Assembly (NCBI GenBank): GCA_022842725.1
Contig: JALHOZ010000013.1
Span: forward strand, 1-64,000
From: Saprospiraceae bacterium
GTDB lineage: Bacteria > Bacteroidota > Bacteroidia > Chitinophagales > Saprospiraceae
Direction: 5' to 3'
Length of the DNA stretch: 64,000 bases
Both the position numbers and the translations under genes were made by a program. How positions within the stretch are numbered: position 1 is the first letter of the stretch; each line of letters opens with the position of its first letter. Shown piece after piece: positions 1 through 64,000 of the stretch. The notes under the pieces were generated by a model. The model made no database searches. It saw only the letters and a program-made list of their open reading frames with translations, and was not told the DNA's origin.

Positions 1-2740
1 GGTCAAAGTCAGCTGCACAATACCAAGGTGAAGTTGTCACTGTGGTATCTTTCAAAATGAATGTAGGACCTTCAAGGTCTGCAGATTTGATCAACTGAGT
101 GAATGGTGTTGAAACAATACCTTCACACCAGTCGATACATTGCCAAGTTCTGATAACTTTTTTGTTACCATGGCAATGAGGACCACAAGCTCTGATCTCT
201 TGGTCTGTATAAGTACAAACGATGTTACACAATTGACCATCAACAGGTAAGAAGTTACCGTTTCCAAGGTCAACAAACGGGAATCCGTTTCTTACATCAC
301 CTGTAGCAGCAACGATGCTTGCAGGGTCAGTGTCTGTATTACACTCAACAACTACCAATGGATTCGGGATGAATACATCAGCAAATGTGATAGGATTAAC
401 TACGATTTGTTGGATACACTCAGCACTAACGTTACCGCTACCGTCAACTGCACTCCATCTTCTCAAAATCACTTTTGTACAAACGTCACTTCCAACTTCA
501 AGGTCGTTGAAGCTTAAAACTGCGTCATCACAATTGTCAATTACATCAGGTAAACCTAAGAAATTAGGATCATTGATTGGTAAATCAAGTAATGAAGACT
601 GTAAACAAGAAATTTCGAAATCTTCACACTCAACAACAGGAGCATATTTGTCTTCTACTGTAAAGGTACCCCAACATCTGTTACCAGTGAAAGGATTCAC
701 TACAACATAAGTATGGGTTCCAAACAATCCACTGAAATTAACCAATTGATTGTTTACGTTTCCTGTAGAAACTGCTTCCTGACCGAAAGGCCAAATGTAT
801 AATTCATAAAGGTCATAACATCCGTCATAAGGTCCTTCAAGGAACATATCTGCTCTCAGGTCAATAGCACAAGATTCTTCTACTGAAATGTTTACATGAT
901 CATTACAAGACATTGCCTCAGGGATGTTTCTTACTGTTACATTAAACTGTGCAGTTGCAGTAGTACCGCAAGCATCAGTTACTGTTACAACATAATTGTA
1001 AACACCAGGGTTGATTAACAAACCGTCAAAAGTTGACCAGTTAGGTCCGGTTTGAGTTAAACCTGTTGTGAAGTTCCAGTTGATCGCATATCCACCAGGG
1101 AAAGTCTGACCATACCAAGCTTCAGCACCAGATTGTGCAAAACCTAAGTCAGTGATCAAGGTAGAAGCTCCTGTAGTAAGGTTGAATCTTCTGTACTGCA
1201 TAGAGAATGTACCCGCATTGAAAGCATGGCTATAAACAGACCCGTCCCAGAAAAATGCATCCTGACCGAAGTTACCGTTAAATCCTGCAGGTCCCAATAA
1301 AGTACAAGCTGCATTGGTTTTGTTTACTCTATAAACGTTGTCATTAGCAATGTCAAACATATACATGTTACCGGCATCGTCAATTTCAACCCAGATAGCA
1401 AAACCAATAACACCACCACCGTTAAAGTTACCGATAGTAGTTAAGGCTCCTGTATTGATGTTGATAGTAGACAACGTACCCGGAGTTCCTGCTGTTGCAA
1501 AGTACATGGTATTGGTTGTTCTGTCCCATGCATTAGAAGTTGCGTTCGCAGGTAAGTTGGAACTGATGATTGTTTCAACACCATTCTGGAATCTGTAGAA
1601 GTTAGGCGTACTAACATAATAGAAAGGATCTGTTAAGTTAGGAGCAGCTGAAGAAGGCGTGCTTTTTACAACAGCACCACCAGCTCTGAAAGGAGTTGTA
1701 CCAACAACACCACTCAAAGTACCTGCAGGAGAACCGTTGTTACCATTTGTTAAACCTACTGTACCGGTTGTTGCACCGGCAGGAGCAGTTGACCAGTGAG
1801 CAACACCCAATCCGTTAGGTGGACCAGGTACACCACCAGTGATTTGTAATGAACCAGAGAATGGCTCATAAGGACAAACAGTGATGTCTCTAGGAACAAA
1901 CTGAGCAGACAATGGATTGTTTGTACAAGTACAAACATTAGGTGTAAATACTGCTGTCAATGTATAAGCACCGTTTCCTGTTCCGAAACCGGTTACATAA
2001 ATTCTGTAAGTTGTACCACCTGTAACCGCAAAAGTTACTCTTGACTGAAGACCACAAGCATCGTCATTACCGACAACGCAGGTCAAACCAGTACAAGCAC
2101 CGGTGAAAACTCCGATTTTAGAGTCATATGTAGTACCTGTACATGTATTAAGTTCTAGTGTACCACTACAAGATGGAACATATGTATGCCAGATACCATT
2201 TGCAGTGTTCAAAGTAGTACCACAAGTAGGTACTGCCTGTGCAGGAGCACTACATGCAGTGTTTCCAGTTACGGTAGAAGTACCACCTGTAATAGGAATA
2301 GTAGGGATAGCTGTAGCAGCAGGACACAATACCTGAACCGGAGGAGAACAAGAAAGACAGTTACCTGTCACTGTTCTACAAGCAGATTCAGTTCCGCAAG
2401 CAGGGTTCAAAGCGATGTGTACTCTCACTGTACCTGTAAGGGTTGAAGTCCAGGTAAGTGGAGAAGCACCACTTGCCAATACTACGTTGGCTGCGGTTGT
2501 AATGGTTAAAAAGTTTCCGGAACCACCAGTTGCTGTGAACTGATATTGGTTACCTGTAATCAAACCGTTGAAGGTTGAGTATTCACCGGCGAAAGCACAG
2601 GTAGTGGCCTGAATAGCGCCACCGCAGGTACCGAATGTAGCAGAACCGAATGCTGCAGTGAATGTACACTGTGCATTTATGTTAACTGCTAACACCGTAC
2701 CGAAAACCAGTGTTAATAATTGATTTAAAAATCTTTTCAT
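1..2740 (-). CDS. Large secreted repeat/adhesin-like protein, 5' part only (runs off left edge)
   Basis: This frame is open from an ATG at 2740 to the window edge (913 codons, no stop). It is absent from the ORF track because it is incomplete. It starts with a clear signal peptide (MKRFLNQLLTLVFGTVLAVNINAQ-like, cut after NAQ), so it is exported. The mature part has Cys-rich beta-sandwich segments: a stretch like bacterial pre-peptidase C-terminal domains (around residues 150-260, with IWHTYVPSCSGTLELNTC), a propeller-like section around 400-520 (MYMFDIANDNVYRVNK), and then HYR/PKD-like segments (SAVDGSGNVSAECIQQIVV). This composition is usual for Bacteroidota surface proteins exported by the type IX system, but the C-terminus that would carry a sorting signal is outside the window. 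It starts 12 nt after the stop of the small secreted protein, so the two are probably co-transcribed. Function beyond surface or matrix protein is unknown. Confidence 0.85.
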   Translation of the reverse strand, partial: MKRFLNQLLTLVFGTVLAVNINAQCTFTAAFGSATFGTCGGAIQATTCAFAGEYSTFNGLITGNQYQFTATGGSGNFLTITTAANVVLASGASPLTWTSTLTGTVRVHIALNPACGTESACRTVTGNCLSCSPPVQVLCPAATAIPTIPITGGTSTVTGNTACSAPAQAVPTCGTTLNTANGIWHTYVPSCSGTLELNTCTGTTYDSKIGVFTGACTGLTCVVGNDDACGLQSRVTFAVTGGTTYRIYVTGFGTGNGAYTLTAVFTPNVCTCTNNPLSAQFVPRDITVCPYEPFSGSLQITGGVPGPPNGLGVAHWSTAPAGATTGTVGLTNGNNGSPAGTLSGVVGTTPFRAGGAVVKSTPSSAAPNLTDPFYYVSTPNFYRFQNGVETIISSNLPANATSNAWDRTTNTMYFATAGTPGTLSTININTGALTTIGNFNGGGVIGFAIWVEIDDAGNMYMFDIANDNVYRVNKTNAACTLLGPAGFNGNFGQDAFFWDGSVYSHAFNAGTFSMQYRRFNLTTGASTLITDLGFAQSGAEAWYGQTFPGGYAINWNFTTGLTQTGPNWSTFDGLLINPGVYNYVVTVTDACGTTATAQFNVTVRNIPEAMSCNDHVNISVEESCAIDLRADMFLEGPYDGCYDLYELYIWPFGQEAVSTGNVNNQLVNFSGLFGTHTYVVVNPFTGNRCWGTFTVEDKYAPVVECEDFEISCLQSSLLDLPINDPNFLGLPDVIDNCDDAVLSFNDLEVGSDVCTKVILRRWSAVDGSGNVSAECIQQIVVNPITFADVFIPNPLVVVECNTDTDPASIVAATGDVRNGFPFVDLGNGNFLPVDGQLCNIVCTYTDQEIRACGPHCHGNKKVIRTWQCIDWCEGIVSTPFTQLIKSADLEGPTFILKDTTVTTSPWYCAADFD

Positions 2741-2752
2741 TGAGATTGAGAT

Positions 2753-3157
2753 TTAGTTAAGGAATACAATTGAGTGAAAAGCATCGATTGCTTCTTTTTT
2801 CTTGATCATGTTACCTTCCGCTTGTGGAAAGTCCATCAAAAAAATAGCAATGTTGTCATTGTAAGCAGCACTGACTGCTTTTCCGGAAAGGAGGTCAGAA
2901 AGCATTCCTTTGTAAAGGACAGCTTCTACCGTTTTCATCTTCTCAGTCACCGGATCAATCGGAGATTGATTCAGTTCATGGTAAAGTACCGGCAATTTCT
3001 GCTGGATACCTGCAGTGATCTGATCTTTAGTTTTGGAAATTCCATTTTGTTTTGTCAATGTAGCAACACCAGCACTTAGGTCGCTTTGCGCAGACAAACT
3101 AGAAAAACCGAAACAAAAACCAATCACCAAAATGAAAGAAAATGTTAACTTCTTCAT
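2753..3157 (-). CDS. Small secreted protein of unknown function (134 aa)
   Basis: I do not recognise the family. The N-terminus is a standard signal peptide (MKKLTFSFILVIGFCFGFSSLSAQ, cut after SAQ), leaving a mature protein of about 110 residues predicted mostly helical (EKMKTVEAVLYKGMLSDLLSG) without cysteines. It lies directly upstream of, and in the same direction as, the large repeat protein, with a 12-nt gap, and a long structured leader precedes it. The pairing suggests a shared envelope role, for example an accessory factor for the large protein, but that is inference from position only. Opposite-strand ORF 2774..3079 is a shadow. Confidence 0.75.
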   Translation of the reverse strand: MKKLTFSFILVIGFCFGFSSLSAQSDLSAGVATLTKQNGISKTKDQITAGIQQKLPVLYHELNQSPIDPVTEKMKTVEAVLYKGMLSDLLSGKAVSAAYNDNIAIFLMDFPQAEGNMIKKKEAIDAFHSIVFLN

Positions 3158-3876
3158 GAGATTGAGTTTTGGTTAAAAAAATTAAAATTTATGAAATAAT
3201 AAATTAGCCTATACATGGACAGGTCGTACCTGTACGGCGACGGGAGGAAAGAGCTGTGTACGATCTTTTATACATCCAAAACATTAGGGTGTCGGATGTA
3301 CATCTGAATCGAAAGCAGATTGAGGAGCCTTAGGATGTTTATGTACGAGAGCACATAAACTATTGGGTTAAGAAATAGAAACGGAAAAGATTTTAATGAT
3401 TTTCGTCAGTATGGTCATTAAATCGAATCAAATCCGGTGTAGTTTTCTATCTTTCTTATTTCGTCTGTATGTTTGTTATCCCTGTTCTTTAACAAGAATT
3501 GTTTATTCGGCGCAAAAATATGAATAAATTATATACGATGTATTAAAATACGTAAATATTTTATTACACGTATGTAATATACTTGACTCTTTTTGTCGAA
3601 TGGACACGCAAATATACCACTCTTTGGTTTCCAAATGAAGGATTTGGTCATTTTTTTATGGTTAATTTTAATATATAATTTTTCAATATATGTAAAGGTT
3701 TATCCTGGTAAGGTTATTTACACCGTTTTTACATTCCGTATTGAACAACAGGATAAGGTTCAACCAAAATTATAACAAGGTATCGTTTGTAGTGTAGTAT
3801 ACATGAGGTAACTATATAATTGCTGATGACCCGCTGTCCATCATTAACCCGATATTTTTTCCCTTTTGATTCCTTC
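3158..3876. other. 719-bp intergenic stretch with a hairpin-rich leader
   Basis: No credible gene. A perfect minus-strand -7 box (3513-3520) would give the 2753..3157 gene a leader of about 350 nt. Within it lie several perfect short inverted repeats: ACAGGT/ACCTGT at 3219-3233, TACATCC/GGATGTA at 3271-3300, ATCTG/CAGAT at about 3303-3321 and GTTTATGT/ACATAAAC at 3337-3360. The section 3361-3876 is AT-rich; the 60-aa ORF at 3593..3775 has no supporting signal. Confidence 0.5.
3513..3520 (-). promoter_or_regulatory. Candidate -7 box TATTTTTG for the minus-strand secreted-protein operon
   Basis: The plus strand reads CAAAAATA, i.e. TATTTTTG on the minus strand, matching the Bacteroidota -7 consensus TAnnTTTG. 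No TTG sits at the expected -33 distance, so this is a consensus match only. Start of transcription would fall near 3505. Confidence 0.4.
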
Positions 3877-5355
3877 TTAATCAGAAGCCCTGGCAGTTGT
3901 CTGTTCCTGAATCCAACAAGGCACAGAATATTTTGCGCCTTCTTTGATTCCCCTGAAAAATAAATCTTCCTTTTTAGGCATATATTGGGCATAACGGGAT
4001 ATCCACTTGTTTGCTTCAGCGGTAAATGATGGATCCACGGATTTTGCCAATTGAAACTGGTCAATAGCAACCCACGTCACTATCTGGCTGTCCCAACCGG
4101 TGCCCGGACCACATAAGGGTCCGCTGGAAGCGTACAATTTACCGATCAACATATAGGGTTCTCCCCAGTTTGGTTTTAAATCAGCAGCCTTACGTGCATA
4201 TTGTCTGGATACACTGAAGTTTTTTAAATCACCGTAATATATCTTTGAGATCAGCAAATAATATTTTGCTTTGATTTCTTTGTCTGCAGATTCCTGGGCA
4301 AATTGTTCAAATTTTTGAACTGCCTCTTTGTATCTCCCTTTAAGATATGCGTCATATCCCTGTTTGGCAAGCCCCGGAGTTTCAGGTGCCACATAACATT
4401 GTTTGGATTTTATGTCTGTAAGTCGGGCCAGATCAGCACCCTTCGGATCACAGTCTCCTCTGAACAGTCTGGTGTATGCCGTATTAACCAATTCACAACT
4501 ATCAGGATACCTGTTGACCAAAGGCATATATTTATGGGAATAGTAGTTACAGTCATAAAAATCTTCCACTCCTTCCAATAGTTCCATCTGAACCGGAGCA
4601 TATCCCTCAATGACTTTCCAGGTATCACATTCTTTACCTTTACAATTGGCCAAACCATTTTCCACGATCTGGGTAATCAATGTGGCATACCGAACACCCT
4701 CTTCTCTGGATATTTTACCGGCAACTACCCTGTCATACAACATTTTTGAAAAAGGATTGATTACAAAATATGCTGATTGAATACCTTTGGCATCAATATG
4801 TTCGGTAAACCATGTAAATATAACCGACGTATCTATATATGTAGGAAAATAATAAAATGCATCAAATGCTTTCAGACCGGAGATATAGACTTTTTCATCA
4901 AAACAGTAAGCACGTTTGTCATACAGCATAAAAACTGAATCCACATATTTTTTTTTCAAATCAGCATCGGTTTCTTTATCAAAAAGATATTTATACAGTT
5001 TCACCCCATCATCATATTGGGATTTGACTTTGCCATTGGAAGCGGGTGCCATACCATATGCCTGTCTCCATAATCCCAAGGCATCTTCCATTCTGTTTGC
5101 CTTCATATTATCACGATACAATACATAAGCTGTCATGGCTGTCTCTCTATCTGCACCATTCAGGTCGTCGAATGTGGCACATGGACTTTTAAATGTTTCC
5201 TCCTCCGTTGTTGGATTAACAACCGGAGCAGGATCAGTATTTTTTGGCAGCTCTTCGGTGACTTTAGGTGTACAGGACAACACACCTATATATATAAGGC
5301 ATAATATCCATAAAGGCTTGTTTGAAAAAAAGAAATGATTTTGTAAATGTGCCAT
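3877..5355 (-). CDS. TPR-containing lipoprotein (492 aa)
   Basis: The ORF track begins 12 codons upstream, but the ATG at 5355 is preferred because it puts a lipoprotein signal (MAHLQNHF...LWILCLIYIGVLSC) at the N-terminus, with Cys in a usual lipobox (VLSC). The mature chain starts with a Pro/Glu/Thr linker and then consists of helical repeats. Clear TPR-type units are near residues 335-420 (YDAYLKGRYKEAVQKFEQFA; SRQYARKAADLKPNWGEPYM). The end is a short GWDSQIVTW... segment common in Bacteroidota TPR lipoproteins. It is likely a periplasm-facing inner- or outer-membrane scaffold protein; no catalytic motif is seen. It stands alone on the minus strand, divergent from metG. Function unknown. 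Confidence 0.8.
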   Translation of the reverse strand: MAHLQNHFFFSNKPLWILCLIYIGVLSCTPKVTEELPKNTDPAPVVNPTTEEETFKSPCATFDDLNGADRETAMTAYVLYRDNMKANRMEDALGLWRQAYGMAPASNGKVKSQYDDGVKLYKYLFDKETDADLKKKYVDSVFMLYDKRAYCFDEKVYISGLKAFDAFYYFPTYIDTSVIFTWFTEHIDAKGIQSAYFVINPFSKMLYDRVVAGKISREEGVRYATLITQIVENGLANCKGKECDTWKVIEGYAPVQMELLEGVEDFYDCNYYSHKYMPLVNRYPDSCELVNTAYTRLFRGDCDPKGADLARLTDIKSKQCYVAPETPGLAKQGYDAYLKGRYKEAVQKFEQFAQESADKEIKAKYYLLISKIYYGDLKNFSVSRQYARKAADLKPNWGEPYMLIGKLYASSGPLCGPGTGWDSQIVTWVAIDQFQLAKSVDPSFTAEANKWISRYAQYMPKKEDLFFRGIKEGAKYSVPCWIQEQTTARASD

Positions 5356-6073
5356 GGCTGTTTGTATCTGAAATATAAAGAAAGAAAACACCTGAATCGT
5401 ATCGAATGTTTATTGCATTTGTTTTGAATGAAGGAAGAAAAGCACATAACAAGGTTGTAAAATGGATACTTTGAAAATACCCTTGACCTAACTTTTCATA
5501 AAAATAAATATATAATTATTTTCAAGGTACTTATGTAGTGCTCCTTAGTATTAGGTGTCTTTAATACAATCTCAGGTTGCTTTATCATCATATAAAAATT
5601 ATTAACCTTTATAATATCTGTAATCAATCGTCATTATACATTAATTAATTTTATCTTGTATTTTTATATGAATTACAGGAATAACTACAAATATATTTTT
5701 ATTATATATCTCTTAATACCGAATAATACCTGCTATATATATTTAAATATTTTGTAATAATATATTGCTTTTTTAGTGATTTATGGGCGATCCCCTGTCG
5801 GGTCTTTACTTCCCTGTCCCGTCATTTTTAAGATGACGGGACAGGTCGTGTCCGCTTCTATCCCTATCGCTTGAGGTTTGTCTTCCGGTTTAAAATTCCG
5901 TCTGTCAGAATAATTACCAACCCGAACCGGATTTCATTTTCTATCATTGGATTGTTTTGATAGGTATGGGTAATTTTATTAAAAAATCAGCATCCGATAA
6001 TCCGGATTTCCCCTTCTTCAGGTAAAATAAAAAAGATATAACTGCCCCTGAGAAAATGTTTAACCTATTTATC
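5356..6073. other. About 720-bp AT-rich intergenic region between divergent genes
   Basis: No coding frame is supported. The section 5460-5780 is extremely AT-rich. A perfect inverted repeat lies at 5813-5845. No other recognisable element was seen apart from the metG promoter box at its right edge. Confidence 0.5.
5813..5845. repeat. Perfect 13-bp inverted repeat with 7-nt loop
   Basis: The arms CCTGTCCCGTCAT and ATGACGGGACAGG are exact reverse complements around the loop ttttaag. A further partial match to the arm (cccctgtcggg) sits just upstream at about 5792-5802. There is no T-run after it on either strand, so it is not a standard terminator. It may be a remnant of a short palindromic element. 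Confidence 0.6.
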
Positions 6074-6081
6074 TATCTTTG
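6074..6081 (+). promoter_or_regulatory. -7 box TATCTTTG for metG
   Basis: Perfect match to TAnnTTTG placed 22 nt before the chosen metG ATG. Transcription would start near 6088. This places the ORF-track start at 6056 upstream of the transcript and supports ATG 6104. No good -33 TTG was found. Confidence 0.55.
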
Positions 6082-6103
6082 CACTTTTATTTCAGGAAAA
6101 AAG

Positions 6104-8251
6104 ATGAGACATTTCAACAGATATCTGGTTACTTCCGCCCTACCTTATGCCAACGGGCCCTTACATATAGGCCACTTGGCAGGTGCCTACCTTTCCGCTG
6201 ACATTTACGTTCGCTTTCAGCGTTTGATGGGAAAAGATATCGTTTTTATTTGCGGTTCAGACGAACACGGCGCAGCCATAACGATCAAAGCCATGAAAGA
6301 AGGTCTTCATCCTCAGCAGATTGTGGACAAATATCACGAATTATTTGTTGATACTTTTCAAAAAATGGGTATTTCCTTTGACATGTATCATCGTACAAGT
6401 TCACCATTACATCATCAGACTTCACAGGATTTTTTCGAAAAATTGTACAAAAAGAAAGAATTTTCAGAACAGGAATCCGAACAGTATTTTGATGAAAAAG
6501 CAAACCAATTTCTGGCTGACCGTTATATCAAAGGTACTTGTCCTAAATGTAGTTTTGACAGTGCCTATGGTGACCAATGTGAAAATTGCGGAACATCGCT
6601 GAATCCCACAGATTTAATCGAACCCAAATCGATGCTTTCAGGAGAAACACCTGTGCTTAAAAAAACCAAACATTGGTATCTTCCGTTGGATAAATACGAA
6701 ACATGGTTGAGACCCTGGATCGAAACCGGTCAGGTCGACGGCATGGAAACACACGATCCTGATGATTGGAAAAACCACGTTTTAGGTCAATGCAAATCAT
6801 GGCTTGACTCTGGCCTTCAACCACGTGCTATGACAAGAGATCTGGACTGGGGCGTCGACGTTCCGAAATCCATTCCCGGTCATGAAGGCAAAAAATTGTA
6901 CGTTTGGATGGATGCTCCCATCGGATATATATCTGCAACCAAACAATGGGCAGCAGACAACAAAAAAAACTGGAAAAAATATTGGCAATCTGATGATACC
7001 GCGCTGATTCATTTTATCGGCAAAGATAATATTGTATTTCATTGCCTGATTTTTCCTGCCATTCTGAAAGCTCACGGAGATTATATTCTACCCTATAACG
7101 TTCCTGCAAACCAATTTATGAATCTGGAAGGTGACAAAATATCCACTTCCCGCAATTGGGCGGTGTGGGTACACGAATACCTCGAAGACATTCCAAACAG
7201 ACAAGACGAATTAAGATATTGTATGGTAAAAAATATGCCGGAACAAAAAGACAGCGAATTCACCTGGAAAGGATTTCAGGATGGTGTCAATAATGAGTTG
7301 GTCAATAATCTGGCAAATTTTGTCAATCGCGTCGTTGTTCTTACTCAAAAATATTACGGCGGTAAAGTGCCGAAATTTGACGAAAATGTCGAAATCAACA
7401 GTCCGGAAGATCAATACGAAGAAACCTATCATGACAGTGAACTCCTTCGTTTATTTGACGATATTCAGGAATACGCACAACATATCCGCGAGTTCAGATT
7501 TAAAGACGGCCTGAAGACCATGATGGAAATTTCTACCAAAGGAAATCAGATCCTACAATTTAACGAACCCTGGAAAGCTTTCAAAGACAATCCGGAAAGG
7601 GTCAAGGTGGTGATGAACCTGACGTTGCAGTATGTAGCAGCTATCAGAATCATGTGCCAACCATTTTTGCCTTTTGCTTCCGAAAAAATAACGGCTTTAC
7701 TGCAATTACCTCCATTAAAAAACAATGGAGATCTGGTAAAAATGCTCGACCAACTGGCTGAAGGAAAACCAGTCATCAAAACAGGTCATGTCATCGGCGA
7801 GCCTATACATTTATTCACCCGAATCGATGATGAAACCATCGAATATCAGGTTCAGAAATTAAAAAATAAAGAAAAAGATCAGGTCCAACCCGTTTCCGAA
7901 AACGAAACCCGTCAGGAAGTAAAACCTGAAATTCAATTTGATGATTTTTCAAAACTTGATCTGAGAACAGCCACCATCATTGCTGCAGAAGCAGTGCCTA
8001 AAGCCGACAAATTACTAAAACTCAGTCTTGATCTTGGTTTTGAACAAAGAACCGTTGTATCAGGAATTGCACAACACTATAAACCGGAAGAAATCACCGG
8101 AAAACAAGTAGTGATCGTAGCCAATCTGGCACCCCGAAAAATGAAAGGTATTGAATCTCAGGGTATGATCCTTATGGCTGAAAACGGAGATGGAAAATTG
8201 TGTTTTGTTTCTCCCGAAACAACCTGGGCTAATGGTTTCGGCGTAAAATAG
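6104..8251 (+). CDS. metG: Methionyl-tRNA synthetase with C-terminal tRNA-binding domain (715 aa)
   Basis: Charges tRNA-Met with methionine in the cytoplasm. The class I signature is PYANGPLHIGHLAGAY near residues 11-26 (HIGH motif LHIGH), and the KMSKS equivalent is GDKISTS near 342-348. A zinc knuckle CPKC...CENC lies around residues 145-165, typical of the MetG1 type. After the anticodon-binding helices a charged linker leads to a Trbp111/EMAP-like OB fold at about 611-715 (KLDLRTATIIAAEAVPKADK), which gives dimerisation and tRNA binding in long MetG forms. I take ATG 6104 rather than the track start 6056 because the protein family begins here and a -7 box lies between the two. The Fur gene follows after 6 nt. 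Confidence 0.97.
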   Translation: MRHFNRYLVTSALPYANGPLHIGHLAGAYLSADIYVRFQRLMGKDIVFICGSDEHGAAITIKAMKEGLHPQQIVDKYHELFVDTFQKMGISFDMYHRTSSPLHHQTSQDFFEKLYKKKEFSEQESEQYFDEKANQFLADRYIKGTCPKCSFDSAYGDQCENCGTSLNPTDLIEPKSMLSGETPVLKKTKHWYLPLDKYETWLRPWIETGQVDGMETHDPDDWKNHVLGQCKSWLDSGLQPRAMTRDLDWGVDVPKSIPGHEGKKLYVWMDAPIGYISATKQWAADNKKNWKKYWQSDDTALIHFIGKDNIVFHCLIFPAILKAHGDYILPYNVPANQFMNLEGDKISTSRNWAVWVHEYLEDIPNRQDELRYCMVKNMPEQKDSEFTWKGFQDGVNNELVNNLANFVNRVVVLTQKYYGGKVPKFDENVEINSPEDQYEETYHDSELLRLFDDIQEYAQHIREFRFKDGLKTMMEISTKGNQILQFNEPWKAFKDNPERVKVVMNLTLQYVAAIRIMCQPFLPFASEKITALLQLPPLKNNGDLVKMLDQLAEGKPVIKTGHVIGEPIHLFTRIDDETIEYQVQKLKNKEKDQVQPVSENETRQEVKPEIQFDDFSKLDLRTATIIAAEAVPKADKLLKLSLDLGFEQRTVVSGIAQHYKPEEITGKQVVIVANLAPRKMKGIESQGMILMAENGDGKLCFVSPETTWANGFGVK

Positions 8252-8257
8252 CAGCAG

Positions 8258-8674
8258 ATGGTACAAATTGAAGAAACCCTCAAAAAACACGGTCTGAGAC
8301 ACACTTTATTCCGTGCACAGATTCTGGATATTTTTCACGACAGCAAATACGCACTGTCTAATAATGATATAGAATCAAAATTGGAAAATTTTGACCGGAT
8401 TACCCTGTACCGAACCCTCAAAAGTTTTGAAGAAAAAGGATTAATTCACAAAATATCAGACAACAACGGCAATCTCAAATATGCCATGTGTGAAGGAGAT
8501 TGTGACGAAGGCCACCACCATGACCAACATGTTCATTTTCATTGCGAAAAATGTGACAAATCATTTTGTATCGACGAATTGAATGTACCCGATGTCAAGG
8601 TTCCCGAAGGATATACGGTTGTCACACGGGATATGCTTCTGAAAGGTGTGTGCAAAGAATGTAATCAATCATAA
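8258..8674 (+). CDS. Fur-family metal-responsive transcriptional regulator (138 aa)
   Basis: Full-length Fur-type repressor. The N-terminal winged helix spans roughly residues 1-80 (ITLYRTLKSFEEKGLIHKI is the recognition helix and wing). The C-terminal dimerisation/metal domain has two structural-zinc pairs, CEKC (HFHCEKCDKSFC) and CKEC at the end, and an unusually His-rich run (EGHHHDQHVHFHC), suitable for a sensory metal site. Which metal it senses (Fe, Zn, Mn or peroxide) cannot be decided from sequence; the His-rich loop fits zinc or peroxide sensing as well as iron. It starts 6 nt after metG and 20 nt before the E1 gene, so it is probably in their transcript. No obvious Fur box was identified. 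Confidence 0.9.
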   Translation: MVQIEETLKKHGLRHTLFRAQILDIFHDSKYALSNNDIESKLENFDRITLYRTLKSFEEKGLIHKISDNNGNLKYAMCEGDCDEGHHHDQHVHFHCEKCDKSFCIDELNVPDVKVPEGYTVVTRDMLLKGVCKECNQS

Positions 8675-8694
8675 AAAATTGAAATAAAAAATAT

Positions 8695-10671
8695 ATGGTA
8701 TTTGAGCGCAATAACCTCGAAGACAAAACACTTTTATCTCTGTATAAAGCATTGCTTGAACCCAGGCTCATAGAAGAAAAAATGCTGATTTTACTTAGAC
8801 AGGGCAAGGTCAGTAAATGGTTTTCAGGCATCGGGCAGGAAGCAATTTCGGTAGGTAGTACAATGGCTTTGGAAAATGATGAAAAAATATTTACCATGCA
8901 CCGGAATCTGGGTGTTTTTACTGCCCGAAAAATGCCTCTCACCAGGCTTTTTTGTCAATGGCAAGGAAAAGCTCTGGGATTTACCAAAGGCAGAGACCGT
9001 TCCTTTCATTTCGGGGCACCGGAATATCACATTGTTGGTATGATCAGCCATTTAGGTCCGCAATTGTCCCTGGCAGCAGGTGTAGCTTTGGGGCACAAGT
9101 TGGCTGAACGACCCAAAATTTCATTGGCTTTCACCGGTGAAGGGGGTACGAGTCAGGGAGAATTTCATGAGGCACTGAATACCGCGGCTGTGTGGAAACT
9201 TCCGGTAATTTTTGTTATCGAAAACAATGGTTACGGACTTTCAACACCGGTCAGAGAACAATACGTCTGCGACACCCTGGCAGACAGAGGCAAAGGGTAC
9301 GGCATGAAATCGATCACCATTGATGGTAACAACATCCTTGAAGTGTATCAGACTTTTTCAAAAATTGCGGCTGAAATCCGCGAAAATCCGGAACCATGGT
9401 TGGTAGAATGCCGCACTTTCAGAATGAGAGGACATGAAGAAGCTTCAGGCACCAAATATGTACCTCAGGAACTCATGGATGAATGGGCACAAAAAGACCC
9501 CATTCAGAATTTTGAAAATTATTTAATTGAAAATAATATTTTAGAAGAGTCTAAAAAACAGGAATATATCCTTGAAATTAAAAAAGAAATAGACGTAGCG
9601 TGGCAGGCTGCTGACAATGAACCGGCCATTGTGTCCTCAGAAACTCAGGAATTAGCAGATGTCTACGCACCTTTTGATTATAAACCCGTACAACCTGCTT
9701 CTGAAACGGAGGAAAAACGTTTTGTTGATGCCATAACAGATGGTTTGGATCAGGCCATGTCCAAACACGACAATCTGGTGCTTATGGGGCAGGACATCGC
9801 AGAATACGGAGGTGTTTTTAAAGTTACTCAGGGATTTGTCGAAAAATACGGAAAACACCGGGTTCGTAATACGCCATTATGTGAGAGCGCCATTGTAGGT
9901 ATCGGTTTAGGGCTGAGTATGGAAGGATACAAAGCCATGGTAGAAATGCAATTTGCCGATTTTGTCACATGTGGATTCAACCAGATCGTTAATAATCTGG
10001 CAAAACTACACTACCGATGGGGAGAAAAAGCAGATGTCGTCATAAGAATGCCTTCCGGTGGAAGTGTGGCAGCCGGTCCTTTTCATTCACAAAGCAACGA
10101 AGCATGGTTTACCCATACACCCGGACTAAAAGTAGTCTACCCATCCAATGCTTATGATGCCAAAGGTCTGCTTATTTCGGCTTTTGAAGATCCCAATCCG
10201 GTGATGTATTTTGAACATAAAGCATTATACAGACAGAATGCCACTATGGTGCCAAAAGGATATTATAACGTCCCTATTGGTAAAGCGGCAATCACCCGGG
10301 AAGGAAAGGACGTCAGTATCATTACGTATGGTCTCGGCGTTAATTGGGCATTGGAACTTGCAGAAAAATCGGAATATAACATCGAAATTCTCGATTTGCG
10401 TTCTCTTTTACCTTTGGATTATGATGCCGTCGTAAAAACGGTACAAAAAACAGGAAAAGTACTTGTATTACACGAAGACACGCTTTATGGAGGATTGGGT
10501 GGCGAAATAGCCGCCTATATTTCAGAACATTGTTTTGAGTATCTCGATGCACCGGTTGTTCGCGTGGGTGGATTGGATTCGCCAATTCCTTTTACCAAAG
10601 CCCTGGAAGACAATATTTTTATGCCTAAAAAACGATTGTCTGACTCATTTCATAAATTGATGAACTATTAA
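8695..10671 (+). CDS. Fused alpha/beta E1 component of a 2-oxoacid dehydrogenase (658 aa)
   Basis: Thiamine-diphosphate decarboxylase (E1) of a 2-oxoacid dehydrogenase complex, with alpha and beta halves in one chain, a common Bacteroidota arrangement. The alpha half (about 1-325) has the ThDP motif GEGGTSQGEFHEALNTA ending in IENNGYG, and substrate residues such as FRMRGHEEA. The beta half (about 345-658) begins RFVDAITDGLDQAM and carries MGQDIAEYGGVFKVTQG and the transketolase C-domain ending LHEDTLYGGLGGEIAA. It probably acts on branched-chain oxoacids (2-oxoisovalerate), with pyruvate as the alternative. E2 and E3 are not in the window. It follows fur after 20 nt and precedes the TIM-barrel gene by 45 nt. 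Confidence 0.92.
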   Translation: MVFERNNLEDKTLLSLYKALLEPRLIEEKMLILLRQGKVSKWFSGIGQEAISVGSTMALENDEKIFTMHRNLGVFTARKMPLTRLFCQWQGKALGFTKGRDRSFHFGAPEYHIVGMISHLGPQLSLAAGVALGHKLAERPKISLAFTGEGGTSQGEFHEALNTAAVWKLPVIFVIENNGYGLSTPVREQYVCDTLADRGKGYGMKSITIDGNNILEVYQTFSKIAAEIRENPEPWLVECRTFRMRGHEEASGTKYVPQELMDEWAQKDPIQNFENYLIENNILEESKKQEYILEIKKEIDVAWQAADNEPAIVSSETQELADVYAPFDYKPVQPASETEEKRFVDAITDGLDQAMSKHDNLVLMGQDIAEYGGVFKVTQGFVEKYGKHRVRNTPLCESAIVGIGLGLSMEGYKAMVEMQFADFVTCGFNQIVNNLAKLHYRWGEKADVVIRMPSGGSVAAGPFHSQSNEAWFTHTPGLKVVYPSNAYDAKGLLISAFEDPNPVMYFEHKALYRQNATMVPKGYYNVPIGKAAITREGKDVSIITYGLGVNWALELAEKSEYNIEILDLRSLLPLDYDAVVKTVQKTGKVLVLHEDTLYGGLGGEIAAYISEHCFEYLDAPVVRVGGLDSPIPFTKALEDNIFMPKKRLSDSFHKLMNY

Positions 10672-10716
10672 AATTATCAAGTCAACAATTTACCAACATA
10701 ACAACTCAACAACAAC

Positions 10717-11763
10717 ATGAAAGGTCCGGCTATATTTCTTGCACAGTTTTTGGGTGATGATACACCTTTTAATACTCTGGATAATATTTGTGTTTGGGCC
10801 GCTTCTTTGGGCTACAAAGGCATTCAGATTCCGACATGGGACAAAAAAGTGTTTGACATTGAGATTGCGGCTGAAAGTAAACTTTATTGCGACGAGCTCA
10901 AGGGTAAAGTTTTGGAACACGGACTCGAAATCAGTGAATTAAGCACCCATTTACAAGGACAACTTGTTGCCGTCAATCCTGCTTACGACACCATGTTTGA
11001 TGCATTCGCTCCGGAACAGCTTCATGGCCTTCCCAAAGAAAGACAAAAATGGGCCGTAGACCAGGTAAAAAAAGCCGGTAGTGCCAGCAAACACTTAGGC
11101 CTGAAGGCACATGCCACATTTTCAGGAGCTTTGGCCTGGCATACTGTTTACCCTTGGCCTCAACGTCCCGACGGATTGATAGATATGGCCTTTGAAGAAC
11201 TGGCAAAAAGGTGGAAACCCGTTCTCGACCACTTTGATGATAATGGTGTCGATCTTTGTTATGAAATCCATGCCGGTGAAGACCTGCATGACGGTATTAC
11301 CTTTGAAAGGTTTCTGGAAAAAGTAGATTTTCATCCAAGAGCCAACATGTTGTACGACCCAAGCCATTTTGTTCTGCAACAAATGGATTATCTTGCCATG
11401 ATTGATCATTATCACGAAAGGATTAAAATGTTTCATGTCAAGGATGCAGAATATAATCCAACCGGGAAATCAGGTGTTTACGGCGGCTATCAGGATTGGA
11501 TCGACCGCCCGGGCAGATTCAGATCTCCTGGAGACGGACAGGTGGATTTTACAACCATCTTCAGCAAACTTGCACAATATAATTATACCGGCTGGGCTGT
11601 TCTGGAGTGGGAATGTTGTATCAAGTCTCCGGAACAAGGTGCCAAAGAAGGTGCTCCTTTTATTGAAGCACATATGATCGAAAAAACAACCAAAACATTT
11701 GATGATTTTGCTTCTGGTAACAGAAATGAAAAACAATTAAAGGAAATTTTGGGATTGGATTAG
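10717..11763 (+). CDS. Sugar phosphate isomerase/epimerase-type TIM barrel (348 aa)
   Basis: AP-endonuclease-2-like (xylose-isomerase-like) TIM barrel. The four usual divalent-metal ligands appear in the right order: Glu in CYEIHAGED, Asp/His in YDPSHF, His in FHVKDAE and Glu in AVLEWECC near the end. A long insertion follows FHVKDAE (GVYGGYQDWIDRPGRFRSPG) and is shared by a subfamily often annotated as sugar phosphate isomerase/epimerase; GDGQVDF precedes the last strands, as in inositol/sugar epimerases. Substrate unknown. No signal peptide, so cytoplasmic. It is the last gene of the metG-fur-E1 run and faces the minus-strand dihydroorotase-like gene across 66 bp without a clear terminator. 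Confidence 0.85.
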   Translation: MKGPAIFLAQFLGDDTPFNTLDNICVWAASLGYKGIQIPTWDKKVFDIEIAAESKLYCDELKGKVLEHGLEISELSTHLQGQLVAVNPAYDTMFDAFAPEQLHGLPKERQKWAVDQVKKAGSASKHLGLKAHATFSGALAWHTVYPWPQRPDGLIDMAFEELAKRWKPVLDHFDDNGVDLCYEIHAGEDLHDGITFERFLEKVDFHPRANMLYDPSHFVLQQMDYLAMIDHYHERIKMFHVKDAEYNPTGKSGVYGGYQDWIDRPGRFRSPGDGQVDFTTIFSKLAQYNYTGWAVLEWECCIKSPEQGAKEGAPFIEAHMIEKTTKTFDDFASGNRNEKQLKEILGLD

Positions 11764-11829
11764 TGTATTCTGACAAGGTAAACCGGAATCAGTCAACATC
11801 TTCAAATAAAAGTTATTTTTTGCGACAAA

Positions 11830-13107
11830 CTATTCAGACCGTTCATTAGCCAAAAATACATCTTCCCCGAGGATGCTCGCTACAACAGTTGTCTGAAATG
11901 TTTTTCCCAAAAACGGGTTGTTATTTGATACTGAATATGACTTTTCAAAAACTGATGGGGTGGCCATGTCAAAAAGACACAGGTCTGCAAAAACTCCTTC
12001 CTCAATTGCCGGCATAGGGAGCCCGAATATACTTCCGGGTGCTTCGTTAAATCTGGAAACCAAAAATGCCAGATCCATTTGATTTCCCAAAGTATCTAAG
12101 GTCGCACGAAAAGCAGTTTCTATTCCACCTGCACCACTATCTGCATAAGGAAATTCAACATTTTTTCCATCATCTTCGATAGGAAAATGATTGGATATGA
12201 CAGCATCGATTGTTCCTGAAGTCAATCCTCTTATCAAAGCTTTTTTGTCAGTCTCGGACCTGAGAACCGGTTCGACCTTAAAAGAAACATTAAAATTATC
12301 TACATTTTTTTCATCACAAAGAAGATTCAGGTAAGGAACGGTAACAAAAATATTTTTTTTGTTTTTCTTTTCCTTCACCAGCAGGTCTATTGATTCTTTG
12401 GAAGAAACTGCATGTACCACAAGCTTCGATCCGGAATATTGATGCAATAATATATCCCGTTGTAACATAACCATCTCCGCAATGGTCGGCACTCCTTTCA
12501 TACCCAACATTGTGCTGAGCAAACCTTCATGCATTTGCCCTTTGTTAGCCAGATTTTTATCATTAGGATGATTGATCACAACACCATCAAATGCAGTTAC
12601 ATACTGCAAAGCCCGCAATAACAATCCTGCATTTTGAGTTGGCTTCAGACCATCGGAAAAAGCGACAGCTCCTGCCTTATACATATCGTAATATTCTGCG
12701 ATATCTTCTCCTTTCCCGTCTTTACTTAAGGCACCAATCGGGTATATTTTCAGACCGAGAGCATTCCCTTTTTCTATGAGATAGTGAATGTCAGCCTTAG
12801 TCTGAACGTACGGAAAAGTATTGGGAAAAGGTAAAATAGTGGTGTACCCGCCGGCCCTGGCTGCTTTAGACAAAGCACTTAGGGTTTCTCTGTCTTCTCT
12901 GCCTGGTTCTCCGGTATGAGTACCGATATCTACAAGTCCGGAAGTGCAATATAGTTGTTTACCGGTGATTACCTGAACATTTTGCGGAACGGTAAGTTTG
13001 TGGTGAATTCTGGCAATTTTACCGTTTTGGATGTGGATATCCACCTTTTTTTGGTGATGTCCGGAATTTGACGCTAAGATGGTGGCTTGTTTGATAAAAA
13101 GTTCCAT
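11830..13107 (-). CDS. Dihydroorotase-like amidohydrolase with degenerate metal site (425 aa)
   Basis: Amidohydrolase of the PyrC/AllB class by overall sequence: N-terminal beta domain (IQNGKIARIHHKL), GLVDIGTHTGEPG, ILPFPNT, GAVAFSDG, VINHP, MVMLQRDILL, and a C-terminal metal-independent fold. The HxH of strand 1 (normally DxHvHfReP) is reduced to DIGTHTGEP, so one His is lost. The strand-8 Asp motif (normally TDHAPH) reads VISNHFPIED. Metal-dependent hydrolysis is therefore doubtful. The likely roles are a non-catalytic PyrC'-type partner of aspartate transcarbamoylase or a diverged enzyme. It lies 16 nt after the BatA-type gene in one operon. A second, apparently intact dihydroorotase is at 28152..29498. 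Confidence 0.85.
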   Translation of the reverse strand: MELFIKQATILASNSGHHQKKVDIHIQNGKIARIHHKLTVPQNVQVITGKQLYCTSGLVDIGTHTGEPGREDRETLSALSKAARAGGYTTILPFPNTFPYVQTKADIHYLIEKGNALGLKIYPIGALSKDGKGEDIAEYYDMYKAGAVAFSDGLKPTQNAGLLLRALQYVTAFDGVVINHPNDKNLANKGQMHEGLLSTMLGMKGVPTIAEMVMLQRDILLHQYSGSKLVVHAVSSKESIDLLVKEKKNKKNIFVTVPYLNLLCDEKNVDNFNVSFKVEPVLRSETDKKALIRGLTSGTIDAVISNHFPIEDDGKNVEFPYADSGAGGIETAFRATLDTLGNQMDLAFLVSRFNEAPGSIFGLPMPAIEEGVFADLCLFDMATPSVFEKSYSVSNNNPFLGKTFQTTVVASILGEDVFLANERSE

Positions 13108-13123
13108 AGAATCAGGTGTTAAG

Positions 13124-15151
13124 TCATACTTTCCGCCAAAGTCGGATCAAAAAGGTTTCAACCAATAAAAAGAATAATGTACCCAATAAAAAGTATTTCC
13201 ACAAGGTTATACCTTTATCTTTGATGGCTATACTGTTTGCCATGTCTGCCTGTTCGGATTCTTCCATGACACGAATACCTAAAGGATTTTCTCCCAGATT
13301 TGACACGATATCTCCCGAACTTATCGTTTTCATATTGGATTCGCGTCTGTCGTAATTAAAAGCTACGGTCTCCATTACTTCTTCACCGGACAAAATATCG
13401 TAAAATCCGGCATCTCTGATCTGGTCGCCCACGTCGAGCATCAAACGGTTTCCAAGTACTTTTTGGCCGGGAATAAATTCGTTTTCCCCTTTCATTTTAT
13501 AGACCTGGTCACCTGAAAGTTGTCTGCTTTTTGTTTCTATCACCGTTTTATTCGAAATAGTATAAGAAATGACATTATTTCCTACACCTGAAAGTGCCAT
13601 TTTGTATAACATCGGTACAAATATCTCCGCATTTTTTACCAGATCATTGACTTCCTCAGAAAGCGAGGAAGCGCATAAATACAAAATTCCGTTACCGCTT
13701 TTGTATTTACCCAAATAGGTAGAACCATCTCTGTTGGTCAGAATATTTTCACCCGAAACTCCTCCCCTTATAGAAAACGAAGTCGTCGTTTTAGGCAATT
13801 TGACATTACTTTTGATTTGATTAAACACATCTTTGAAAATAAACTCCTCCGTATTGATACGGGAAACTTCAGAGCTGACGGTCAATTTATTTTGAAAAGT
13901 CGCTGCCTGTACTGACATCAAAAAGGTATTGTAAGCTTCAGGACCAGATTTGGCTGATGGAAACAACACGACTTTTCCGCCCTCTTTTATGTATTTTGCC
14001 AGTTCGCTGGCCAGACCTGAAGAAATAGCGGGAATATCCTGAAGAATTATCAGATTATATTTTGAAAAAGACTGGTATTGAATCTGACTGACGGGTTGAT
14101 TTTGAATACCAAAATACGACAAACCTTCAAAGAGCGCATTCAGATAGGTATTCGGTGCCCCATCATAAATATTGAGCGCGATGATGCTGTCAGGGACATT
14201 GAGTACCAAAAAATATTCATCATCGAACTGAACGGGATAATCTGATATTTTAACAGTAAGTTTGTGTGCGCCCCTGGATTTTAAAACCACCGGAATGGTA
14301 TCTATGGTGCTACTTCCCGGAGCCAGAGAACGAATATTTATGGGTTTTTCCTGGCCGTCCTGCAAAACAGACAAACGGACTTCCTCAGCGGATTGAGGCG
14401 CATGATTGGTGAGTTTGACCAGCAATTTATTTGGTTGCAACATCATAGCCACCTGATTTTCCATCCAGACACTGTCTATAGATACGTTTTGAACCTGATT
14501 GGTCTGCAAAGGAAGAAGGTTGATCTCTGCAAAGGAATCCTTGACAAGCCCGTAATCAAAAATACTCTCCTGAAAATCCGAAATATGGTATATACTTTTA
14601 TTGCCGTTTTCATCTTTCATCAATTGATTTTGTCTGAGAAGAACTTTTGACAAAGGCTGAACCAGAGAGGTTGCCTGAATCTCGTCAATATATGACAAAG
14701 CATCTTCTCTCGATAAAAAACGTTGATGTTTTCCCAATAAATCCTGGGTGATAATCTGAAATTTTGTTTCATCTCCGTAAGAAAGTACAATCTGCCGGGC
14801 TCTGTCTTTGGCATAATCCAAAAGAGGAATATCCTCCTTTGCGGAAGTCATACTATAAGAATTATCTACAAAAACACTGATGAGTTGGTTGCCTTCTTTC
14901 AATGCTTTTCCTGTCGGAATAAAAGGCTGGGCAAATGCAAAAATCAACGCCGCAAAAGCCAGGAGTCTGCTCAAAAGAATGAGTAATTCTTTTAATTTAT
15001 TTCTGTTTGAGGTTTCTTCTTTGATTTCTTTCAAATATTTCACATTTGAAAAATATACTTTTTTAAACCGTTTGAAATAAAATAAATGAATGATGATTGG
15101 TACAGCGAGTGCTGCCAAAGTCCAAAGGAAGTATGGGTATAAAAATTGCAT
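13124..15151 (-). CDS. BatA-type N-terminal double-TM protein with vWA domain (675 aa)
   Basis: Inner-membrane protein. The N-terminus MQFLYPYFLWTLAALAVPIIIHLFYF is the BatA/aerotolerance double-TM domain, with a second TM at about 57-77 (LLILLSRLLAFAALIFAFAQPF). A periplasmic von Willebrand A domain follows, with a near-intact MIDAS (FVDNSYSM, DxSxS type). A middle beta-rich section and a ThuA/GATase-like section (YNLIILQDIPAISSGLASEL, KVVLFPS) come next. A final TM (GITLWKYFLLGTLFFLLVETFLIRLWRKV) closes the protein. Bacteroidota commonly have this gene with the dihydroorotase-like gene, as here. The molecular role is unproven; envelope complex assembly is plausible. A -7 box sits 9-16 nt upstream of the ATG. 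Confidence 0.88.
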   Translation of the reverse strand: MQFLYPYFLWTLAALAVPIIIHLFYFKRFKKVYFSNVKYLKEIKEETSNRNKLKELLILLSRLLAFAALIFAFAQPFIPTGKALKEGNQLISVFVDNSYSMTSAKEDIPLLDYAKDRARQIVLSYGDETKFQIITQDLLGKHQRFLSREDALSYIDEIQATSLVQPLSKVLLRQNQLMKDENGNKSIYHISDFQESIFDYGLVKDSFAEINLLPLQTNQVQNVSIDSVWMENQVAMMLQPNKLLVKLTNHAPQSAEEVRLSVLQDGQEKPINIRSLAPGSSTIDTIPVVLKSRGAHKLTVKISDYPVQFDDEYFLVLNVPDSIIALNIYDGAPNTYLNALFEGLSYFGIQNQPVSQIQYQSFSKYNLIILQDIPAISSGLASELAKYIKEGGKVVLFPSAKSGPEAYNTFLMSVQAATFQNKLTVSSEVSRINTEEFIFKDVFNQIKSNVKLPKTTTSFSIRGGVSGENILTNRDGSTYLGKYKSGNGILYLCASSLSEEVNDLVKNAEIFVPMLYKMALSGVGNNVISYTISNKTVIETKSRQLSGDQVYKMKGENEFIPGQKVLGNRLMLDVGDQIRDAGFYDILSGEEVMETVAFNYDRRESNMKTISSGDIVSNLGENPLGIRVMEESEQADMANSIAIKDKGITLWKYFLLGTLFFLLVETFLIRLWRKV

Positions 15152-15159
15152 TGTGGGTG

Positions 15160-15167
15160 CAAAAATA
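15160..15167 (-). promoter_or_regulatory. -7 box TATTTTTG immediately upstream of the BatA-type gene
   Basis: The plus strand reads CAAAAATA, a perfect minus-strand TAnnTTTG. With usual spacing, transcription would start about 3 nt before the ATG at 15151, making the message nearly leaderless. No convincing -33 TTG at the usual distance. Confidence 0.45.
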
Positions 15168-15482
15168 GGATTAGTTTCCCCATTATTACAGTTTTACATC
15201 TTATAATTTTCATAATAACATGGTTAAAATTTTCATAACATGGTTTGTATCACATGTGAAACCTTGTTTTGAAGTGTTTACAGAAATGAATCGATCAGGT
15301 TTTTTACAAGGAGATATGATGTTTACAACCACCGTTACTGATATCTTAAGTATATTGATTGCGAATAAATTGAGAGGAAGCGATATTTTGCCTGATGATT
15401 TTGTTTTCATTATGGGAATATTCCTATTTTTGTGAAAATTTTTGAAAAACGAATCATTTTAATCCCTTTTAATAAAAATATT
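15168..15482. other. About 315-bp divergent intergenic region
   Basis: Holds the ald promoter (15399-15432). The overlapping small ORFs (15220..15435 plus, 15210..15410 minus) are not supported; the plus one runs through the ald promoter. Nothing else recognised. Confidence 0.5.
15399..15432 (+). promoter_or_regulatory. Promoter of alanine dehydrogenase (-33 TTTTG, -7 TATTTTTG)
   Basis: TTTTG at 15399-15403 and TATTTTTG at 15425-15432 are separated by 21 nt, the spacing expected for the Bacteroidota primary sigma factor. Transcription would begin near 15438, giving a leader of about 45 nt to ATG 15483 and ruling out the ORF-track start at 15432. Confidence 0.7.
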
Positions 15483-16595
15483 ATGATAATAGGAGTTCCT
15501 AAAGAAATCAAACAAAGTGAAAATCGTGTTGCATTAACGCCTGCCGGTGCCCTTGAATTTACAAAAAGAGGTCATACCGTTTATGTTCAATCGACTGCCG
15601 GTGTAGGTTCAGGTTTTGTTGACAGCGAATATGTAGAAGCCGGTGCCCAAATTCTTCCTACCATTGAAGATGTATATGGCATTGCAGAAATGATTATTAA
15701 AGTCAAAGAGCCCATCGAAAAAGAATATTCTTTGGTAAAACCAAATCAATTGTTGTTCACTTATTTCCACTTTGCTTCTTATGAACCACTTACCAAAGCG
15801 ATGATCAACAGCAATGCTGTTTGTCTTGCTTACGAAACGGTTGAAGCGAGTGACAGATCTTTGCCATTATTGGTACCTATGTCTGAAGTAGCAGGTAGAA
15901 TGGCCATTCAACAGGGAGCAAAATATCTTGAAAAACCACAAAAAGGAAGAGGTGTTTTGTTAGGCGGTGTACCCGGTGTTCCTCCTGCCAAAGTGTTGGT
16001 ATTAGGTGGTGGTGTCGTGGGAACACAGGCAGCAAAAATGGCAGCAGGTCTTGGTGCCATGGTTACTATTCTCGATGTGAGTCTGAAAAGACTTCGCTAT
16101 TTGAGTGACGTCATGCCGGCCAATGTAATCACGATGTACTCCAACGAACTTACCATCAGAAGACTCATTAAAAATCACGATCTGATCGTAGGAGCGGTGT
16201 TGATTCCGGGAGCTAAAGCACCGTCATTGATTACCAGAGACATGCTGAAAGAAATGAGATCCGGAACCGTCATCGTTGACGTAGCAGTAGATCAGGGAGG
16301 ATGTATAGAAACATGCAAACCAACCACTCACGACGATCCTGTTTTTATCATTGACGAAGTAGTTCATTATTGTGTGGCCAATATGCCGGGAGCAGTACCT
16401 TACACGTCCACGGTAGCATTGACAAACGCTACCCTGCCCTATGCCCTTCAATTGGCAGAAAAAGGCTGGAAAAAAGCCTGTCAGGACAACCAGGAGCTCA
16501 AAATGGGACTTAATGTGGTAAACGGCAAAGTTGTTTATCAGGGAGTTTCCGAAGCATTTAATCTACCATATACACCGGTTGAAGATGTTTTATAA
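15483..16595 (+). CDS. ald: Alanine dehydrogenase (370 aa)
   Basis: NAD-dependent interconversion of L-alanine with pyruvate and ammonia, cytoplasmic. The N-terminus MIIGVPKEIKQSENRVALTP carries the substrate Arg in NRVALTP. The catalytic His is in LLFTYFHFASYEPL at about residue 95, and catalytic Lys in IKVKEP. The Rossmann NAD site is VLVLGGGVVGTQAAKMAAGLG at about 170-190, followed by an Asp (TILDVS) for ribose binding. The length matches the family. The start at 15483 is chosen from family N-termini and the promoter. In the related transhydrogenase alpha subunit the chain is longer, so Ald is the better call. It ends before a strong terminator. Confidence 0.95.
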   Translation: MIIGVPKEIKQSENRVALTPAGALEFTKRGHTVYVQSTAGVGSGFVDSEYVEAGAQILPTIEDVYGIAEMIIKVKEPIEKEYSLVKPNQLLFTYFHFASYEPLTKAMINSNAVCLAYETVEASDRSLPLLVPMSEVAGRMAIQQGAKYLEKPQKGRGVLLGGVPGVPPAKVLVLGGGVVGTQAAKMAAGLGAMVTILDVSLKRLRYLSDVMPANVITMYSNELTIRRLIKNHDLIVGAVLIPGAKAPSLITRDMLKEMRSGTVIVDVAVDQGGCIETCKPTTHDDPVFIIDEVVHYCVANMPGAVPYTSTVALTNATLPYALQLAEKGWKKACQDNQELKMGLNVVNGKVVYQGVSEAFNLPYTPVEDVL

Positions 16596-16618
16596 ACATT
16601 TTTAATACGTTTGACCAT

Positions 16619-16657
16619 AAAAACGGGTATACTTAATAAGTGTACCCGTTTTTTTTT
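16619..16657 (+). terminator. Rho-independent terminator after ald
   Basis: The stem AACGGGTATAC / GTGTACCCGTT has one G-T pair and a 7-nt loop, and is followed by nine or more T residues. It separates ald from fhs. Confidence 0.85.
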
Positions 16658-16743
16658 GTCTTCCATTCTATTCTGAAAATATTCTCCCTGTCAAAATTTT
16701 TTCGTTTCGGAAAAATAACTCACTTTTGTACAAAATTGTAAAC

Positions 16744-18414
16744 ATGTCAACATTTCCCACAGATCTGGAAATCGCCCAGAATGCTAAGATTCAGCATATC
16801 AAACACATTGCAGCAAAACTGAATATTCCTGAAGATGATCTGGAATATTACGGTAAATACAAAGCTAAACTCCCGCTTTCTTTGGGAAAAGAAAAACCGG
16901 ATGGCAAACTCATACTCGTAACCGCTTTATCACCAACCAAATACGGTGAAGGTAAAACCACCACCTCTATCGGATTGAGCGATGGTCTCAACTATATCGG
17001 CAAAAAAACCATTGCTGTCCTTCGCGAACCCTCTTTGGGTCCCGTCTTTGGTGTCAAAGGTGGTGCTGCCGGCGGAGGGTATGCTCAAGTCATTCCGATG
17101 GAAGATATTAACCTTCATTTTACAGGTGATTTTTCAGCAATCGAAAAGGCAAACAATCTGCTTTCGGCATTGATCGACAATAACCTACAAAATGTAAAAC
17201 ACACACTAAACATAGACCCAAGGACTATTAGCTGGAAACGGGTGATGGATATGAATGACAGAGCTTTGCGTCATATTGTCATCGGTTTGGGCGGCAAAAC
17301 CAACGGTGTTGTGAGAGAAGATGGTTTTAATATCACACCGGCTTCCGAAATCATGGCGATTTTGTGTATGAGCAAGGATATGGACGGTCTTCAGGAACGA
17401 TTAGGCAATATTTACATTGGTCAAACCTTTGACGGAAAACCCGTTTTTGCAAGGGACCTGAAAGCAGTAGGTGCTATGGCCGTACTGCTCAAAGACGCAA
17501 TCAAGCCCAATCTTGTCCAAACATTGGAAGGAAATCCGGCTATCCTGCACGGCGGACCTTTTGCCAGTATAGCGCAGGGTACCAACACCATCATTGCGAC
17601 TAAAATGGGATTGTCCCTGGCGGATTATGTGGTGACGGAAGCGGGATTTGGTGCAGATCTCGGTGCCGAAAAATTTATCAATATCAAATGTGCTTCTTCA
17701 GGATTACAACCCAGTGCTGTCGTCATCGTAGCTACGATCAAAGCGCTGAAACATCACGGCGGACTCAAAGCAGATGAATTAAAAACACCCAATGCTGAAG
17801 CGGTAGCCAAAGGATTCTGCAATCTTCAGAAACATATCGAAAACATACAATTGTACGGTATCACACCAGTGGTTGCCATCAATCATTTTTATTCGGATTC
17901 GGATGAAGAATGTGAGGTCGTCATCAAAATGTGTGCAGAACTTGGTGTCAAAGCCGTATTGTGCAAAGGATTTGTCGACGGAGGTAAAGGAGCAGCCAAT
18001 TTGGCCCAAGCCGTTATCGATAGTATGGAACAAAACAAAGATTTCCGGTTTTTGTACGATTGGTCTGATACTGTTGAAAATAAAATCTTCACCATTGCTT
18101 CCAAAATATACGGAGCCGTGGGTGTGGAATATACTTCCAAAGCAAAATCACAACTGAAACTGATCAAAAGTCTCGGATTGGAAGGATTGCCGATGTGTAT
18201 GGTCAAAACGCCAATGAGTCTTTCAGATGATGAAAAAAAATTCGGCAGACCGGAAGGATTTACCGTCACCGTCAGAGAATTTGAAATGTCTGCCGGAGCA
18301 GGATTTTTGGTACCTTTATTAGGTGACGTCATGCGTATGCCGGGACTTCCTGCAGAACCCAGTGCAGAAAGAATCAGCATTGATCAGGATGGAAAAGTTT
18401 GGGGATTGTTCTGA
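16744..18414 (+). CDS. fhs: Formate-tetrahydrofolate ligase (556 aa)
   Basis: ATP-dependent formylation of tetrahydrofolate to 10-formyl-THF, for one-carbon metabolism. The P-loop is SPTKYGEGKTTTSIG (about residues 63-77); the family signature GVKGGAAGGGYAQVIPMEDINLHF follows. Further conserved parts are VVREDGFNITPASE and EAGFGADLGAEKF, and the C-terminal FEMSAGAGFLVPLLGDVMRMPGL is intact. The length is normal for bacterial Fhs. The ATG at 16744 is preferred over 16726 because family members begin close to this point. It sits after the ald terminator and 37 nt before the WG-repeat gene, so those two may share a transcript. Confidence 0.96.
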   Translation: MSTFPTDLEIAQNAKIQHIKHIAAKLNIPEDDLEYYGKYKAKLPLSLGKEKPDGKLILVTALSPTKYGEGKTTTSIGLSDGLNYIGKKTIAVLREPSLGPVFGVKGGAAGGGYAQVIPMEDINLHFTGDFSAIEKANNLLSALIDNNLQNVKHTLNIDPRTISWKRVMDMNDRALRHIVIGLGGKTNGVVREDGFNITPASEIMAILCMSKDMDGLQERLGNIYIGQTFDGKPVFARDLKAVGAMAVLLKDAIKPNLVQTLEGNPAILHGGPFASIAQGTNTIIATKMGLSLADYVVTEAGFGADLGAEKFINIKCASSGLQPSAVVIVATIKALKHHGGLKADELKTPNAEAVAKGFCNLQKHIENIQLYGITPVVAINHFYSDSDEECEVVIKMCAELGVKAVLCKGFVDGGKGAANLAQAVIDSMEQNKDFRFLYDWSDTVENKIFTIASKIYGAVGVEYTSKAKSQLKLIKSLGLEGLPMCMVKTPMSLSDDEKKFGRPEGFTVTVREFEMSAGAGFLVPLLGDVMRMPGLPAEPSAERISIDQDGKVWGLF

Positions 18415-18451
18415 TCCGTTGTTTGACTTCATAAAAATGTAAAGCTTAACC

Positions 18452-20506
18452 ATGTTTTTAAGTCTTAGATTGAAAATCATTATGGTTTTCCTGGTATTTG
18501 CTTTTTGTTTGTCAGCACAAACAAAAAAACGCGTTTTTGTTGATGAATCTTTGCAAAAAAAAGGAGTCATGGATGTCGCCGGAAATGTCATTGTTCCTGC
18601 TATTTATGATGATATTGAACCCAATCCTCTGGAAATATTTGCCGGCAAAAAAGATGGAAAAATGTTATTGTTTAATGGAGATGGTTCCATTCGTGTGCCA
18701 TTGATGTATCAGCACATCCAAGCGCACTTCAACAATTTTTCCAATCAGTATGGATTTGCGGCTGTAACAAAAAATGACAAACTAAAAAACTCCTGGGGTA
18801 TGATTCGTGACGATGGAAAAATCATCATTCCGGAAAAATATCAATATGTCAGAGCGATCAATGAAAACTTGTTGGTTGCCAGAACTTACGAAGAAAAAAT
18901 TTTATATTTTTTTAATGCAAAGGGTGAAATCATCAAAAGTATTCCTGGTAAAATAGTCGAACCTCATGATATAGACAATACCTGTTTTGGTATTGAAGGG
19001 CTTGACCACAAAACGAATATTTACAATTCCGACCTCGAACTGATCACACCAAACGATCCGGGGTCCGGTTATTGGACCAATGGAAATGAAACCATTCTCA
19101 GATCTGATCCTAATAAAGGTAATTATGCTTTAGGCATGGTGAATCATAAAGGAAAAACCATCATTCCTTTTGAATATCAATCTTTTAAACATGGTTTGGA
19201 TGGTCATTGGATTAGCCGTAAAAAAAACAGTGATTACACTTTGGAAACATCTGTTGTGTATGATCAAAAAGGAAAAATAATCATACCTGAAGGTAATTTT
19301 CAGGTCATTATCAATCCGAATTATTACATGACCGCGGACAAAACGAGTGATCTTGTCTGTCTTTATGATAAAAAGGGCAATAAAGTTTTACCCGGACAAT
19401 ACACTTATAGCAGGGCGTACAGCGGTCAAAAAAATGAAAGAACTTTGGACTGGTATTATTTTTATGATCATTATGCATTAACAAGCAAGTCTACCGGCGA
19501 ATTGTACTTTCTGCAACCAAACGGGAAAATAACTACCTTAAATGGCTACACAAACTTTGAGTATTTTTCAGAAAATTATCCTTTGATTGCTACGAAAATG
19601 AATGATAGTCTTGGTTACGGACGAAGCACACTAGTGGATTTTGATGGTAAAAATTTATTGGATACAACTTATTCTTCGATCAAATATACGCATGATCCAA
19701 ACATGTATTTTGTAGTGGGTGATTTTAACTCAAAACCAAGGATATTGAATCTTGCTGATAAAAAACTTTCGCCGGAAAATTACAGACAAATAACCTGGAT
19801 GTTAAATAATTATTACGTCCTTCAAAAAGAAAAAGAATATTTGATTGTAAATCAGAAGATGGAAAAAGTTTTTTCTTCAGCCACAACCATCAGGGAGCCG
19901 GTCAATGTACATTATATTGCTTATCACAAATCAAAAGTGCTAAAAGGTAAAATGATTGCTTTGGTGGATGATTATAAATATTATCCGGTTTTTACAGCCA
20001 TCAATGAATATGGAGACACGGCAAGTATTGACCCGCGAAAATACGAAAACCTTCCGGTAAGAACTCCGGAGAAAAAGGTTGAAGAAAAATTTTCAGAACC
20101 CATTAAAGAAATTGTGTTGACTGAAAAAATGGGGATTATGGAAGAAATGTCAAAACCTGTAGAAAAAGTCAAAGAACAGGATTCATCTGTCGAAATCCAA
20201 AATTTTGCAGAACAAATGCCTTTATTTCCGGGAGGAACAGAAGCCATGAATGAATATATTGGCAAAAATTTAAAATATCCCGTTGTTGCCATGGAAAATG
20301 GTATTGAAGGCAAAGTGATCGTAACTTGTGTTGTTGAAAAAGACGGTTCCCTGACTGAATGTAAAGTCGCCAAGGGTATAGGTGGAGGTTGCGATGAGGA
20401 AGCATTAAAGCTGGTAAAATCATTTCCGAAATTTACTCCGGGAAAACAAAAAGGTGAGCCTGTCAGGGTACAATACACTTTACCGGTCAAATTTAAGCTC
20501 AATTAA
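18452..20506 (+). CDS. Secreted WG-repeat protein with TonB C-terminal domain (684 aa)
   Basis: A signal peptide at the start (IIMVFLVFAFCLSAQ) predicts export to the periplasm; a start at the internal Met11 is also possible. The body has degenerate WG repeats of about 30-60 residues (SWGMIRDDGKIIIPEKYQYV; LGMVNHKGKTIIPFEYQS). After a charged Glu/Lys/Pro linker (about 540-595), residues 600-684 form a TonB C-terminal fold: LFPGGTEAMNEYIGKNLKYP, GKVIVTCVVEKDGS and VQYTLPVKFKLN. In Bacteroidota such solitary TonB-C domains occur on many secreted proteins and need not energise transport. Role unknown. Confidence 0.82.
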   Translation: MFLSLRLKIIMVFLVFAFCLSAQTKKRVFVDESLQKKGVMDVAGNVIVPAIYDDIEPNPLEIFAGKKDGKMLLFNGDGSIRVPLMYQHIQAHFNNFSNQYGFAAVTKNDKLKNSWGMIRDDGKIIIPEKYQYVRAINENLLVARTYEEKILYFFNAKGEIIKSIPGKIVEPHDIDNTCFGIEGLDHKTNIYNSDLELITPNDPGSGYWTNGNETILRSDPNKGNYALGMVNHKGKTIIPFEYQSFKHGLDGHWISRKKNSDYTLETSVVYDQKGKIIIPEGNFQVIINPNYYMTADKTSDLVCLYDKKGNKVLPGQYTYSRAYSGQKNERTLDWYYFYDHYALTSKSTGELYFLQPNGKITTLNGYTNFEYFSENYPLIATKMNDSLGYGRSTLVDFDGKNLLDTTYSSIKYTHDPNMYFVVGDFNSKPRILNLADKKLSPENYRQITWMLNNYYVLQKEKEYLIVNQKMEKVFSSATTIREPVNVHYIAYHKSKVLKGKMIALVDDYKYYPVFTAINEYGDTASIDPRKYENLPVRTPEKKVEEKFSEPIKEIVLTEKMGIMEEMSKPVEKVKEQDSSVEIQNFAEQMPLFPGGTEAMNEYIGKNLKYPVVAMENGIEGKVIVTCVVEKDGSLTECKVAKGIGGGCDEEALKLVKSFPKFTPGKQKGEPVRVQYTLPVKFKLN

Positions 20507-20545
20507 TCATTTTTCAATTAGGTAATTCATTTCACCACAAATATC

Positions 20546-21466
20546 ATGAACTTCCGATACGCCAGACATACCACAGATTTACAAAACATCACAAATTTTT
20601 ATACTGACGTTGCAGGTCTGTCAATATTAGGCTCTTTTGAAAATCACGATGGTTATGACGGTATTTTTTTGGGTTTTCCCGAAAGGGATTGGCATTTGGA
20701 ATTTACCCTATCGGAAAATAAACCACATCACACATTTGATGAAGATGACGCCCTGGTTTTTTACGTGTATTCAGATATAGAATGGGTGGCCATTCAAAAA
20801 AAACTGCACAAGTCCGGTATCGCGACAGAACAACCCAAAAATCCGTATTGGGCACAAAATGGCATGATGATTTCGGATCCTGACGGACACAAAATTATTT
20901 TTTCCGTTCAACACAAAAAGCTGACTTCTGCAGACGATCTCACAAAGCTGGTCAGGTCCAAAAACATAGAAACATGGAGTGATTTGCTGGAATTTGTGCG
21001 ACATTTGCCATATGGACGAAATGAAAACCGCGAAGATTTTTCATTGGTCATTTCTGAAAAAAAAGGCAGTTGCAGTTCAAAACATGCATTGCTCAAAAAA
21101 ATAGCAGAAAAAAATCAGATTCCCGGCGTACATCTCATCCTGGGTATGTATAAAATGAATCAACACAACACGCCCAAAATCGGTACGACCCTAACAGAAC
21201 ACGGATTGGATTACCTTCCCGAAGCACATTGTTATCTCAAACTTAATGATACCCGTTTTGATCTTACCCTTGGAAATGACCATTTTGAAATCCCAAAAAA
21301 AGATATTCTGAAAGAAATCGTAATTGCTCCTGAAGATGTTACTTCTTTTAAGGTAGCCTATCACCAAACCTTTTTGAAAATATGGATGGCGGAAAACAAC
21401 ATTTCACAGGATTTTACTACCCTTTGGTCGGTCAGAGAAATGTGTATCCAAAAATTGTCGGAATAA
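20546..21466 (+). CDS. VOC-domain / transglutaminase-like fusion protein (306 aa)
   Basis: Two domains in one chain. Residues about 1-120 are a vicinal-oxygen-chelate (glyoxalase/bleomycin-resistance) module: FRYARHTTDLQNITNFYTDV, WHLEFTLSE and MISDPDGHKIIFS, with His and Glu at typical metal positions. Residues about 130-300 look like a transglutaminase/arylamine-transferase-type papain-fold domain, with candidate Cys-His-Asp triad at Cys175 (GSCSSKHALL), His228 (EAHCYLKL) and Asp238 (RFDLTL). No signal peptide, so cytoplasmic. Each half resembles stand-alone Bacteroidota proteins. Substrate unknown. It follows the WG-repeat gene by 39 nt. Confidence 0.72.
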   Translation: MNFRYARHTTDLQNITNFYTDVAGLSILGSFENHDGYDGIFLGFPERDWHLEFTLSENKPHHTFDEDDALVFYVYSDIEWVAIQKKLHKSGIATEQPKNPYWAQNGMMISDPDGHKIIFSVQHKKLTSADDLTKLVRSKNIETWSDLLEFVRHLPYGRNENREDFSLVISEKKGSCSSKHALLKKIAEKNQIPGVHLILGMYKMNQHNTPKIGTTLTEHGLDYLPEAHCYLKLNDTRFDLTLGNDHFEIPKKDILKEIVIAPEDVTSFKVAYHQTFLKIWMAENNISQDFTTLWSVREMCIQKLSE

Positions 21467-21645
21467 CCCAACGAGGTGATAAAAAAACAGTCTGTTTTCA
21501 ATAAGTTTCAGGTTCTGTTATGATGGGTAAAAAACAATTTTACACCCAACAGAAGCCGGATTATTGCATTAACACTATAAAAGGTTATTGACATTCAACC
21601 ACCTATAGATTTTTTTTATACCTTAGCCTCTTCAATAACCAACCA

Positions 21646-22926
21646 ATGAGTACATTTGCCATCAATGATAAACGTGTGATCAACGCCTGGGCCATTTTTG
21701 ACTGGGCAAATTCGGCGTATTCTCTGGTCATTTCCACAGCGATTTTTCCCATTTATTTTATAGCATATACGCCGGAAAACATTCAGTTGGGAAGCCTGAA
21801 TTTCAGCAATTCAGCCTTATATTCCTTTGCGGTGACATTTTCTTATTTGATCATTGCCTTTTTGTCACCGGTTCTGTCGGGTATCGCGGATTACAGCGGG
21901 AGGCGCAAGTTTTTTCTGCACATCTTTACGTTGGTGGGATCTATGGCTTGTATGGTATTATATCTTTTTAAGGGAGAGCCACAACTTTGGCTTGGAACCA
22001 CGGCATTTATCATGGCGACGGTAGGATTTTCAGGTAGTCTGGTTTTTTACGATTCCTATCTGCCATTGATTGTGACCGAAGATCGCTACAATGCCGTCAG
22101 TGCCAAAGGATATACCCTGGGATATATTGGTAGTGTCATCTTACTGATCACCATTTTGTTTTTGGGCAATAAACCCGAATGGTTTGGTTTGCAGGACAGT
22201 CAGGCTGCTTATCGGTTGGGATTTTTGTTGGTCGGGCTTTGGTGGGTCATTTTTGCTCAGTATACTTTGCGATATTTACCCAAAGACAAAAGGACCAACT
22301 TTACAGAAAAAGTATTTAAAAACGGTTTTCTGGAATTAAAAAAAGCATTCCGTAATGTCAGAGCCAATCCTAACATTCTGATGTTTTTGTCGGCCTTCTT
22401 TTTTTATTCTGCCGGAGTACAAACAGTCATTTATCTGGCTACGGTTTTTGCCAAACAGGAATTACAATTTGAATCCACCGAACTCATTTTGTTGGTATTG
22501 ATACTACAACTCGTCGCAATCCTCGGTGCATATTTATTTTCTTTGGTGGGAAGTAAGTACGGCAACAGGCTTTCCATTATGATCATGTTGGGTATATGGA
22601 TAGCTATCTGCATTGGTGCTTACGTGACAACCAGCAAAAGTTTTTTTTACTTTCTGGCGATTTTGGTCGGTATGGTGATGGGTGGAATTCAAAGTCTTTC
22701 GAGGGCGAGTTATTCATCCATAATTCCGGAAAAAAAGGACACCACTTCTTATTTCAGTCTGATGGATGTGATCTATAAAATGGCCATTGTTACAGGCACT
22801 TTTTCGTTTGGTCTTGCCGAAAATCTGACGGGAAATATGCGGAATTCCGTACTGGTTTTGGGTGTTTTTTTCCTGTTGGGGATGTTGTTTATTTCGAGAA
22901 CCAAACTGCCGAAATGGTCGGCCTGA
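21646..22926 (+). CDS. UMF1-type MFS transporter (426 aa)
   Basis: Polytopic inner-membrane protein with about 12 hydrophobic segments. The N-terminus (INAWAIFDWANSAYSLVISTAIFPIYF) is the hallmark of the UMF1/Atg22-like MFS branch. Cytoplasmic loop signatures include GIADYSGRRKFFL after TM2 and GGIQSLSRASYSSIIPE near the end of the second half. Family members are thought to export amino acids or other small solutes, but the substrate here cannot be told. It stands alone after about 180 bp and converges with the Crp-family gene. Confidence 0.88.
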   Translation: MSTFAINDKRVINAWAIFDWANSAYSLVISTAIFPIYFIAYTPENIQLGSLNFSNSALYSFAVTFSYLIIAFLSPVLSGIADYSGRRKFFLHIFTLVGSMACMVLYLFKGEPQLWLGTTAFIMATVGFSGSLVFYDSYLPLIVTEDRYNAVSAKGYTLGYIGSVILLITILFLGNKPEWFGLQDSQAAYRLGFLLVGLWWVIFAQYTLRYLPKDKRTNFTEKVFKNGFLELKKAFRNVRANPNILMFLSAFFFYSAGVQTVIYLATVFAKQELQFESTELILLVLILQLVAILGAYLFSLVGSKYGNRLSIMIMLGIWIAICIGAYVTTSKSFFYFLAILVGMVMGGIQSLSRASYSSIIPEKKDTTSYFSLMDVIYKMAIVTGTFSFGLAENLTGNMRNSVLVLGVFFLLGMLFISRTKLPKWSA

Positions 22927-23034
22927 TGAAAGGAGATGTTATAAAAACAGAGGAGAAACGAAAATAAAATCCATTCTTTTTTTTCGTAAGATAAAACTTA
23001 AGTAACCTGAATTTTGGATAGAAAAACCTTTGAT

Positions 23035-23676
23035 TTATTTTTTATCCGAAGGCATTCTCAGAAAAATTTTATTCCTTCCCAATTCCACCATTCCTTTGTC
23101 TTCGAGTTGTTTTAAAAGCCGGGAAATGACCACTCTGGCAGTTGCCAATTCGTGGGCCAATTGTTCGTGCGTTACTTCGAGAATATAACTTCCGGTGAGT
23201 TTTTGTTTTTTGTGCAACAGGTCGAGAAGTCTTTCGTCTACTTTTTTAAAAGCGATGGCATTGACCAGTTCGAGGAGTTCGTCAAAACGTTTGTGGTAGA
23301 GATTAAACATGTATTCGAGCCATTGCGGATATTCGCGGATGAGGTCGCGTATTCTTTCGATAGGCAAAAAGAGGATTTCCGTGATTTCCTCAGCCACAAC
23401 TTTGACCTTACTCGTTTCATGGTGTAATCCTCCCATAAAGGACATGATACAACTTTCACCGCCACGAAGGTAGTACATCAGGATTTCGCGGCCTTCGTCA
23501 TCAGAACGAAGGACCTGCAGGCTGCCGCTGATGACAATGGGAACTGAACGGATGTATGATTGTTCGGAAATGAGGACTTCTCCCTTTTTAAGCGTTTTTA
23601 AAGTTGATAAAGCAAATAATTTTTCTTTGAGACCGGGAGAAGATTTAAATTCAGGAATTTGTTCGAGGTTGACCAT
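23035..23676 (-). CDS. Crp/Fnr-family transcriptional regulator (213 aa)
   Basis: Cyclic-nucleotide-binding beta-roll at about residues 20-115 (LKKGEVLISEQSYIRSVPIVISGSLQVLR; YLRGGESCIMSFMGGL). A dimerisation helix follows, then a C-terminal winged helix with HTH THEQLAHELATARVVISRLLKQLEDKG. No Cys cluster for an iron-sulfur centre is present at the N-terminus, so it is not a classical Fnr. The cNMP phosphate cassette is not conserved, so the ligand is uncertain. It converges with the MFS transporter. Upstream DNA on its own strand holds the first copy of repeat family 1 but no clear promoter. Confidence 0.9.
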   Translation of the reverse strand: MVNLEQIPEFKSSPGLKEKLFALSTLKTLKKGEVLISEQSYIRSVPIVISGSLQVLRSDDEGREILMYYLRGGESCIMSFMGGLHHETSKVKVVAEEITEILFLPIERIRDLIREYPQWLEYMFNLYHKRFDELLELVNAIAFKKVDERLLDLLHKKQKLTGSYILEVTHEQLAHELATARVVISRLLKQLEDKGMVELGRNKIFLRMPSDKK

Positions 23677-24149
23677 GTTTTGTTTGTATTAATAACCCAA
23701 ACCAAAAGGTCCGGGAAAAGTATCTGAAAATATGTGGCTAAGTTAATAGTTTTGAATGGTAAAACCATAATTTTTTGAAAATTGTTTTTAATTGCCGGAT
23801 TTCTTAAATTTGTATGATTTGTTGAAAACAAAGTTGTTCGGGAATTTTGCAGATTACCCATTAAAAATGCCGGAAAGACAACATCGTGATTGCAAACTGC
23901 CGTACGGTAAGACGATCAGCATTGAAAACTACCCTACGGATTTCTCAGGCTCCACAGCGCCATCGAAATGACGTAGGAATAAAGTTTAATGTGAGGTAGG
24001 AAGGGAGTTTGAAAACTTATTTTATTAAAATATAACAAAGTAGCATTAAAAATGGTTGAAAAATCGCACTGCAGTTTTGCAAAGTCGCTCTGGCAGCTTG
24101 TCATCACGCGGAACTTTTGTAAACGGTCATCTGTTATTAAGAATATAAT
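23677..24149. other. 473-bp intergenic stretch with repeat copy A
   Basis: No gene supported (23598..23861 is a shadow). Contains the partial repeat at 23938-24018 and otherwise nothing recognised. Confidence 0.5.
23938..24018 (+). repeat. Repeat family 1, copy A (degraded)
   Basis: The first 56 nt (GGATTTCTCAGGCTCCACAG onward, to ...TTTAATGTG) match copy B at 24787 with a single difference. The following AGGTAGGAAGGGAGTTTG is a decayed version of the hairpin arm seen in copies B and C2. The 5' part forms a nested stem: ATTTC..GAAAT outside, GGCTC/GCGCC (imperfect) inside. Confidence 0.8.
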
Positions 24150-24157
24150 TACATTTG
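24150..24157 (+). promoter_or_regulatory. Candidate -7 box TACATTTG of the YoeB-like TA pair
   Basis: Perfect TAnnTTTG ending 16 nt before the antitoxin ATG. The nearest TTTTG (24115-24119) is about 30 nt away, too far for a normal -33 element. Confidence 0.45.
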
Positions 24158-24173
24158 TATAAAATACTTCACA

Positions 24174-24386
24174 ATGGAGACATTAATCATCCGCACAGAA
24201 AAAGAAAAGCTTAGTGCTCTTAAGACATTTTTGGAAGAAATGAATATCACCTTTGAAATTAAAAAGCCAAAAGTCAAAAAGGAAGATCGGCCATATGATC
24301 CTATGTTTGTAAAAAAGATACTTGATACCGAAAATGAAAAAACTATTAGAGTAAACCCGGCAAAAATATGGGAAAGTATTTTATAG
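24174..24386 (+). CDS. Antitoxin-like protein of a YoeB-type TA pair (70 aa)
   Basis: Small charged protein (METLIIRTEKEKLSALKTFLEEMNITFEIKK) resembling the DUF2683-type antitoxins that precede YoeB/RelE toxins in Bacteroidota. A short N-terminal beta-strand is followed by a helix, then a Lys/Glu-rich, probably disordered tail (VKKILDTENEKTIRVNPAKIWESIL) that would wrap the toxin. It overlaps the toxin gene by 19 nt, the usual TA organisation that keeps translation coupled. No DNA-binding fold is obvious. Confidence 0.75.
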   Translation: METLIIRTEKEKLSALKTFLEEMNITFEIKKPKVKKEDRPYDPMFVKKILDTENEKTIRVNPAKIWESIL

Positions 24387-24640
24387 AAATAAAAGAAACT
24401 GCTCAAAAAGAGATGAAGCAAATTCAAAAGTCCGGGGACAAATCTACCATAAAAAAACTTGAATTAATATTGATTGAACTTGAAAATCATCCTACAACAG
24501 GTACGGGAAAACCCGAACAACTCAAACACGAATTATCCGGTTATTGGAGCCGAAGACTCAATATAAAAGATCGGTTGATCTATCAAATTCTGGAAAAAGA
24601 AGTCATTGTCGTTATAGTCTCTGCATTAGATCATTATTAA
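24368..24640 (+). CDS. YoeB/RelE-family mRNA interferase toxin (90 aa)
   Basis: The C-terminal half has the YoeB signature: HPTTGTGKPEQLKHELSGYW, then SRRLNIKDRLIYQI, ending SALDHY. In YoeB the conserved Glu, Arg and His/Tyr residues of this section carry out ribosome-dependent mRNA cleavage. Candidates here are E38 or E50, R59-R60, R65 and the terminal HY. The length is normal. It is translationally coupled to the 70-aa antitoxin. The pair is bracketed by repeat family 1 copies A and B, so it may have moved or be deletable as a unit. Confidence 0.88.
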   Translation: MGKYFIEIKETAQKEMKQIQKSGDKSTIKKLELILIELENHPTTGTGKPEQLKHELSGYWSRRLNIKDRLIYQILEKEVIVVIVSALDHY

Positions 24641-24701
24641 AAAAGTGTAATATAAACGTTCAATTGTCGAAGCCTGTTACAACGATCCCCCCGATGGTCG
24701 C

Positions 24702-24752
24702 AATTTGCAACAACGATCCTATTTTTTAAGAATTTGTAATTCGACACCACAA
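24702..24752 (+). repeat. Repeat family 2, copy 1
   Basis: TTTGCAACAACGATCC followed by AGAATTTGTAATTC and then ACACCACAAAT. It aligns along about 50 nt with 31316-31366 and 32066-32116; the bases just upstream (GGTCGCAA) retain part of the palindrome seen intact at 32058. Confidence 0.6.
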
Positions 24753-24786
24753 ATATTAATACATTAAAGCTCAAAACTTAGCATCG

Positions 24787-24921
24787 GGATTTCTCAGGCG
24801 CCACAGCGCCATCGAAATGACGTAGGAATAAAGTTTAATGTGGGGAAGCAAGGAAGTTCGGCAAGGCCGAACTTCCTTGCCTCCCCACATTCCCATATCA
24901 AAAATTGTCATTTCGAACCAC
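24787..24921 (+). repeat. Repeat family 1, copy B
   Basis: It begins with the nested stem ATTTC-tca-GGCGC-caca-GCGCC-atc-GAAAT. A 21-bp hairpin follows at 24842-24886 (arms starting GGGGAAGCAAGGAAG, loop aag) with one A-C mismatch. It ends with CAAAAATTGTCATTTCGAACCAC, the left arm of the terminal palindrome whose right arm is missing here. Confidence 0.88.
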
Positions 24922-25018
24922 TTCATCTTGCAGGATAAAATTCATAATATAGCATCCGGTTTCAAATTGATTCATGTTGGTTAATTCAGTGTATAGGATG
25001 TTCATTATTAAAATCAAC

Positions 25019-25049
25019 TTGACAAGTTGACAAATACATTGTATCTTTG
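25019..25049 (+). promoter_or_regulatory. Promoter of the Phd/VapC-like TA operon with tandem TTGACAA
   Basis: -33 TTG at 25019-25021 and a perfect -7 TATCTTTG at 25042-25049, 20 nt apart. The -33 region reads TTGACAAGTTGACAA, a direct repeat that may serve as an operator for the antitoxin. It places the start of translation at ATG 25069, not the TTG at 25027 used in the ORF track. Confidence 0.7.
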
Positions 25050-25068
25050 CAATCAAATAATATGTAGT

Positions 25069-25317
25069 ATGATACAAACAATGCATATAGGTGATTTTAA
25101 ATCAAGGTTTTCAGAAGTTGTTGAGCTGATAAAAAAAGGAGTAACTATAAAAGTGATTAAAGGAAAATCGGGTGATGTGGTGGGATACTTCGGCAAAAAC
25201 ATACCACCTTCTGAAAAGAAAAAAAGAAAGCTTGGATTCCTGGCTGATAATGGTATAGATATTAAAAAAGAAGATCTTCAGTGGTCAAAAGAAGAACTTG
25301 AAGAAATGGGATTTTAG
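25069..25317 (+). CDS. Phd/YefM-type antitoxin (82 aa)
   Basis: N-terminal MIQTMHIGDFKSRFSEVVELIKKGVTIKVIKG has the Phd/YefM pattern of a strand, a helix and a strand with the motif FKSRFSEVVELIKKG for DNA binding and dimerisation. The C-terminal tail (KKEDLQWSKEELEEMGF) is acidic and would occlude the PIN active site. The track start at 25027 is a TTG inside the promoter, so ATG 25069 (or 25081) is right. The toxin starts 5 nt after the stop. Confidence 0.85.
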   Translation: MIQTMHIGDFKSRFSEVVELIKKGVTIKVIKGKSGDVVGYFGKNIPPSEKKKRKLGFLADNGIDIKKEDLQWSKEELEEMGF

Positions 25318-25322
25318 GTATA

Positions 25323-25724
25323 ATGAACTATTTAATTGATACGCACACATTATTATGGCTTGCTTTTCATGAAGAAAAACTTAGCCGGAAAGTAAAGAAT
25401 ATTTTACTTAATGATTTAAACGAAATTTACATAAGTGTTGTCAGTATCTGGGAAATTAATGTCAAATATTCAATGGGTAAATTATCCCTGAATGGTAGAA
25501 CACCTGAAGAATTATTTCAGAGTATTGATGCAAACTTTGCCCCATCTTATCTACAATTAACAACTTTAGATACTATATCATTCTACAAACTACAATCCTA
25601 TCATCACAAAGACCCTTTTGATCGGATGATGATTTGGCAGGCAATTCAAAATAATCTTGTCTTTATCACTGACGATGAGAATATTTATAAATACACAGAC
25701 ATTGGCTTAAAAGTTTTGTGGTAA
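25323..25724 (+). CDS. PIN-domain ribonuclease toxin, VapC-like (133 aa)
   Basis: PIN-fold nuclease. The acidic quartet is visible: Asp6 in NYLIDTHTLLW, Glu43/44 in SVVSIWEINVKY, Asp at about 98-102 in HHKDPFDRMMIWQA and Asp at about 116-117 in FITDDENI. The subgroup with IDTHTLLW and DPFDR is normally paired with Phd/YefM antitoxins, as found here. Metal-dependent cleavage of RNA is the family activity. Full length. Confidence 0.92.
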   Translation: MNYLIDTHTLLWLAFHEEKLSRKVKNILLNDLNEIYISVVSIWEINVKYSMGKLSLNGRTPEELFQSIDANFAPSYLQLTTLDTISFYKLQSYHHKDPFDRMMIWQAIQNNLVFITDDENIYKYTDIGLKVLW

Positions 25725-25783
25725 ACAGAATTCCTCATGATTGAAATTTTCTGTTAACCAATATAATAATATAATTTTTTCTT

Positions 25784-26440
25784 TTGAATACATCCCTTAC
25801 CTTTGATATTTCAGGAGTCTCCGTCCGTTTATTGCACGAAAAAGCGATGTTTATCCCTGAAGTCAAAACGCTGGTAGTTTCTGATCTACACATAGGAAAA
25901 ACGGCTTATTTCCGCAAAAAAGGTATAGCCCTACCCTTTTCCGAAAAGGATAAAACAATTGAAAATCTAAAGTTGCTGATTGAAAAACTAAAACCGGAGA
26001 CCCTGATTTTTTTGGGTGATTTATTTCATTCTTTTGACGAAAGTATAATACCGCAATTAGAGGATTGTCTGTCTGATTTTCCGGAGATACAAACCATTCT
26101 CGTCAAAGGAAACCACGATGTTTTTCCCGAAAGGGTATATCAAAACCTGAAACTGATCATAACAGAAACCTGGTATTACAAAAATCTGATGTTCAGCCAC
26201 GAACCGATGGAAACCATCGAAGAAGGAAAATACAATATTGCAGGCCATATTCATCCGGCGGTAAGGGTGAGCGGAAAAGGTCGTCAAAGCATGCGGCTGC
26301 CTTGTTTTTATTTTGGAAAATCACTTGCTTTGATGCCTGCTTTCGGTTATTTTACCGGAGCAAAAACCATTACACCCTCTAAAGGAGAGCATATATTTGT
26401 ATTGGGTGATGATATGATTTTCCCAATGAAAAACCCTTAA
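25784..26440 (+). CDS. pdeM: PdeM-type metallophosphoesterase (218 aa)
   Basis: Calcineurin-like phosphoesterase of the ligase-associated PdeM group. The five metal motifs are in order: SDLHIGK (about residue 33), LGDLFHS, GNHD, FSHEP and GHIHPAV. The strand before the first motif (ISGVSVRLLHEKAMFIPEVKTLVV) is standard for PdeM, and only the TTG at 25784 can encode it, because an in-frame TAA lies at 25772 and the first ATG is internal at about residue 22. PdeM usually sits with an ATP-dependent ligase, an exonuclease and a helicase; none is here. Family role is DNA repair, with the biochemical target uncertain. Confidence 0.87.
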   Translation: MNTSLTFDISGVSVRLLHEKAMFIPEVKTLVVSDLHIGKTAYFRKKGIALPFSEKDKTIENLKLLIEKLKPETLIFLGDLFHSFDESIIPQLEDCLSDFPEIQTILVKGNHDVFPERVYQNLKLIITETWYYKNLMFSHEPMETIEEGKYNIAGHIHPAVRVSGKGRQSMRLPCFYFGKSLALMPAFGYFTGAKTITPSKGEHIFVLGDDMIFPMKNP

Positions 26441-26453
26441 GAGAAACAAACGA

Positions 26454-27800
26454 TTATACCTTATTTTTTAACATTTGATAGACCTCTTCTCTGTTCCATT
26501 CCTGGCCCGGAAAGATGGTTTTTGCATATTCCATCAATTGTGCATCCTGTTCCCTACCTTTGTCCATGGCGATTTTGTACGGCAGATCTTCTCTGAACGT
26601 CACCATGCTGTACTTACTGAAGTAGTCGGGAAAGTTTTGTTCGAGGTCCAGTTCTATCCTCCTTTTCAGGGCAAAAACCGGATCTGCTGTTGCTGCTTTC
26701 ATTTCGTAAAAATTGTCAACAGCCAGATCACCGATGGCATCACCATTGACTTTTCTGGCTGTTTCATAAGCCGAAAGAATATGGTTCCATTCTCCCGGAA
26801 ATTGGTCCATACAGGCATCCAGAACAACACAATCTTCAAATGAAGCGTTCATACCTTGTCCGTAAAACGGGACGACAGCGTGTGCTGCATCACCCATCAA
26901 AGCCACCTTGCCACCTACCTGCCATGGAAAACATTTGATCGTACACAAGGAACTGGTCGGATTTTCATAAAAATCTTCTACCAGATCCGGCATATGTTCG
27001 GTTGCGGAAGCAAAATACGTATCAAAAAATTGTTTTATTTCCGTCGGGCTATGCAGGTTGGCAAAACTTTTTTCTCCTTCGAAAGGAAGAAACAAAGTCA
27101 CCGTAAAACTACCATCAAGATTAGGTAGTGCAATCAACATAAATCCTTCTCTCGGCCAAATGTGCAAGGCATTTTTTTCCAATCTGAACCCTCCGTCCGG
27201 TGTAGCAGGAATAGTAAGCTCTTTATAGCCGGTATCTAAAAAACTTTGGCTGTACTGAAACCGCAACGCACCGCTTTGTCGCATCATCGCTTGTCTCACT
27301 GCTGAAAAAGCGCCGTCTGTCCCCAGGATGACTTCTCCGGAGATAGTGGATTCTTCGTGGGTCTCAAGATTTTTGACGGTAGCGACACCTCTGTCAAAAT
27401 CGATATCCGAACATTCGTGACGAAAAAAGAAACGGATTTTTCCCGTTTTTTGTGCTTCATCCATCAACAGAATATTGAGCCCTTTGCGAGAAATAGAATT
27501 GATGACTTCGCCTTGTCTTCCGCTGTAGGAAAAAAACTGTTGGTTTCCCTTTTGATCATGTATCTGACGACCTTTCATTGGTATGACCAGTTCGAGCGCT
27601 TTTTCGCGCAGGCCCACCATTTCCAAACCTTTGAGGCCTCTGTCGGACAGTGCAAGATTGATCGATCTTCCGCCACCGATATTTGCCTGACGCATGTCCG
27701 GTCTTTTTTCGTAAATATCAACGTGATACCCTTTTTGTGCCAAACGAAGCGCCATCAGGGTGCCGCAGAGACCTGAACCAATGATAATTATGGAAGCCAT
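26454..27800 (-). CDS. kmo: Kynurenine 3-monooxygenase (448 aa)
   Basis: FAD/NADPH aromatic hydroxylase converting kynurenine to 3-hydroxykynurenine. FAD Rossmann motif at the start (IIIIGSGLCGTLMALRLAQKG). The KMO-specific motif GGGRSINLALSDRG follows, and GTDGAFSAVR is the DG motif. The second FAD motif is GDAAHAVVPFYGQGMNASFEDC. These short motifs distinguish KMO from other group A hydroxylases. No C-terminal membrane anchor is evident. Start taken at ATG 27800 (MASIIIIG) rather than 27818. Other kynurenine-pathway genes are absent. It converges with pdeM (13-nt gap). Confidence 0.93.
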   Translation of the reverse strand: MASIIIIGSGLCGTLMALRLAQKGYHVDIYEKRPDMRQANIGGGRSINLALSDRGLKGLEMVGLREKALELVIPMKGRQIHDQKGNQQFFSYSGRQGEVINSISRKGLNILLMDEAQKTGKIRFFFRHECSDIDFDRGVATVKNLETHEESTISGEVILGTDGAFSAVRQAMMRQSGALRFQYSQSFLDTGYKELTIPATPDGGFRLEKNALHIWPREGFMLIALPNLDGSFTVTLFLPFEGEKSFANLHSPTEIKQFFDTYFASATEHMPDLVEDFYENPTSSLCTIKCFPWQVGGKVALMGDAAHAVVPFYGQGMNASFEDCVVLDACMDQFPGEWNHILSAYETARKVNGDAIGDLAVDNFYEMKAATADPVFALKRRIELDLEQNFPDYFSKYSMVTFREDLPYKIAMDKGREQDAQLMEYAKTIFPGQEWNREEVYQMLKNKV

Positions 27801-27822
27801 ACGAGATTTATTTTGCAAAAAG

Positions 27823-27830
27823 CAAAGGTA
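27823..27830 (-). promoter_or_regulatory. -7 box TACCTTTG of kmo
   Basis: The plus strand reads CAAAGGTA, a perfect minus-strand TAnnTTTG 23 nt before ATG 27800. A TTG at the right -33 distance is not evident. Confidence 0.5.
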
Positions 27831-27932
27831 GTGAAAACTGATGAACTGATAAAATGGAGAATTGTTTAATTGTTGAACTGTTTAATTGCACTGACAGATC
27901 GCAATATAGTAGATGTAAAGAGGCCGGCATCA

Positions 27933-27955
27933 GAAATCCCATAATGCGGGATTTC
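27933..27955. other. Perfect 8-bp hairpin between kmo and pyrC
   Basis: GAAATCCC and GGGATTTC flank ataatgc, in the 351-bp gap between divergent genes. There is no T-run, so a terminator is unlikely; it could be an operator or an old repeat remnant. The rest of the gap holds only the two candidate -7 boxes. Confidence 0.5.
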
Positions 27956-28065
27956 ACCTATATTCCTTTTGGAAAATCCACTTCAGATAGTTCTTTTTGA
28001 CATAACAAGTTTTTGTATATTGACAAAAAAGTAGCTGAAAATACATTAAAATGTGTACTTTTTCC

Positions 28066-28073
28066 TACTTTTG
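28066..28073 (+). promoter_or_regulatory. Candidate -7 box TACTTTTG of pyrC
   Basis: Perfect TAnnTTTG about 80 nt before ATG 28152; no clear -33 TTG. Confidence 0.4.
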
Positions 28074-28151
28074 AAGTCAAAATAGTGGTTTTATGAATGT
28101 TTTTTGTGTAAATCCATAAAAAACTCAAAACAACATGACAAACAAATAAAT

Positions 28152-29498
28152 ATGACAGAAAAGGTAGTAATTAAAAATATCAGTATCATAAACGAAGGAC
28201 GGATATACATTTCAGATGTTTTTATAGACAAAGGAATTATTCAAAAAATTGGCCATTCTTTTGATGAAACAAATGCATTCGTAATAGATGGTACATCCAA
28301 ATTTTTATTTCCGGGGATTATTGATGGACAAGTTCATTTTCGGGACCCGGGGTTAACGCATAAAGGTGATTTGTACACCGAAAGCAAAGCCGCTGTGGCC
28401 GGAGGGGTGACTTCATTTATAGATATGCCCAACACCGTTCCAAATGTACTTTCATCGGACATCCTTATGGAGAAATACAAATTGGCGTCTGAAAAATCAT
28501 TGGCTAATTTTGGATTTTTTTTAGGTGTAAACAATGACAATCTTGATGAAGTCATTCAACTTGATACCTCTGCCCTTTTGGGTGTCTCAGATGACGGTCT
28601 CTATTTTACAAAAAAAGGAAACCTGCTCGCAGACAATCCGGATACCATGGAAAAACTGTTTGCAAACTGCAAATCGATCATAGCAATCCATTCCGAAAAA
28701 GAACAAATAGTGGAAGAGAATGAAAATATATTTCTTGAAAAATATGGTGAAAATGTGCCGATTGAATTCCATCCTCACATAAGAAGCGAACAAGCTTGTT
28801 ATGAAGCAACAAAAAGGGCCATTGAGATAGCAAATAAACATAAGGCGAGGCTGCACATTTTACATCTGACCACAGAAGCTGAAACACATCTTTTCCGAAA
28901 TGATATTCCCTTGCAAGAAAAAAATATCACAACTGAAGTATCCGTTCACCACCTTTGGTTTTCTGACAAGGACTATCAGCGATTGGGAACCCTGATAAAA
29001 TGGAATCCCGCCATAAAAACAGAGAAAGATAAAAAAGGGCTTCTGAAAGCTTTGTTGGATGACCGCATTGACATAGTAACCACGGACCACGCTCCCCATA
29101 CTCCGGAAGAAAAACAAAAACCTTATTTTCAATCCATGTCTGGTGCACCAATTATTCAGCATTCCTTAAACATCATGCTCGAATTTTTTAAACAAGGCCT
29201 CATTTCATTAGAAAAAATTGCTGAAAAAATGTGTCATAACCCGGCAATCCTTTACAATATCGACAAAAGAGGTTTTATCCGTGAAGGTTATTTTGCAGAC
29301 CTGAGCATTGTCGACTTAGATTCATCCTGGACAGTCAATAAAAACAATATTTTATACAAATGTGGATGGTCGCCGTTAGAAGGAACGGAATTTCAGACAA
29401 AAGTGACACATACCTTTGTTAACGGACATAGGGTGTTTGATAATGGTCATTTCGACGAAACAAAAAAAGGGCAGGCGCTAACCAAAACAAATGGATAA
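28152..29498 (+). CDS. pyrC: Dihydroorotase (448 aa)
   Basis: Third step of pyrimidine synthesis: reversible cyclisation of N-carbamoyl-aspartate to dihydroorotate. Motifs: FPGIIDGQVHFRDPGLTHKG (strand 1, with Gln in the first HxH position as in many Bacteroidota members), FIDMPNTVP, IAIHSEKE, LHILHLTT and VTTDHAPHTPEEK, which supplies the catalytic Asp. The C-terminal FADLSIVDLDSSW is standard. The ATG at 28152 fits the family and avoids the track's TTG start at 28104. Its active-site set is far more complete than that of the paralogue at 11830..13107. A weak hairpin (29546-29568) follows. Confidence 0.92.
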   Translation: MTEKVVIKNISIINEGRIYISDVFIDKGIIQKIGHSFDETNAFVIDGTSKFLFPGIIDGQVHFRDPGLTHKGDLYTESKAAVAGGVTSFIDMPNTVPNVLSSDILMEKYKLASEKSLANFGFFLGVNNDNLDEVIQLDTSALLGVSDDGLYFTKKGNLLADNPDTMEKLFANCKSIIAIHSEKEQIVEENENIFLEKYGENVPIEFHPHIRSEQACYEATKRAIEIANKHKARLHILHLTTEAETHLFRNDIPLQEKNITTEVSVHHLWFSDKDYQRLGTLIKWNPAIKTEKDKKGLLKALLDDRIDIVTTDHAPHTPEEKQKPYFQSMSGAPIIQHSLNIMLEFFKQGLISLEKIAEKMCHNPAILYNIDKRGFIREGYFADLSIVDLDSSWTVNKNNILYKCGWSPLEGTEFQTKVTHTFVNGHRVFDNGHFDETKKGQALTKTNG

Positions 29499-29884
29499 AA
29501 CATATTCAGAAAGCAACAGAAAATCATGTTTTTGAAAAATAAAATAATTATCAAATTCGGTGATAATTCAAAATTTTATGGACTTATTTCTTTCAAATCC
29601 AACAAATATAATAAACGTATATTATTCCAATTTCAGGTTCCGGTTTTCTGAAAACATTCTGATGTCTCCGGAATAAAAAAATAAGCCAATAAACCATGAT
29701 ACAATAATTAGCAACCAGGTACAGTTATAAAAAACCTGTTTTTTGTTTTTGATTTCTGACAGATAAAATCCATCTCAGTGACTTCAACCCTTGGAAAAAA
29801 ATGTCTTAACTGTCGGTTTTAAAACTGCAACCTAAGCAAATAATCTTATGTTATCCATTACAACAGATTAACTGACATCACCAT
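29499..29884. other. 386-bp intergenic region with an AT-rich hairpin
   Basis: AATTATCA/TGATAATT at 29546-29568 (loop aaattcg-like, 7 nt) follows pyrC but lacks a T-run. No gene or clear promoter was seen in the remainder. Confidence 0.45.
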
Positions 29885-31246
29885 ATGCAAAGACGAAAAT
29901 TTTTAAAAAAATCATTAAAGGGTCTTCCCCTGATCCTGGTGACACCATCCTTACTTTCTTCCTGTGACAATGATGAAAATAATGTACCAAAAAATGGAAA
30001 AAGTGTAATTATCATCGGCGCCGGCATATCAGGTTTGGCTGCGGCCAAAAAGCTTCAGGAAAATGGTTTTGATGTTACTGTTTTGGAAGCGCAGGATAAA
30101 GTCGGCGGTCGTCTGCGAACAGACAGAAGTTTAGGTTTTGCTTTTGACGAAGGAGCAAGTTGGATTCATGGAATTGATGGAAATCCAATCACCAATCTGG
30201 CACAACAGGCCGGTATGAAAACAGCATTTACGGATGATAACAGCTTGGTGTGTTATGACATAAACGGTGTATTGAGAAGTGATACTTTGTTTGAAAATAC
30301 GGAAGCTGATTTTGAAGCTATGTTGTCTACGCTTAAAACCAATGGTAGTACAACACAAAGTTTCGAAACTGTATTTAACAGTCTTTATCCAAACAGGGGA
30401 AACGACCGGCTTTGGAAGTTTTTTCTTTCAACATACATTACTTTTGATCTGGGAGATCTCGACAAATTATCTTCGATTTTATATGACGAAGGAGAAGAGT
30501 TTGCGGGAGGAGAAAGAATATCAACAAATGGTTATGACACCATTCCGGTGTGGTTGGCACAGGGATTAAACATTCATTTGAATCAGCGGGTATCAAAAAT
30601 TGACTATTCCAATGAAAAATTAAAAATAACCCACAACGGAAAAATATCGGAAGCTGATTATGTTTTAGTGACTGTTCCATTGGGCGTTCTGAAATCGAAT
30701 TATATTGAGTTTTTTCCATTATTACCAATGACAAAACAAAATGCTATTCAGAAGGTAGGTATGAATTGTGTAAATAAATTTTTACTCACCTGGGATATTG
30801 CATTTTGGGATGATGAACAATACATTTGTTACACCCCTGACAAAAAAGATAAATTTAATTACTTTGTGAATGTCAATAAAAATGTGCCGGATGTTAATGC
30901 ATTAATGACGTTTGCTTATGCTGATGAGGCAAGGCGGACTGAATCAATGACCGATGAAGAGATCGTAAATGAGATCATGATTCATATGAAAGATATGTTT
31001 GGCAACGATACACCCAATCCAACCCAAATGCTCAGAACAAAATGGCAAACGAACGAAAACACATTTGGTGCATACTCCTTTACAGCGGTCGGAACAGAAA
31101 TGAAACATTTTGATGATTTGGCAGAAGATGTCGATAAAAAATTATTTTTTGCCGGAGAACATACCCACATTGATTATTTCTCCACAGCACACGGCGCATA
31201 TCTGAGTGGTATCCGGGAAGCCGATAAAATAACAGATTTATTGTAG
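29885..31246 (+). CDS. Exported flavin monoamine/polyamine oxidase (453 aa)
   Basis: FAD-dependent amine oxidase of the MAO/PAO class. FAD motif SVIIIGAGISGLAAAKKLQENG at about 40-61, followed by VGGRLRTDRSLGFAFDEGASWIHG, characteristic of polyamine oxidases. C-terminal FAD motif is LFFAGEHTHIDYFSTAHGAYLSG. The N-terminus MQRRKFLKKSLKGLPLILVTPSLLSSCD has twin Arg, a hydrophobic stretch and a Cys in a lipobox (LLSSC). It is probably exported folded through Tat and lipid-anchored. Substrate (polyamine or other amine) cannot be set from sequence. Isolated gene between pyrC and the kinase-like gene. Confidence 0.9.
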   Translation: MQRRKFLKKSLKGLPLILVTPSLLSSCDNDENNVPKNGKSVIIIGAGISGLAAAKKLQENGFDVTVLEAQDKVGGRLRTDRSLGFAFDEGASWIHGIDGNPITNLAQQAGMKTAFTDDNSLVCYDINGVLRSDTLFENTEADFEAMLSTLKTNGSTTQSFETVFNSLYPNRGNDRLWKFFLSTYITFDLGDLDKLSSILYDEGEEFAGGERISTNGYDTIPVWLAQGLNIHLNQRVSKIDYSNEKLKITHNGKISEADYVLVTVPLGVLKSNYIEFFPLLPMTKQNAIQKVGMNCVNKFLLTWDIAFWDDEQYICYTPDKKDKFNYFVNVNKNVPDVNALMTFAYADEARRTESMTDEEIVNEIMIHMKDMFGNDTPNPTQMLRTKWQTNENTFGAYSFTAVGTEMKHFDDLAEDVDKKLFFAGEHTHIDYFSTAHGAYLSGIREADKITDLL

Positions 31247-31315
31247 CGGAATAACTCCTTCGTTACACGCTGTTTGTTTTGCCATCCTGATACCTAAAAC
31301 TTCTTTGACAGAATA

Positions 31316-31366
31316 TTGCAACTCCGATCCCATTCATTCAGAATTTGAAATTTATTGTCACAAATG
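31316..31366 (+). repeat. Repeat family 2, copy 2
   Basis: ATTGCAACTCCGATCC, then AGAATTTGAAATT and TCACAAAT. Same order and spacing as copy 1 at 24702. Confidence 0.6.
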
Positions 31367-31463
31367 CTAAAGAAAAAAGCGTCTATAAATGGCTTTACAT
31401 TTTTTTGTGCTTTATCTTATCTAATATTTTTGCATACTGAACCCGATTACTTTCTATTTATTG

Positions 31464-31471
31464 TATTTTTG
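31464..31471 (+). promoter_or_regulatory. -7 box TATTTTTG of the kinase-like gene
   Basis: Perfect match 18 nt before ATG 31490. A second identical octamer lies at 31425-31432. No TTG at the correct -33 distance for either. Confidence 0.5.
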
Positions 31472-31489
31472 CTTTCAAAATAATTTTAC

Positions 31490-32011
31490 ATGGCAAAAAA
31501 ATATCCCAAAACTCTATCATCAGGTGCAAACAACACTGTGATTGCTTTGTCTGAAACAGAAGCAGGTAAATTATTTTTTGAAAACACAAGATCAGAAATA
31601 GGTTCAGAAGCAGAAAAAATGAAATTTGCAAACAATATAAATAACCTTGTTGTAAAGTTTGTCCGCCTGGACTTGTTAACTGATGATACGGAAGTATTAG
31701 TGATGGAAAGGTTATATCCGATAGACTTTAGAGCCTTTGAATTTGAAAGAAGGCAATTGATATTCGAAGTTTTTGAAGATGAATTGACGCAACTTCATAA
31801 ACATGGTTTTGTACATCGTGATCTACGGAGACCATCAGATATGCCGGGTTTTTCATTTGACAATATATTTTTGACTGATCATGGTATCAGATTGATTGAT
31901 GTGGGTATATCAGCACTCAGAAGTCAGGTTGGGGATAAGCTGTTTGAAAAATTTGTCTCACAGGAAATCAATGAATTAAAAGCTTTTGAGACTTTTTTTA
32001 TTAATCGGTAA
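31490..32011 (+). CDS. Very small protein-kinase-fold protein (173 aa)
   Basis: The C-terminal half shows a compact kinase catalytic core. VHRDLRR at about residue 108 matches the HRD loop. FDNIFL supplies the Asn equivalent of the catalytic-loop HRDxxxxN after an insertion, and RLIDVGISA at about 134 corresponds to the DFG metal-binding Asp. The N-lobe is very short: LSSGANNTVIAL may be a minimal glycine loop and VVKFVRLD a candidate beta-3 Lys strand. Total length is far below a normal kinase (about 250). It is closest in layout to RIO/Bud32/WaaP-like small kinases, but I cannot assign a family. No signal peptide. Flanked on both sides by repeat elements. Confidence 0.6.
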   Translation: MAKKYPKTLSSGANNTVIALSETEAGKLFFENTRSEIGSEAEKMKFANNINNLVVKFVRLDLLTDDTEVLVMERLYPIDFRAFEFERRQLIFEVFEDELTQLHKHGFVHRDLRRPSDMPGFSFDNIFLTDHGIRLIDVGISALRSQVGDKLFEKFVSQEINELKAFETFFINR

Positions 32012-32057
32012 GATGCAAATATCCTCCACCTGTTCGAAAGTTCTGTGAGCCATCCTT

Positions 32058-32116
32058 GATCGAAGTTTGCAACTTCGATCCGTTTTAGTACGAACTTGCA
32101 ATTCACTACCAGTATG
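32058..32116 (+). repeat. Repeat family 2, copy 3, with intact palindrome
   Basis: GATCGAAGTT-tgc-AACTTCGATC is a perfect 10-bp hairpin at 32058-32080. The following CGTTTTAGTACGAACTTGCA and AATTCACTACC align with copies 1 and 2. Confidence 0.65.
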
Positions 32117-32209
32117 TTTATAAATGTACAAAGCCTCATTTTTAGAAATTGTAGATAAAGTATTAAATATGTTTTAATGATGGCATTGCTCTGTAAATTG
32201 CGACGTTAT

Positions 32210-32246
32210 GATTTCTCAGGCGCCACAGCGCTTTCGAAATGAAGAA
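32210..32246 (+). repeat. Repeat family 1, copy C1 (5' part only)
   Basis: GATTTCTCAGGCGCCACAGC followed by GCTTTCGAAATGA. It keeps the nested ATTTC/GAAAT and GGCGC/GCGC stem but lacks the long hairpin. Confidence 0.75.
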
Positions 32247-32290
32247 GGAACCAGAATGGTAAGTCCAACATGATTGTAGAGAGCAGAACT

Positions 32291-32446
32291 GATTTCTCAG
32301 GCGCCACAGCGCCATCGAAATGACGTCGGTTTGGATTTTAACGGGGAAGAAAGGGAGTTCGGCAAGGCCGAACTCCCTTTCTTCCCCACTTTTTATATCA
32401 AAAATTGAGTTTTCGAACCACTCTGTGGTTCGAAAACTCAATTTTT
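32291..32446 (+). repeat. Repeat family 1, copy C2 (full length, two long perfect hairpins)
   Basis: 5' nested stem as in copy B. The hairpin at 32343-32387 has two exactly complementary 21-nt arms (GGGGAAGAAAGGGAG...) around aag. The terminal palindrome at 32400-32446 has exactly complementary 22-nt arms (AAAAATTGAGTTTTCG...) around tct and ends in TTTTT, so it can also act as a terminator. The element fills most of the gap between the kinase-like and Rieske genes. Confidence 0.9.
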
Positions 32447-32542
32447 ACAAATATTACAATTCAAACAATTCCAACATAATAAGAATCTTCTTCATTTTTC
32501 CAAATTTTCCTATCTTCACCTCTTTGTTTAGTACTTGTCATT

Positions 32543-33649
32543 ATGAATGAAGATTTTTATATAGACCCGGATATCCACCAATCTTACACGCTGCCGGCAA
32601 GTGTGTATACCCAACAACAATATTTTGATGTTTTCAAAAAAGAATTGTTTTTGCCTTCCTGGCAGTGGCTCGGTGGTAAAGAATGGTCTGATTCACTTTA
32701 TACCCAAATGCCACACTCGTTTTTGCCGGGATGTGTCGACGAACCTTTACTCATCGTAAGAAATCAAAACCAGCTCTCCTGCCTGAGCAATGTCTGTACC
32801 CACAGGGCAAAAATACTCGTGGAATCACCTTCTGCCAAACCCTTCATTTCATGTGGTTACCACGGAAGATGTTTTTCTCCGGATGGCCGCTTCCGATCTA
32901 TGCCGGAATTTGAAGCAGCTCAGGATTTTCCCTCTTCCAAAGATGATCTGAAAAACTATCCTTTATCATCATGGAATGATTTTTATTTTACCGCATTGCA
33001 ACCCAAATATGATCTGAACACCATCCTGGCACCGATTCACCAACATCTAAGCTCTTTTCCATACGATTCTCTGCGACCGGAACCAAACCTAAGCAAAACG
33101 TACCATGTCAGAGCCAATTGGCTGGCATATTGTGACAATTATCTCGAAGGTTTTCATATTCCATACGTTCACCCGACACTCAATAAAGCCATAACTTACG
33201 AAGATTATGAAGTGCGGGTTTTTGATCATTGTAATGTGCAGATTGCCCGATGTAAACCGGGACAAAAACCGGTACCGCTGCAAAAAGGAGATCCGGACTT
33301 TGGCCAAAATATTTATGCATACTATTGGTTTGTCTATCCCAACTTCATGATCAATTTTTACCATTGGGGTATTTCTGTCAATTGGGTGTTACCGAAAACG
33401 ACTGATGAAACTGAAATCCGTTTTCTGACTTACAAAAGAAACGACATTCCTGATTCGGACTTTGCGGATACCGCCCTCGACCTGACAGAAATCGAAGATG
33501 AAGCTGTGGTCGAAAGTGTACAAAAAGGCCTGATGTCCCTTACATATCATAGGGGAAGGTTTTCACCAACGCGCGAACAAGGTGTTCATGCTTTCCACAG
33601 ATTTATTTACACAGAAGTTTTTGCGGATTCGGAAAACATAGCACCATAA
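32543..33649 (+). CDS. Rieske non-heme iron oxygenase, alpha-subunit type (368 aa)
   Basis: The N-terminal Rieske domain has its 2Fe-2S ligands in CTHRA (about residue 85) and CGYHGRCF (about 104). The C-terminal catalytic domain has the mononuclear iron site in YCDNYLEGFHIPYVHP: Asp bridge, two His, and a later Asp/Glu near DLTEIEDEAVVESVQKGL. This layout resembles the choline-monooxygenase/quaternary-amine demethylase branch (GbcA/CntA/stachydrine type) more than aromatic-ring dioxygenases, but the substrate is not certain. A reductase partner is not in the window. It lies 40 nt upstream of uvrA. Confidence 0.87.
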   Translation: MNEDFYIDPDIHQSYTLPASVYTQQQYFDVFKKELFLPSWQWLGGKEWSDSLYTQMPHSFLPGCVDEPLLIVRNQNQLSCLSNVCTHRAKILVESPSAKPFISCGYHGRCFSPDGRFRSMPEFEAAQDFPSSKDDLKNYPLSSWNDFYFTALQPKYDLNTILAPIHQHLSSFPYDSLRPEPNLSKTYHVRANWLAYCDNYLEGFHIPYVHPTLNKAITYEDYEVRVFDHCNVQIARCKPGQKPVPLQKGDPDFGQNIYAYYWFVYPNFMINFYHWGISVNWVLPKTTDETEIRFLTYKRNDIPDSDFADTALDLTEIEDEAVVESVQKGLMSLTYHRGRFSPTREQGVHAFHRFIYTEVFADSENIAP

Positions 33650-33688
33650 ATTGGTGTTAGACATGTCGGCCTTTGACCAAACATAATT

Positions 33689-36529
33689 ATGCCTGAATCA
33701 ACCACACGTTCCACCGTTTCCACTGTTATTGAAAATCCCGTTTCTTTCAAACATTTTATTCATATCAAAGGAGCGAGGTCGAACAATCTGCAAAATATCG
33801 AAATTCTGATACCCAAAAACAAACTGGTCGTTGTCACCGGTGTCTCGGGTTCCGGCAAATCTTCGCTCGTCATCGATACTTTGTATTCTGAAGGACAGCG
33901 ACGATATGTCGAAAGTCTTTCGTCCTACGCAAGACAGTTTCTCGACAGGATGAAAAAACCGGAAGTGGACTTTATTAAGGGGATTTGTCCTGCCATTGCC
34001 ATCGAACAAAAAGTCAGTACCGGCAATGCCCGGTCAACGGTTGGGTCCCTTACAGAAATATACGATTATCTTCGGCTTCTTTTTGCGAGAATAGGAAAAA
34101 CTTATTCTCCGGTAAGTGGCCAAATTGTACACAAACATGAAGTCCGCGATGTAGTAGATTACATCAAAACCTTGCCGGAGGGTCAAAAAATCCAATTGAT
34201 GATTCCTTTGGCCACCAAACATGGCCGGAATACCGGTTTTGAGTTGGATTTATTACTGCAAAAAGGATTCAACAGAATATTTTACAAAGAAAAAATAGAA
34301 GAAATAGAAGCATTTGTTGCTTCCAATCCAAAATTGCTCGAAAAACCGGCTTCCAAAACCGGTACTGATATTTTGGTTCTTATCGACCGGTTTGTCGTCA
34401 ATGATGATGAAGAAAATCTCAAAAGAATCGCTGATTCTGTACTCACCGCTTTTGCCGAAGCCGAAGGAGAATGTATTCTTTTCGAAACAGATACAAAAAA
34501 ATATATAACCTTCAACAACCGTTTTGAACTGGACGGAATGACCTTTCCGGAACCGACACATCAGTTGTTTAATTACAACAATCCTTACGGTGCCTGCCCA
34601 AAATGTGAAGGATACGGAAAAATGATCGGTATAGACCGCAACAGAGTAATTCCGGACGGAAGTTTGTCCGTGTATCAGGGTGCCATCTACCCATGGCGCG
34701 GCGAAAAAGGCAGTTGGTATCAGGAACAATTGATCAACAGTGCCTTGCGGTTTGACTTTCCGATTCACAAGGCTTATGATCAGCTCACTGAAGAACAACA
34801 GGAGGTTTTATGGACTGGCAATAAACATTTTTTTGGACTGAATGCCTACTTTCAGGAATTGGAAGAATCGTCATACAAAATTCAAAACAGGGTAATATTG
34901 TCCCGGTACCGGGGAAAAACAACCTGCGATGTTTGTAAAGGAGGCCGCCTGCGCAAAGAAGCTTCCTATGTAAAAATAGGTGGTAAAAATCTTCCGGCGC
35001 TGATCAATCTTCCTATTGACGAATTGCCGGAGTTTTTTGAACATCTGGAATTGTCAGATCACGATCGTCAGATTGCCGAAAGGATATTGTATGAAGTCAA
35101 TCTCAGATTGAAGGTCATGGTAAAAATGGGTTTGGGTTATCTTACATTGGACAGACATGCCAATACCCTGAGTGGTGGCGAAACCCAAAGAATAAACCTC
35201 ACCCGAACCCTGGGCTCAAACCTGATCAATTCTATGTATATCCTGGATGAGCCAAGTGTGGGACTTCACCCCAGAGACACATTAAAGCTCGTCGAAGTAT
35301 TAAAAAACCTCAGAGACCTGGGAAATACAGTCATTGTCATCGAACATGAAGAAGCCATCATACGAAGTGCGGATTATCTGATCGATGTAGGTCCTTTGGC
35401 AGGTGTACATGGAGGACATATTGTTTTTGAAGGCGACTATCAAAAATTGTACGAACCGGATATCCATACCCTGACCGCAGATTATCTCAAAGGGATAAAA
35501 TCGATAACGCCGCTTGCCCAAAAAAGAAAGATTATACAAAAAATATTCGTGGAGGGAGCTTCCGAACACAACCTCAAAAACATCAGTGTCAGCATTCCTT
35601 TGCAGGCATTGACAGTGATTTGTGGAGTTTCGGGTTCGGGAAAAACCACTTTGGTCCAAAAAATATTACATCCGGGACTGAAACTGCTGATGAATGAACC
35701 TTTGGGCATATTGCCGGGAAGACATAAAGGCATCACCGGAGATGTAAAAAATATTCAGATGGTCGAATTTGTCGGGCAGCATCCATTGGGCAAATCCTCG
35801 AGATCCAATCCGGTGACGTATGTCAAAGCGTATGACAGCATCAGAAAATTGTTTTCCGATCAACAGCTTTCCAAAATCAAAGGCTTCGAACCCAAACATT
35901 TTTCATTTAATGTCGAAGGCGGAAGGTGTGAAACCTGTAAAGGCGATGGTGAAATCACCGTAGAAATGCAGTTTTTGGCCGATGTCAATCTCATTTGTGA
36001 CGAATGTGGTGGAAAAAGATTCAAAAAAGACGTTTTGGAAGTCGAATACAACGGCAAAAATATTTTTGATGTATTGGACATGACCATTGAAGAGTCCATT
36101 GAATTTTTTGGTGCCAAAAAAGACGTGGTGAACCGGTTGATGCCATTGGTCAATGTTGGTTTGGGTTATATCAAATTGGGTCAGTCCAGCTCTACCTTGT
36201 CAGGTGGAGAAGCTCAAAGACTGAAACTGGCTTCCTTTATGACCAAAGAGTTTACGAGCAAAAAAATATTTTTTATTTTTGATGAGCCGACGACGGGATT
36301 ACACTTTAACGATGTACAGGTACTGATGACAGCTTTTCAGACATTGGTGGAGACAGGTCATACGGTGGTCATTGTCGAACACAATCTCGATGTCATCCGA
36401 TGTGCCGATCATGTCATCGAACTCGGGCCTGAGGGTGGTAAAAACGGAGGGCATCTGGTTTATGAAGGCCATCCGGAGGGAATGTCAAAGGCCAAAGATT
36501 CAGTGACAGGTGCTTTTATGGAAAGGTAA
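33689..36529 (+). CDS. uvrA: Excinuclease ABC subunit A (946 aa)
   Basis: Damage-recognition ATPase of nucleotide excision repair. Two ABC modules: Walker A GVSGSGKSS and GVSGSGKTT, signature motifs LSGGETQR and LSGGEAQR, Walker B MYILDEPSVGLHP and FFIFDEPTTGLHF. Zinc modules: CPKC...CDVC in the first half, CETCKGDG...CDECGGKRF in the second. The UvrB-binding region after the first Walker A (SPVSGQIVHKHEVRDVVDYI) is present, so it is a canonical UvrA rather than the short UvrA2 class. Length normal. The first 25 residues are a non-conserved extension. No UvrB or UvrC nearby. Confidence 0.95.
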   Translation: MPESTTRSTVSTVIENPVSFKHFIHIKGARSNNLQNIEILIPKNKLVVVTGVSGSGKSSLVIDTLYSEGQRRYVESLSSYARQFLDRMKKPEVDFIKGICPAIAIEQKVSTGNARSTVGSLTEIYDYLRLLFARIGKTYSPVSGQIVHKHEVRDVVDYIKTLPEGQKIQLMIPLATKHGRNTGFELDLLLQKGFNRIFYKEKIEEIEAFVASNPKLLEKPASKTGTDILVLIDRFVVNDDEENLKRIADSVLTAFAEAEGECILFETDTKKYITFNNRFELDGMTFPEPTHQLFNYNNPYGACPKCEGYGKMIGIDRNRVIPDGSLSVYQGAIYPWRGEKGSWYQEQLINSALRFDFPIHKAYDQLTEEQQEVLWTGNKHFFGLNAYFQELEESSYKIQNRVILSRYRGKTTCDVCKGGRLRKEASYVKIGGKNLPALINLPIDELPEFFEHLELSDHDRQIAERILYEVNLRLKVMVKMGLGYLTLDRHANTLSGGETQRINLTRTLGSNLINSMYILDEPSVGLHPRDTLKLVEVLKNLRDLGNTVIVIEHEEAIIRSADYLIDVGPLAGVHGGHIVFEGDYQKLYEPDIHTLTADYLKGIKSITPLAQKRKIIQKIFVEGASEHNLKNISVSIPLQALTVICGVSGSGKTTLVQKILHPGLKLLMNEPLGILPGRHKGITGDVKNIQMVEFVGQHPLGKSSRSNPVTYVKAYDSIRKLFSDQQLSKIKGFEPKHFSFNVEGGRCETCKGDGEITVEMQFLADVNLICDECGGKRFKKDVLEVEYNGKNIFDVLDMTIEESIEFFGAKKDVVNRLMPLVNVGLGYIKLGQSSSTLSGGEAQRLKLASFMTKEFTSKKIFFIFDEPTTGLHFNDVQVLMTAFQTLVETGHTVVIVEHNLDVIRCADHVIELGPEGGKNGGHLVYEGHPEGMSKAKDSVTGAFMER

Positions 36530-36596
36530 GACCTTTAGCAAAGTTTTCAGAAATCAGACAAGGGGAAGTTTTTTCTGATAAAACCATTTTTAACTG

Positions 36597-37397
36597 TTGT
36601 TGTTGGATAATAGAACGAACTTTATCCGCTGTCATTTGGAAAACATCAGAAAACACACCTTCAGTAAATTAATCTCCATCCTTTTGGTGAAAATCAGAAC
36701 AGCCTTCATGGATGTTTTGCCTATCATTCTGGTGGTTGCATTTTTTCAATTGGTGGTATTAAAACAACCCTTTCCGAATCTTGAAAATGTACTGATCGGA
36801 GGATTGTTGGTTATCGTCGGATTGATGTTATTTGTCGAAGGACTTGAGATTGGTTTATTTCCCATCGGTGAATCCATGGCAGATGCTTTAGCCCGAAAAG
36901 GCAGTTTGTACTTGCTGCTTACCTTTGCTTTTGCTTTGGGATTTTCGACGACGATCGCCGAACCGGCACTTATAGCGGTGGCAAATAAAGCGGCGGAAAT
37001 TTCTTCAGCAGCAGGCACCATACCAAACAATCCGGAGGCTATAGCTGATTACGCTTTTGGCCTGCGTATTTCGGTAGCTCTTTCAGTAGGATTTTCCATT
37101 GTGATTGGTGTATTCAGAATACTAAAAGGATGGCCCATTTACATATTAATTATTGGCGGTTATATTATGGTTATGGTAATGACAATTTTTGCACCCAAAG
37201 AAATCATAGGATTGGCTTATGATGCAGGAGGAGTGACGACGTCTACGATAACGGTTCCATTGGTGACAGCCTTAGGTGTTGGATTAGCAAGTATCATAAA
37301 AGGAAGAAATCCATTGGTAGATGGATTTGGTTTGATTGCCTTTGCTTCATTGATGCCAATGGTTTTTGTTATGGCTTATGGAATGTTGATCTATTAA
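36597..37397 (+). CDS. DUF1538 membrane protein, first copy (266 aa)
   Basis: Polytopic inner-membrane protein with about 6-7 hydrophobic segments. Conserved DUF1538 motifs: [11 protein letters not shown] near the start, [21 protein letters not shown] in the middle, [20 protein letters not shown] and [19 protein letters not shown] near the end. The start is uncertain: 36597 is one of three TTG codons in a row, while GTG 36687 or ATG 36708 would give a shorter N-terminus matching copy 2. No enzymatic motif; gated conserved loops suggest a transporter or channel. It is followed after 10 nt by copy 2, then by a PII-like gene. Function unproven. Confidence 0.82.
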
Positions 37398-37407
37398 TGA
37401 TAAAATA

Positions 37408-38181
37408 ATGGATACAGGATTTTTTTATGTTTTATTTCAGACCTTACTGGATGTTGCTCCTGTCGTTATTTTATTTGGTTTTTTTCAGATTTTTATCATC
37501 AAAAAAAGTATTCCTAATCCCAAAAAAGTATTGTTGGGGATTATTTTTGTCATTATAGGACTAACCCTTTTTCTGATAGGATTAGAAATGGCATTATTTC
37601 CGATAGGCGACATTATGGCGGAACAGCTATCTTCTCCTTCATTTATTAAAAATTCAGGTTTTTCACCGGAAAGCTGGAAAGCATATTATTGGGTTTATAT
37701 ATTTGCATTCAGCATTGGTTTTGCCACTACGATTGCTGAACCGTCTCTGATCGCAGTAGCTTTTAAAGCCAATCAAATTTCAGGCGGTAAAATCGGTGAA
37801 AAATCGCTTCGTATTACCGTAGCATTTGGAGTTGCTTTATCTCTTGCAGTCGGAACATTCAGGATCATAACAGGTACTCCGTTATATATGTATATTTTAG
37901 TTGGTTATGTCATTGTTATCATCCAAACAATATTTGCACCGAAACATATTATTGCTTTAGCCTATGATTCAGGCGGGGTCACCACATCAACAGTGACAGT
38001 TCCCATTGTGGCTGCTTTGGGTCTGGGACTGGCATCAGTCATCCCGGGAAGGAATCCAGCATTGGATGGTTTCGGCTTAATAGCATTCGCCAGTCTTTTT
38101 CCTATAATCGCCGTTTTGGGTTATGGACAATTTCTTGAAATTATAATTTGGTTTACTAAAAACAAAAAACATGAGGTTTAA
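37408..38181 (+). CDS. DUF1538 membrane protein, second copy (257 aa)
   Basis: Same fold as the preceding gene, with the same landmark motifs: DVAPVVILFGFFQIF, FATTIAEPSLIAVAFKANQIS, AYDSGGVTTSTVTVPIVAAL and [19 protein letters not shown]. It has an extra loop after the third hydrophobic segment (SSPSFIKNSGFSPESWKAY). Two such units probably assemble as a heterodimer, replacing a single two-domain chain. The 3' end overlaps the PII-like gene by 11 nt, so the two are translationally coupled, which suggests direct partnership. Confidence 0.85.
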   Translation: MDTGFFYVLFQTLLDVAPVVILFGFFQIFIIKKSIPNPKKVLLGIIFVIIGLTLFLIGLEMALFPIGDIMAEQLSSPSFIKNSGFSPESWKAYYWVYIFAFSIGFATTIAEPSLIAVAFKANQISGGKIGEKSLRITVAFGVALSLAVGTFRIITGTPLYMYILVGYVIVIIQTIFAPKHIIALAYDSGGVTTSTVTVPIVAALGLGLASVIPGRNPALDGFGLIAFASLFPIIAVLGYGQFLEIIIWFTKNKKHEV

Positions 38182-38518
38182 ATTGATTGTTTCCCTCGTA
38201 CGTCCTGAAATCACTAATGAGGTGATCAAGGCGGCCAAAAAAGCCGGAGCTACCGGTGACGTGATTTTGTCGGGAAGAGGAACCGGCGTTTCGGAATCCA
38301 GTTTTTTCGGTATCACCCTCGAAGACCGGACGGATGTCATTTTATTTATTGTCGAAGAACATAGTGTCAATAAAATTCTGGATGCTTTGTGTATGGAATG
38401 TAAACTGACAGATCCGGGCAGGGGTGTCGCTATAGTCCTGAGCATTGATAAAGTCACCGGATTGGACCGGCAAATAGACAAAATCAAAGATAAACTTAAA
38501 GAAGAACGGTTGACTTAA
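38171..38518 (+). CDS. PII-like signal-transduction protein (115 aa)
   Basis: PII fold of normal length: KLIVSLVRPEITNEVIKAAKKAGATGDVILSGRG as strand-helix-strand, then a T-loop region (TGVSESSFFGITLEDRTD). The second half is VEEHSVNKILDALCMECKLTDPGRGVAIVLSIDKVTGL. The uridylylated Tyr and surrounding signature of GlnB/GlnK are absent and the C-loop differs, so ligand and target differ from the nitrogen-control PII proteins. PII proteins often plug a membrane transporter; the 11-nt overlap with DUF1538 copy 2 suggests that here. A GGATAAA/TTTATCC hairpin lies 30 nt after the stop. Confidence 0.85.
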   Translation: MRFKLIVSLVRPEITNEVIKAAKKAGATGDVILSGRGTGVSESSFFGITLEDRTDVILFIVEEHSVNKILDALCMECKLTDPGRGVAIVLSIDKVTGLDRQIDKIKDKLKEERLT

Positions 38519-38575
38519 TTTATTTCTTTAGGAAAATTATGTAGCTTGGATAAAATATCCGTTTATCCAACTGAT

Positions 38576-38583
38576 TATATTTG
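38576..38583 (+). promoter_or_regulatory. Candidate -7 box TATATTTG before the CBS gene
   Basis: Matches TAnnTTTG about 75 nt before ATG 38658. The nearest TTG (38546-38548) is 27 nt away, longer than usual, so support is modest. Confidence 0.35.
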
Positions 38584-38657
38584 ATGTTGTATCGGTTTTT
38601 CTGAATATTCTTTCTCATAAAAATCTATATTAATCCTTCATTACAAAAACAAGATAT

Positions 38658-39050
38658 ATGAATACATTTTTAACGGCCAAAGACATCGCTTCAAACCGGA
38701 TTTTTTATATCGATGGATTGGCGACTGTCAAAGAGGCCATCAATTTAATGAAACAGCACGATACAGATGTGCTTATCATAGCGAAAAGAGATGATCGGGA
38801 TGCCAATGGTATCGTCGTCATTTCGGATATTGTAAAAGGAGTCATCATTCCCAGCAAAAGGCCTTCAGAAGTCAGTGTGTATGAAGTGATGTCAAAACCT
38901 GCAATTTCTATACCTTCCACATTAAATGCCAAATATGTTCCGAGATTCCTGACAAGTTGCAAAATCAGTGTTGCTCCTGTGGAAGAAAACGGAATATACG
39001 TGGGAGTTATCCACATGAAAGAAATATTATTTAACGGTGATTTCGAATAG
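38658..39050 (+). CDS. CBS-pair protein (130 aa)
   Basis: Two CBS motifs with no other domain: FYIDGLATVKEAINLMKQHDTDVLIIAKRDD (about 16-48) with IVVISDIVKG, and AISIPSTLNAKYVPRFLTSCKISVAPVEENG with YVGVIHMKEILF. CBS pairs bind adenine nucleotides (AMP, ATP, c-di-AMP, SAM) and report energy state. It follows the DUF1538-DUF1538-PII genes by 139 bp, possibly from its own promoter, and likely forms a second sensor for the same membrane complex. Terminates at a shared bidirectional terminator. Confidence 0.85.
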   Translation: MNTFLTAKDIASNRIFYIDGLATVKEAINLMKQHDTDVLIIAKRDDRDANGIVVISDIVKGVIIPSKRPSEVSVYEVMSKPAISIPSTLNAKYVPRFLTSCKISVAPVEENGIYVGVIHMKEILFNGDFE

Positions 39051-39116
39051 TTTTTTTACCGGGAAAGTTGTTGGATAAGTTGTAGCTCAGATCAATGTTG
39101 TAAAAAGATTATGAAA

Positions 39117-39168
39117 CAACCCGTTTTTTAGAAACCTCAAAAAGTGAACTCCAAAAAACGGGTTGTTT
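39117..39168. terminator. Bidirectional terminator between CBS gene and 39177..39641
   Basis: CAACCCGTTTTTT and AAAAAACGGGTTG are exact 13-bp complements around a 23-nt loop, with A-rich and T-rich edges usable from both strands. It lies between convergent genes. Confidence 0.75.
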
Positions 39169-39176
39169 ATACGAAT

Positions 39177-39641
39177 TTACATTCTTCGGAAACTTTTACA
39201 AATATTGACAGCTTCGTCAATAGCATTTACATCATTGTCCAAAAAGGTAATTATGACAAAAAAATTAGTGTCGGAATCAGGATCGATCAAACCCATTAAA
39301 AAGATTTTTTCGTTTCCGGACACACCTTCCGCATACCCACCTTTGAAACCGTTGAGCTTTAATACGTTTACATCATCAATTCTGTCCAACTCAAGAGAAG
39401 CTGCCACAGCCATAACATAACCGGTAATATCATTATTATCAATGGTTTCGTCCAAAAAAGGAATGATAGACATCTCCATGCCATCCCCTACTGCAGAAAA
39501 CTCCTCAGCATTGTTGATCACTTCACTGAAGTCATCTGCCAGACTGAAAGAAATGCCATATTCTTCCCAGGTATACTGTTGCTGTGCATTCAGAATACTA
39601 CCTGAAAAAAGAACAAAAAATAAAAAAATCCATGTTTTCAT
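39177..39641 (-). CDS. Secreted protein of unknown function (154 aa)
   Basis: Signal peptide MKTWIFLFFVLFSGSILNAQ. The mature part of about 134 residues is a mixed alpha/beta domain (YTWEEYGISFSLADDFSEVI; FLMGLIDPDSDTNFFVIITF; AVNICKSFRRM), a pattern like single-domain periplasmic proteins related to DUF1795/PsbP-like folds. I do not recognise the exact family. Candidate -7 box TACCTTTG at 39747-39754 upstream. No catalytic residues recognised. Confidence 0.7.
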   Translation of the reverse strand: MKTWIFLFFVLFSGSILNAQQQYTWEEYGISFSLADDFSEVINNAEEFSAVGDGMEMSIIPFLDETIDNNDITGYVMAVAASLELDRIDDVNVLKLNGFKGGYAEGVSGNEKIFLMGLIDPDSDTNFFVIITFLDNDVNAIDEAVNICKSFRRM

Positions 39642-39746
39642 TTGTAAATATTTAAGTGTGTTAATAATGGTAATATGTTTTTTGAAATCCTACTATTTAA
39701 AAGAATTCAAAAAATAGCAAAAAAAGTAAACCTTGTTTACAGGAAT

Positions 39747-39754
39747 CAAAGGTA
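39747..39754 (-). promoter_or_regulatory. Candidate -7 box TACCTTTG of the 154-aa secreted protein
   Basis: The plus strand reads CAAAGGTA. The leader would be about 100 nt. No -33 TTG at proper spacing. Confidence 0.4.
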
Positions 39755-39883
39755 AAGGATTCAATGAATAAAAGAAAATAAATTTTATGGGTATTTTTAT
39801 AACACCATGATGACAAATATTTAAGATTTGTCAAAAAATGAAGCAAAAAGATTATTGATCATTTTTTTTAAACCAAAAAAAAC

Positions 39884-39947
39884 TGACCAACATAATCATC
39901 TGTTGCATCCCGGCCCGGATGTTAGGATAAATGATGTTGGTCAGTTT
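39884..39947 (-). terminator. Terminator of the outer-membrane barrel gene
   Basis: On the minus strand AAACTGACCAACAT and ATGTTGGTCAGTTT pair as 14 bp (more with one bulged base), followed by a T-run. A small CATCC/GGATG stem sits inside the loop. It lies 22 nt beyond the stop of the barrel gene. Covers most of the 327-bp gap 39642-39968, which otherwise holds no gene. Confidence 0.75.
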
Positions 39948-39968
39948 AATTTAAATCCTGACTATACT

Positions 39969-40649
39969 TTAAAAAGTATAAGCATACCCGGCGCTCAGGG
40001 TAATGCCCTGATTTCTCAGTTGTACGTCTATAATAGGATTATCAAAAAAATTGGCAAATCCATGTGTGTAGCGCACGTCGGCAATGATTTTACCCTCACC
40101 GGCTTTTATTTCTCCACCCAATCCGCCGGTGGCAGAAATATCCCATCTTCTGTAAATATCATTGGAAAGGTTTATATCCTGTCTTGGCAACGTAAATTCA
40201 ATAACGGCTCTTACAACCGGTCTGGCCCAGGCATCCGTGGCATAAGAAACATTGGGACCGGCTATGATATACCATTTTGCCACTTCGTTTCCGTATGTGT
40301 ACTTAAATAAAAGGGGAACTTCCAGATTGTTGATCCGGGTTTTTAGTCCGGCACCTACAGGTATTTCGATATCAGAAAATGAAAGATTTTCCATAGCCTG
40401 AAATCCTTTTTGAACATAATTTAATTCAGGCCGAAAAGAAAATCCATTGAGCATGGGTAATTCCACAAAAACGCCGCCGGCAAACCCTGAATACACTTCA
40501 GGTTCAGGCAAAAAATCATTAGCAAAACCCTCTACTCTGGCGTCTGCAAAGTGAATTCCTGCTTTAACCCCTACCGTAATTTGTCCGTGGGTAGTTTTGG
40601 TAAAAAAAACCAACGCAACTAATGGTAAAAACAAAAAAAATCGTCTCAT
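39969..40649 (-). CDS. PorT-like outer-membrane beta-barrel protein (226 aa)
   Basis: Signal peptide MRRFFLFLPLVALVFFTKTTHGQ. The mature chain is a set of amphipathic strands typical of small 8-strand barrels (TVGVKAGIHFADARV; FAGGVFVELPMLNGFSFRPELNYVQKG; NLEVPLLFKYTYG; WYIIAGPNVSYATDAW; ADVRYTHGFANFF), ending with an aromatic residue (LSAGYAYTF) as recognised by the BAM machinery. It matches the outer-membrane beta-barrel/PorT class common in Bacteroidota. Specific function unknown. Confidence 0.85.
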   Translation of the reverse strand: MRRFFLFLPLVALVFFTKTTHGQITVGVKAGIHFADARVEGFANDFLPEPEVYSGFAGGVFVELPMLNGFSFRPELNYVQKGFQAMENLSFSDIEIPVGAGLKTRINNLEVPLLFKYTYGNEVAKWYIIAGPNVSYATDAWARPVVRAVIEFTLPRQDINLSNDIYRRWDISATGGLGGEIKAGEGKIIADVRYTHGFANFFDNPIIDVQLRNQGITLSAGYAYTF

Positions 40650-40875
40650 GTCGTATTATTTTAAGAATGAAAAATATAGGGACAAGACGACGGCTTACCA
40701 GGTTAAATTGTTAAAATTGTATTAACGAAATGGTGAATTTGGTTAAATATTCCCAAATATTAAAGTACAGAAAAAAGGAAGTAGGTAATAAAAATTCAAA
40801 AAAGTATAGTTCTTTTTTTCAGGCAATCTTCAAGCTGTAACATACCTGTCCGGTATTGTTTGACTTGACCAAAAT

Positions 40876-40909
40876 AAAAATAGCCCATCTGTTTGGACGG
40901 GCTATTTTT
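40876..40909 (-). terminator. Terminator of the 162-aa membrane protein gene
   Basis: AAAAATAGCCC/GGGCTATTTTT form an 11-bp perfect outer stem, continued by TC/GA after one mismatch, 18 nt past the stop at 40927. T-run present on the minus strand. Confidence 0.8.
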
Positions 40910-40926
40910 ATTCAGGAGTAAATTTT

Positions 40927-41415
40927 TTATTCTTTGACTTTGACTACCTTGGTTCCTCTCAGATGTAAAATACCTCTTTGAATTTCCTTCAATTCGATAG
41001 TATATTTACCTGGTTTTTCGTAAGTATACATCAGATTTTTCTGTGTTACGACCAATCTGACACCATCTCCCATGTCCATAACATAACGGGATGCTTTTTC
41101 GTCCTGTAGAAAAGTCATAACTATGGCTTCCCCTGCTTTGCCTTTGTTGCCCATTTTAACATACTTGTTGAAATCTGAAGACATTTTGTTTTCTGATTCC
41201 AGATTGGTCAAAAAAGCAGACATAGCACCGTACTCCGGAAGGGAAGGTCCCGAACTTTTATAAGATGCACTTGATGTTACAAGAAAAATACTTCCGGCTA
41301 TACCAATGACAGCCAAAAAAGAGAGGACCATGGTTTCAGCTTTTTTGCTGACGTGAAAAACAGAGGAAATACTTTTTTTTGCGGGAATAAAAGATGTGTA
41401 ATGTTCTACGTTCAT
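40927..41415 (-). CDS. Single-pass membrane protein of unknown function (162 aa)
   Basis: A cytoplasmic N-terminus of about 28 residues is followed by one TM helix (TMVLSFLAVIGIAGSIFLVTSSA) and a domain of about 110 residues. Its end has a PKD/Ig-like strand pattern (YTYEKPGKYTIELKEIQRGI, LHLRGTKVVKV). It is probably anchored in the inner membrane facing the periplasm. Family not recognised. Own promoter (41468-41499) and terminator, so it is a single-gene unit. Confidence 0.7.
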   Translation of the reverse strand: MNVEHYTSFIPAKKSISSVFHVSKKAETMVLSFLAVIGIAGSIFLVTSSASYKSSGPSLPEYGAMSAFLTNLESENKMSSDFNKYVKMGNKGKAGEAIVMTFLQDEKASRYVMDMGDGVRLVVTQKNLMYTYEKPGKYTIELKEIQRGILHLRGTKVVKVKE

Positions 41416-41467
41416 ATTATCGGTTTTAGGTAAAATCGGAAAATAATTCAGGTTTCGTTTTGAGAAT

Positions 41468-41499
41468 GTAAAGGTATAGCATAATCACGAATAAAACAA
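41468..41499 (-). promoter_or_regulatory. Promoter candidate of the 162-aa membrane protein gene
   Basis: Minus-strand -7 TACCTTTA (one base from consensus, 41475-41468) and TTG at 41499-41497, 21 nt apart. Transcription would begin near 41463. The remaining DNA to 41888 is AT-rich with nothing else recognised; ORF 41692..42042 runs out of frame into the MerR gene. Confidence 0.5.
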
Positions 41500-41888
41500 A
41501 CAAAACCTTAATATTTATTATATATAATTACCTCATTATTAAATATATAAGTTTTTAATTATACTTTTCCCTGAAAATGTTACCCTTATGTATTTACAAG
41601 TCAAATATAATAAAAAAAAACATATATCCACAAGGATTATGGTGAGCCCGGAAATGTCAACTTATCTTCAAATCCGGATTTTCAACTTATCATGGAGGAT
41701 TTTCTACAATCTAAAATAAAGAATCTTTACGGAAAAAAACTTTCCCTTTTCGTTTTTACGTTGACACCTGACACCTTTATTTTACAAAAACCGAAAAAAT
41801 TTATAAAAAAGTTAAACAGTATTTGGTTTTTCATTAAACAAAATGAAACTTTATTTGTTACGCTCCATTATTTTAGTAACACAAAAAC

Positions 41889-42770
41889 ATGGTCGCTTAT
41901 TCTATCAAAGATCTGGAAAACCTGTCGGGCGTTAAAGCCCACACGCTCCGTATTTGGGAAAAGCGTTATGGAATCATTTGTCCTGCCAGAACAGAAACTA
42001 ATATACGATATTACCGGGAGCAGGATTTGCAAAAAATCCTGAACATTTCCTTATTAAACAGACATGGTATAAAAATATCAAAAATAGCCAACCTCAGCAA
42101 TGATGAATTAAAAACTAAAGTAGCTGAAGTTGTGCAGGTTGGATCTGCTTTTGAAGACCAGCTTGATTCCCTCATGATGGCTATGTTTGATCTTGAAGAG
42201 GCTAAATTTAATTTGATTCTGGATCATCAGATAGAAGTCAAAGGTTACGAACAAACCATGGAAAAAGTAGTCTATCCGCTGCTTGACAAACTAAGCATGA
42301 TGTGGCTTGCCGGAAGTATTAAAGGGGTACATGAAAATTTTGTTGTCAACATCATCCGCAAAAAAACGATTGTCGCTATTGATAAAATCAAATCCAAAGA
42401 TTTCAAACCTGAAGCACGTTTTCTGATTTATCTTCCGGAAAATGAAAGCCACGAACTCAGCTTACTTTTTTTACATTTTATCCTTGCTTCATCCGGTTTT
42501 AAGGTATTAAATCTGGGAAACAATGTTTCTATTTACGATGTCATAGATGGATATCACATTTTTAAGCCTACGTATATTTATAGTATATTCAATGATAGTT
42601 TTGCAGAATCTCCTTTGCAGCCATATCTGGATGAATTGATCAAAAACTGCCCGGACAGTCATTTATTGATCTCCGGCTTTCAGACCACCAGTCAAAAAAT
42701 CAAACTACCTCCGAAATCGAAGGTTTTTCTGTCTGTTTCGGATGTAAAAGAATTTCTCAGGAGTCTTTAG
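41889..42770 (+). CDS. MerR-family regulator with B12-binding-like C-terminal domain (293 aa)
   Basis: The N-terminal MerR winged helix (residues 1-70) reads YSIKDLENLSGVKAHTLRIWEKRYGIICPART. A four-helix cap domain (about 85-165) and a Rossmann-like cobalamin-binding-type domain (about 170-293, FLIYLPENESHELSLLFLHF, KVLNLGNNV) follow, as in CarH/LitR light sensors. The cap motif W-x9-E-H is changed to WLAGSIKGVHENF, with Asn in place of the upper-ligand His; a possible lower-ligand His is in ENESHE. Photosensing by adenosylcobalamin is thus doubtful. No carotenoid or photolyase genes are adjacent, and the target is unknown. Confidence 0.85.
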   Translation: MVAYSIKDLENLSGVKAHTLRIWEKRYGIICPARTETNIRYYREQDLQKILNISLLNRHGIKISKIANLSNDELKTKVAEVVQVGSAFEDQLDSLMMAMFDLEEAKFNLILDHQIEVKGYEQTMEKVVYPLLDKLSMMWLAGSIKGVHENFVVNIIRKKTIVAIDKIKSKDFKPEARFLIYLPENESHELSLLFLHFILASSGFKVLNLGNNVSIYDVIDGYHIFKPTYIYSIFNDSFAESPLQPYLDELIKNCPDSHLLISGFQTTSQKIKLPPKSKVFLSVSDVKEFLRSL

Positions 42771-42870
42771 ACTCAACTGATGATTTTAATCTCAAGGAAA
42801 GGATTTAATAAGGAAAAAGCACCACGATAGATATATTCAGAAACCATTTTTCATAAAAAGGATAAAGAAA

Positions 42871-42899
42871 TGCCTCCAACTTTTTGGAGGCTTTTCTTT
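42871..42899 (+). terminator. Terminator 100 bp after the MerR gene
   Basis: GCCTCCAA-cttt-TTGGAGGC followed by TTTTCTTT. Confidence 0.8.
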
Positions 42900-42937
42900 A
42901 TGCAACAGTCAAATCCCAATGAGTATTTACTTCTTTC

Positions 42938-42994
42938 GGCTATGGCTTCAATCACTTTTATCGGTGTCTTGAAGCCATAGCCTTTATATTTTTG
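42938..42994 (+). terminator. Second strong hairpin with T-rich tail
   Basis: GGCTATGGCTTCAA and TTGAAGCCATAGCC are exact 14-bp complements around a 17-nt loop, followed by TTTATATTTTTG. It lies 39 nt after the previous terminator. It could end a separate short transcript or back up the first terminator. Confidence 0.65.
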
Positions 42995-43581
42995 TGTCTA
43001 ACTTTATCAGAAAAAAATCGGTAATTGGATGAAGATCTCCTTCTAAAAACCAAAATATAAACACGTACCAGGTCAAACAATGGAGGTTTTGCGTTTGTAG
43101 ACAAAAGAAGAGCCGGGTGATGAACGATATTAGTCTGGGAATAATAGAAAAACATGGTTCATCATACGCCGGCCATCTTCTGTCGATACCGTAAACCTAA
43201 TAAGAGAATTTTGTATGGCAATACATTCTTTAATGACTGCCTGTGATAAACATCATCATTTCATAAAACCATCAATGATAAATTGGATGGCTGACAAATA
43301 AAGTGACATAAACAAAAACAATCATGATGAATACATCGATCCAAAAATTTTTATTTACGTTTGATTCTATTTGTCTGTCGTGAATCATTTTTTAATCACT
43401 TTTGATATTACAAAGGTCGGACATTCTGTAATGCCCGACATCATTGAATTCACCGATTTTTTATTACAGGGTAAACACTTAATTTTGAATAGGGAAATTA
43501 CCTTATCTTTGTATCGTACATAATCATCAATTTTGTACCTTTAATATTCATTTTATTTTTATTACAATATATAATATACAT
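42995..43581. other. 587-bp intergenic region without recognisable gene
   Basis: No frame has convincing coding character (42958..43155 minus is not supported). A candidate -7 box for the response regulator lies at its right end. Nothing else recognised. Confidence 0.5.
43504..43511 (+). promoter_or_regulatory. -7 box TATCTTTG of the response-regulator gene
   Basis: Perfect consensus. TTTTG at 43483-43487 is 16 nt upstream, shorter than the usual 19-21 nt. The leader would be about 65 nt. Confidence 0.5.
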
Positions 43582-44229
43582 ATGATCAAGATTCTGATCG
43601 CTGATGACCATACCATGTTTGTAGATGGCATTGAATCCATACTGACTTCCGAGCCTGAATTTAAAATTATAGGCAGATGTTATACAGGTCCTGATGTATT
43701 AACATTTGTTCAAAAAGAAGAACCCGATATTTTGTTGCTTGATGTCAACCTGCCCGGAAAAAACGGCATTGACGTATGTAAAGAACTGGCAGTGTTAAAG
43801 CCAGCTATTAAAGTTTTGGCCATTTCAATGTTTAATGAAGAAAGTTTTGTTTCAGAAATATTAAACAACGGAGCGAAAGGATATATCTTAAAAAACACCG
43901 GACGCGACGAACTTTTTAAAGCTATCCGAACCGTAAGTAAAGGAGATTCGTATTTTTCAAAAGAGGTGACCGAAACCATTATGAAAGGTCTGATGAATCA
44001 ACGGAAAGCTTCATCCAAAACCAATACATCTATTCCAAAACTATCCCGTAGAGAAAAGGAAGTGCTTAAATTAATAGCACAGGAGTTTACCACTCAGGAA
44101 ATAGCTGACAATCTTTTTATCAGTCTGAAAACGGTAGAATCTCATCGCAGCAGTCTTTTGTCCAAACTGAACGCCAGAAACAGCGTTGGTCTGGTGAGGA
44201 TCGCCTTAGAAAATGACTTATTGGTCTGA
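43582..44229 (+). CDS. NarL/FixJ-type response regulator (215 aa)
   Basis: The receiver domain (1-120) has the acidic pair in LIADDHTMF, phospho-acceptor Asp at about 54 in ILLLDVNLPGKNG, Ser/Thr switch in LAISMF and Lys in GYILKNTG. The C-terminal LuxR-type HTH (about 150-215) reads LSRREKEVLKLIAQEFTTQEIADNLFISLKTVESHRSSL. All key residues are intact, so it should respond to phosphorylation. No histidine kinase is adjacent, so its partner is elsewhere. It ends 13 nt from the 3' end of the giant gene, transcribed towards it. Confidence 0.93.
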   Translation: MIKILIADDHTMFVDGIESILTSEPEFKIIGRCYTGPDVLTFVQKEEPDILLLDVNLPGKNGIDVCKELAVLKPAIKVLAISMFNEESFVSEILNNGAKGYILKNTGRDELFKAIRTVSKGDSYFSKEVTETIMKGLMNQRKASSKTNTSIPKLSRREKEVLKLIAQEFTTQEIADNLFISLKTVESHRSSLLSKLNARNSVGLVRIALENDLLV

Positions 44230-44242
44230 TGTTTTGTCGCCT

Positions 44243-47200
44243 TTATCTTGAAGGTGGCAGCTGATGTATTATACCATTAAAATTCGATAAATAATTGGTA
44301 TTCAGCGGATGGAATAAAATCTGATAAAACAAATAATTTTTATCATCATCCGGATTGTCATATTTTATTTTTCCGTTCATATTATAATCTCCCTGAAAAT
44401 ATCCGTAACTAAAATTAAAGTTGACTACAAAATTTACATTTAACGGAGTAAAAAGAACTTCTGAAAACAACATATTCTGATCATCATCCGGATTGACAAA
44501 CTTAAGCTTCCCATTCCCATCAAAATCACCTGCCCATAATGCCATATAACCCTGTACCACATCTCTTTTCTGGGCGAGACCGGTATAGTCGTAGCCATCC
44601 TGGAGTGATGTTCCGTAATCAAAAACAGGTGTTAAAACGTTGGTAAAATCCATAAGTGGTCTGGTAGAAACTTTTTTGGACATCACTCCGAAATGATTTC
44701 TGTGCCTTAATACTATATAACAGGAATCAAGACGGATACCCGGAAATTCGACATCTGAAATACCATCCAAATCCACTACATCACCGTCTCTCTGAATCAG
44801 ACATGACCGGGTGGCCAATACCTCCGTTGAATCCCGAAGGTTTCTCAATTCTAAAAACACCCAATCCACAATCGCATTGTGATCCGACACAGCAAAAACA
44901 ATCTCCGGTTGCGGAATATTTCTCAGATTTGTCATAGCTCCTGCTCCTACATGTCTGAAGTTTGATGTGATATCAAAATAAGTCATCGGATACGAATATG
45001 GATCATTGGCCGGAAGATAATTTAATCCATCAAAAGGTTGAACTCTTAAATTATCTCTCATTAGTGGTCTGCTATCCGGTCCTCTGGCATTTCCGTTTTC
45101 AAGAAGAGAGCTTTCCAAATAAGCACGTACTTTTATCCTTAGATTTTCAAGTACCAAAATATGAGCGGTAGCTTTGACACAAACACCTTCGGAGTCACAA
45201 ATTTCATAAATTATATCCACCGGCCCTGTAAAATTGGCATCAGGTGTAAAACTCAGTAACCCATTGGGCGTGATATAATAGGCTCCTTGTGGAATCAGTA
45301 CCGGAGACAGGGAAGTTCCTGCAGCATTGGCTAAAAAAGCACGGTTTTCAGGACTTATATCATTAGAAAAAAGACCGGCTTCTGTCAGGTTTTCGTTTTT
45401 ATTGATAAAAAAGAAATCATCAGAAGCTGAAAGGGACTTTCCGGCGTCCGTATCTTTAATTACAACCACCCATCTGGCTATTCTGCAATTTAAAGGATCA
45501 TTATCGGCACAAATGCGGTAAATGACAGTGTCTGTCCCAATAAAACCGTTGTTCGGTATATATTCCATAAGCTGATCCGGTCTGAAAGTAGCTGTGCCGT
45601 GTAATGGTGGAATAAATATTTCTACAAGGTCTGGGTTGAGCAAACAGGTTGTCGAATTTATACAACGGTCATTATCAAGAACCGGTAAAACTACCGTTGT
45701 ATTTTTGTAGGTAGTCGCAAGATCAAGATTCGGAACTAAACAATGGTTCATCTTGTTGGGATCCACTACCGAAACGGTTAATGCAAATTGAGGACAATTG
45801 GTTACCATGGTCGGCAAACAAACCTGAATCATGTATCTGTACTGTCCTGGTAAATTTCCTTTGAAGGAATACCTGCCGTCTGAAAAAATTTGTAGCTGAT
45901 CAACACTGCCATCCGGTTTTGAAACGAGGACCGGTTGAACACCGTAATGTGTACCAAGAGGTAAAAGATCGTTGGTATTTAAGTTACCCTGAACGAGAAC
46001 CGATACATTGGTTACGTTAAAATCAGGATTCACACAATTAGAAATCAGAACGGAGTCACCGGTATACTGAGTCATACAGCCGGTTTCTGTTTCAATAAAA
46101 TAAAAGCCAACTTTTCCGGGAGCGAGTCCTGTTACTTTTCCGGAAGGGTTTACTGTGGCTTTAAGAACGTTGGCACTATGCCAAACTCCGGAGACATTGG
46201 ACTGAAGCTGAGTAGAATATCCGATACAAATGGAAGAAGACCCTGTCAGTGACAATACAGCTTCAGGATGAACGGTTAATAACGGAGATAAAACAGATTG
46301 GCAACCGGAAGATTGGCTGACATAATAAAACTGAACATTTCCGGGCTGTACACCAGTTATGGTTCCTTCATTTGTGATGGTAGCGACATTTGTATTGGTT
46401 GAAAACCATGTTCCTCCACCTGAAGGAATCATTGTTGTCTGGTCACCCATACAAATCCCGGTAGCTCCGTTTAAACTGATAAAAGGCGCAGCCAAAACAC
46501 TGATATTGATATTTGGAGTTGCGGTACATCCTGTAGCCCCATCCGTAAATCTTAATCTGGCAGTACCCTGATTTATTCCGGTGACCAAACCTGTAGAATT
46601 TACAGAAGCAATCATCGGATCCAGCGAAGTCCAGGTACCTCCCGTGGAAGGTATCACCTGAGTAGAACTTCCCATACAGATTATTGACTCACCGGATACT
46701 GCTGTCACCGGCCTTGGATTGACAGTTACCTGATTGACAAAGTCTACACTACATCCTGTTGAAAATTGAGTAAATCTGAAATTAGCGATCCCCGCTGTAA
46801 GACCATTAACCTGTCCATTTACATTTATTCCGGCAACCGATGGTGTAAGAGATATCCATACACCTCCTGATGTAGGTGTCAGATTGGTATTTTGGCCAAC
46901 ACAAAGAGTTGAAGGTCCGTTTAATGTAACTTGCGGCACCTCATAAACTGTAAATAAATCCGTTGAATCAGAACGACAACCTGTCAACAGGTCTGTAAAA
47001 ACAAACTTTGTATTACCTGCCTGTAGTCCTGTGATGAGTCCTGCATTATTGACAGAAGCAATAGATGGTCTGGAAGACTCCCATATTCCTCCGGACAATG
47101 GCAACACCTGTGATTGGGATTGTTGGCACACAGACATTGATCCTGAGAAAAAAGTTTGTGGTTTGTCATGTACGGTCAACCAGGAAGTTGGTTCGGAGAT

Positions 47201-50200
47201 ACAACCTGCATCAGATGTAAAAACAAATCTGGCAAATCCTCCGGTCAGTGCGGTGACCATACCATTTGAATTTACGGATGCTATATCAGGCTGTAGGGAA
47301 ACCCAACTTCCTCCTGTCGAAGGATATAGTTGTGTGGTTCCGCCTTCACAAATAACATCACCATCATCATATCCGGTGATTACATTTTCTTCTACAATAA
47401 CAGAATCAGTTGGCAAGGAAACACATCCGGAACCATCTTCGATAAATATAAATCTGGCAGTTCCCTGCTGATGAGTCGATACCAATCCGTTATTATTAAC
47501 TGTTGCCACCAAAGGATTTGTTGACAACCACGAACCTCCTGATGATGGAAATAAATTGGTTGTTCCTCCCTCACAAATTGAGTTTTGTCCGGCAACATAA
47601 GCTATAGGATACGCGTAAATGGTTACACTTTGTGTTGGATAAGACATACATCCTGTAATAGTATCCAATTTTGTAAAACTGACTGTTCCGGGAGCCAAAG
47701 CAACAACCAAACCATTTTCATCCACAGATGCAATAGCCGGATCTGATGAATACCATACACCCTGAACAGAGGATACCACCGAAGAAGAATCACCCAAACA
47801 AAGAATAGAAGGTCCGGACAAGGATGCAGATGGCAAGTCCCTGACCGTCACCGGCAAAGAATTTCCAATAAAACACTGAACGGCAAAACTTGTAAAACTG
47901 AAAGTCGCCGTTCCCGGCTGAAGTCCTGTCACGATTCCGGAAGGAGATATATTGGCAATATGGGGTTGGTTACTCACCCAAAGTCCACCTGAACCCGGTG
48001 TGAGTTGTGTGGTTTGTCCGATACATATATGATCCGGACCTAAAATATTTATTTCTATAGAATCATTAACGATGATCCACGATGATGTGTCTGATAAACA
48101 ACCGGTTTCAATCAGGGTAAATAAAAATCTGGCAGCGCCTTCTGTAATACCGGTTATGGTACCATCATTTTGTATGGTAGCTATCTCAGGATTGAGACTT
48201 GTCCATTCTCCTCCTACAGAAGGAAGCAGATTTGTGGTGGTTCCTATACAAATCTGATCATTTCCGTTCAGATTAATGGCCGGAATATCAAAAACTGTGA
48301 TTGAAACCGACCCCATACTCACACATCCCACGTCATTAGTAAACGTAAGTAAAGAAACCCCGGGTTGGAGTCCGGTCACCAGGCCATTCTGATCTACAGA
48401 AACCAAACCAGGATTGCTGCTGGTCCAAACCCCGTTTTCAGAAGGTACAAGTTGGAGCGTTTGATTTTTACATAATTGATTTGTTCCGGAATAAGTTATC
48501 GGAGTTGGTTCATGGACGGTAAAAAGATCTGATGAATCAGAAGAACAACCTGTCGTTTCACTGGTATAAATAAACCTTGTTGTTCCTTCAGCAAGAGCAG
48601 TAATCGTTCCATTCTGAGTGATTGTTGCAACCAAAGGGTTGGTGCTGGTCCAGGTTCCTCCAGAGAAAGGTTGAATGTATGATAGAGTTCCTGCACAATT
48701 GGTTCGGGTTCCTATCCAGGTAGTAACGGGTTTGGGATTTACCAAAATATGGGCCGATGTCACAACCGAACAACCATCATTATTGGTTACTGTCACGCTA
48801 AATGTTTCAGAAGGAACATCAGGAAAAACAGTTATCAAAGAAGACGTTGAATTTTGAGCATTCGCGCCCCATAAAAAAGAAGCTGCTGCATTGGCTGTTA
48901 CAAAAAGAGTGGTTGAATCTCCTTCACAAATCGTTGACTGAAATCCTGTTATGACAGGTTCAAATCTTTGATAAACCAATCCTGAAGCCTCTGCAGTACA
49001 TCCTTTATTATCTGTCACCGAAACAAAATATTCTCCGTTTACGGTTATAAAAACATCTTTGGTATTTCCTGTGAATCCTCCCGGTCCGCTCCAAAGATAC
49101 GAATAAGAAGGTGTACCTCCCTGTACAATTGCCCCTAACTGAGCGTTATCTCTCAAACAAACACTGCCATAAAAGTCAATGGTTACTTCAGGTCTGTTGA
49201 AAACCAAAATTTCAACGGGATTGACATTTGCACACCCTGTGGTAGTATCTGTATAGGTAAGATAGGTTGTGCCTGCACTTATTCCGGTAACCAAACCCTG
49301 ATCATTAACTTGTGCAATCATTGGATTGTCACTTGTCCACATACCGCTTGATGTTGGACCCACCAAAGTAACAGATTCTTCACAAACTGAAGCTTCTCCA
49401 ATCAATTCTGTTACAGGCAGTGCATGAACCGTCAAAATAGGTGATGGTTCAGACTGGCAACCCGTCAGATAATTTACAAAAGAAAAAGTAGCCGTTCCAG
49501 CCTGATATGTCACTACATTACCATTAAACGAAATGGCCGCTACTGCCGGATTTGAACTCATCCAAAAACCACCTGTTGACGGAATCAATGAGGTTGTTTC
49601 GCCCTCACAAAGGACGGTATCACCGTCAAATCCGATGGTAGGTTTGGGTTGAATAATTAATTCATGATGAGCCTGAAATAAACATTCCTGGTTTTGGTAA
49701 AAATAAGATAAGGTCACAGTACCTGCACTCAAAGCATTAACAATACCTGAATTATTAATTTTAGCTAAGGTAGTATCTGAACTCGTCCAATACCCACCCT
49801 GAACATTAGGTGTCAGAATGACATTAGAACCAATACATGTTTGACCCGGCCCTGAAATGGTTAAAATCATACTACCGGTCACCGTTATATCCTGCGTTGC
49901 TTCGGACGAACAACCTGTGGAGCTGCTTGTGAAAATAAAATTTGCCGTTCCGGAACTCAAACCTAAAATCAGTCCTTCCTGATTTATGGATGCAACGGTA
50001 GGGTTTGAACTTACCCATGTTCCGCCTGAATTAGGAAATGCCTGTGAATAATTGGTTTCACAAATAATTACAGGACCAAAAATGGTTGCTATTGGCAAAT
50101 CAAAAACGGTAATCACTCCGGAAGTATCTGAAGCACATAAATTGTTGTTTGAAACAAATATAAACCTAGCTTCCCCACCTGCTAAAGCTGTGACGATTCC

Positions 50201-53200
50201 GTTATTTTCAATGGTTGCAATATTCGGGTTCAAACTAAACCATTGGCCGGAATTCTCCGGCAAAAACCGGGTTGTATCTTCGGCACAAATAAATGAAGGA
50301 CCCGTCAATTCCGTTTCCGGTTTTTCTAAAACAGAAATTTCAATTTGAGGAACAGCGGTACAACCAAGATCATTTGTCACGGTCACCTGATATATTGATG
50401 CCGGAAAATCAGGAAAAACAGTAACTCCGGCGGTGGTAGCATTATTGGCATTATTATCCCATTGATAAGCGATAGCTGTCGGGCTGTTGACAACCAATTG
50501 AACCGGTATTCCCTCACAAACCTGCGTATTTAAAGATGCGACTAACGGTTCGTACGCCTGATAGATAAATCCTTGAGTTACTGCAGTACAACCTGCAGCA
50601 TCTGTAATCGTAAGGTAGTAATTTCCATTTTCACTTATTGTAATGGTTTGTGTATTCCAGGACATAGCTCCGGGACCATTCCATAAATAGGAATACGGAG
50701 GTAATCCACTAATTGCTACCGCTGAAATTTCTTTTTGTGGCTCAAGACATACCGATCCATTATATTGTATGTCAGCAACCAAACCACTACCTATAGCGGT
50801 TGATATCTGAGCACTATCTTTACATCCAAAACTATTAGTAACAGTAACAGAATAGTCTCCGGAATTACTGACAAACAGAGTAGGTGATGTAGCACCTGTA
50901 TTCCATAAATAGATAACACCTCCGGTTGCTTCCAGAACACCCACACCGCCCGTACAAAATATCGGCTGCCCTTCTATATCTGCCACAGGATTCGGATCGA
51001 CAAAAAAGTTGATGGTATTGCTGCAACCATCAGAAGTTCTGGTATAGGTCAATACTGCAGAACCTGCCATCAGAGATGTAACAAAACCATTATGATCAAC
51101 TGAAATAAATTGAGGTTCACTACTTTCCCAATGTCCTCCTGAAGCCGGCGATAATTGAGCGGTTTCACCCATACAGACCGTATTATCTCCTCCAAGTATC
51201 GGACTTTGAGGAATAGAGTCAATAAATGTAGATAATGAATTTGTGGCACTACATCCATTTTCATCGACCACATTAAAATCATACCATTGATCAATCGCAA
51301 GATTCTGAACAGAAACAGACGTACCAGTACCGGAAAATTGAACATTCCCGGGCATTCTGACAAGAGTCCAATTGCCGGTTGATGGCAGATTCTCTAAAAA
51401 CACGGTTCCTGTCGGCAAATAACATGTAGGTTGTACTACCCCAATTAAAGCAGGTGTTTGTGGCAATTCTTTTACTTCTATGAGTTTGGTGTTTTGGCAG
51501 CCATCAGCTGATCTGGTATAGGTAACGGTAATTATACCCGGTTCTATACCGGAGATTACGCCTTCATTTGTTATGGTCGCAACGGATACATCAGAGCTCA
51601 CCCAAATACCTCCTGTTGAAGGTAACAATTGGGTTTCAGCATTTTTACATACCAAAGAATCTCCTAAAGGCAGAGGATTGGAAGGGATTGCCTCAATATA
51701 GAGACTACCGGAAACATCTGACGAACATTCTGTTTGACTTATTATCGTAAAGGAATAATGAGTATCCGGAGTCAAATCAGTCACCAGATGAGATTGTCCA
51801 CTTCCAGATATCACCCGGCCTCCCGGTTGGATACTAATAGTCCAGGCACCAGGTCTGGGAAGATTACTGAGGAGAATACTTCCTGTAGGTTCAATACAGG
51901 TTGGTTGAATCACTACACCTAAAAATGGTGCAGGAGGGTTTGCATTTACCGTAATCAACCTTTGCGCGTCGCATCCATCGGAATCACGGACGTATGTAAG
52001 GACTGTGATTCCCGGTGCAATTCCCTGTATAAATCCGGCAGAAGTTATCGTAGCGATCGCTGTATTGGCTGATGTCCAGGTGCCTCCTGAAGCCGGATAG
52101 ACTGATGCTGTCGACCCCATACATACGTCATCATCTCCGGATAAAACCGGATCTGCAGGAATACCCTGTATAACAACTTCTTCACTCTGAACGGAAGAAC
52201 AATTATTCACATCAGATACCCAAAAAGTGTAGGTAGTTGAAATTGGCAGATTCTGAATTAAAATATTTGGTCCTGACCCCTGGTACGTTACATTTCCGGG
52301 CATTCTGACAATGGCCCAGGGACCAAATTCAGGCAAACCTTCTAATAAAACACTTCCTGAAGGAACGAGACAGGTAGGTTGAGTGACTGAACTGACAACG
52401 GGTGACAATGGGTTTTCATGTACTGTAATGGTCATGGTACTATCACATCCGTCTGATGTCCGGGTATATGTCAGTTCAACGTCTCCCCCTGAAATTCCAG
52501 TCACCAATCCACCGGAATTAACCAAAGCTATTCCGGGATCTGAACTGATCCAGACACCATTTGTAGATGGAGAAAGCGAGGTTGTATTTCCCACACAAAC
52601 TTCGGTATGCCCGGAGATTTCAGGATTAAACGGAATACTTCCTATAATAGCATTTGCTGACAATCCCGAACTGCATAAAAACTGGCTCGAGACCGAAAAC
52701 CGGTAAATTCCTTCCGGTAACAATCCCGACCACAGATAAGATAAACCAGAACCAATGATTGTGTCTCCATCGGGATAGCTGGTAAGTTTCCAATTGCCGG
52801 ATGGTGGCAAGTTACTCAGAAGTACACTTCCAAAAGGATTTGTACAGGTTGGATTTGTAGTAGTTCCGATAAAAGGAACATTTGGTACAGACCGAACCTG
52901 AAATGGTTTTGACGATCTGCAACCATCTGACGTGCGGGTATAGGTTAATGTAACCAATCCCAATCCAACGCCTAAAACAGAACCTGAGTCATTAATCGTA
53001 GCAATGGTAAGGTTTGAAGAAGCCCATGTTCCGGAATGATCGGGATATACCTGTGCATTTTCTCCAAAACAGATTTCATCATCACCGCTTAAAACCGGAT
53101 CTGGTGGTATCGGATCAATCGTTATATCTGACGAAACCGGTGAAGCACATAAAAAACTATTTCTTACTACAAAAGAATATGTTTCGTCCGGAGGAAGACC

Positions 53201-56200
53201 TGTAACTGTATAAATGGATCCTGAACCAGTAATCTGACTGTTGCCAGGAAGGGTTGTCAATGTCCAGTTGCCGGTTGAAGGCAAACCGTTTAACTTTATC
53301 TGACCGGTTGGTAAAATACATGTGGGTTGGATCACTTCACCTGTCAGAGGTGCATCAGGATTAGGAAATACAGTTAATGATATTGAATTCTGACAACCGT
53401 CTGACAACCTTACATAAGTAAATGTCACCGTACCGGGAGCTATTGCGGTCACCTCTCCGGCATGATTAATAGTAGCTACAGATGTGTTGCTACTTGACCA
53501 GGTGCCACCTGAATTGGGCAGAAAATTGGTTGTTGCACCTGTACAGACTGAAGGAGGCCCGGACAATACCGGATTGGCAGGCATACCGTTAATAATGGCA
53601 TTAGCAGACACATTTGAAGTACAAAAGTCTCCGTTTATCAATCTAAACGTGTAAGAAGATTCTATCGGTAAACCATTTATGATCATATTGGTCCCGCTCC
53701 CTTGATAAGGAATAGCATTCGGAAAGCGCAAAATTGTCCAGAATCCTGTATTTGGAAGACCTGATAATTCTATACTGCCTGTAGGTAAATAACAGGTGGG
53801 TTGAATAATATTTTCTATGACGGGTGCGACCGGATTAGCAAAAACTGTATACAACATCAAGTTGTCGCAGCCGTCTGTAGTTTTTGTATAAGTAAGTGTT
53901 GTAGTTCCCGGATTTATTGCAGATACAACTCCTTGATTGGTAATTGAGGCAACAGTAGGGTTACTACTTGTCCATACACCAGCTGTTCCCGGGTCAACAT
54001 AGGTTGTGGTACCTACACAGGTTTCTGTTATTCCTCCGATCGGAGGATCAGCAGGCAAAGGCCCAATCGCAGCCGATGCAGATAAAGAAGAAGAGCAATT
54101 ATTCTGATTGATTACCCTAAATCTGTATGATGTTGAATGTGGCAGGCCTGTGACCGTAAAAGATGTTCCGCTCCCTGAAAATGTAGGACCTGAAGGAGAT
54201 CGGGTTATCGTCCATGTTCCCGTTGATGGAAGTCCGTTTAAAACAATACTTCCTGTCGGAGGAACACACAAAGGTTGTGTCACAGTTCCGATTAATGGGG
54301 ATGTTGGCAGCGGATTAACGGTAGCTGTGCCTGAAGCTGTAGCAGAACATCCTCTTGAATCTGTCACTGTTACCGTATAAAGACCTGACATAGCGACAGA
54401 AGCGCTACTTCGGGAAACTACAGAAGCAGTAGAAGAGAAAGTGCCGGGACCTCTCCAATTATAGGTAAATGTTGGCGTACCATTATTCACGAAAGGGGTA
54501 ATCACTAAGGTAGTACCTACGCAAACAGCAGGTGCATTGACGGTCACCACGGGACTTGGATTAACATTAACCGTAACAGTTGCCGTTTTGGTGCAACCCA
54601 GATCATCTGTGACTGTCACAGTATACGTAGTAGTGGAAGAAGGCGATACAGTTTTTGTTGCTCCCGTACCCAATCCGTCACTCCATGTATAGGTAAAAGG
54701 CGCAATACCATTTGTACCCAAAGCAGAAATACTAACTGAATTTCCGGAACAAATGGTTCCACCTGTCGTGGATACATTGATTTGACAACAACGCAAATAA
54801 TTTCCTGTTACTTTTCCGTCAACATAATTTTCATTTGCAAAAGTCAATGCTGTTACTAACTGACTGGCTGTGAAAGTTGAACCACAACCACCAATTAAAT
54901 TATTGGCCTCTGTCAATAACTGACCTACCGTCAATCTGTACAGAGGTCCGGAAGCTATTCTCAGATTAATAAGATTTTCATCAGATTCACCAAAATCCGG
55001 GTCGTATAGATCAAAACCTGCACTTAGTGTTAGCGCTATCAGTTGTCCTGTAAATACGTTATTGATACAGGAAGGGTCCACCATAATACCAGGAGGTAAT
55101 AATGACGTATTTCCACCGCACGGCAAATAATCTTCTACTGCAGATGATGAAGTCAACCTGATTTTGTTGGTGCATCCTATTTCCAGTCCGCCAGGAAATG
55201 CAGCAGCAAAATTTGCGTCCCTGTATGCGCCCGGATTATCACCATTAGCCCGGGTTCCCCAACCGCCTTGGGTTTGTGTTCTGAAACCTGAACAATCTGA
55301 AGGGTGACCTACAGAAAATTCAGGCTGATTGATTACCCTGCATGATTTTGAGTCTGTGATGGTGACAGAATATAATCCGTTTGGTAATCCTGAAATATCT
55401 TCCGTAGTAGCTGAATTTGACCAAAGATAAGAATACGGAGGTGTACCATCTGTTGCGGTCAGATTGATAGTTCCGTTACTACCATTAAATGTTGATACGT
55501 CTGTAATGGTTACTGAATACAAAGGTCTTGGATTGACAACGGCTGAAATACTGTCGATACCGACACACCCTCTTGCATCCGTAATCGTAATATAATATAA
55601 ACCTGTCATAGATAAAAAAGCTCCCGTACGCATCACATGTTGGTTTGTGGCACTGAATCCGTTAGGACCACTCCATTGGTACATATAACCAGGCAATCCT
55701 GTTTGAGGTGTATTATAAATTATTAAGGTACTGTCCTGACACACTTCAGGTGCAACCAATAGGGTCTCCGGTAAAGGTCGGACGGTAAAGGTTAATACGG
55801 ACGCACAACCATCCTGATCTCTTGAATAAGACAATAATACGGTTCCTTCGCCGGTTGCGTCGACCAGACCCTCGTCTGTTATCGTGGCTACCAATGGATT
55901 TGAACTGGTCCAATTCCCACCGCTGTTTGGAAAAACCTGAGTTTGTAATCCTTCACAAATTTCAGCATTTCCAACAAGTACAGGGTCATCAGGAATTGAA
56001 GAAATCACAGCGTCTGCAGAAGATACTGACAAACAATTGTATTGATTAACAACTGAAAAGGTATATGTTTCCCCCGGTGGCAATCCGGTAATCAGGGTAG
56101 AAACTCCTGAATCCATGTACAGGGTGGCTCCCGGATTTCTGCTGATGACCCAATCGCCGTCTGATGGCAGCGCAATCAATTCGACACTACCGGTTGGCAC

Positions 56201-59200
56201 CAAGCAGGTAGGTTGTGTAATTGTTCCAACACCCGGCGCAACAGGCAACGGTCTTACGGTAAACAATAAATCGCTGCTGCAACCATCTACTGTCCTCGTA
56301 AAAGTCAACACAACATCACTGGCGCTGAGACCTTCAACAAGTCCGGTATTGTCAATATTAACCACAGAAGGGTTATTACTTTGCCAAATACCTTCAGAAG
56401 AGGGCTCAAGTTGTGTGGTTGCATTTATACACACAAAGTCATCTCCGGTAATCACAGGATTTTCCGGTATATCCAGGATAACCACTTCAGCAGAAATATC
56501 TGAAGTACATCCTCTGAAATCTGTTATTGAAAAATGATATATACTGTCAGGTATCAAATTTTGAACATTATATTCTGTGCCTGAACCATCGATTTGAACA
56601 GTTCCTGGCAAAATATTAATTTTCCATGAACCCAAGTCCGGCAATCCTCCCAAAACCACACTTCCTGTCGGAACAATACAGGTTGGTTGTGTTATATTTC
56701 CAACATTAGGAAAAGAGGGTATATCATAAACCGGAACCTGAATCACCTGATCGCAACCGTCACCATTCCGGGTAAATATAAATGTTGCCAATCCGTTTGA
56801 AATACCTGTGGCTACACCATTTGAGGTAATAGTAGCAGTCGTGGGATTCAAACTGCTCCAACTGCCGTTTACAGCCGGAAAAAATACCGCCTCAGACCCC
56901 ACACAAATTAATGAGTCCCCACTGAGAACAGGATCTGAAGGTATCGCTTGAATGACAACATTTGCAGAAACTGAAGATACACACAGATTTTGATCCGTCA
57001 CCGTAAAAGTAAAAGTGGTTGATGTGTCCAAAGAAGTCACTGTATACTCAGTACCGGTACCTGTATACGTATATCCAAAAGGAGATGAGGTTATGGTCCA
57101 CGCTCCTACTGCAGGTAAACCACTTAAATCCACACTACCGGTAGGTACGAGACAGGTTGGTTGAGTGATAACGCCCACTACCGGAGTCAGCGGTTTTGAG
57201 TACACCTCAAAAACTTTGCTGCTTTGACATCCATCCGAATTCCTTACATAAGTTAAAACAACTGTTCCGGCTCCTGCCGCAGTTACAATTCCCTGGTTAT
57301 TAACAACAGCAATAGAATTATTTGCTGAAGACCATGTTCCTGCTGATGAAGGCAAAACTTGTGCAGTTGAACCAACGCAAGCTACGGTATCTCCACTTAA
57401 AATCGGGTCAGGAGGTATTGGTAAAATAGAAACAGGAAGAGACAAAGCTGAAGCACAACCATTTGCATCTGTAACCATAAATGTAAAATCAGTTGCCGGT
57501 GTCAATCCTGTAACTGAAAATTCTGCATCAGAGCCCGTAAACGACTGACCACCAGGCAAAACCACTAATTCCCACGGTGATAATACCGGCAAACCTTCTA
57601 CCTGCACCGTTCCTGAAGGAGTAATACAGGTAGGATGAACGATAGTTCCTATTGCAGGTGGCAATGGATTATTATGAACGGTAAATGGCATTGAAGAACT
57701 ACAACCATCAAATGTTCGGGTATAGGTTATCTGGACAGTACCGGGGCTCATTCCTGTCACCAAACCGGAATTTGAAACGGTTGCGATAAGGGCGTCATTA
57801 GTTGACCAATTGCCATCCTGATTTGGAAACACCAAAGCAGATTCTCCAAGACATACAAAAGTATCACCGCTCAAAATTGGATTGGCGGGAATTGGATTGA
57901 TAAAAACATTTGCAGAAACAGATGAAGTACAACCTCTGAAATCCTGCACAATAAATGTATAATTGCTGTTTGGTGTTAAACCTGTAACTGTGTAAGAAGC
58001 ACCTGTCCCTGTGTAAAGTTGCCCATCCGGCAATCGGGTTATGGTCCAATTGGCTGAATCCGGAAGATTTTGCAAGGTAACACTTCCTGTTGGTACGGAA
58101 CATGTCGGATGAACAACAGGGCCGATAAACGGAATGCCGGGATTTGAAAAAACATCAAAACTCATGGTTTGGTCACAACCATCTGATGTCCTGGTATAAG
58201 TCAACCAAACATTTCCCGGTGAAAGTCCGCTTACCAATCCTTCATTTGTTATGGTAGCTACAGACACATTGCCCGATGACCAAACTCCTTCTGATGCCGG
58301 AAATACATTGGTTTGAGACCCAACACAAGTCGATGTATTACCTGTCAAAACCGGATCCGGAGGAATGGGTAAAATGGTCACTTCGACAACATTGGCGGTC
58401 CGACACCCGTTGGCATTGGTAACAAAAAACTGATATGTGCTGTCAGGAGTCAATCCATTGATGGTGTAGGTATTTCCAATTCCGGAATACGTTATTTCTC
58501 CGGGGTATTGTGTAATCACCCAACTTCCGGTTGCCGGTAATCCTGACAGAACAATGGTGCCTGTCGGCACTGTACAGGTAGGTTGAGTAATAGAACTTAC
58601 GATTGGCAAACCAGGAAGCGGTTGTACAACGACGACTGCCGAATCAACTGCCACACATTCAGTATATCGATGCAATGACCAATTATCTGTGAACAAAATG
58701 CCTCCTTCTGTCTCAGCAGAAATCAACAAGTGGCCTGCGTCGGGTGGAATAATAAATTCCATGGTATATTCCTGATACAGATTAGAAACAACTTTTTTAC
58801 TTGTTGCAGGAAAAATGAGTTGAGACCAACCCGGTGTATAAAGTTGAAAGGAGATTTTTGGATTTTTGTTGGTATTTGTGGCTTTAGCCCAAACTTTGAG
58901 GATATAACGATCACCAGGAATGACATCGACAGGTTGCGATATTGATGTAAATCCCGAAGATCCATCGACCACAGCAGCTCTTGTTCCTTCGTGCACGTCT
59001 GACCCTTGGGTAGTTATCGATGCTCCCGGGCCGGATATGGTCCAAAATTGGAGATTCGTAGCAGATTCAAAACCCGGGTTTAATAAAATATTTGTTGGGA
59101 TATCCGGCGTGCAGGTAGCTGTGTATGTAGTTGTTGAAACAGGAGAAAATTCTGCTGAATTTCCGGTCGTTCCGTTGGACCATTCTATGGTACCATTATT

Positions 59201-61723
59201 ACAACCTGTTGCAACTAATGTAGCCGTATCTCCGACACAAATTGTATCATTGGTTATAGAAAAAGAACTGGTATTGTAGGCTAAAACAATTTCGTCATAA
59301 TGAGAACAAGCAGGAACTTTATGCGTCAATGAGATTTCGTCAATGACTGCGGGAGGCTGTATACCTCCGGAATCGTCATTCTGCCAGGTAAAAATCAATC
59401 TTACGGAAGTACCTTTTAATTGATCAGGCAAAGAAATCATTGCTGTCTGAAAATTGTATGAAGAATGAAGATTGATATTACTAACAAGAGTCGCCCCTAA
59501 CATATTAGTGGACGGAGAAGACGGAGAACCTGCGGAAGGAGTAAAACCAACCGGTGCCGTGTAGACTAAAAGTCTGTCATGCCCACTTTCTCCTACGCCT
59601 TTCCATTTAAAACTGAGCATAATATCTTCAGCCTCAGGATGGATTATCACATCTCTGTAAAAATGTACGGTTTGGTCCACCCAATTGTAATATCCGGCAT
59701 TACCTCCAAGGAGAGAAATATAAGCACATGCTTCCCCGGATGTAGGGGATGTATTGGCACCAACTGCCCATCGGTTAAAGGTTTGATTAACAACAGTCCA
59801 ACCATTAGCACCAAAAGAATTTCCAAGCTCGAATCCACCTTCTCTTTCAGGGTCAATCAAGGTTATGGTGTTTTGTGGTCCCGGATGGTTAACCGTCCAA
59901 CGGAGTTTTGCCACATCCCCGCTTGTTATAGTAGCCGTAGTCAGTGGCGATGTTGGATTAGTGATGCTTGCATTGCCGGAAGTAACTGTCCAGACACCTT
60001 CGTTTGGTGAATCAGGAACACGGGCTGAAAGGTTAAATTGATTTTCACAATTAAATATATCTTCACCTGCTACTGCGTCAGCGCCAGACAAAACCTCTTC
60101 AAAACATAAGTCATCCAAAACAATACCGTTTGTATTACTTTGTGTTAAAAAAACAACTCTACCATTGGTATACATAGAAGCCGGTATCGTTACCTCAAAA
60201 CTATATCGTTGCCAATTCAAAAGAGCCCACGACTGACTGGCCGGTGCGATGACGTTATGAATAACCTGGTATGGATTGAGCAGATTACCCGTAGCTTCAA
60301 AAGCCATTACAAAGGAAGTATTTGACTGAACGGAGGTATTGGTAAAAGCTGCAGCATTAAAAGAAATTCTGTAGGTTTTACCGCAAATCAAGTTTTCTGA
60401 ACTTTCCCAACCTGCTATACCAAATCCGTTTCCGGCAAGGTAAATACTTTTTGATCCTGAGTTTGCTGTCCCGTTCAGATAGTACGCTCCGGTAAATGAA
60501 GACGTATTGGGTGTATTATTTTGATAAAAAGCCGACCAAACTGTTGGTGTGGCCTGATCATTTATCAAATTTGCCTGCGTACCCTGAAAAGAAAGAGGAA
60601 ATAAAGCAGCTGTACCTTGAGATTCAAGGTCACCATTGATATTTACAGAAGATAAACATGTCGGAACACAAGAAGTAGAATTTATTAAAATGACATCATC
60701 GGTTCCCGTGGTAATTCCGTCTGAAACAGTCATCCGCAAAGTAGCTGAAGAGCCTGACGGAACGTGAACTGATGTAGTTTTAGAAGTTGGAGAAAAAATA
60801 TAAGCTGTACCGCTGACTACAGACCATTGCGTTGTAAATCCTGTTGGAGGAGTTGATGTTGAGACCTGAAAAAAGGCATTATGACATTGAGATTGGTCGT
60901 CACCGGCTTCTACAGCAAAAGTATAGGTGATGATGATCTGACCTCTTCCTCCGTTTCCACCACTTGGGCTACCTGAGGTACTTCTTACTGCGCCTCCTCC
61001 ACCACCACCGGGCAATTGGCCGGCTGCTCCGCTACCCGGGCTTGTCCTTCCGTTACCTCCATTTCCACCACCTGATGGAGCGAATCCCCCTATATTCAGG
61101 TTACCATCTGAACCAACAGCTGAAAACCCTCCGGACGAACCTCCTCCGCCGGAAGTTGTAAAATTGAATGTATTTGCCCCTCTTCCTCCTGAAAATTTTA
61201 TACTACCAATTCCTTCAGATGCCAAACCGCCTTCTCCACCTACGGTACCATTTGAGGGTACCGTTTTTCCACCTTTAGCCAAAAGAAATGCTTCCGCTAA
61301 AGTGCCTGTAGAAACCCATGAATCACCTCCGTGAGCTGAATTGGAACTACTTCCTGCACCCACTTCGAGATTGAATGACTGACCTGGAACAACCGTTAAA
61401 ACTTCCCGGGAATATGCTCCTCCACCTCCACCTGCTGAACCGTCAGCTCCTGTAGTTCTTGAACCTCCTCTTCCTCCTCCGCCCCAAGCGTCTATGGTCA
61501 ATGAAGTTACTCCTTTGGGGACAGTAAATGAATATGCACCTGCAACCGTATATGTTCGGGTCACTATAAAAGGGGGTGTTGGACCCGGCACAGCAGAAAC
61601 TTTGTGTGCAAAAACGGAACTTTCAAAAAAACATAAAAGGAATAACACAACAAAATATTGTATAGCACTTACAGAAAGTAAATACTTTTGAAAGATATTC
61701 TGATATCTTTGATTTTGAGGCAT
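44243..61723 (-). CDS. Giant secreted Ig/BIG-like repeat protein (5,826 aa)
   Basis: One unbroken frame of 17.5 kb. The ATG at 61723 (MPQNQRYQNIF...) is preferred to the TTG at 61744. The signal peptide ends VFA. Order by approximate residue: Gly-rich domain 75-265; CBM-like beta-sandwiches 300-1000; six alternating pairs of modules 1034-1988; SprB/PKD-like modules; a QGGWG-type domain 2140-2315; more PKD-like modules; seven further pairs 2471-3574; PKD-like; seventeen single modules 3804-5224, with one PKD-like interruption; cadherin-like segments 5230-5520; and a C-terminus with a duplicated acidic motif (GDFDGNGKLKFVNPDDD, GDYNMNGKIKYDNPDDD). No standard type IX sorting domain is seen. It is likely a surface adhesin, matrix or gliding-type protein. 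All plus-strand ORFs inside are shadows. Confidence 0.93.
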   Translation of the reverse strand: MPQNQRYQNIFQKYLLSVSAIQYFVVLFLLCFFESSVFAHKVSAVPGPTPPFIVTRTYTVAGAYSFTVPKGVTSLTIDAWGGGGRGGSRTTGADGSAGGGGGAYSREVLTVVPGQSFNLEVGAGSSSNSAHGGDSWVSTGTLAEAFLLAKGGKTVPSNGTVGGEGGLASEGIGSIKFSGGRGANTFNFTTSGGGGSSGGFSAVGSDGNLNIGGFAPSGGGNGGNGRTSPGSGAAGQLPGGGGGGAVRSTSGSPSGGNGGRGQIIITYTFAVEAGDDQSQCHNAFFQVSTSTPPTGFTTQWSVVSGTAYIFSPTSKTTSVHVPSGSSATLRMTVSDGITTGTDDVILINSTSCVPTCLSSVNINGDLESQGTAALFPLSFQGTQANLINDQATPTVWSAFYQNNTPNTSSFTGAYYLNGTANSGSKSIYLAGNGFGIAGWESSENLICGKTYRISFNAAAFTNTSVQSNTSFVMAFEATGNLLNPYQVIHNVIAPASQSWALLNWQRYSFEVTIPASMYTNGRVVFLTQSNTNGIVLDDLCFEEVLSGADAVAGEDIFNCENQFNLSARVPDSPNEGVWTVTSGNASITNPTSPLTTATITSGDVAKLRWTVNHPGPQNTITLIDPEREGGFELGNSFGANGWTVVNQTFNRWAVGANTSPTSGEACAYISLLGGNAGYYNWVDQTVHFYRDVIIHPEAEDIMLSFKWKGVGESGHDRLLVYTAPVGFTPSAGSPSSPSTNMLGATLVSNINLHSSYNFQTAMISLPDQLKGTSVRLIFTWQNDDSGGIQPPAVIDEISLTHKVPACSHYDEIVLAYNTSSFSITNDTICVGDTATLVATGCNNGTIEWSNGTTGNSAEFSPVSTTTYTATCTPDIPTNILLNPGFESATNLQFWTISGPGASITTQGSDVHEGTRAAVVDGSSGFTSISQPVDVIPGDRYILKVWAKATNTNKNPKISFQLYTPGWSQLIFPATSKKVVSNLYQEYTMEFIIPPDAGHLLISAETEGGILFTDNWSLHRYTECVAVDSAVVVVQPLPGLPIVSSITQPTCTVPTGTIVLSGLPATGSWVITQYPGEITYSGIGNTYTINGLTPDSTYQFFVTNANGCRTANVVEVTILPIPPDPVLTGNTSTCVGSQTNVFPASEGVWSSGNVSVATITNEGLVSGLSPGNVWLTYTRTSDGCDQTMSFDVFSNPGIPFIGPVVHPTCSVPTGSVTLQNLPDSANWTITRLPDGQLYTGTGASYTVTGLTPNSNYTFIVQDFRGCTSSVSANVFINPIPANPILSGDTFVCLGESALVFPNQDGNWSTNDALIATVSNSGLVTGMSPGTVQITYTRTFDGCSSSMPFTVHNNPLPPAIGTIVHPTCITPSGTVQVEGLPVLSPWELVVLPGGQSFTGSDAEFSVTGLTPATDFTFMVTDANGCASALSLPVSILPIPPDPILSGDTVACVGSTAQVLPSSAGTWSSANNSIAVVNNQGIVTAAGAGTVVLTYVRNSDGCQSSKVFEVYSKPLTPVVGVITQPTCLVPTGSVDLSGLPAVGAWTITSSPFGYTYTGTGTEYTVTSLDTSTTFTFTVTDQNLCVSSVSANVVIQAIPSDPVLSGDSLICVGSEAVFFPAVNGSWSSLNPTTATITSNGVATGISNGLATFIFTRNGDGCDQVIQVPVYDIPSFPNVGNITQPTCIVPTGSVVLGGLPDLGSWKINILPGTVQIDGSGTEYNVQNLIPDSIYHFSITDFRGCTSDISAEVVILDIPENPVITGDDFVCINATTQLEPSSEGIWQSNNPSVVNIDNTGLVEGLSASDVVLTFTRTVDGCSSDLLFTVRPLPVAPGVGTITQPTCLVPTGSVELIALPSDGDWVISRNPGATLYMDSGVSTLITGLPPGETYTFSVVNQYNCLSVSSADAVISSIPDDPVLVGNAEICEGLQTQVFPNSGGNWTSSNPLVATITDEGLVDATGEGTVLLSYSRDQDGCASVLTFTVRPLPETLLVAPEVCQDSTLIIYNTPQTGLPGYMYQWSGPNGFSATNQHVMRTGAFLSMTGLYYITITDARGCVGIDSISAVVNPRPLYSVTITDVSTFNGSNGTINLTATDGTPPYSYLWSNSATTEDISGLPNGLYSVTITDSKSCRVINQPEFSVGHPSDCSGFRTQTQGGWGTRANGDNPGAYRDANFAAAFPGGLEIGCTNKIRLTSSSAVEDYLPCGGNTSLLPPGIMVDPSCINNVFTGQLIALTLSAGFDLYDPDFGESDENLINLRIASGPLYRLTVGQLLTEANNLIGGCGSTFTASQLVTALTFANENYVDGKVTGNYLRCCQINVSTTGGTICSGNSVSISALGTNGIAPFTYTWSDGLGTGATKTVSPSSTTTYTVTVTDDLGCTKTATVTVNVNPSPVVTVNAPAVCVGTTLVITPFVNNGTPTFTYNWRGPGTFSSTASVVSRSSASVAMSGLYTVTVTDSRGCSATASGTATVNPLPTSPLIGTVTQPLCVPPTGSIVLNGLPSTGTWTITRSPSGPTFSGSGTSFTVTGLPHSTSYRFRVINQNNCSSSLSASAAIGPLPADPPIGGITETCVGTTTYVDPGTAGVWTSSNPTVASITNQGVVSAINPGTTTLTYTKTTDGCDNLMLYTVFANPVAPVIENIIQPTCYLPTGSIELSGLPNTGFWTILRFPNAIPYQGSGTNMIINGLPIESSYTFRLINGDFCTSNVSANAIINGMPANPVLSGPPSVCTGATTNFLPNSGGTWSSSNTSVATINHAGEVTAIAPGTVTFTYVRLSDGCQNSISLTVFPNPDAPLTGEVIQPTCILPTGQIKLNGLPSTGNWTLTTLPGNSQITGSGSIYTVTGLPPDETYSFVVRNSFLCASPVSSDITIDPIPPDPVLSGDDEICFGENAQVYPDHSGTWASSNLTIATINDSGSVLGVGLGLVTLTYTRTSDGCRSSKPFQVRSVPNVPFIGTTTNPTCTNPFGSVLLSNLPPSGNWKLTSYPDGDTIIGSGLSYLWSGLLPEGIYRFSVSSQFLCSSGLSANAIIGSIPFNPEISGHTEVCVGNTTSLSPSTNGVWISSDPGIALVNSGGLVTGISGGDVELTYTRTSDGCDSTMTITVHENPLSPVVSSVTQPTCLVPSGSVLLEGLPEFGPWAIVRMPGNVTYQGSGPNILIQNLPISTTYTFWVSDVNNCSSVQSEEVVIQGIPADPVLSGDDDVCMGSTASVYPASGGTWTSANTAIATITSAGFIQGIAPGITVLTYVRDSDGCDAQRLITVNANPPAPFLGVVIQPTCIEPTGSILLSNLPRPGAWTISIQPGGRVISGSGQSHLVTDLTPDTHYSFTIISQTECSSDVSGSLYIEAIPSNPLPLGDSLVCKNAETQLLPSTGGIWVSSDVSVATITNEGVISGIEPGIITVTYTRSADGCQNTKLIEVKELPQTPALIGVVQPTCYLPTGTVFLENLPSTGNWTLVRMPGNVQFSGTGTSVSVQNLAIDQWYDFNVVDENGCSATNSLSTFIDSIPQSPILGGDNTVCMGETAQLSPASGGHWESSEPQFISVDHNGFVTSLMAGSAVLTYTRTSDGCSNTINFFVDPNPVADIEGQPIFCTGGVGVLEATGGVIYLWNTGATSPTLFVSNSGDYSVTVTNSFGCKDSAQISTAIGSGLVADIQYNGSVCLEPQKEISAVAISGLPPYSYLWNGPGAMSWNTQTITISENGNYYLTITDAAGCTAVTQGFIYQAYEPLVASLNTQVCEGIPVQLVVNSPTAIAYQWDNNANNATTAGVTVFPDFPASIYQVTVTNDLGCTAVPQIEISVLEKPETELTGPSFICAEDTTRFLPENSGQWFSLNPNIATIENNGIVTALAGGEARFIFVSNNNLCASDTSGVITVFDLPIATIFGPVIICETNYSQAFPNSGGTWVSSNPTVASINQEGLILGLSSGTANFIFTSSSTGCSSEATQDITVTGSMILTISGPGQTCIGSNVILTPNVQGGYWTSSDTTLAKINNSGIVNALSAGTVTLSYFYQNQECLFQAHHELIIQPKPTIGFDGDTVLCEGETTSLIPSTGGFWMSSNPAVAAISFNGNVVTYQAGTATFSFVNYLTGCQSEPSPILTVHALPVTELIGEASVCEESVTLVGPTSSGMWTSDNPMIAQVNDQGLVTGISAGTTYLTYTDTTTGCANVNPVEILVFNRPEVTIDFYGSVCLRDNAQLGAIVQGGTPSYSYLWSGPGGFTGNTKDVFITVNGEYFVSVTDNKGCTAEASGLVYQRFEPVITGFQSTICEGDSTTLFVTANAAASFLWGANAQNSTSSLITVFPDVPSETFSVTVTNNDGCSVVTSAHILVNPKPVTTWIGTRTNCAGTLSYIQPFSGGTWTSTNPLVATITQNGTITALAEGTTRFIYTSETTGCSSDSSDLFTVHEPTPITYSGTNQLCKNQTLQLVPSENGVWTSSNPGLVSVDQNGLVTGLQPGVSLLTFTNDVGCVSMGSVSITVFDIPAINLNGNDQICIGTTTNLLPSVGGEWTSLNPEIATIQNDGTITGITEGAARFLFTLIETGCLSDTSSWIIVNDSIEINILGPDHICIGQTTQLTPGSGGLWVSNQPHIANISPSGIVTGLQPGTATFSFTSFAVQCFIGNSLPVTVRDLPSASLSGPSILCLGDSSSVVSSVQGVWYSSDPAIASVDENGLVVALAPGTVSFTKLDTITGCMSYPTQSVTIYAYPIAYVAGQNSICEGGTTNLFPSSGGSWLSTNPLVATVNNNGLVSTHQQGTARFIFIEDGSGCVSLPTDSVIVEENVITGYDDGDVICEGGTTQLYPSTGGSWVSLQPDIASVNSNGMVTALTGGFARFVFTSDAGCISEPTSWLTVHDKPQTFFSGSMSVCQQSQSQVLPLSGGIWESSRPSIASVNNAGLITGLQAGNTKFVFTDLLTGCRSDSTDLFTVYEVPQVTLNGPSTLCVGQNTNLTPTSGGVWISLTPSVAGINVNGQVNGLTAGIANFRFTQFSTGCSVDFVNQVTVNPRPVTAVSGESIICMGSSTQVIPSTGGTWTSLDPMIASVNSTGLVTGINQGTARLRFTDGATGCTATPNINISVLAAPFISLNGATGICMGDQTTMIPSGGGTWFSTNTNVATITNEGTITGVQPGNVQFYYVSQSSGCQSVLSPLLTVHPEAVLSLTGSSSICIGYSTQLQSNVSGVWHSANVLKATVNPSGKVTGLAPGKVGFYFIETETGCMTQYTGDSVLISNCVNPDFNVTNVSVLVQGNLNTNDLLPLGTHYGVQPVLVSKPDGSVDQLQIFSDGRYSFKGNLPGQYRYMIQVCLPTMVTNCPQFALTVSVVDPNKMNHCLVPNLDLATTYKNTTVVLPVLDNDRCINSTTCLLNPDLVEIFIPPLHGTATFRPDQLMEYIPNNGFIGTDTVIYRICADNDPLNCRIARWVVVIKDTDAGKSLSASDDFFFINKNENLTEAGLFSNDISPENRAFLANAAGTSLSPVLIPQGAYYITPNGLLSFTPDANFTGPVDIIYEICDSEGVCVKATAHILVLENLRIKVRAYLESSLLENGNARGPDSRPLMRDNLRVQPFDGLNYLPANDPYSYPMTYFDITSNFRHVGAGAMTNLRNIPQPEIVFAVSDHNAIVDWVFLELRNLRDSTEVLATRSCLIQRDGDVVDLDGISDVEFPGIRLDSCYIVLRHRNHFGVMSKKVSTRPLMDFTNVLTPVFDYGTSLQDGYDYTGLAQKRDVVQGYMALWAGDFDGNGKLKFVNPDDDQNMLFSEVLFTPLNVNFVVNFNFSYGYFQGDYNMNGKIKYDNPDDDKNYLFYQILFHPLNTNYLSNFNGIIHQLPPSR
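46050..50310 (-). repeat. Array of about 17 single A-type modules
   Basis: Each unit is of the form GPSxxCxGxxTxLxPSxGGxW, then SxNPxxASVNxxGxVTGLxxGTAxFxFT and GC. B modules are absent. One PKD/SprB-like interruption lies near 49.2-48.8 kb. Confidence 0.8.
50990..58625 (-). repeat. Alternating two-module protein repeat array (13 pairs, in two blocks)
   Basis: Module A, about 73 residues: PVLSGDxxxCxGxxxxxxPxxxGxW, then SSNPxVATIxxxGxVxGxxxG and TYTRTSDGC. Module B, about 85 residues: TQPTCxxPTGSVxLxGLPxxGxW, then GSGTxYxVxGLxPxxxYxF and CxSxxSAxVxI. A and B alternate without exception for six pairs (58.6-55.8 kb) and again for seven pairs (54.3-51.0 kb). Pair length is about 157-159 residues in both blocks. 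Confidence 0.85.
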
Positions 61724-62198
61724 TATTATATTATTAGTATACAAAAAAACGTAAACCTGTATGGTTTTATAAAATCATACACTGCTAATATAGGTCGTAA
61801 AATGAAAAGGCCAATCGGGATTTTATGGCACTACTAATCACTAAGACACCAATTCGTTCTGATACACCTATCTACAGTGTGTGATTCCATTCAAAATTGG
61901 TACTGTTAAACATTAACGACTACTCTACTTACCTATTAATTAACGATGAATTATTGAAAATAAAACCATTTATATATTACATTTTTATTTAATATGTCAA
62001 AAGTAAGCAGTTTTTTTTAATCCCGATGTGTTTTTAACAATTTTTTTAATCTTTATAGGTTTGTTTTTCTTTTTTGTTTTTCCTCATTTGCAAAAATTGG
62101 TATGATTTTTCCTGATATAAGTTGTAATCAATGATTCCAAAGGATAAATCCCATACATCTTTTTCTCATCTTTACATAAACACGAAACCAAAATAAAT
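61724..62198. other. 475-bp divergent intergenic region
   Basis: AT-rich, no gene. A minus-strand TACTTTTG octamer lies at 62005-61998 but would leave a 270-nt leader and has no -33 partner. Nothing else recognised. Confidence 0.45.
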
Positions 62199-62681
62199 AT
62201 GGATATCATTAAAATAAAAGCCAGTATAAGAGTACATAAAGATGAACATTCTTTAGACGCCAAAGACAAAGAATTGTTAGATTATGCAATCAAACAACTG
62301 GATTTTGCCTATGCACCATACTCCCTGTTTCGGGTTGGTGCCGCAGTAAGGATGGAAGATGATTCTATGTATCCGGGATGTAATCAGGAAAATGCCAGTT
62401 ATCCTTTATGTATGTGTGGAGAAAGAGTTGCATTATACAATGCTGCTGCACAAGCACCTCATTTAAAACCTGTTACATTGGCTATTGTAATCAGAAATGA
62501 AAAAAAACCGATTACTACTCCCGTTTCCCCATGTGGAGCTTGTCGCCAGGTGATTGCGGAATTTGAACAAAGATACAAACAAGACATCAGAATTTTTCTT
62601 AAGTCCGATGCCTCTGAAATTTATGAATTGAGGACTGTCAAAGATATTTTACCACTTACCTTTGACTCAAGTTTTTTATAG
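62199..62681 (+). CDS. cdd: Cytidine deaminase (160 aa)
   Basis: Pyrimidine salvage: deaminates cytidine and deoxycytidine to uridine and deoxyuridine. Catalytic motif CMCGERVAL (Cys zinc ligand, Glu proton shuttle) and second zinc pair PCGACRQVI. Substrate segment YAPYSLFRVGAAV and NQENASYP are conserved. Tetrameric Cdd length plus about 20 extra N-terminal residues. It converges with galE, and their coding ends overlap by 6 nt. Confidence 0.94.
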   Translation: MDIIKIKASIRVHKDEHSLDAKDKELLDYAIKQLDFAYAPYSLFRVGAAVRMEDDSMYPGCNQENASYPLCMCGERVALYNAAAQAPHLKPVTLAIVIRNEKKPITTPVSPCGACRQVIAEFEQRYKQDIRIFLKSDASEIYELRTVKDILPLTFDSSFL

Positions 62682-63704
62682 GGGTAGCTGGCTACGGTTT
62701 TGTTCCCATATCCAGGCAGTTTTCATTATTTCATCAACTAAATAATTTGGTTTCCAACTCAGGACTTCCTTCGCTTTCGTGTTATCTGCAAATATTGCTT
62801 TAATATCTCCCGGTCTTCTGTCTCCTAAAATATAGTTGAGCTTTTGTCCGCTTACTTTTTCAAAAGCTTTTATGATTTCAAGAACTGTCAGGCCTTCACC
62901 AATACCAAGGTTAAAAACATCCACGGGGTCTGGTTGACGCTGTTCAAGAATATATTCGAGTGAAAGGGTGTGTGCATGCGCCAAATCACAAACATGAATA
63001 TAATCTCTGATACAGGTACCATCCCTGGTGTCGTAATCATTGCCAAAAACCGTCATGACCTTTCTTTTTCCTATGGCTGTTTCAGTGATCACAGGCACAA
63101 GGTTTAACGCTATATTTTTTGGCGATTCTCCCAATAATCCTGAAGGATGTGCCCCTGCAGGATTAAAATATCTCAGTAATACAGCCTTCATGTCTGTGGT
63201 AGGGCAAAAATCCTTTATAATTTGTTCACTGAATTGTTTGGTGCTTCCGTAAGGAGAACTTGCCGGGATCAGATCTGCCTCCTCATTTATCGGGCTTTTC
63301 TGACCTTCGCCATACACCGTACAGGAGGAACTGAAAATAAAAGCTTTTACTTTATATGTGGAAGCTAATTCCAACATATTCATTAAACTAATCAAATTAT
63401 TCTGATAATATACCAGAGGAATTTCTGTTGATTCTCCCACCGCTTTTAAGGCAGCAAAATGAATTATACCCTGAATATCAGCATGATCGATAAATATTTT
63501 TTCGCTTTCGGTTTTATTACAAAGATCAATATTGTAGTGTATAGTCTTTTTTCCGGTTAAAATTTCGACTTGTTGTAAGACTGAAACATCAGAATTACAT
63601 CCGTTATCTACAGAAATGGGTTCAAAACCATTTTCCCACAAATCAATGATGGTATGACTACCGATATAACCTGTTCCTCCTGTGACTAAAACCTTTTTTG
63701 ACAT
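62676..63704 (-). CDS. galE: UDP-glucose 4-epimerase (342 aa)
   Basis: Interconverts UDP-glucose and UDP-galactose. NAD Rossmann motif at the start (KKVLVTGGTGYIGSHTIIDL), catalytic Ser/Thr and YxxxK in SSSCTVYG and SPYGSTKQFSEQII, then YFNPAGAHPSGLLGE, DGTCIRDYIHVCDLAHAH and the C-terminal RRPGDI. The ATG at 63704 gives the exact family N-terminus; the track start at 63833 adds 43 unrelated residues. Divergent from the CysQ-like gene across 133 bp. Confidence 0.96.
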   Translation of the reverse strand: MSKKVLVTGGTGYIGSHTIIDLWENGFEPISVDNGCNSDVSVLQQVEILTGKKTIHYNIDLCNKTESEKIFIDHADIQGIIHFAALKAVGESTEIPLVYYQNNLISLMNMLELASTYKVKAFIFSSSCTVYGEGQKSPINEEADLIPASSPYGSTKQFSEQIIKDFCPTTDMKAVLLRYFNPAGAHPSGLLGESPKNIALNLVPVITETAIGKRKVMTVFGNDYDTRDGTCIRDYIHVCDLAHAHTLSLEYILEQRQPDPVDVFNLGIGEGLTVLEIIKAFEKVSGQKLNYILGDRRPGDIKAIFADNTKAKEVLSWKPNYLVDEIMKTAWIWEQNRSQLPL

Positions 63705-63837
63705 ATATATGAATTGATTTCCTTTTGTAAAATAAAATAACCGTAAAACATGCCTGATATAACACTTCTTTTTAAAAACAATATCAAAAAGAATATAGTT
63801 TTTAAATAATATAAATTCATGTAACTTCGTCATTCAA

Positions 63838-64000
63838 ATGGAAATCAACGAAAATATTATTCATAGCATTTTTCAGGAAGCAAGTAAAAAAATTCTTGAC
63901 ATTTACAGCCAACACAACCCAACTGTCAATCAAAAAACGGATCACAGTCCGGTAACAGAAGCTGACATACTATCGAATGAAACGATTGTCACAAAATTGA
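63838..64000 (+). CDS. CysQ-like 3'(2'),5'-bisphosphate nucleotidase, 5' end only
   Basis: 54 codons are open from ATG 63838 to the window edge. The N-terminal helix (IIHSIFQEASKKILDIY) and TDHSPVTEADILSNETIV match the start of the inositol-monophosphatase superfamily, where KxDxSPVTxAD is the first metal/Lys motif typical of CysQ. CysQ removes PAP formed in sulfate assimilation. The metal motifs further on are outside the window, so the subfamily is a best guess. Confidence 0.75.
   Translation, partial: MEINENIIHSIFQEASKKILDIYSQHNPTVNQKTDHSPVTEADILSNETIVTKL

Follow-up and report, generated by a model that had tools for sequence, protein, structure and literature searches.

Secreted giant fibres of Ig-like modules are widespread among Bacteroidota, and their two-Cys, fixed-length modules have found no explanation in the literature we searched. 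Among the described systems of this kind, GhpA of Aureispira sp. CCB-QB1 (PDB 9flp, 9fls, 9flu-9fly, 9g8b) is a giant Ig-like chain of 5898 aa, and GhlA of Litorilinea aerophila is a 6596-aa single chain that arranges 49 Ig-like domains in a polar fibre of ~180 nm, but is built from DUF11 domains, forms a three-fold filament and belongs to Chloroflexota (PMC13319060). The 7651-aa Mobiluncus adhesin (PMC10619420) likewise combines giant Ig-like repeats with covalent cross-links, although these links (ester, isopeptide and disulfide) are intradomain. Here, we analyzed a 64,000-nucleotide stretch of a Saprospiraceae contig (the window), from a genome of 4.6 Mb in 87 contigs that encodes many SprB-repeat proteins, a content that, with the T9SS translocon SprA, very probably marks one of the Bacteroidota. 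Its giant gene encodes a chain comparable to GhpA, in which a module B strictly alternates with a module A before A continues alone; such strict alternation is not evident in GhpA. With moderate confidence, we read the product as a secreted giant surface fibre in which a disulfide-stapled B-A spacer peculiar to this lineage precedes a solo-A stalk of greater age.

The minus-strand open reading frame at 44243-61744 comprises 5833 codons if a TTG is taken as the start and 5826 if translation begins at the ATG at 61723, and the predicted secreted protein (44243-61723, 5826 aa; all of its features below are on the same strand) shares both of its ends with two paralogues in the same genome. A probable Sec signal peptide, read by eye from a hydrophobic core and the end SSVFA, occupies translation residues 8-46 (61607-61723). 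The head region that follows contains glycine-rich and carbohydrate-binding-like domains, including a glycine-rich N-terminal domain assigned to PF21722 (60923-61549; Pfam E = 3e-11). Block 1 consists of six B-A pairs of 158 aa (residues 1046-1993; 55766-58609) and block 2 of seven (residues 2482-3587; 50984-54301). Between them lies an insert (54302-55765) of Ig-like and SprB-type modules, recognized by SprB (PF13573) and Ig_7 matches and by BLAST, together with a "QTQGGWG" domain. This domain carries the motif CSGFRTQTQGGWG and gave no match in Pfam. Past block 2, an Ig-like interlude (50321-50983), conserved across the giants at up to 56% identity in G006, a genome of the same genus, precedes the solo-A stalk. 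Sequence analysis placed five solo A modules at 49193-50320 and twelve at 46037-48730, on either side of a two-domain insert of 155 aa (48731-49192) that is present in nearly all related giants at 34-52% identity. The conserved C-terminal region of 597 aa (44246-46036) comprises Big_9-like domains and a terminal domain, and is found in 17 other giants at 42-53% identity. On the opposite strand, the end of a gene for a LuxR-type response regulator (43582-44229) and the stop codon of the giant gene are 14 bases apart.

The periodicity of the B-A array proved stricter than the approximate 158-residue pair length given in the preliminary description. Thirteen B anchors, at residues 1055-1845 and 2491-3439, are spaced within each block by exactly 158 residues, and all 13 copies of the unit consist of B (83 residues) plus A (75 residues). 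Aligned with MAFFT, the 13 units fill 158 columns with zero gaps, 26 of them invariant, including all four Cys. Every module has two Cys, and their spacing in block 1 repeats as 57, 26, 50, 25 without exception, so that anchors, alignment, Cys spacing and the structural model described below all confirm the strict alternation of two-Cys modules first noted in this 5,826-residue protein. The limits of the array needed slight adjustment, with the units spanning 50984-58609 (previously 50990-58625). The roughly 17 later A modules lacking B are exactly 17, of ~75 residues each (residues 3809-5236), arranged as 5 + 12 around the two-domain insert. Despite this regularity, mean amino-acid identity among the 13 units is only ~43-44% and DNA identity 51%, and Tandem Repeats Finder detected no DNA repeat in the B-A region. 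The proposed fibre length of several hundred nanometres looks overestimated: assuming ~3.7 nm per domain, scaled from the 49 domains in ~180 nm of GhlA (PMC13319060), the 26 B and A modules would extend over ~95 nm and the whole chain over ~0.2 μm.

We next considered the identity of the two modules. Single A modules score 28 bits against Big_2 (PF02368), passing the Pfam gathering cut-off of 22.8. The four single B modules scanned stayed below the Pfam cut-offs for fn3 (best 22.7 vs 25) and Ig_7 (21.7 vs 27.3) and gave no match to the SprB model; both fn3 and Ig_7 exceed their cut-offs once summed over an array. Pfam offers no dedicated model for B. The nearest PDB sequence to B is the module at residues 492-565 of F. 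johnsoniae RemZ (8gl8; E = 2e-14), which lies outside the resolved part of that structure, where the CTD alone is well resolved. B is likewise related to B-only arrays with a step of 81-91 residues, and the B-A compound unit is absent from Bacteroidota proteins with SprB-type, Ig_7 or B-only arrays. Structure predictions used sequences from the window only. An ABAB segment (query: block 1 residues 1362-1677; alignment drawn from both blocks) was predicted by AlphaFold2 with a mean pLDDT of 95 as two separate seven-strand sandwiches per unit, which makes B a fold of its own rather than a part of A; the latter outcome would have counted against the original description. By this model B is FN3/Ig-like, the FN3 likeness coming from the prediction together with a weak profile match. 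An AAA model of the twelve-module stretch reached a pLDDT of 94, and the alignment for AAAA was assembled from disjoint windows. Searched against solved structures with Foldseek, the ABAB model ranked GhpA fragments as seven of its top eight matches (TM 0.52-0.57), with one more at rank 11 (0.46), indicating a similar geometry of the tandem Ig-like stalk; GhpA fragments again ranked high with the AAA model, alongside nucleoporin 210.

To place the array in context, we compared it with sequences from the same genome and from relatives. The two paralogous giants (open frames of 7495 and 6318 residues) have their N- and C-terminal regions in common with the window protein; their arrays run to 18 and 4 complete B-A pairs, respectively, each array closing with one further B, at a step of 158 residues with a single exception of 157. 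Among the genomes searched, with 9 to 45 candidates scored per genome, strict B-A alternation occurs only in these three giants. Elsewhere B, searched with a profile made from a five-row subset of the 13 B modules, turned up singly or in B-only arrays with a step of ~81-91 residues, and A in A-only arrays with a step of ~74-80. B-less giants in G006 and in two further genera (g3 and g64) match the C-terminal 600 residues at 42-51% identity and also have the solo-A stalk, in most of them with the 229-residue step of its insert. Immediately ahead of its B-A array, the 6318-aa paralogue contains a distinct tandem array with an 85-86-residue period (L043; G000:C30, residues ~2160-3020), each unit of which has two Cys (TLCINTALSP ... 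TGGCG).

The position of the Cys in the models bears on how they may pair. One Cys (C1) lies in the A-B loop of the sandwich and the other (C2) in the F-G loop (B Cys 12/69 and A Cys 95/145 in the numbering of the model query). In Ig/FN3 sandwiches these two loops occupy opposite ends of the fold; where such sandwiches follow one another in tandem, the A-B loop of one module is turned towards the F-G loop of its successor. We therefore examined Cys losses in 97 arrays with 759 modules, with the caveat that relatedness among the genomes leaves the arrays partly interdependent. Both Cys are present in 735 of the 759 modules and both absent in 8. Across neighbours, C1 of one module and C2 of the next are both present in 649 cases and both absent in 8, with C1 alone in 5 and C2 alone in 0. 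All clear single losses among the sequences read (L062, L070, L178, L179 with four arrays, L184, L186, L188 and L189; a small set of ~11 losses in total, four of them from one protein) drop C1 and keep C2, and are located at the end of an array or ahead of a module that has no C2. Reading the modules that retain C1 yet lack C2 traced them to shifted alignment windows, to PA14 insertions that interrupt the F-G loop, and to modules standing alone or first in their array. Past the end of the array, the following domain offers a Cys at the right distance in 73 of 81 arrays that end with C1, as opposed to 2 of 11 that end without it (Fisher p = 1.3e-6). None of the first modules in the arrays counted lacks C2, so a staple model requires a partner from the preceding domain, and such a Cys is present at about the right distance in 80 of 92. 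The window contains one relevant case, a SprB-type module (55310-55525) that immediately precedes the non-Ig insert, lacks C1 and keeps its F-G-loop Cys C2135, as read from the sequence and the Cys list, and fits the staple rule. In a 1410-aa frame of another genome (L184, G586), the modules of a Big_2 array at first contain Cys and then have none, and one C2-only module marks the changeover.

These data, though independent losses are few, suggest that each module is bonded through its A-B-loop Cys to the F-G-loop Cys of its successor, because in the arrays counted C1 is never lost while the following module keeps C2. If instead the two Cys of one module bonded together, the array would be a string of independently stabilised beads, for which the near-constant retention of the Cys as a pair (735 modules with both, 8 with neither) could be cited. 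We regard this as unlikely: a bond between opposite poles of one sandwich is improbable, every clear single loss would leave a free Cys, and the polar losses at array ends are what neighbour bonds, and not self-closed modules, would be expected to produce. The proposal that the Cys form disulfides that stiffen the fibre is therefore plausible as to the disulfides, with the partners sought between neighbours rather than within each module. In the literature we searched, we found no description of disulfides between the modules of such arrays, which does not imply that there are none, and functional disulfides at the cell envelope of Bacteroidota have been described in another setting, for SprF-GldK (PMC12635249). 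If our reading of the losses is correct, the bonds would be interdomain, unlike those of the Mobiluncus adhesin.

The exact unit length could also be taken as a sign of youth, the array having arisen by recent stepwise tandem duplication that copied B-A pairs before single A modules, the order proposed in the preliminary description; the units of paralogue C27, with up to 91% protein identity, would point the same way. We consider this very improbable and rejected it on account of synonymous saturation: identity at fourfold-degenerate sites in the 5826-aa protein is 0.34 against 0.31 by chance, and the region is devoid of DNA repeats. Within this protein, A and B identities are uncorrelated (Mantel p = 0.49), a lag effect is absent, and the blocks of six and seven show no register (p = 0.14 at offset 0), which partly matches the outcome, random order and no block duplication, that would have counted against the original interpretation. 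Duplication of the six-unit block into the seven-unit block was considered separately and not retained: in the tree, pairing at offset 6 is confined to a handful of A modules and absent from B, and permutation gave no significant result. The sequence in which pairs came first and single units later is contradicted by the B-less giants of G006 and of genera g3 and g64, in which the solo-A stalk, its 229-residue-step insert and the C-terminus occur. As these relatives have the stalk and B-A arrays were found only in the source genome among those searched, the pairs look like a later addition, and comparison of the sequences makes it the likelier order that the stalk is old and the array was added in the source lineage, the alternative being loss of the array in other lineages. 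In a tree, the B-paired A modules of all three paralogues split from all 51 solo A modules (SH-aLRT 96). The similarity in size to GhpA (5826 vs 5898 aa), the structural match of the repeats and the presence of a T9SS translocon might finally suggest a true GhpA orthologue that builds a heptameric grappling hook for ixotrophy. This, too, seems improbable. The N- and C-terminal regions gave no GhpA match in single-sequence searches, nor did a C-terminal profile; an N-terminal profile matched GhpA 5540-5684 weakly; repeat-level matches amount to just 2-23 bits each; and the T6SS sheath protein VipB was not found in the source genome. Orthology by terminal domains was accordingly rejected, as the ends are not homologous by the searches run, and with no VipB-type sheath found either, the possible grappling-hook role is unsupported beyond the stalk.

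In paralogue C27, by comparison, A and B identities are correlated (0.61, Mantel p = 0.0005), supporting duplication of B+A as one unit there. Among its units (L041; G000:C27, contig 34545-44000), protein identity reaches up to 91%, and the pair with this value has a fourfold identity of 0.47 vs 0.32 by chance. Strong protein conservation thus lies over DNA that is almost randomised, as though varied codon use were maintained as a guard against recombination.

Together, we favour a fibre in which the N-terminal glycine-rich and carbohydrate-binding-like head would be carried on a long Ig-like chain that ends in the conserved C-terminal domain, which would hold the fibre and probably serves in sorting or anchoring, with the B-A array serving as a lineage-specific spacer of compound units, FN3-like (B) and Big_2 (A), ahead of the older stalk. 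The A-B-loop Cys of module i would bond the F-G-loop Cys of module i+1, and neighbours stapled in this way may form a stiff rod resistant to proteases and force. For Bacteroidota at large, we are moderately confident that Big_2 and SprB/FN3-type arrays are continuous disulfide-stapled rods, and that the source lineage fused the two types into a constant 158-residue unit, a length held across the 13 units while their DNA, and large parts of their protein sequence, drifted apart. The neighbour-staple rule, if true, predicts stiff rods and makes the end of a rod readable from sequence, as a module without an A-B-loop Cys. The 35 B-A units of the three paralogues, nearly all of exactly 158 residues, constitute a natural series on a length constraint that operates without DNA repeats.

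The product is most likely a secreted surface fibre of roughly 0.2 μm, with a probable role in adhesion. The T9SS translocon component SprA is encoded in the source genome (SprA_N E = 1.7e-112), from which we infer export by this route, although the C-terminus matched none of the sorting domains TIGR04183, PF18962 or the CHU_C type. The last 320 aa (44246-45205) likewise have no match in PDB or NCBIfam, and the last part no relative in Pfam. Two copies of a GDxxxxGKxKxxNPxDD motif in the terminal domain are dockerin-like and possibly Ca2+-binding. The last 152 residues recur in 40 of 248 family genomes in all; where giant genes cluster, the identity is 40-60%, and in other places the match is weaker. 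In 18 giants that were aligned, the sequence stops only a few residues from a conserved Q-x-P, as a tag for sorting or anchoring would. The 320-aa domain is a candidate secretion or anchoring domain of a kind not yet described. At several loci of relatives (L162-L169; G011:C73, G072:C31, G295:C73), three to five giant genes in tandem (1500-5300 aa) have one common C-terminal domain. In the source genome, a fourth locus (G000:C1:280159-280596 and G000:C1:284229-286067) carries the C-terminal domain of the giants at 54% identity, near weak B-like modules.
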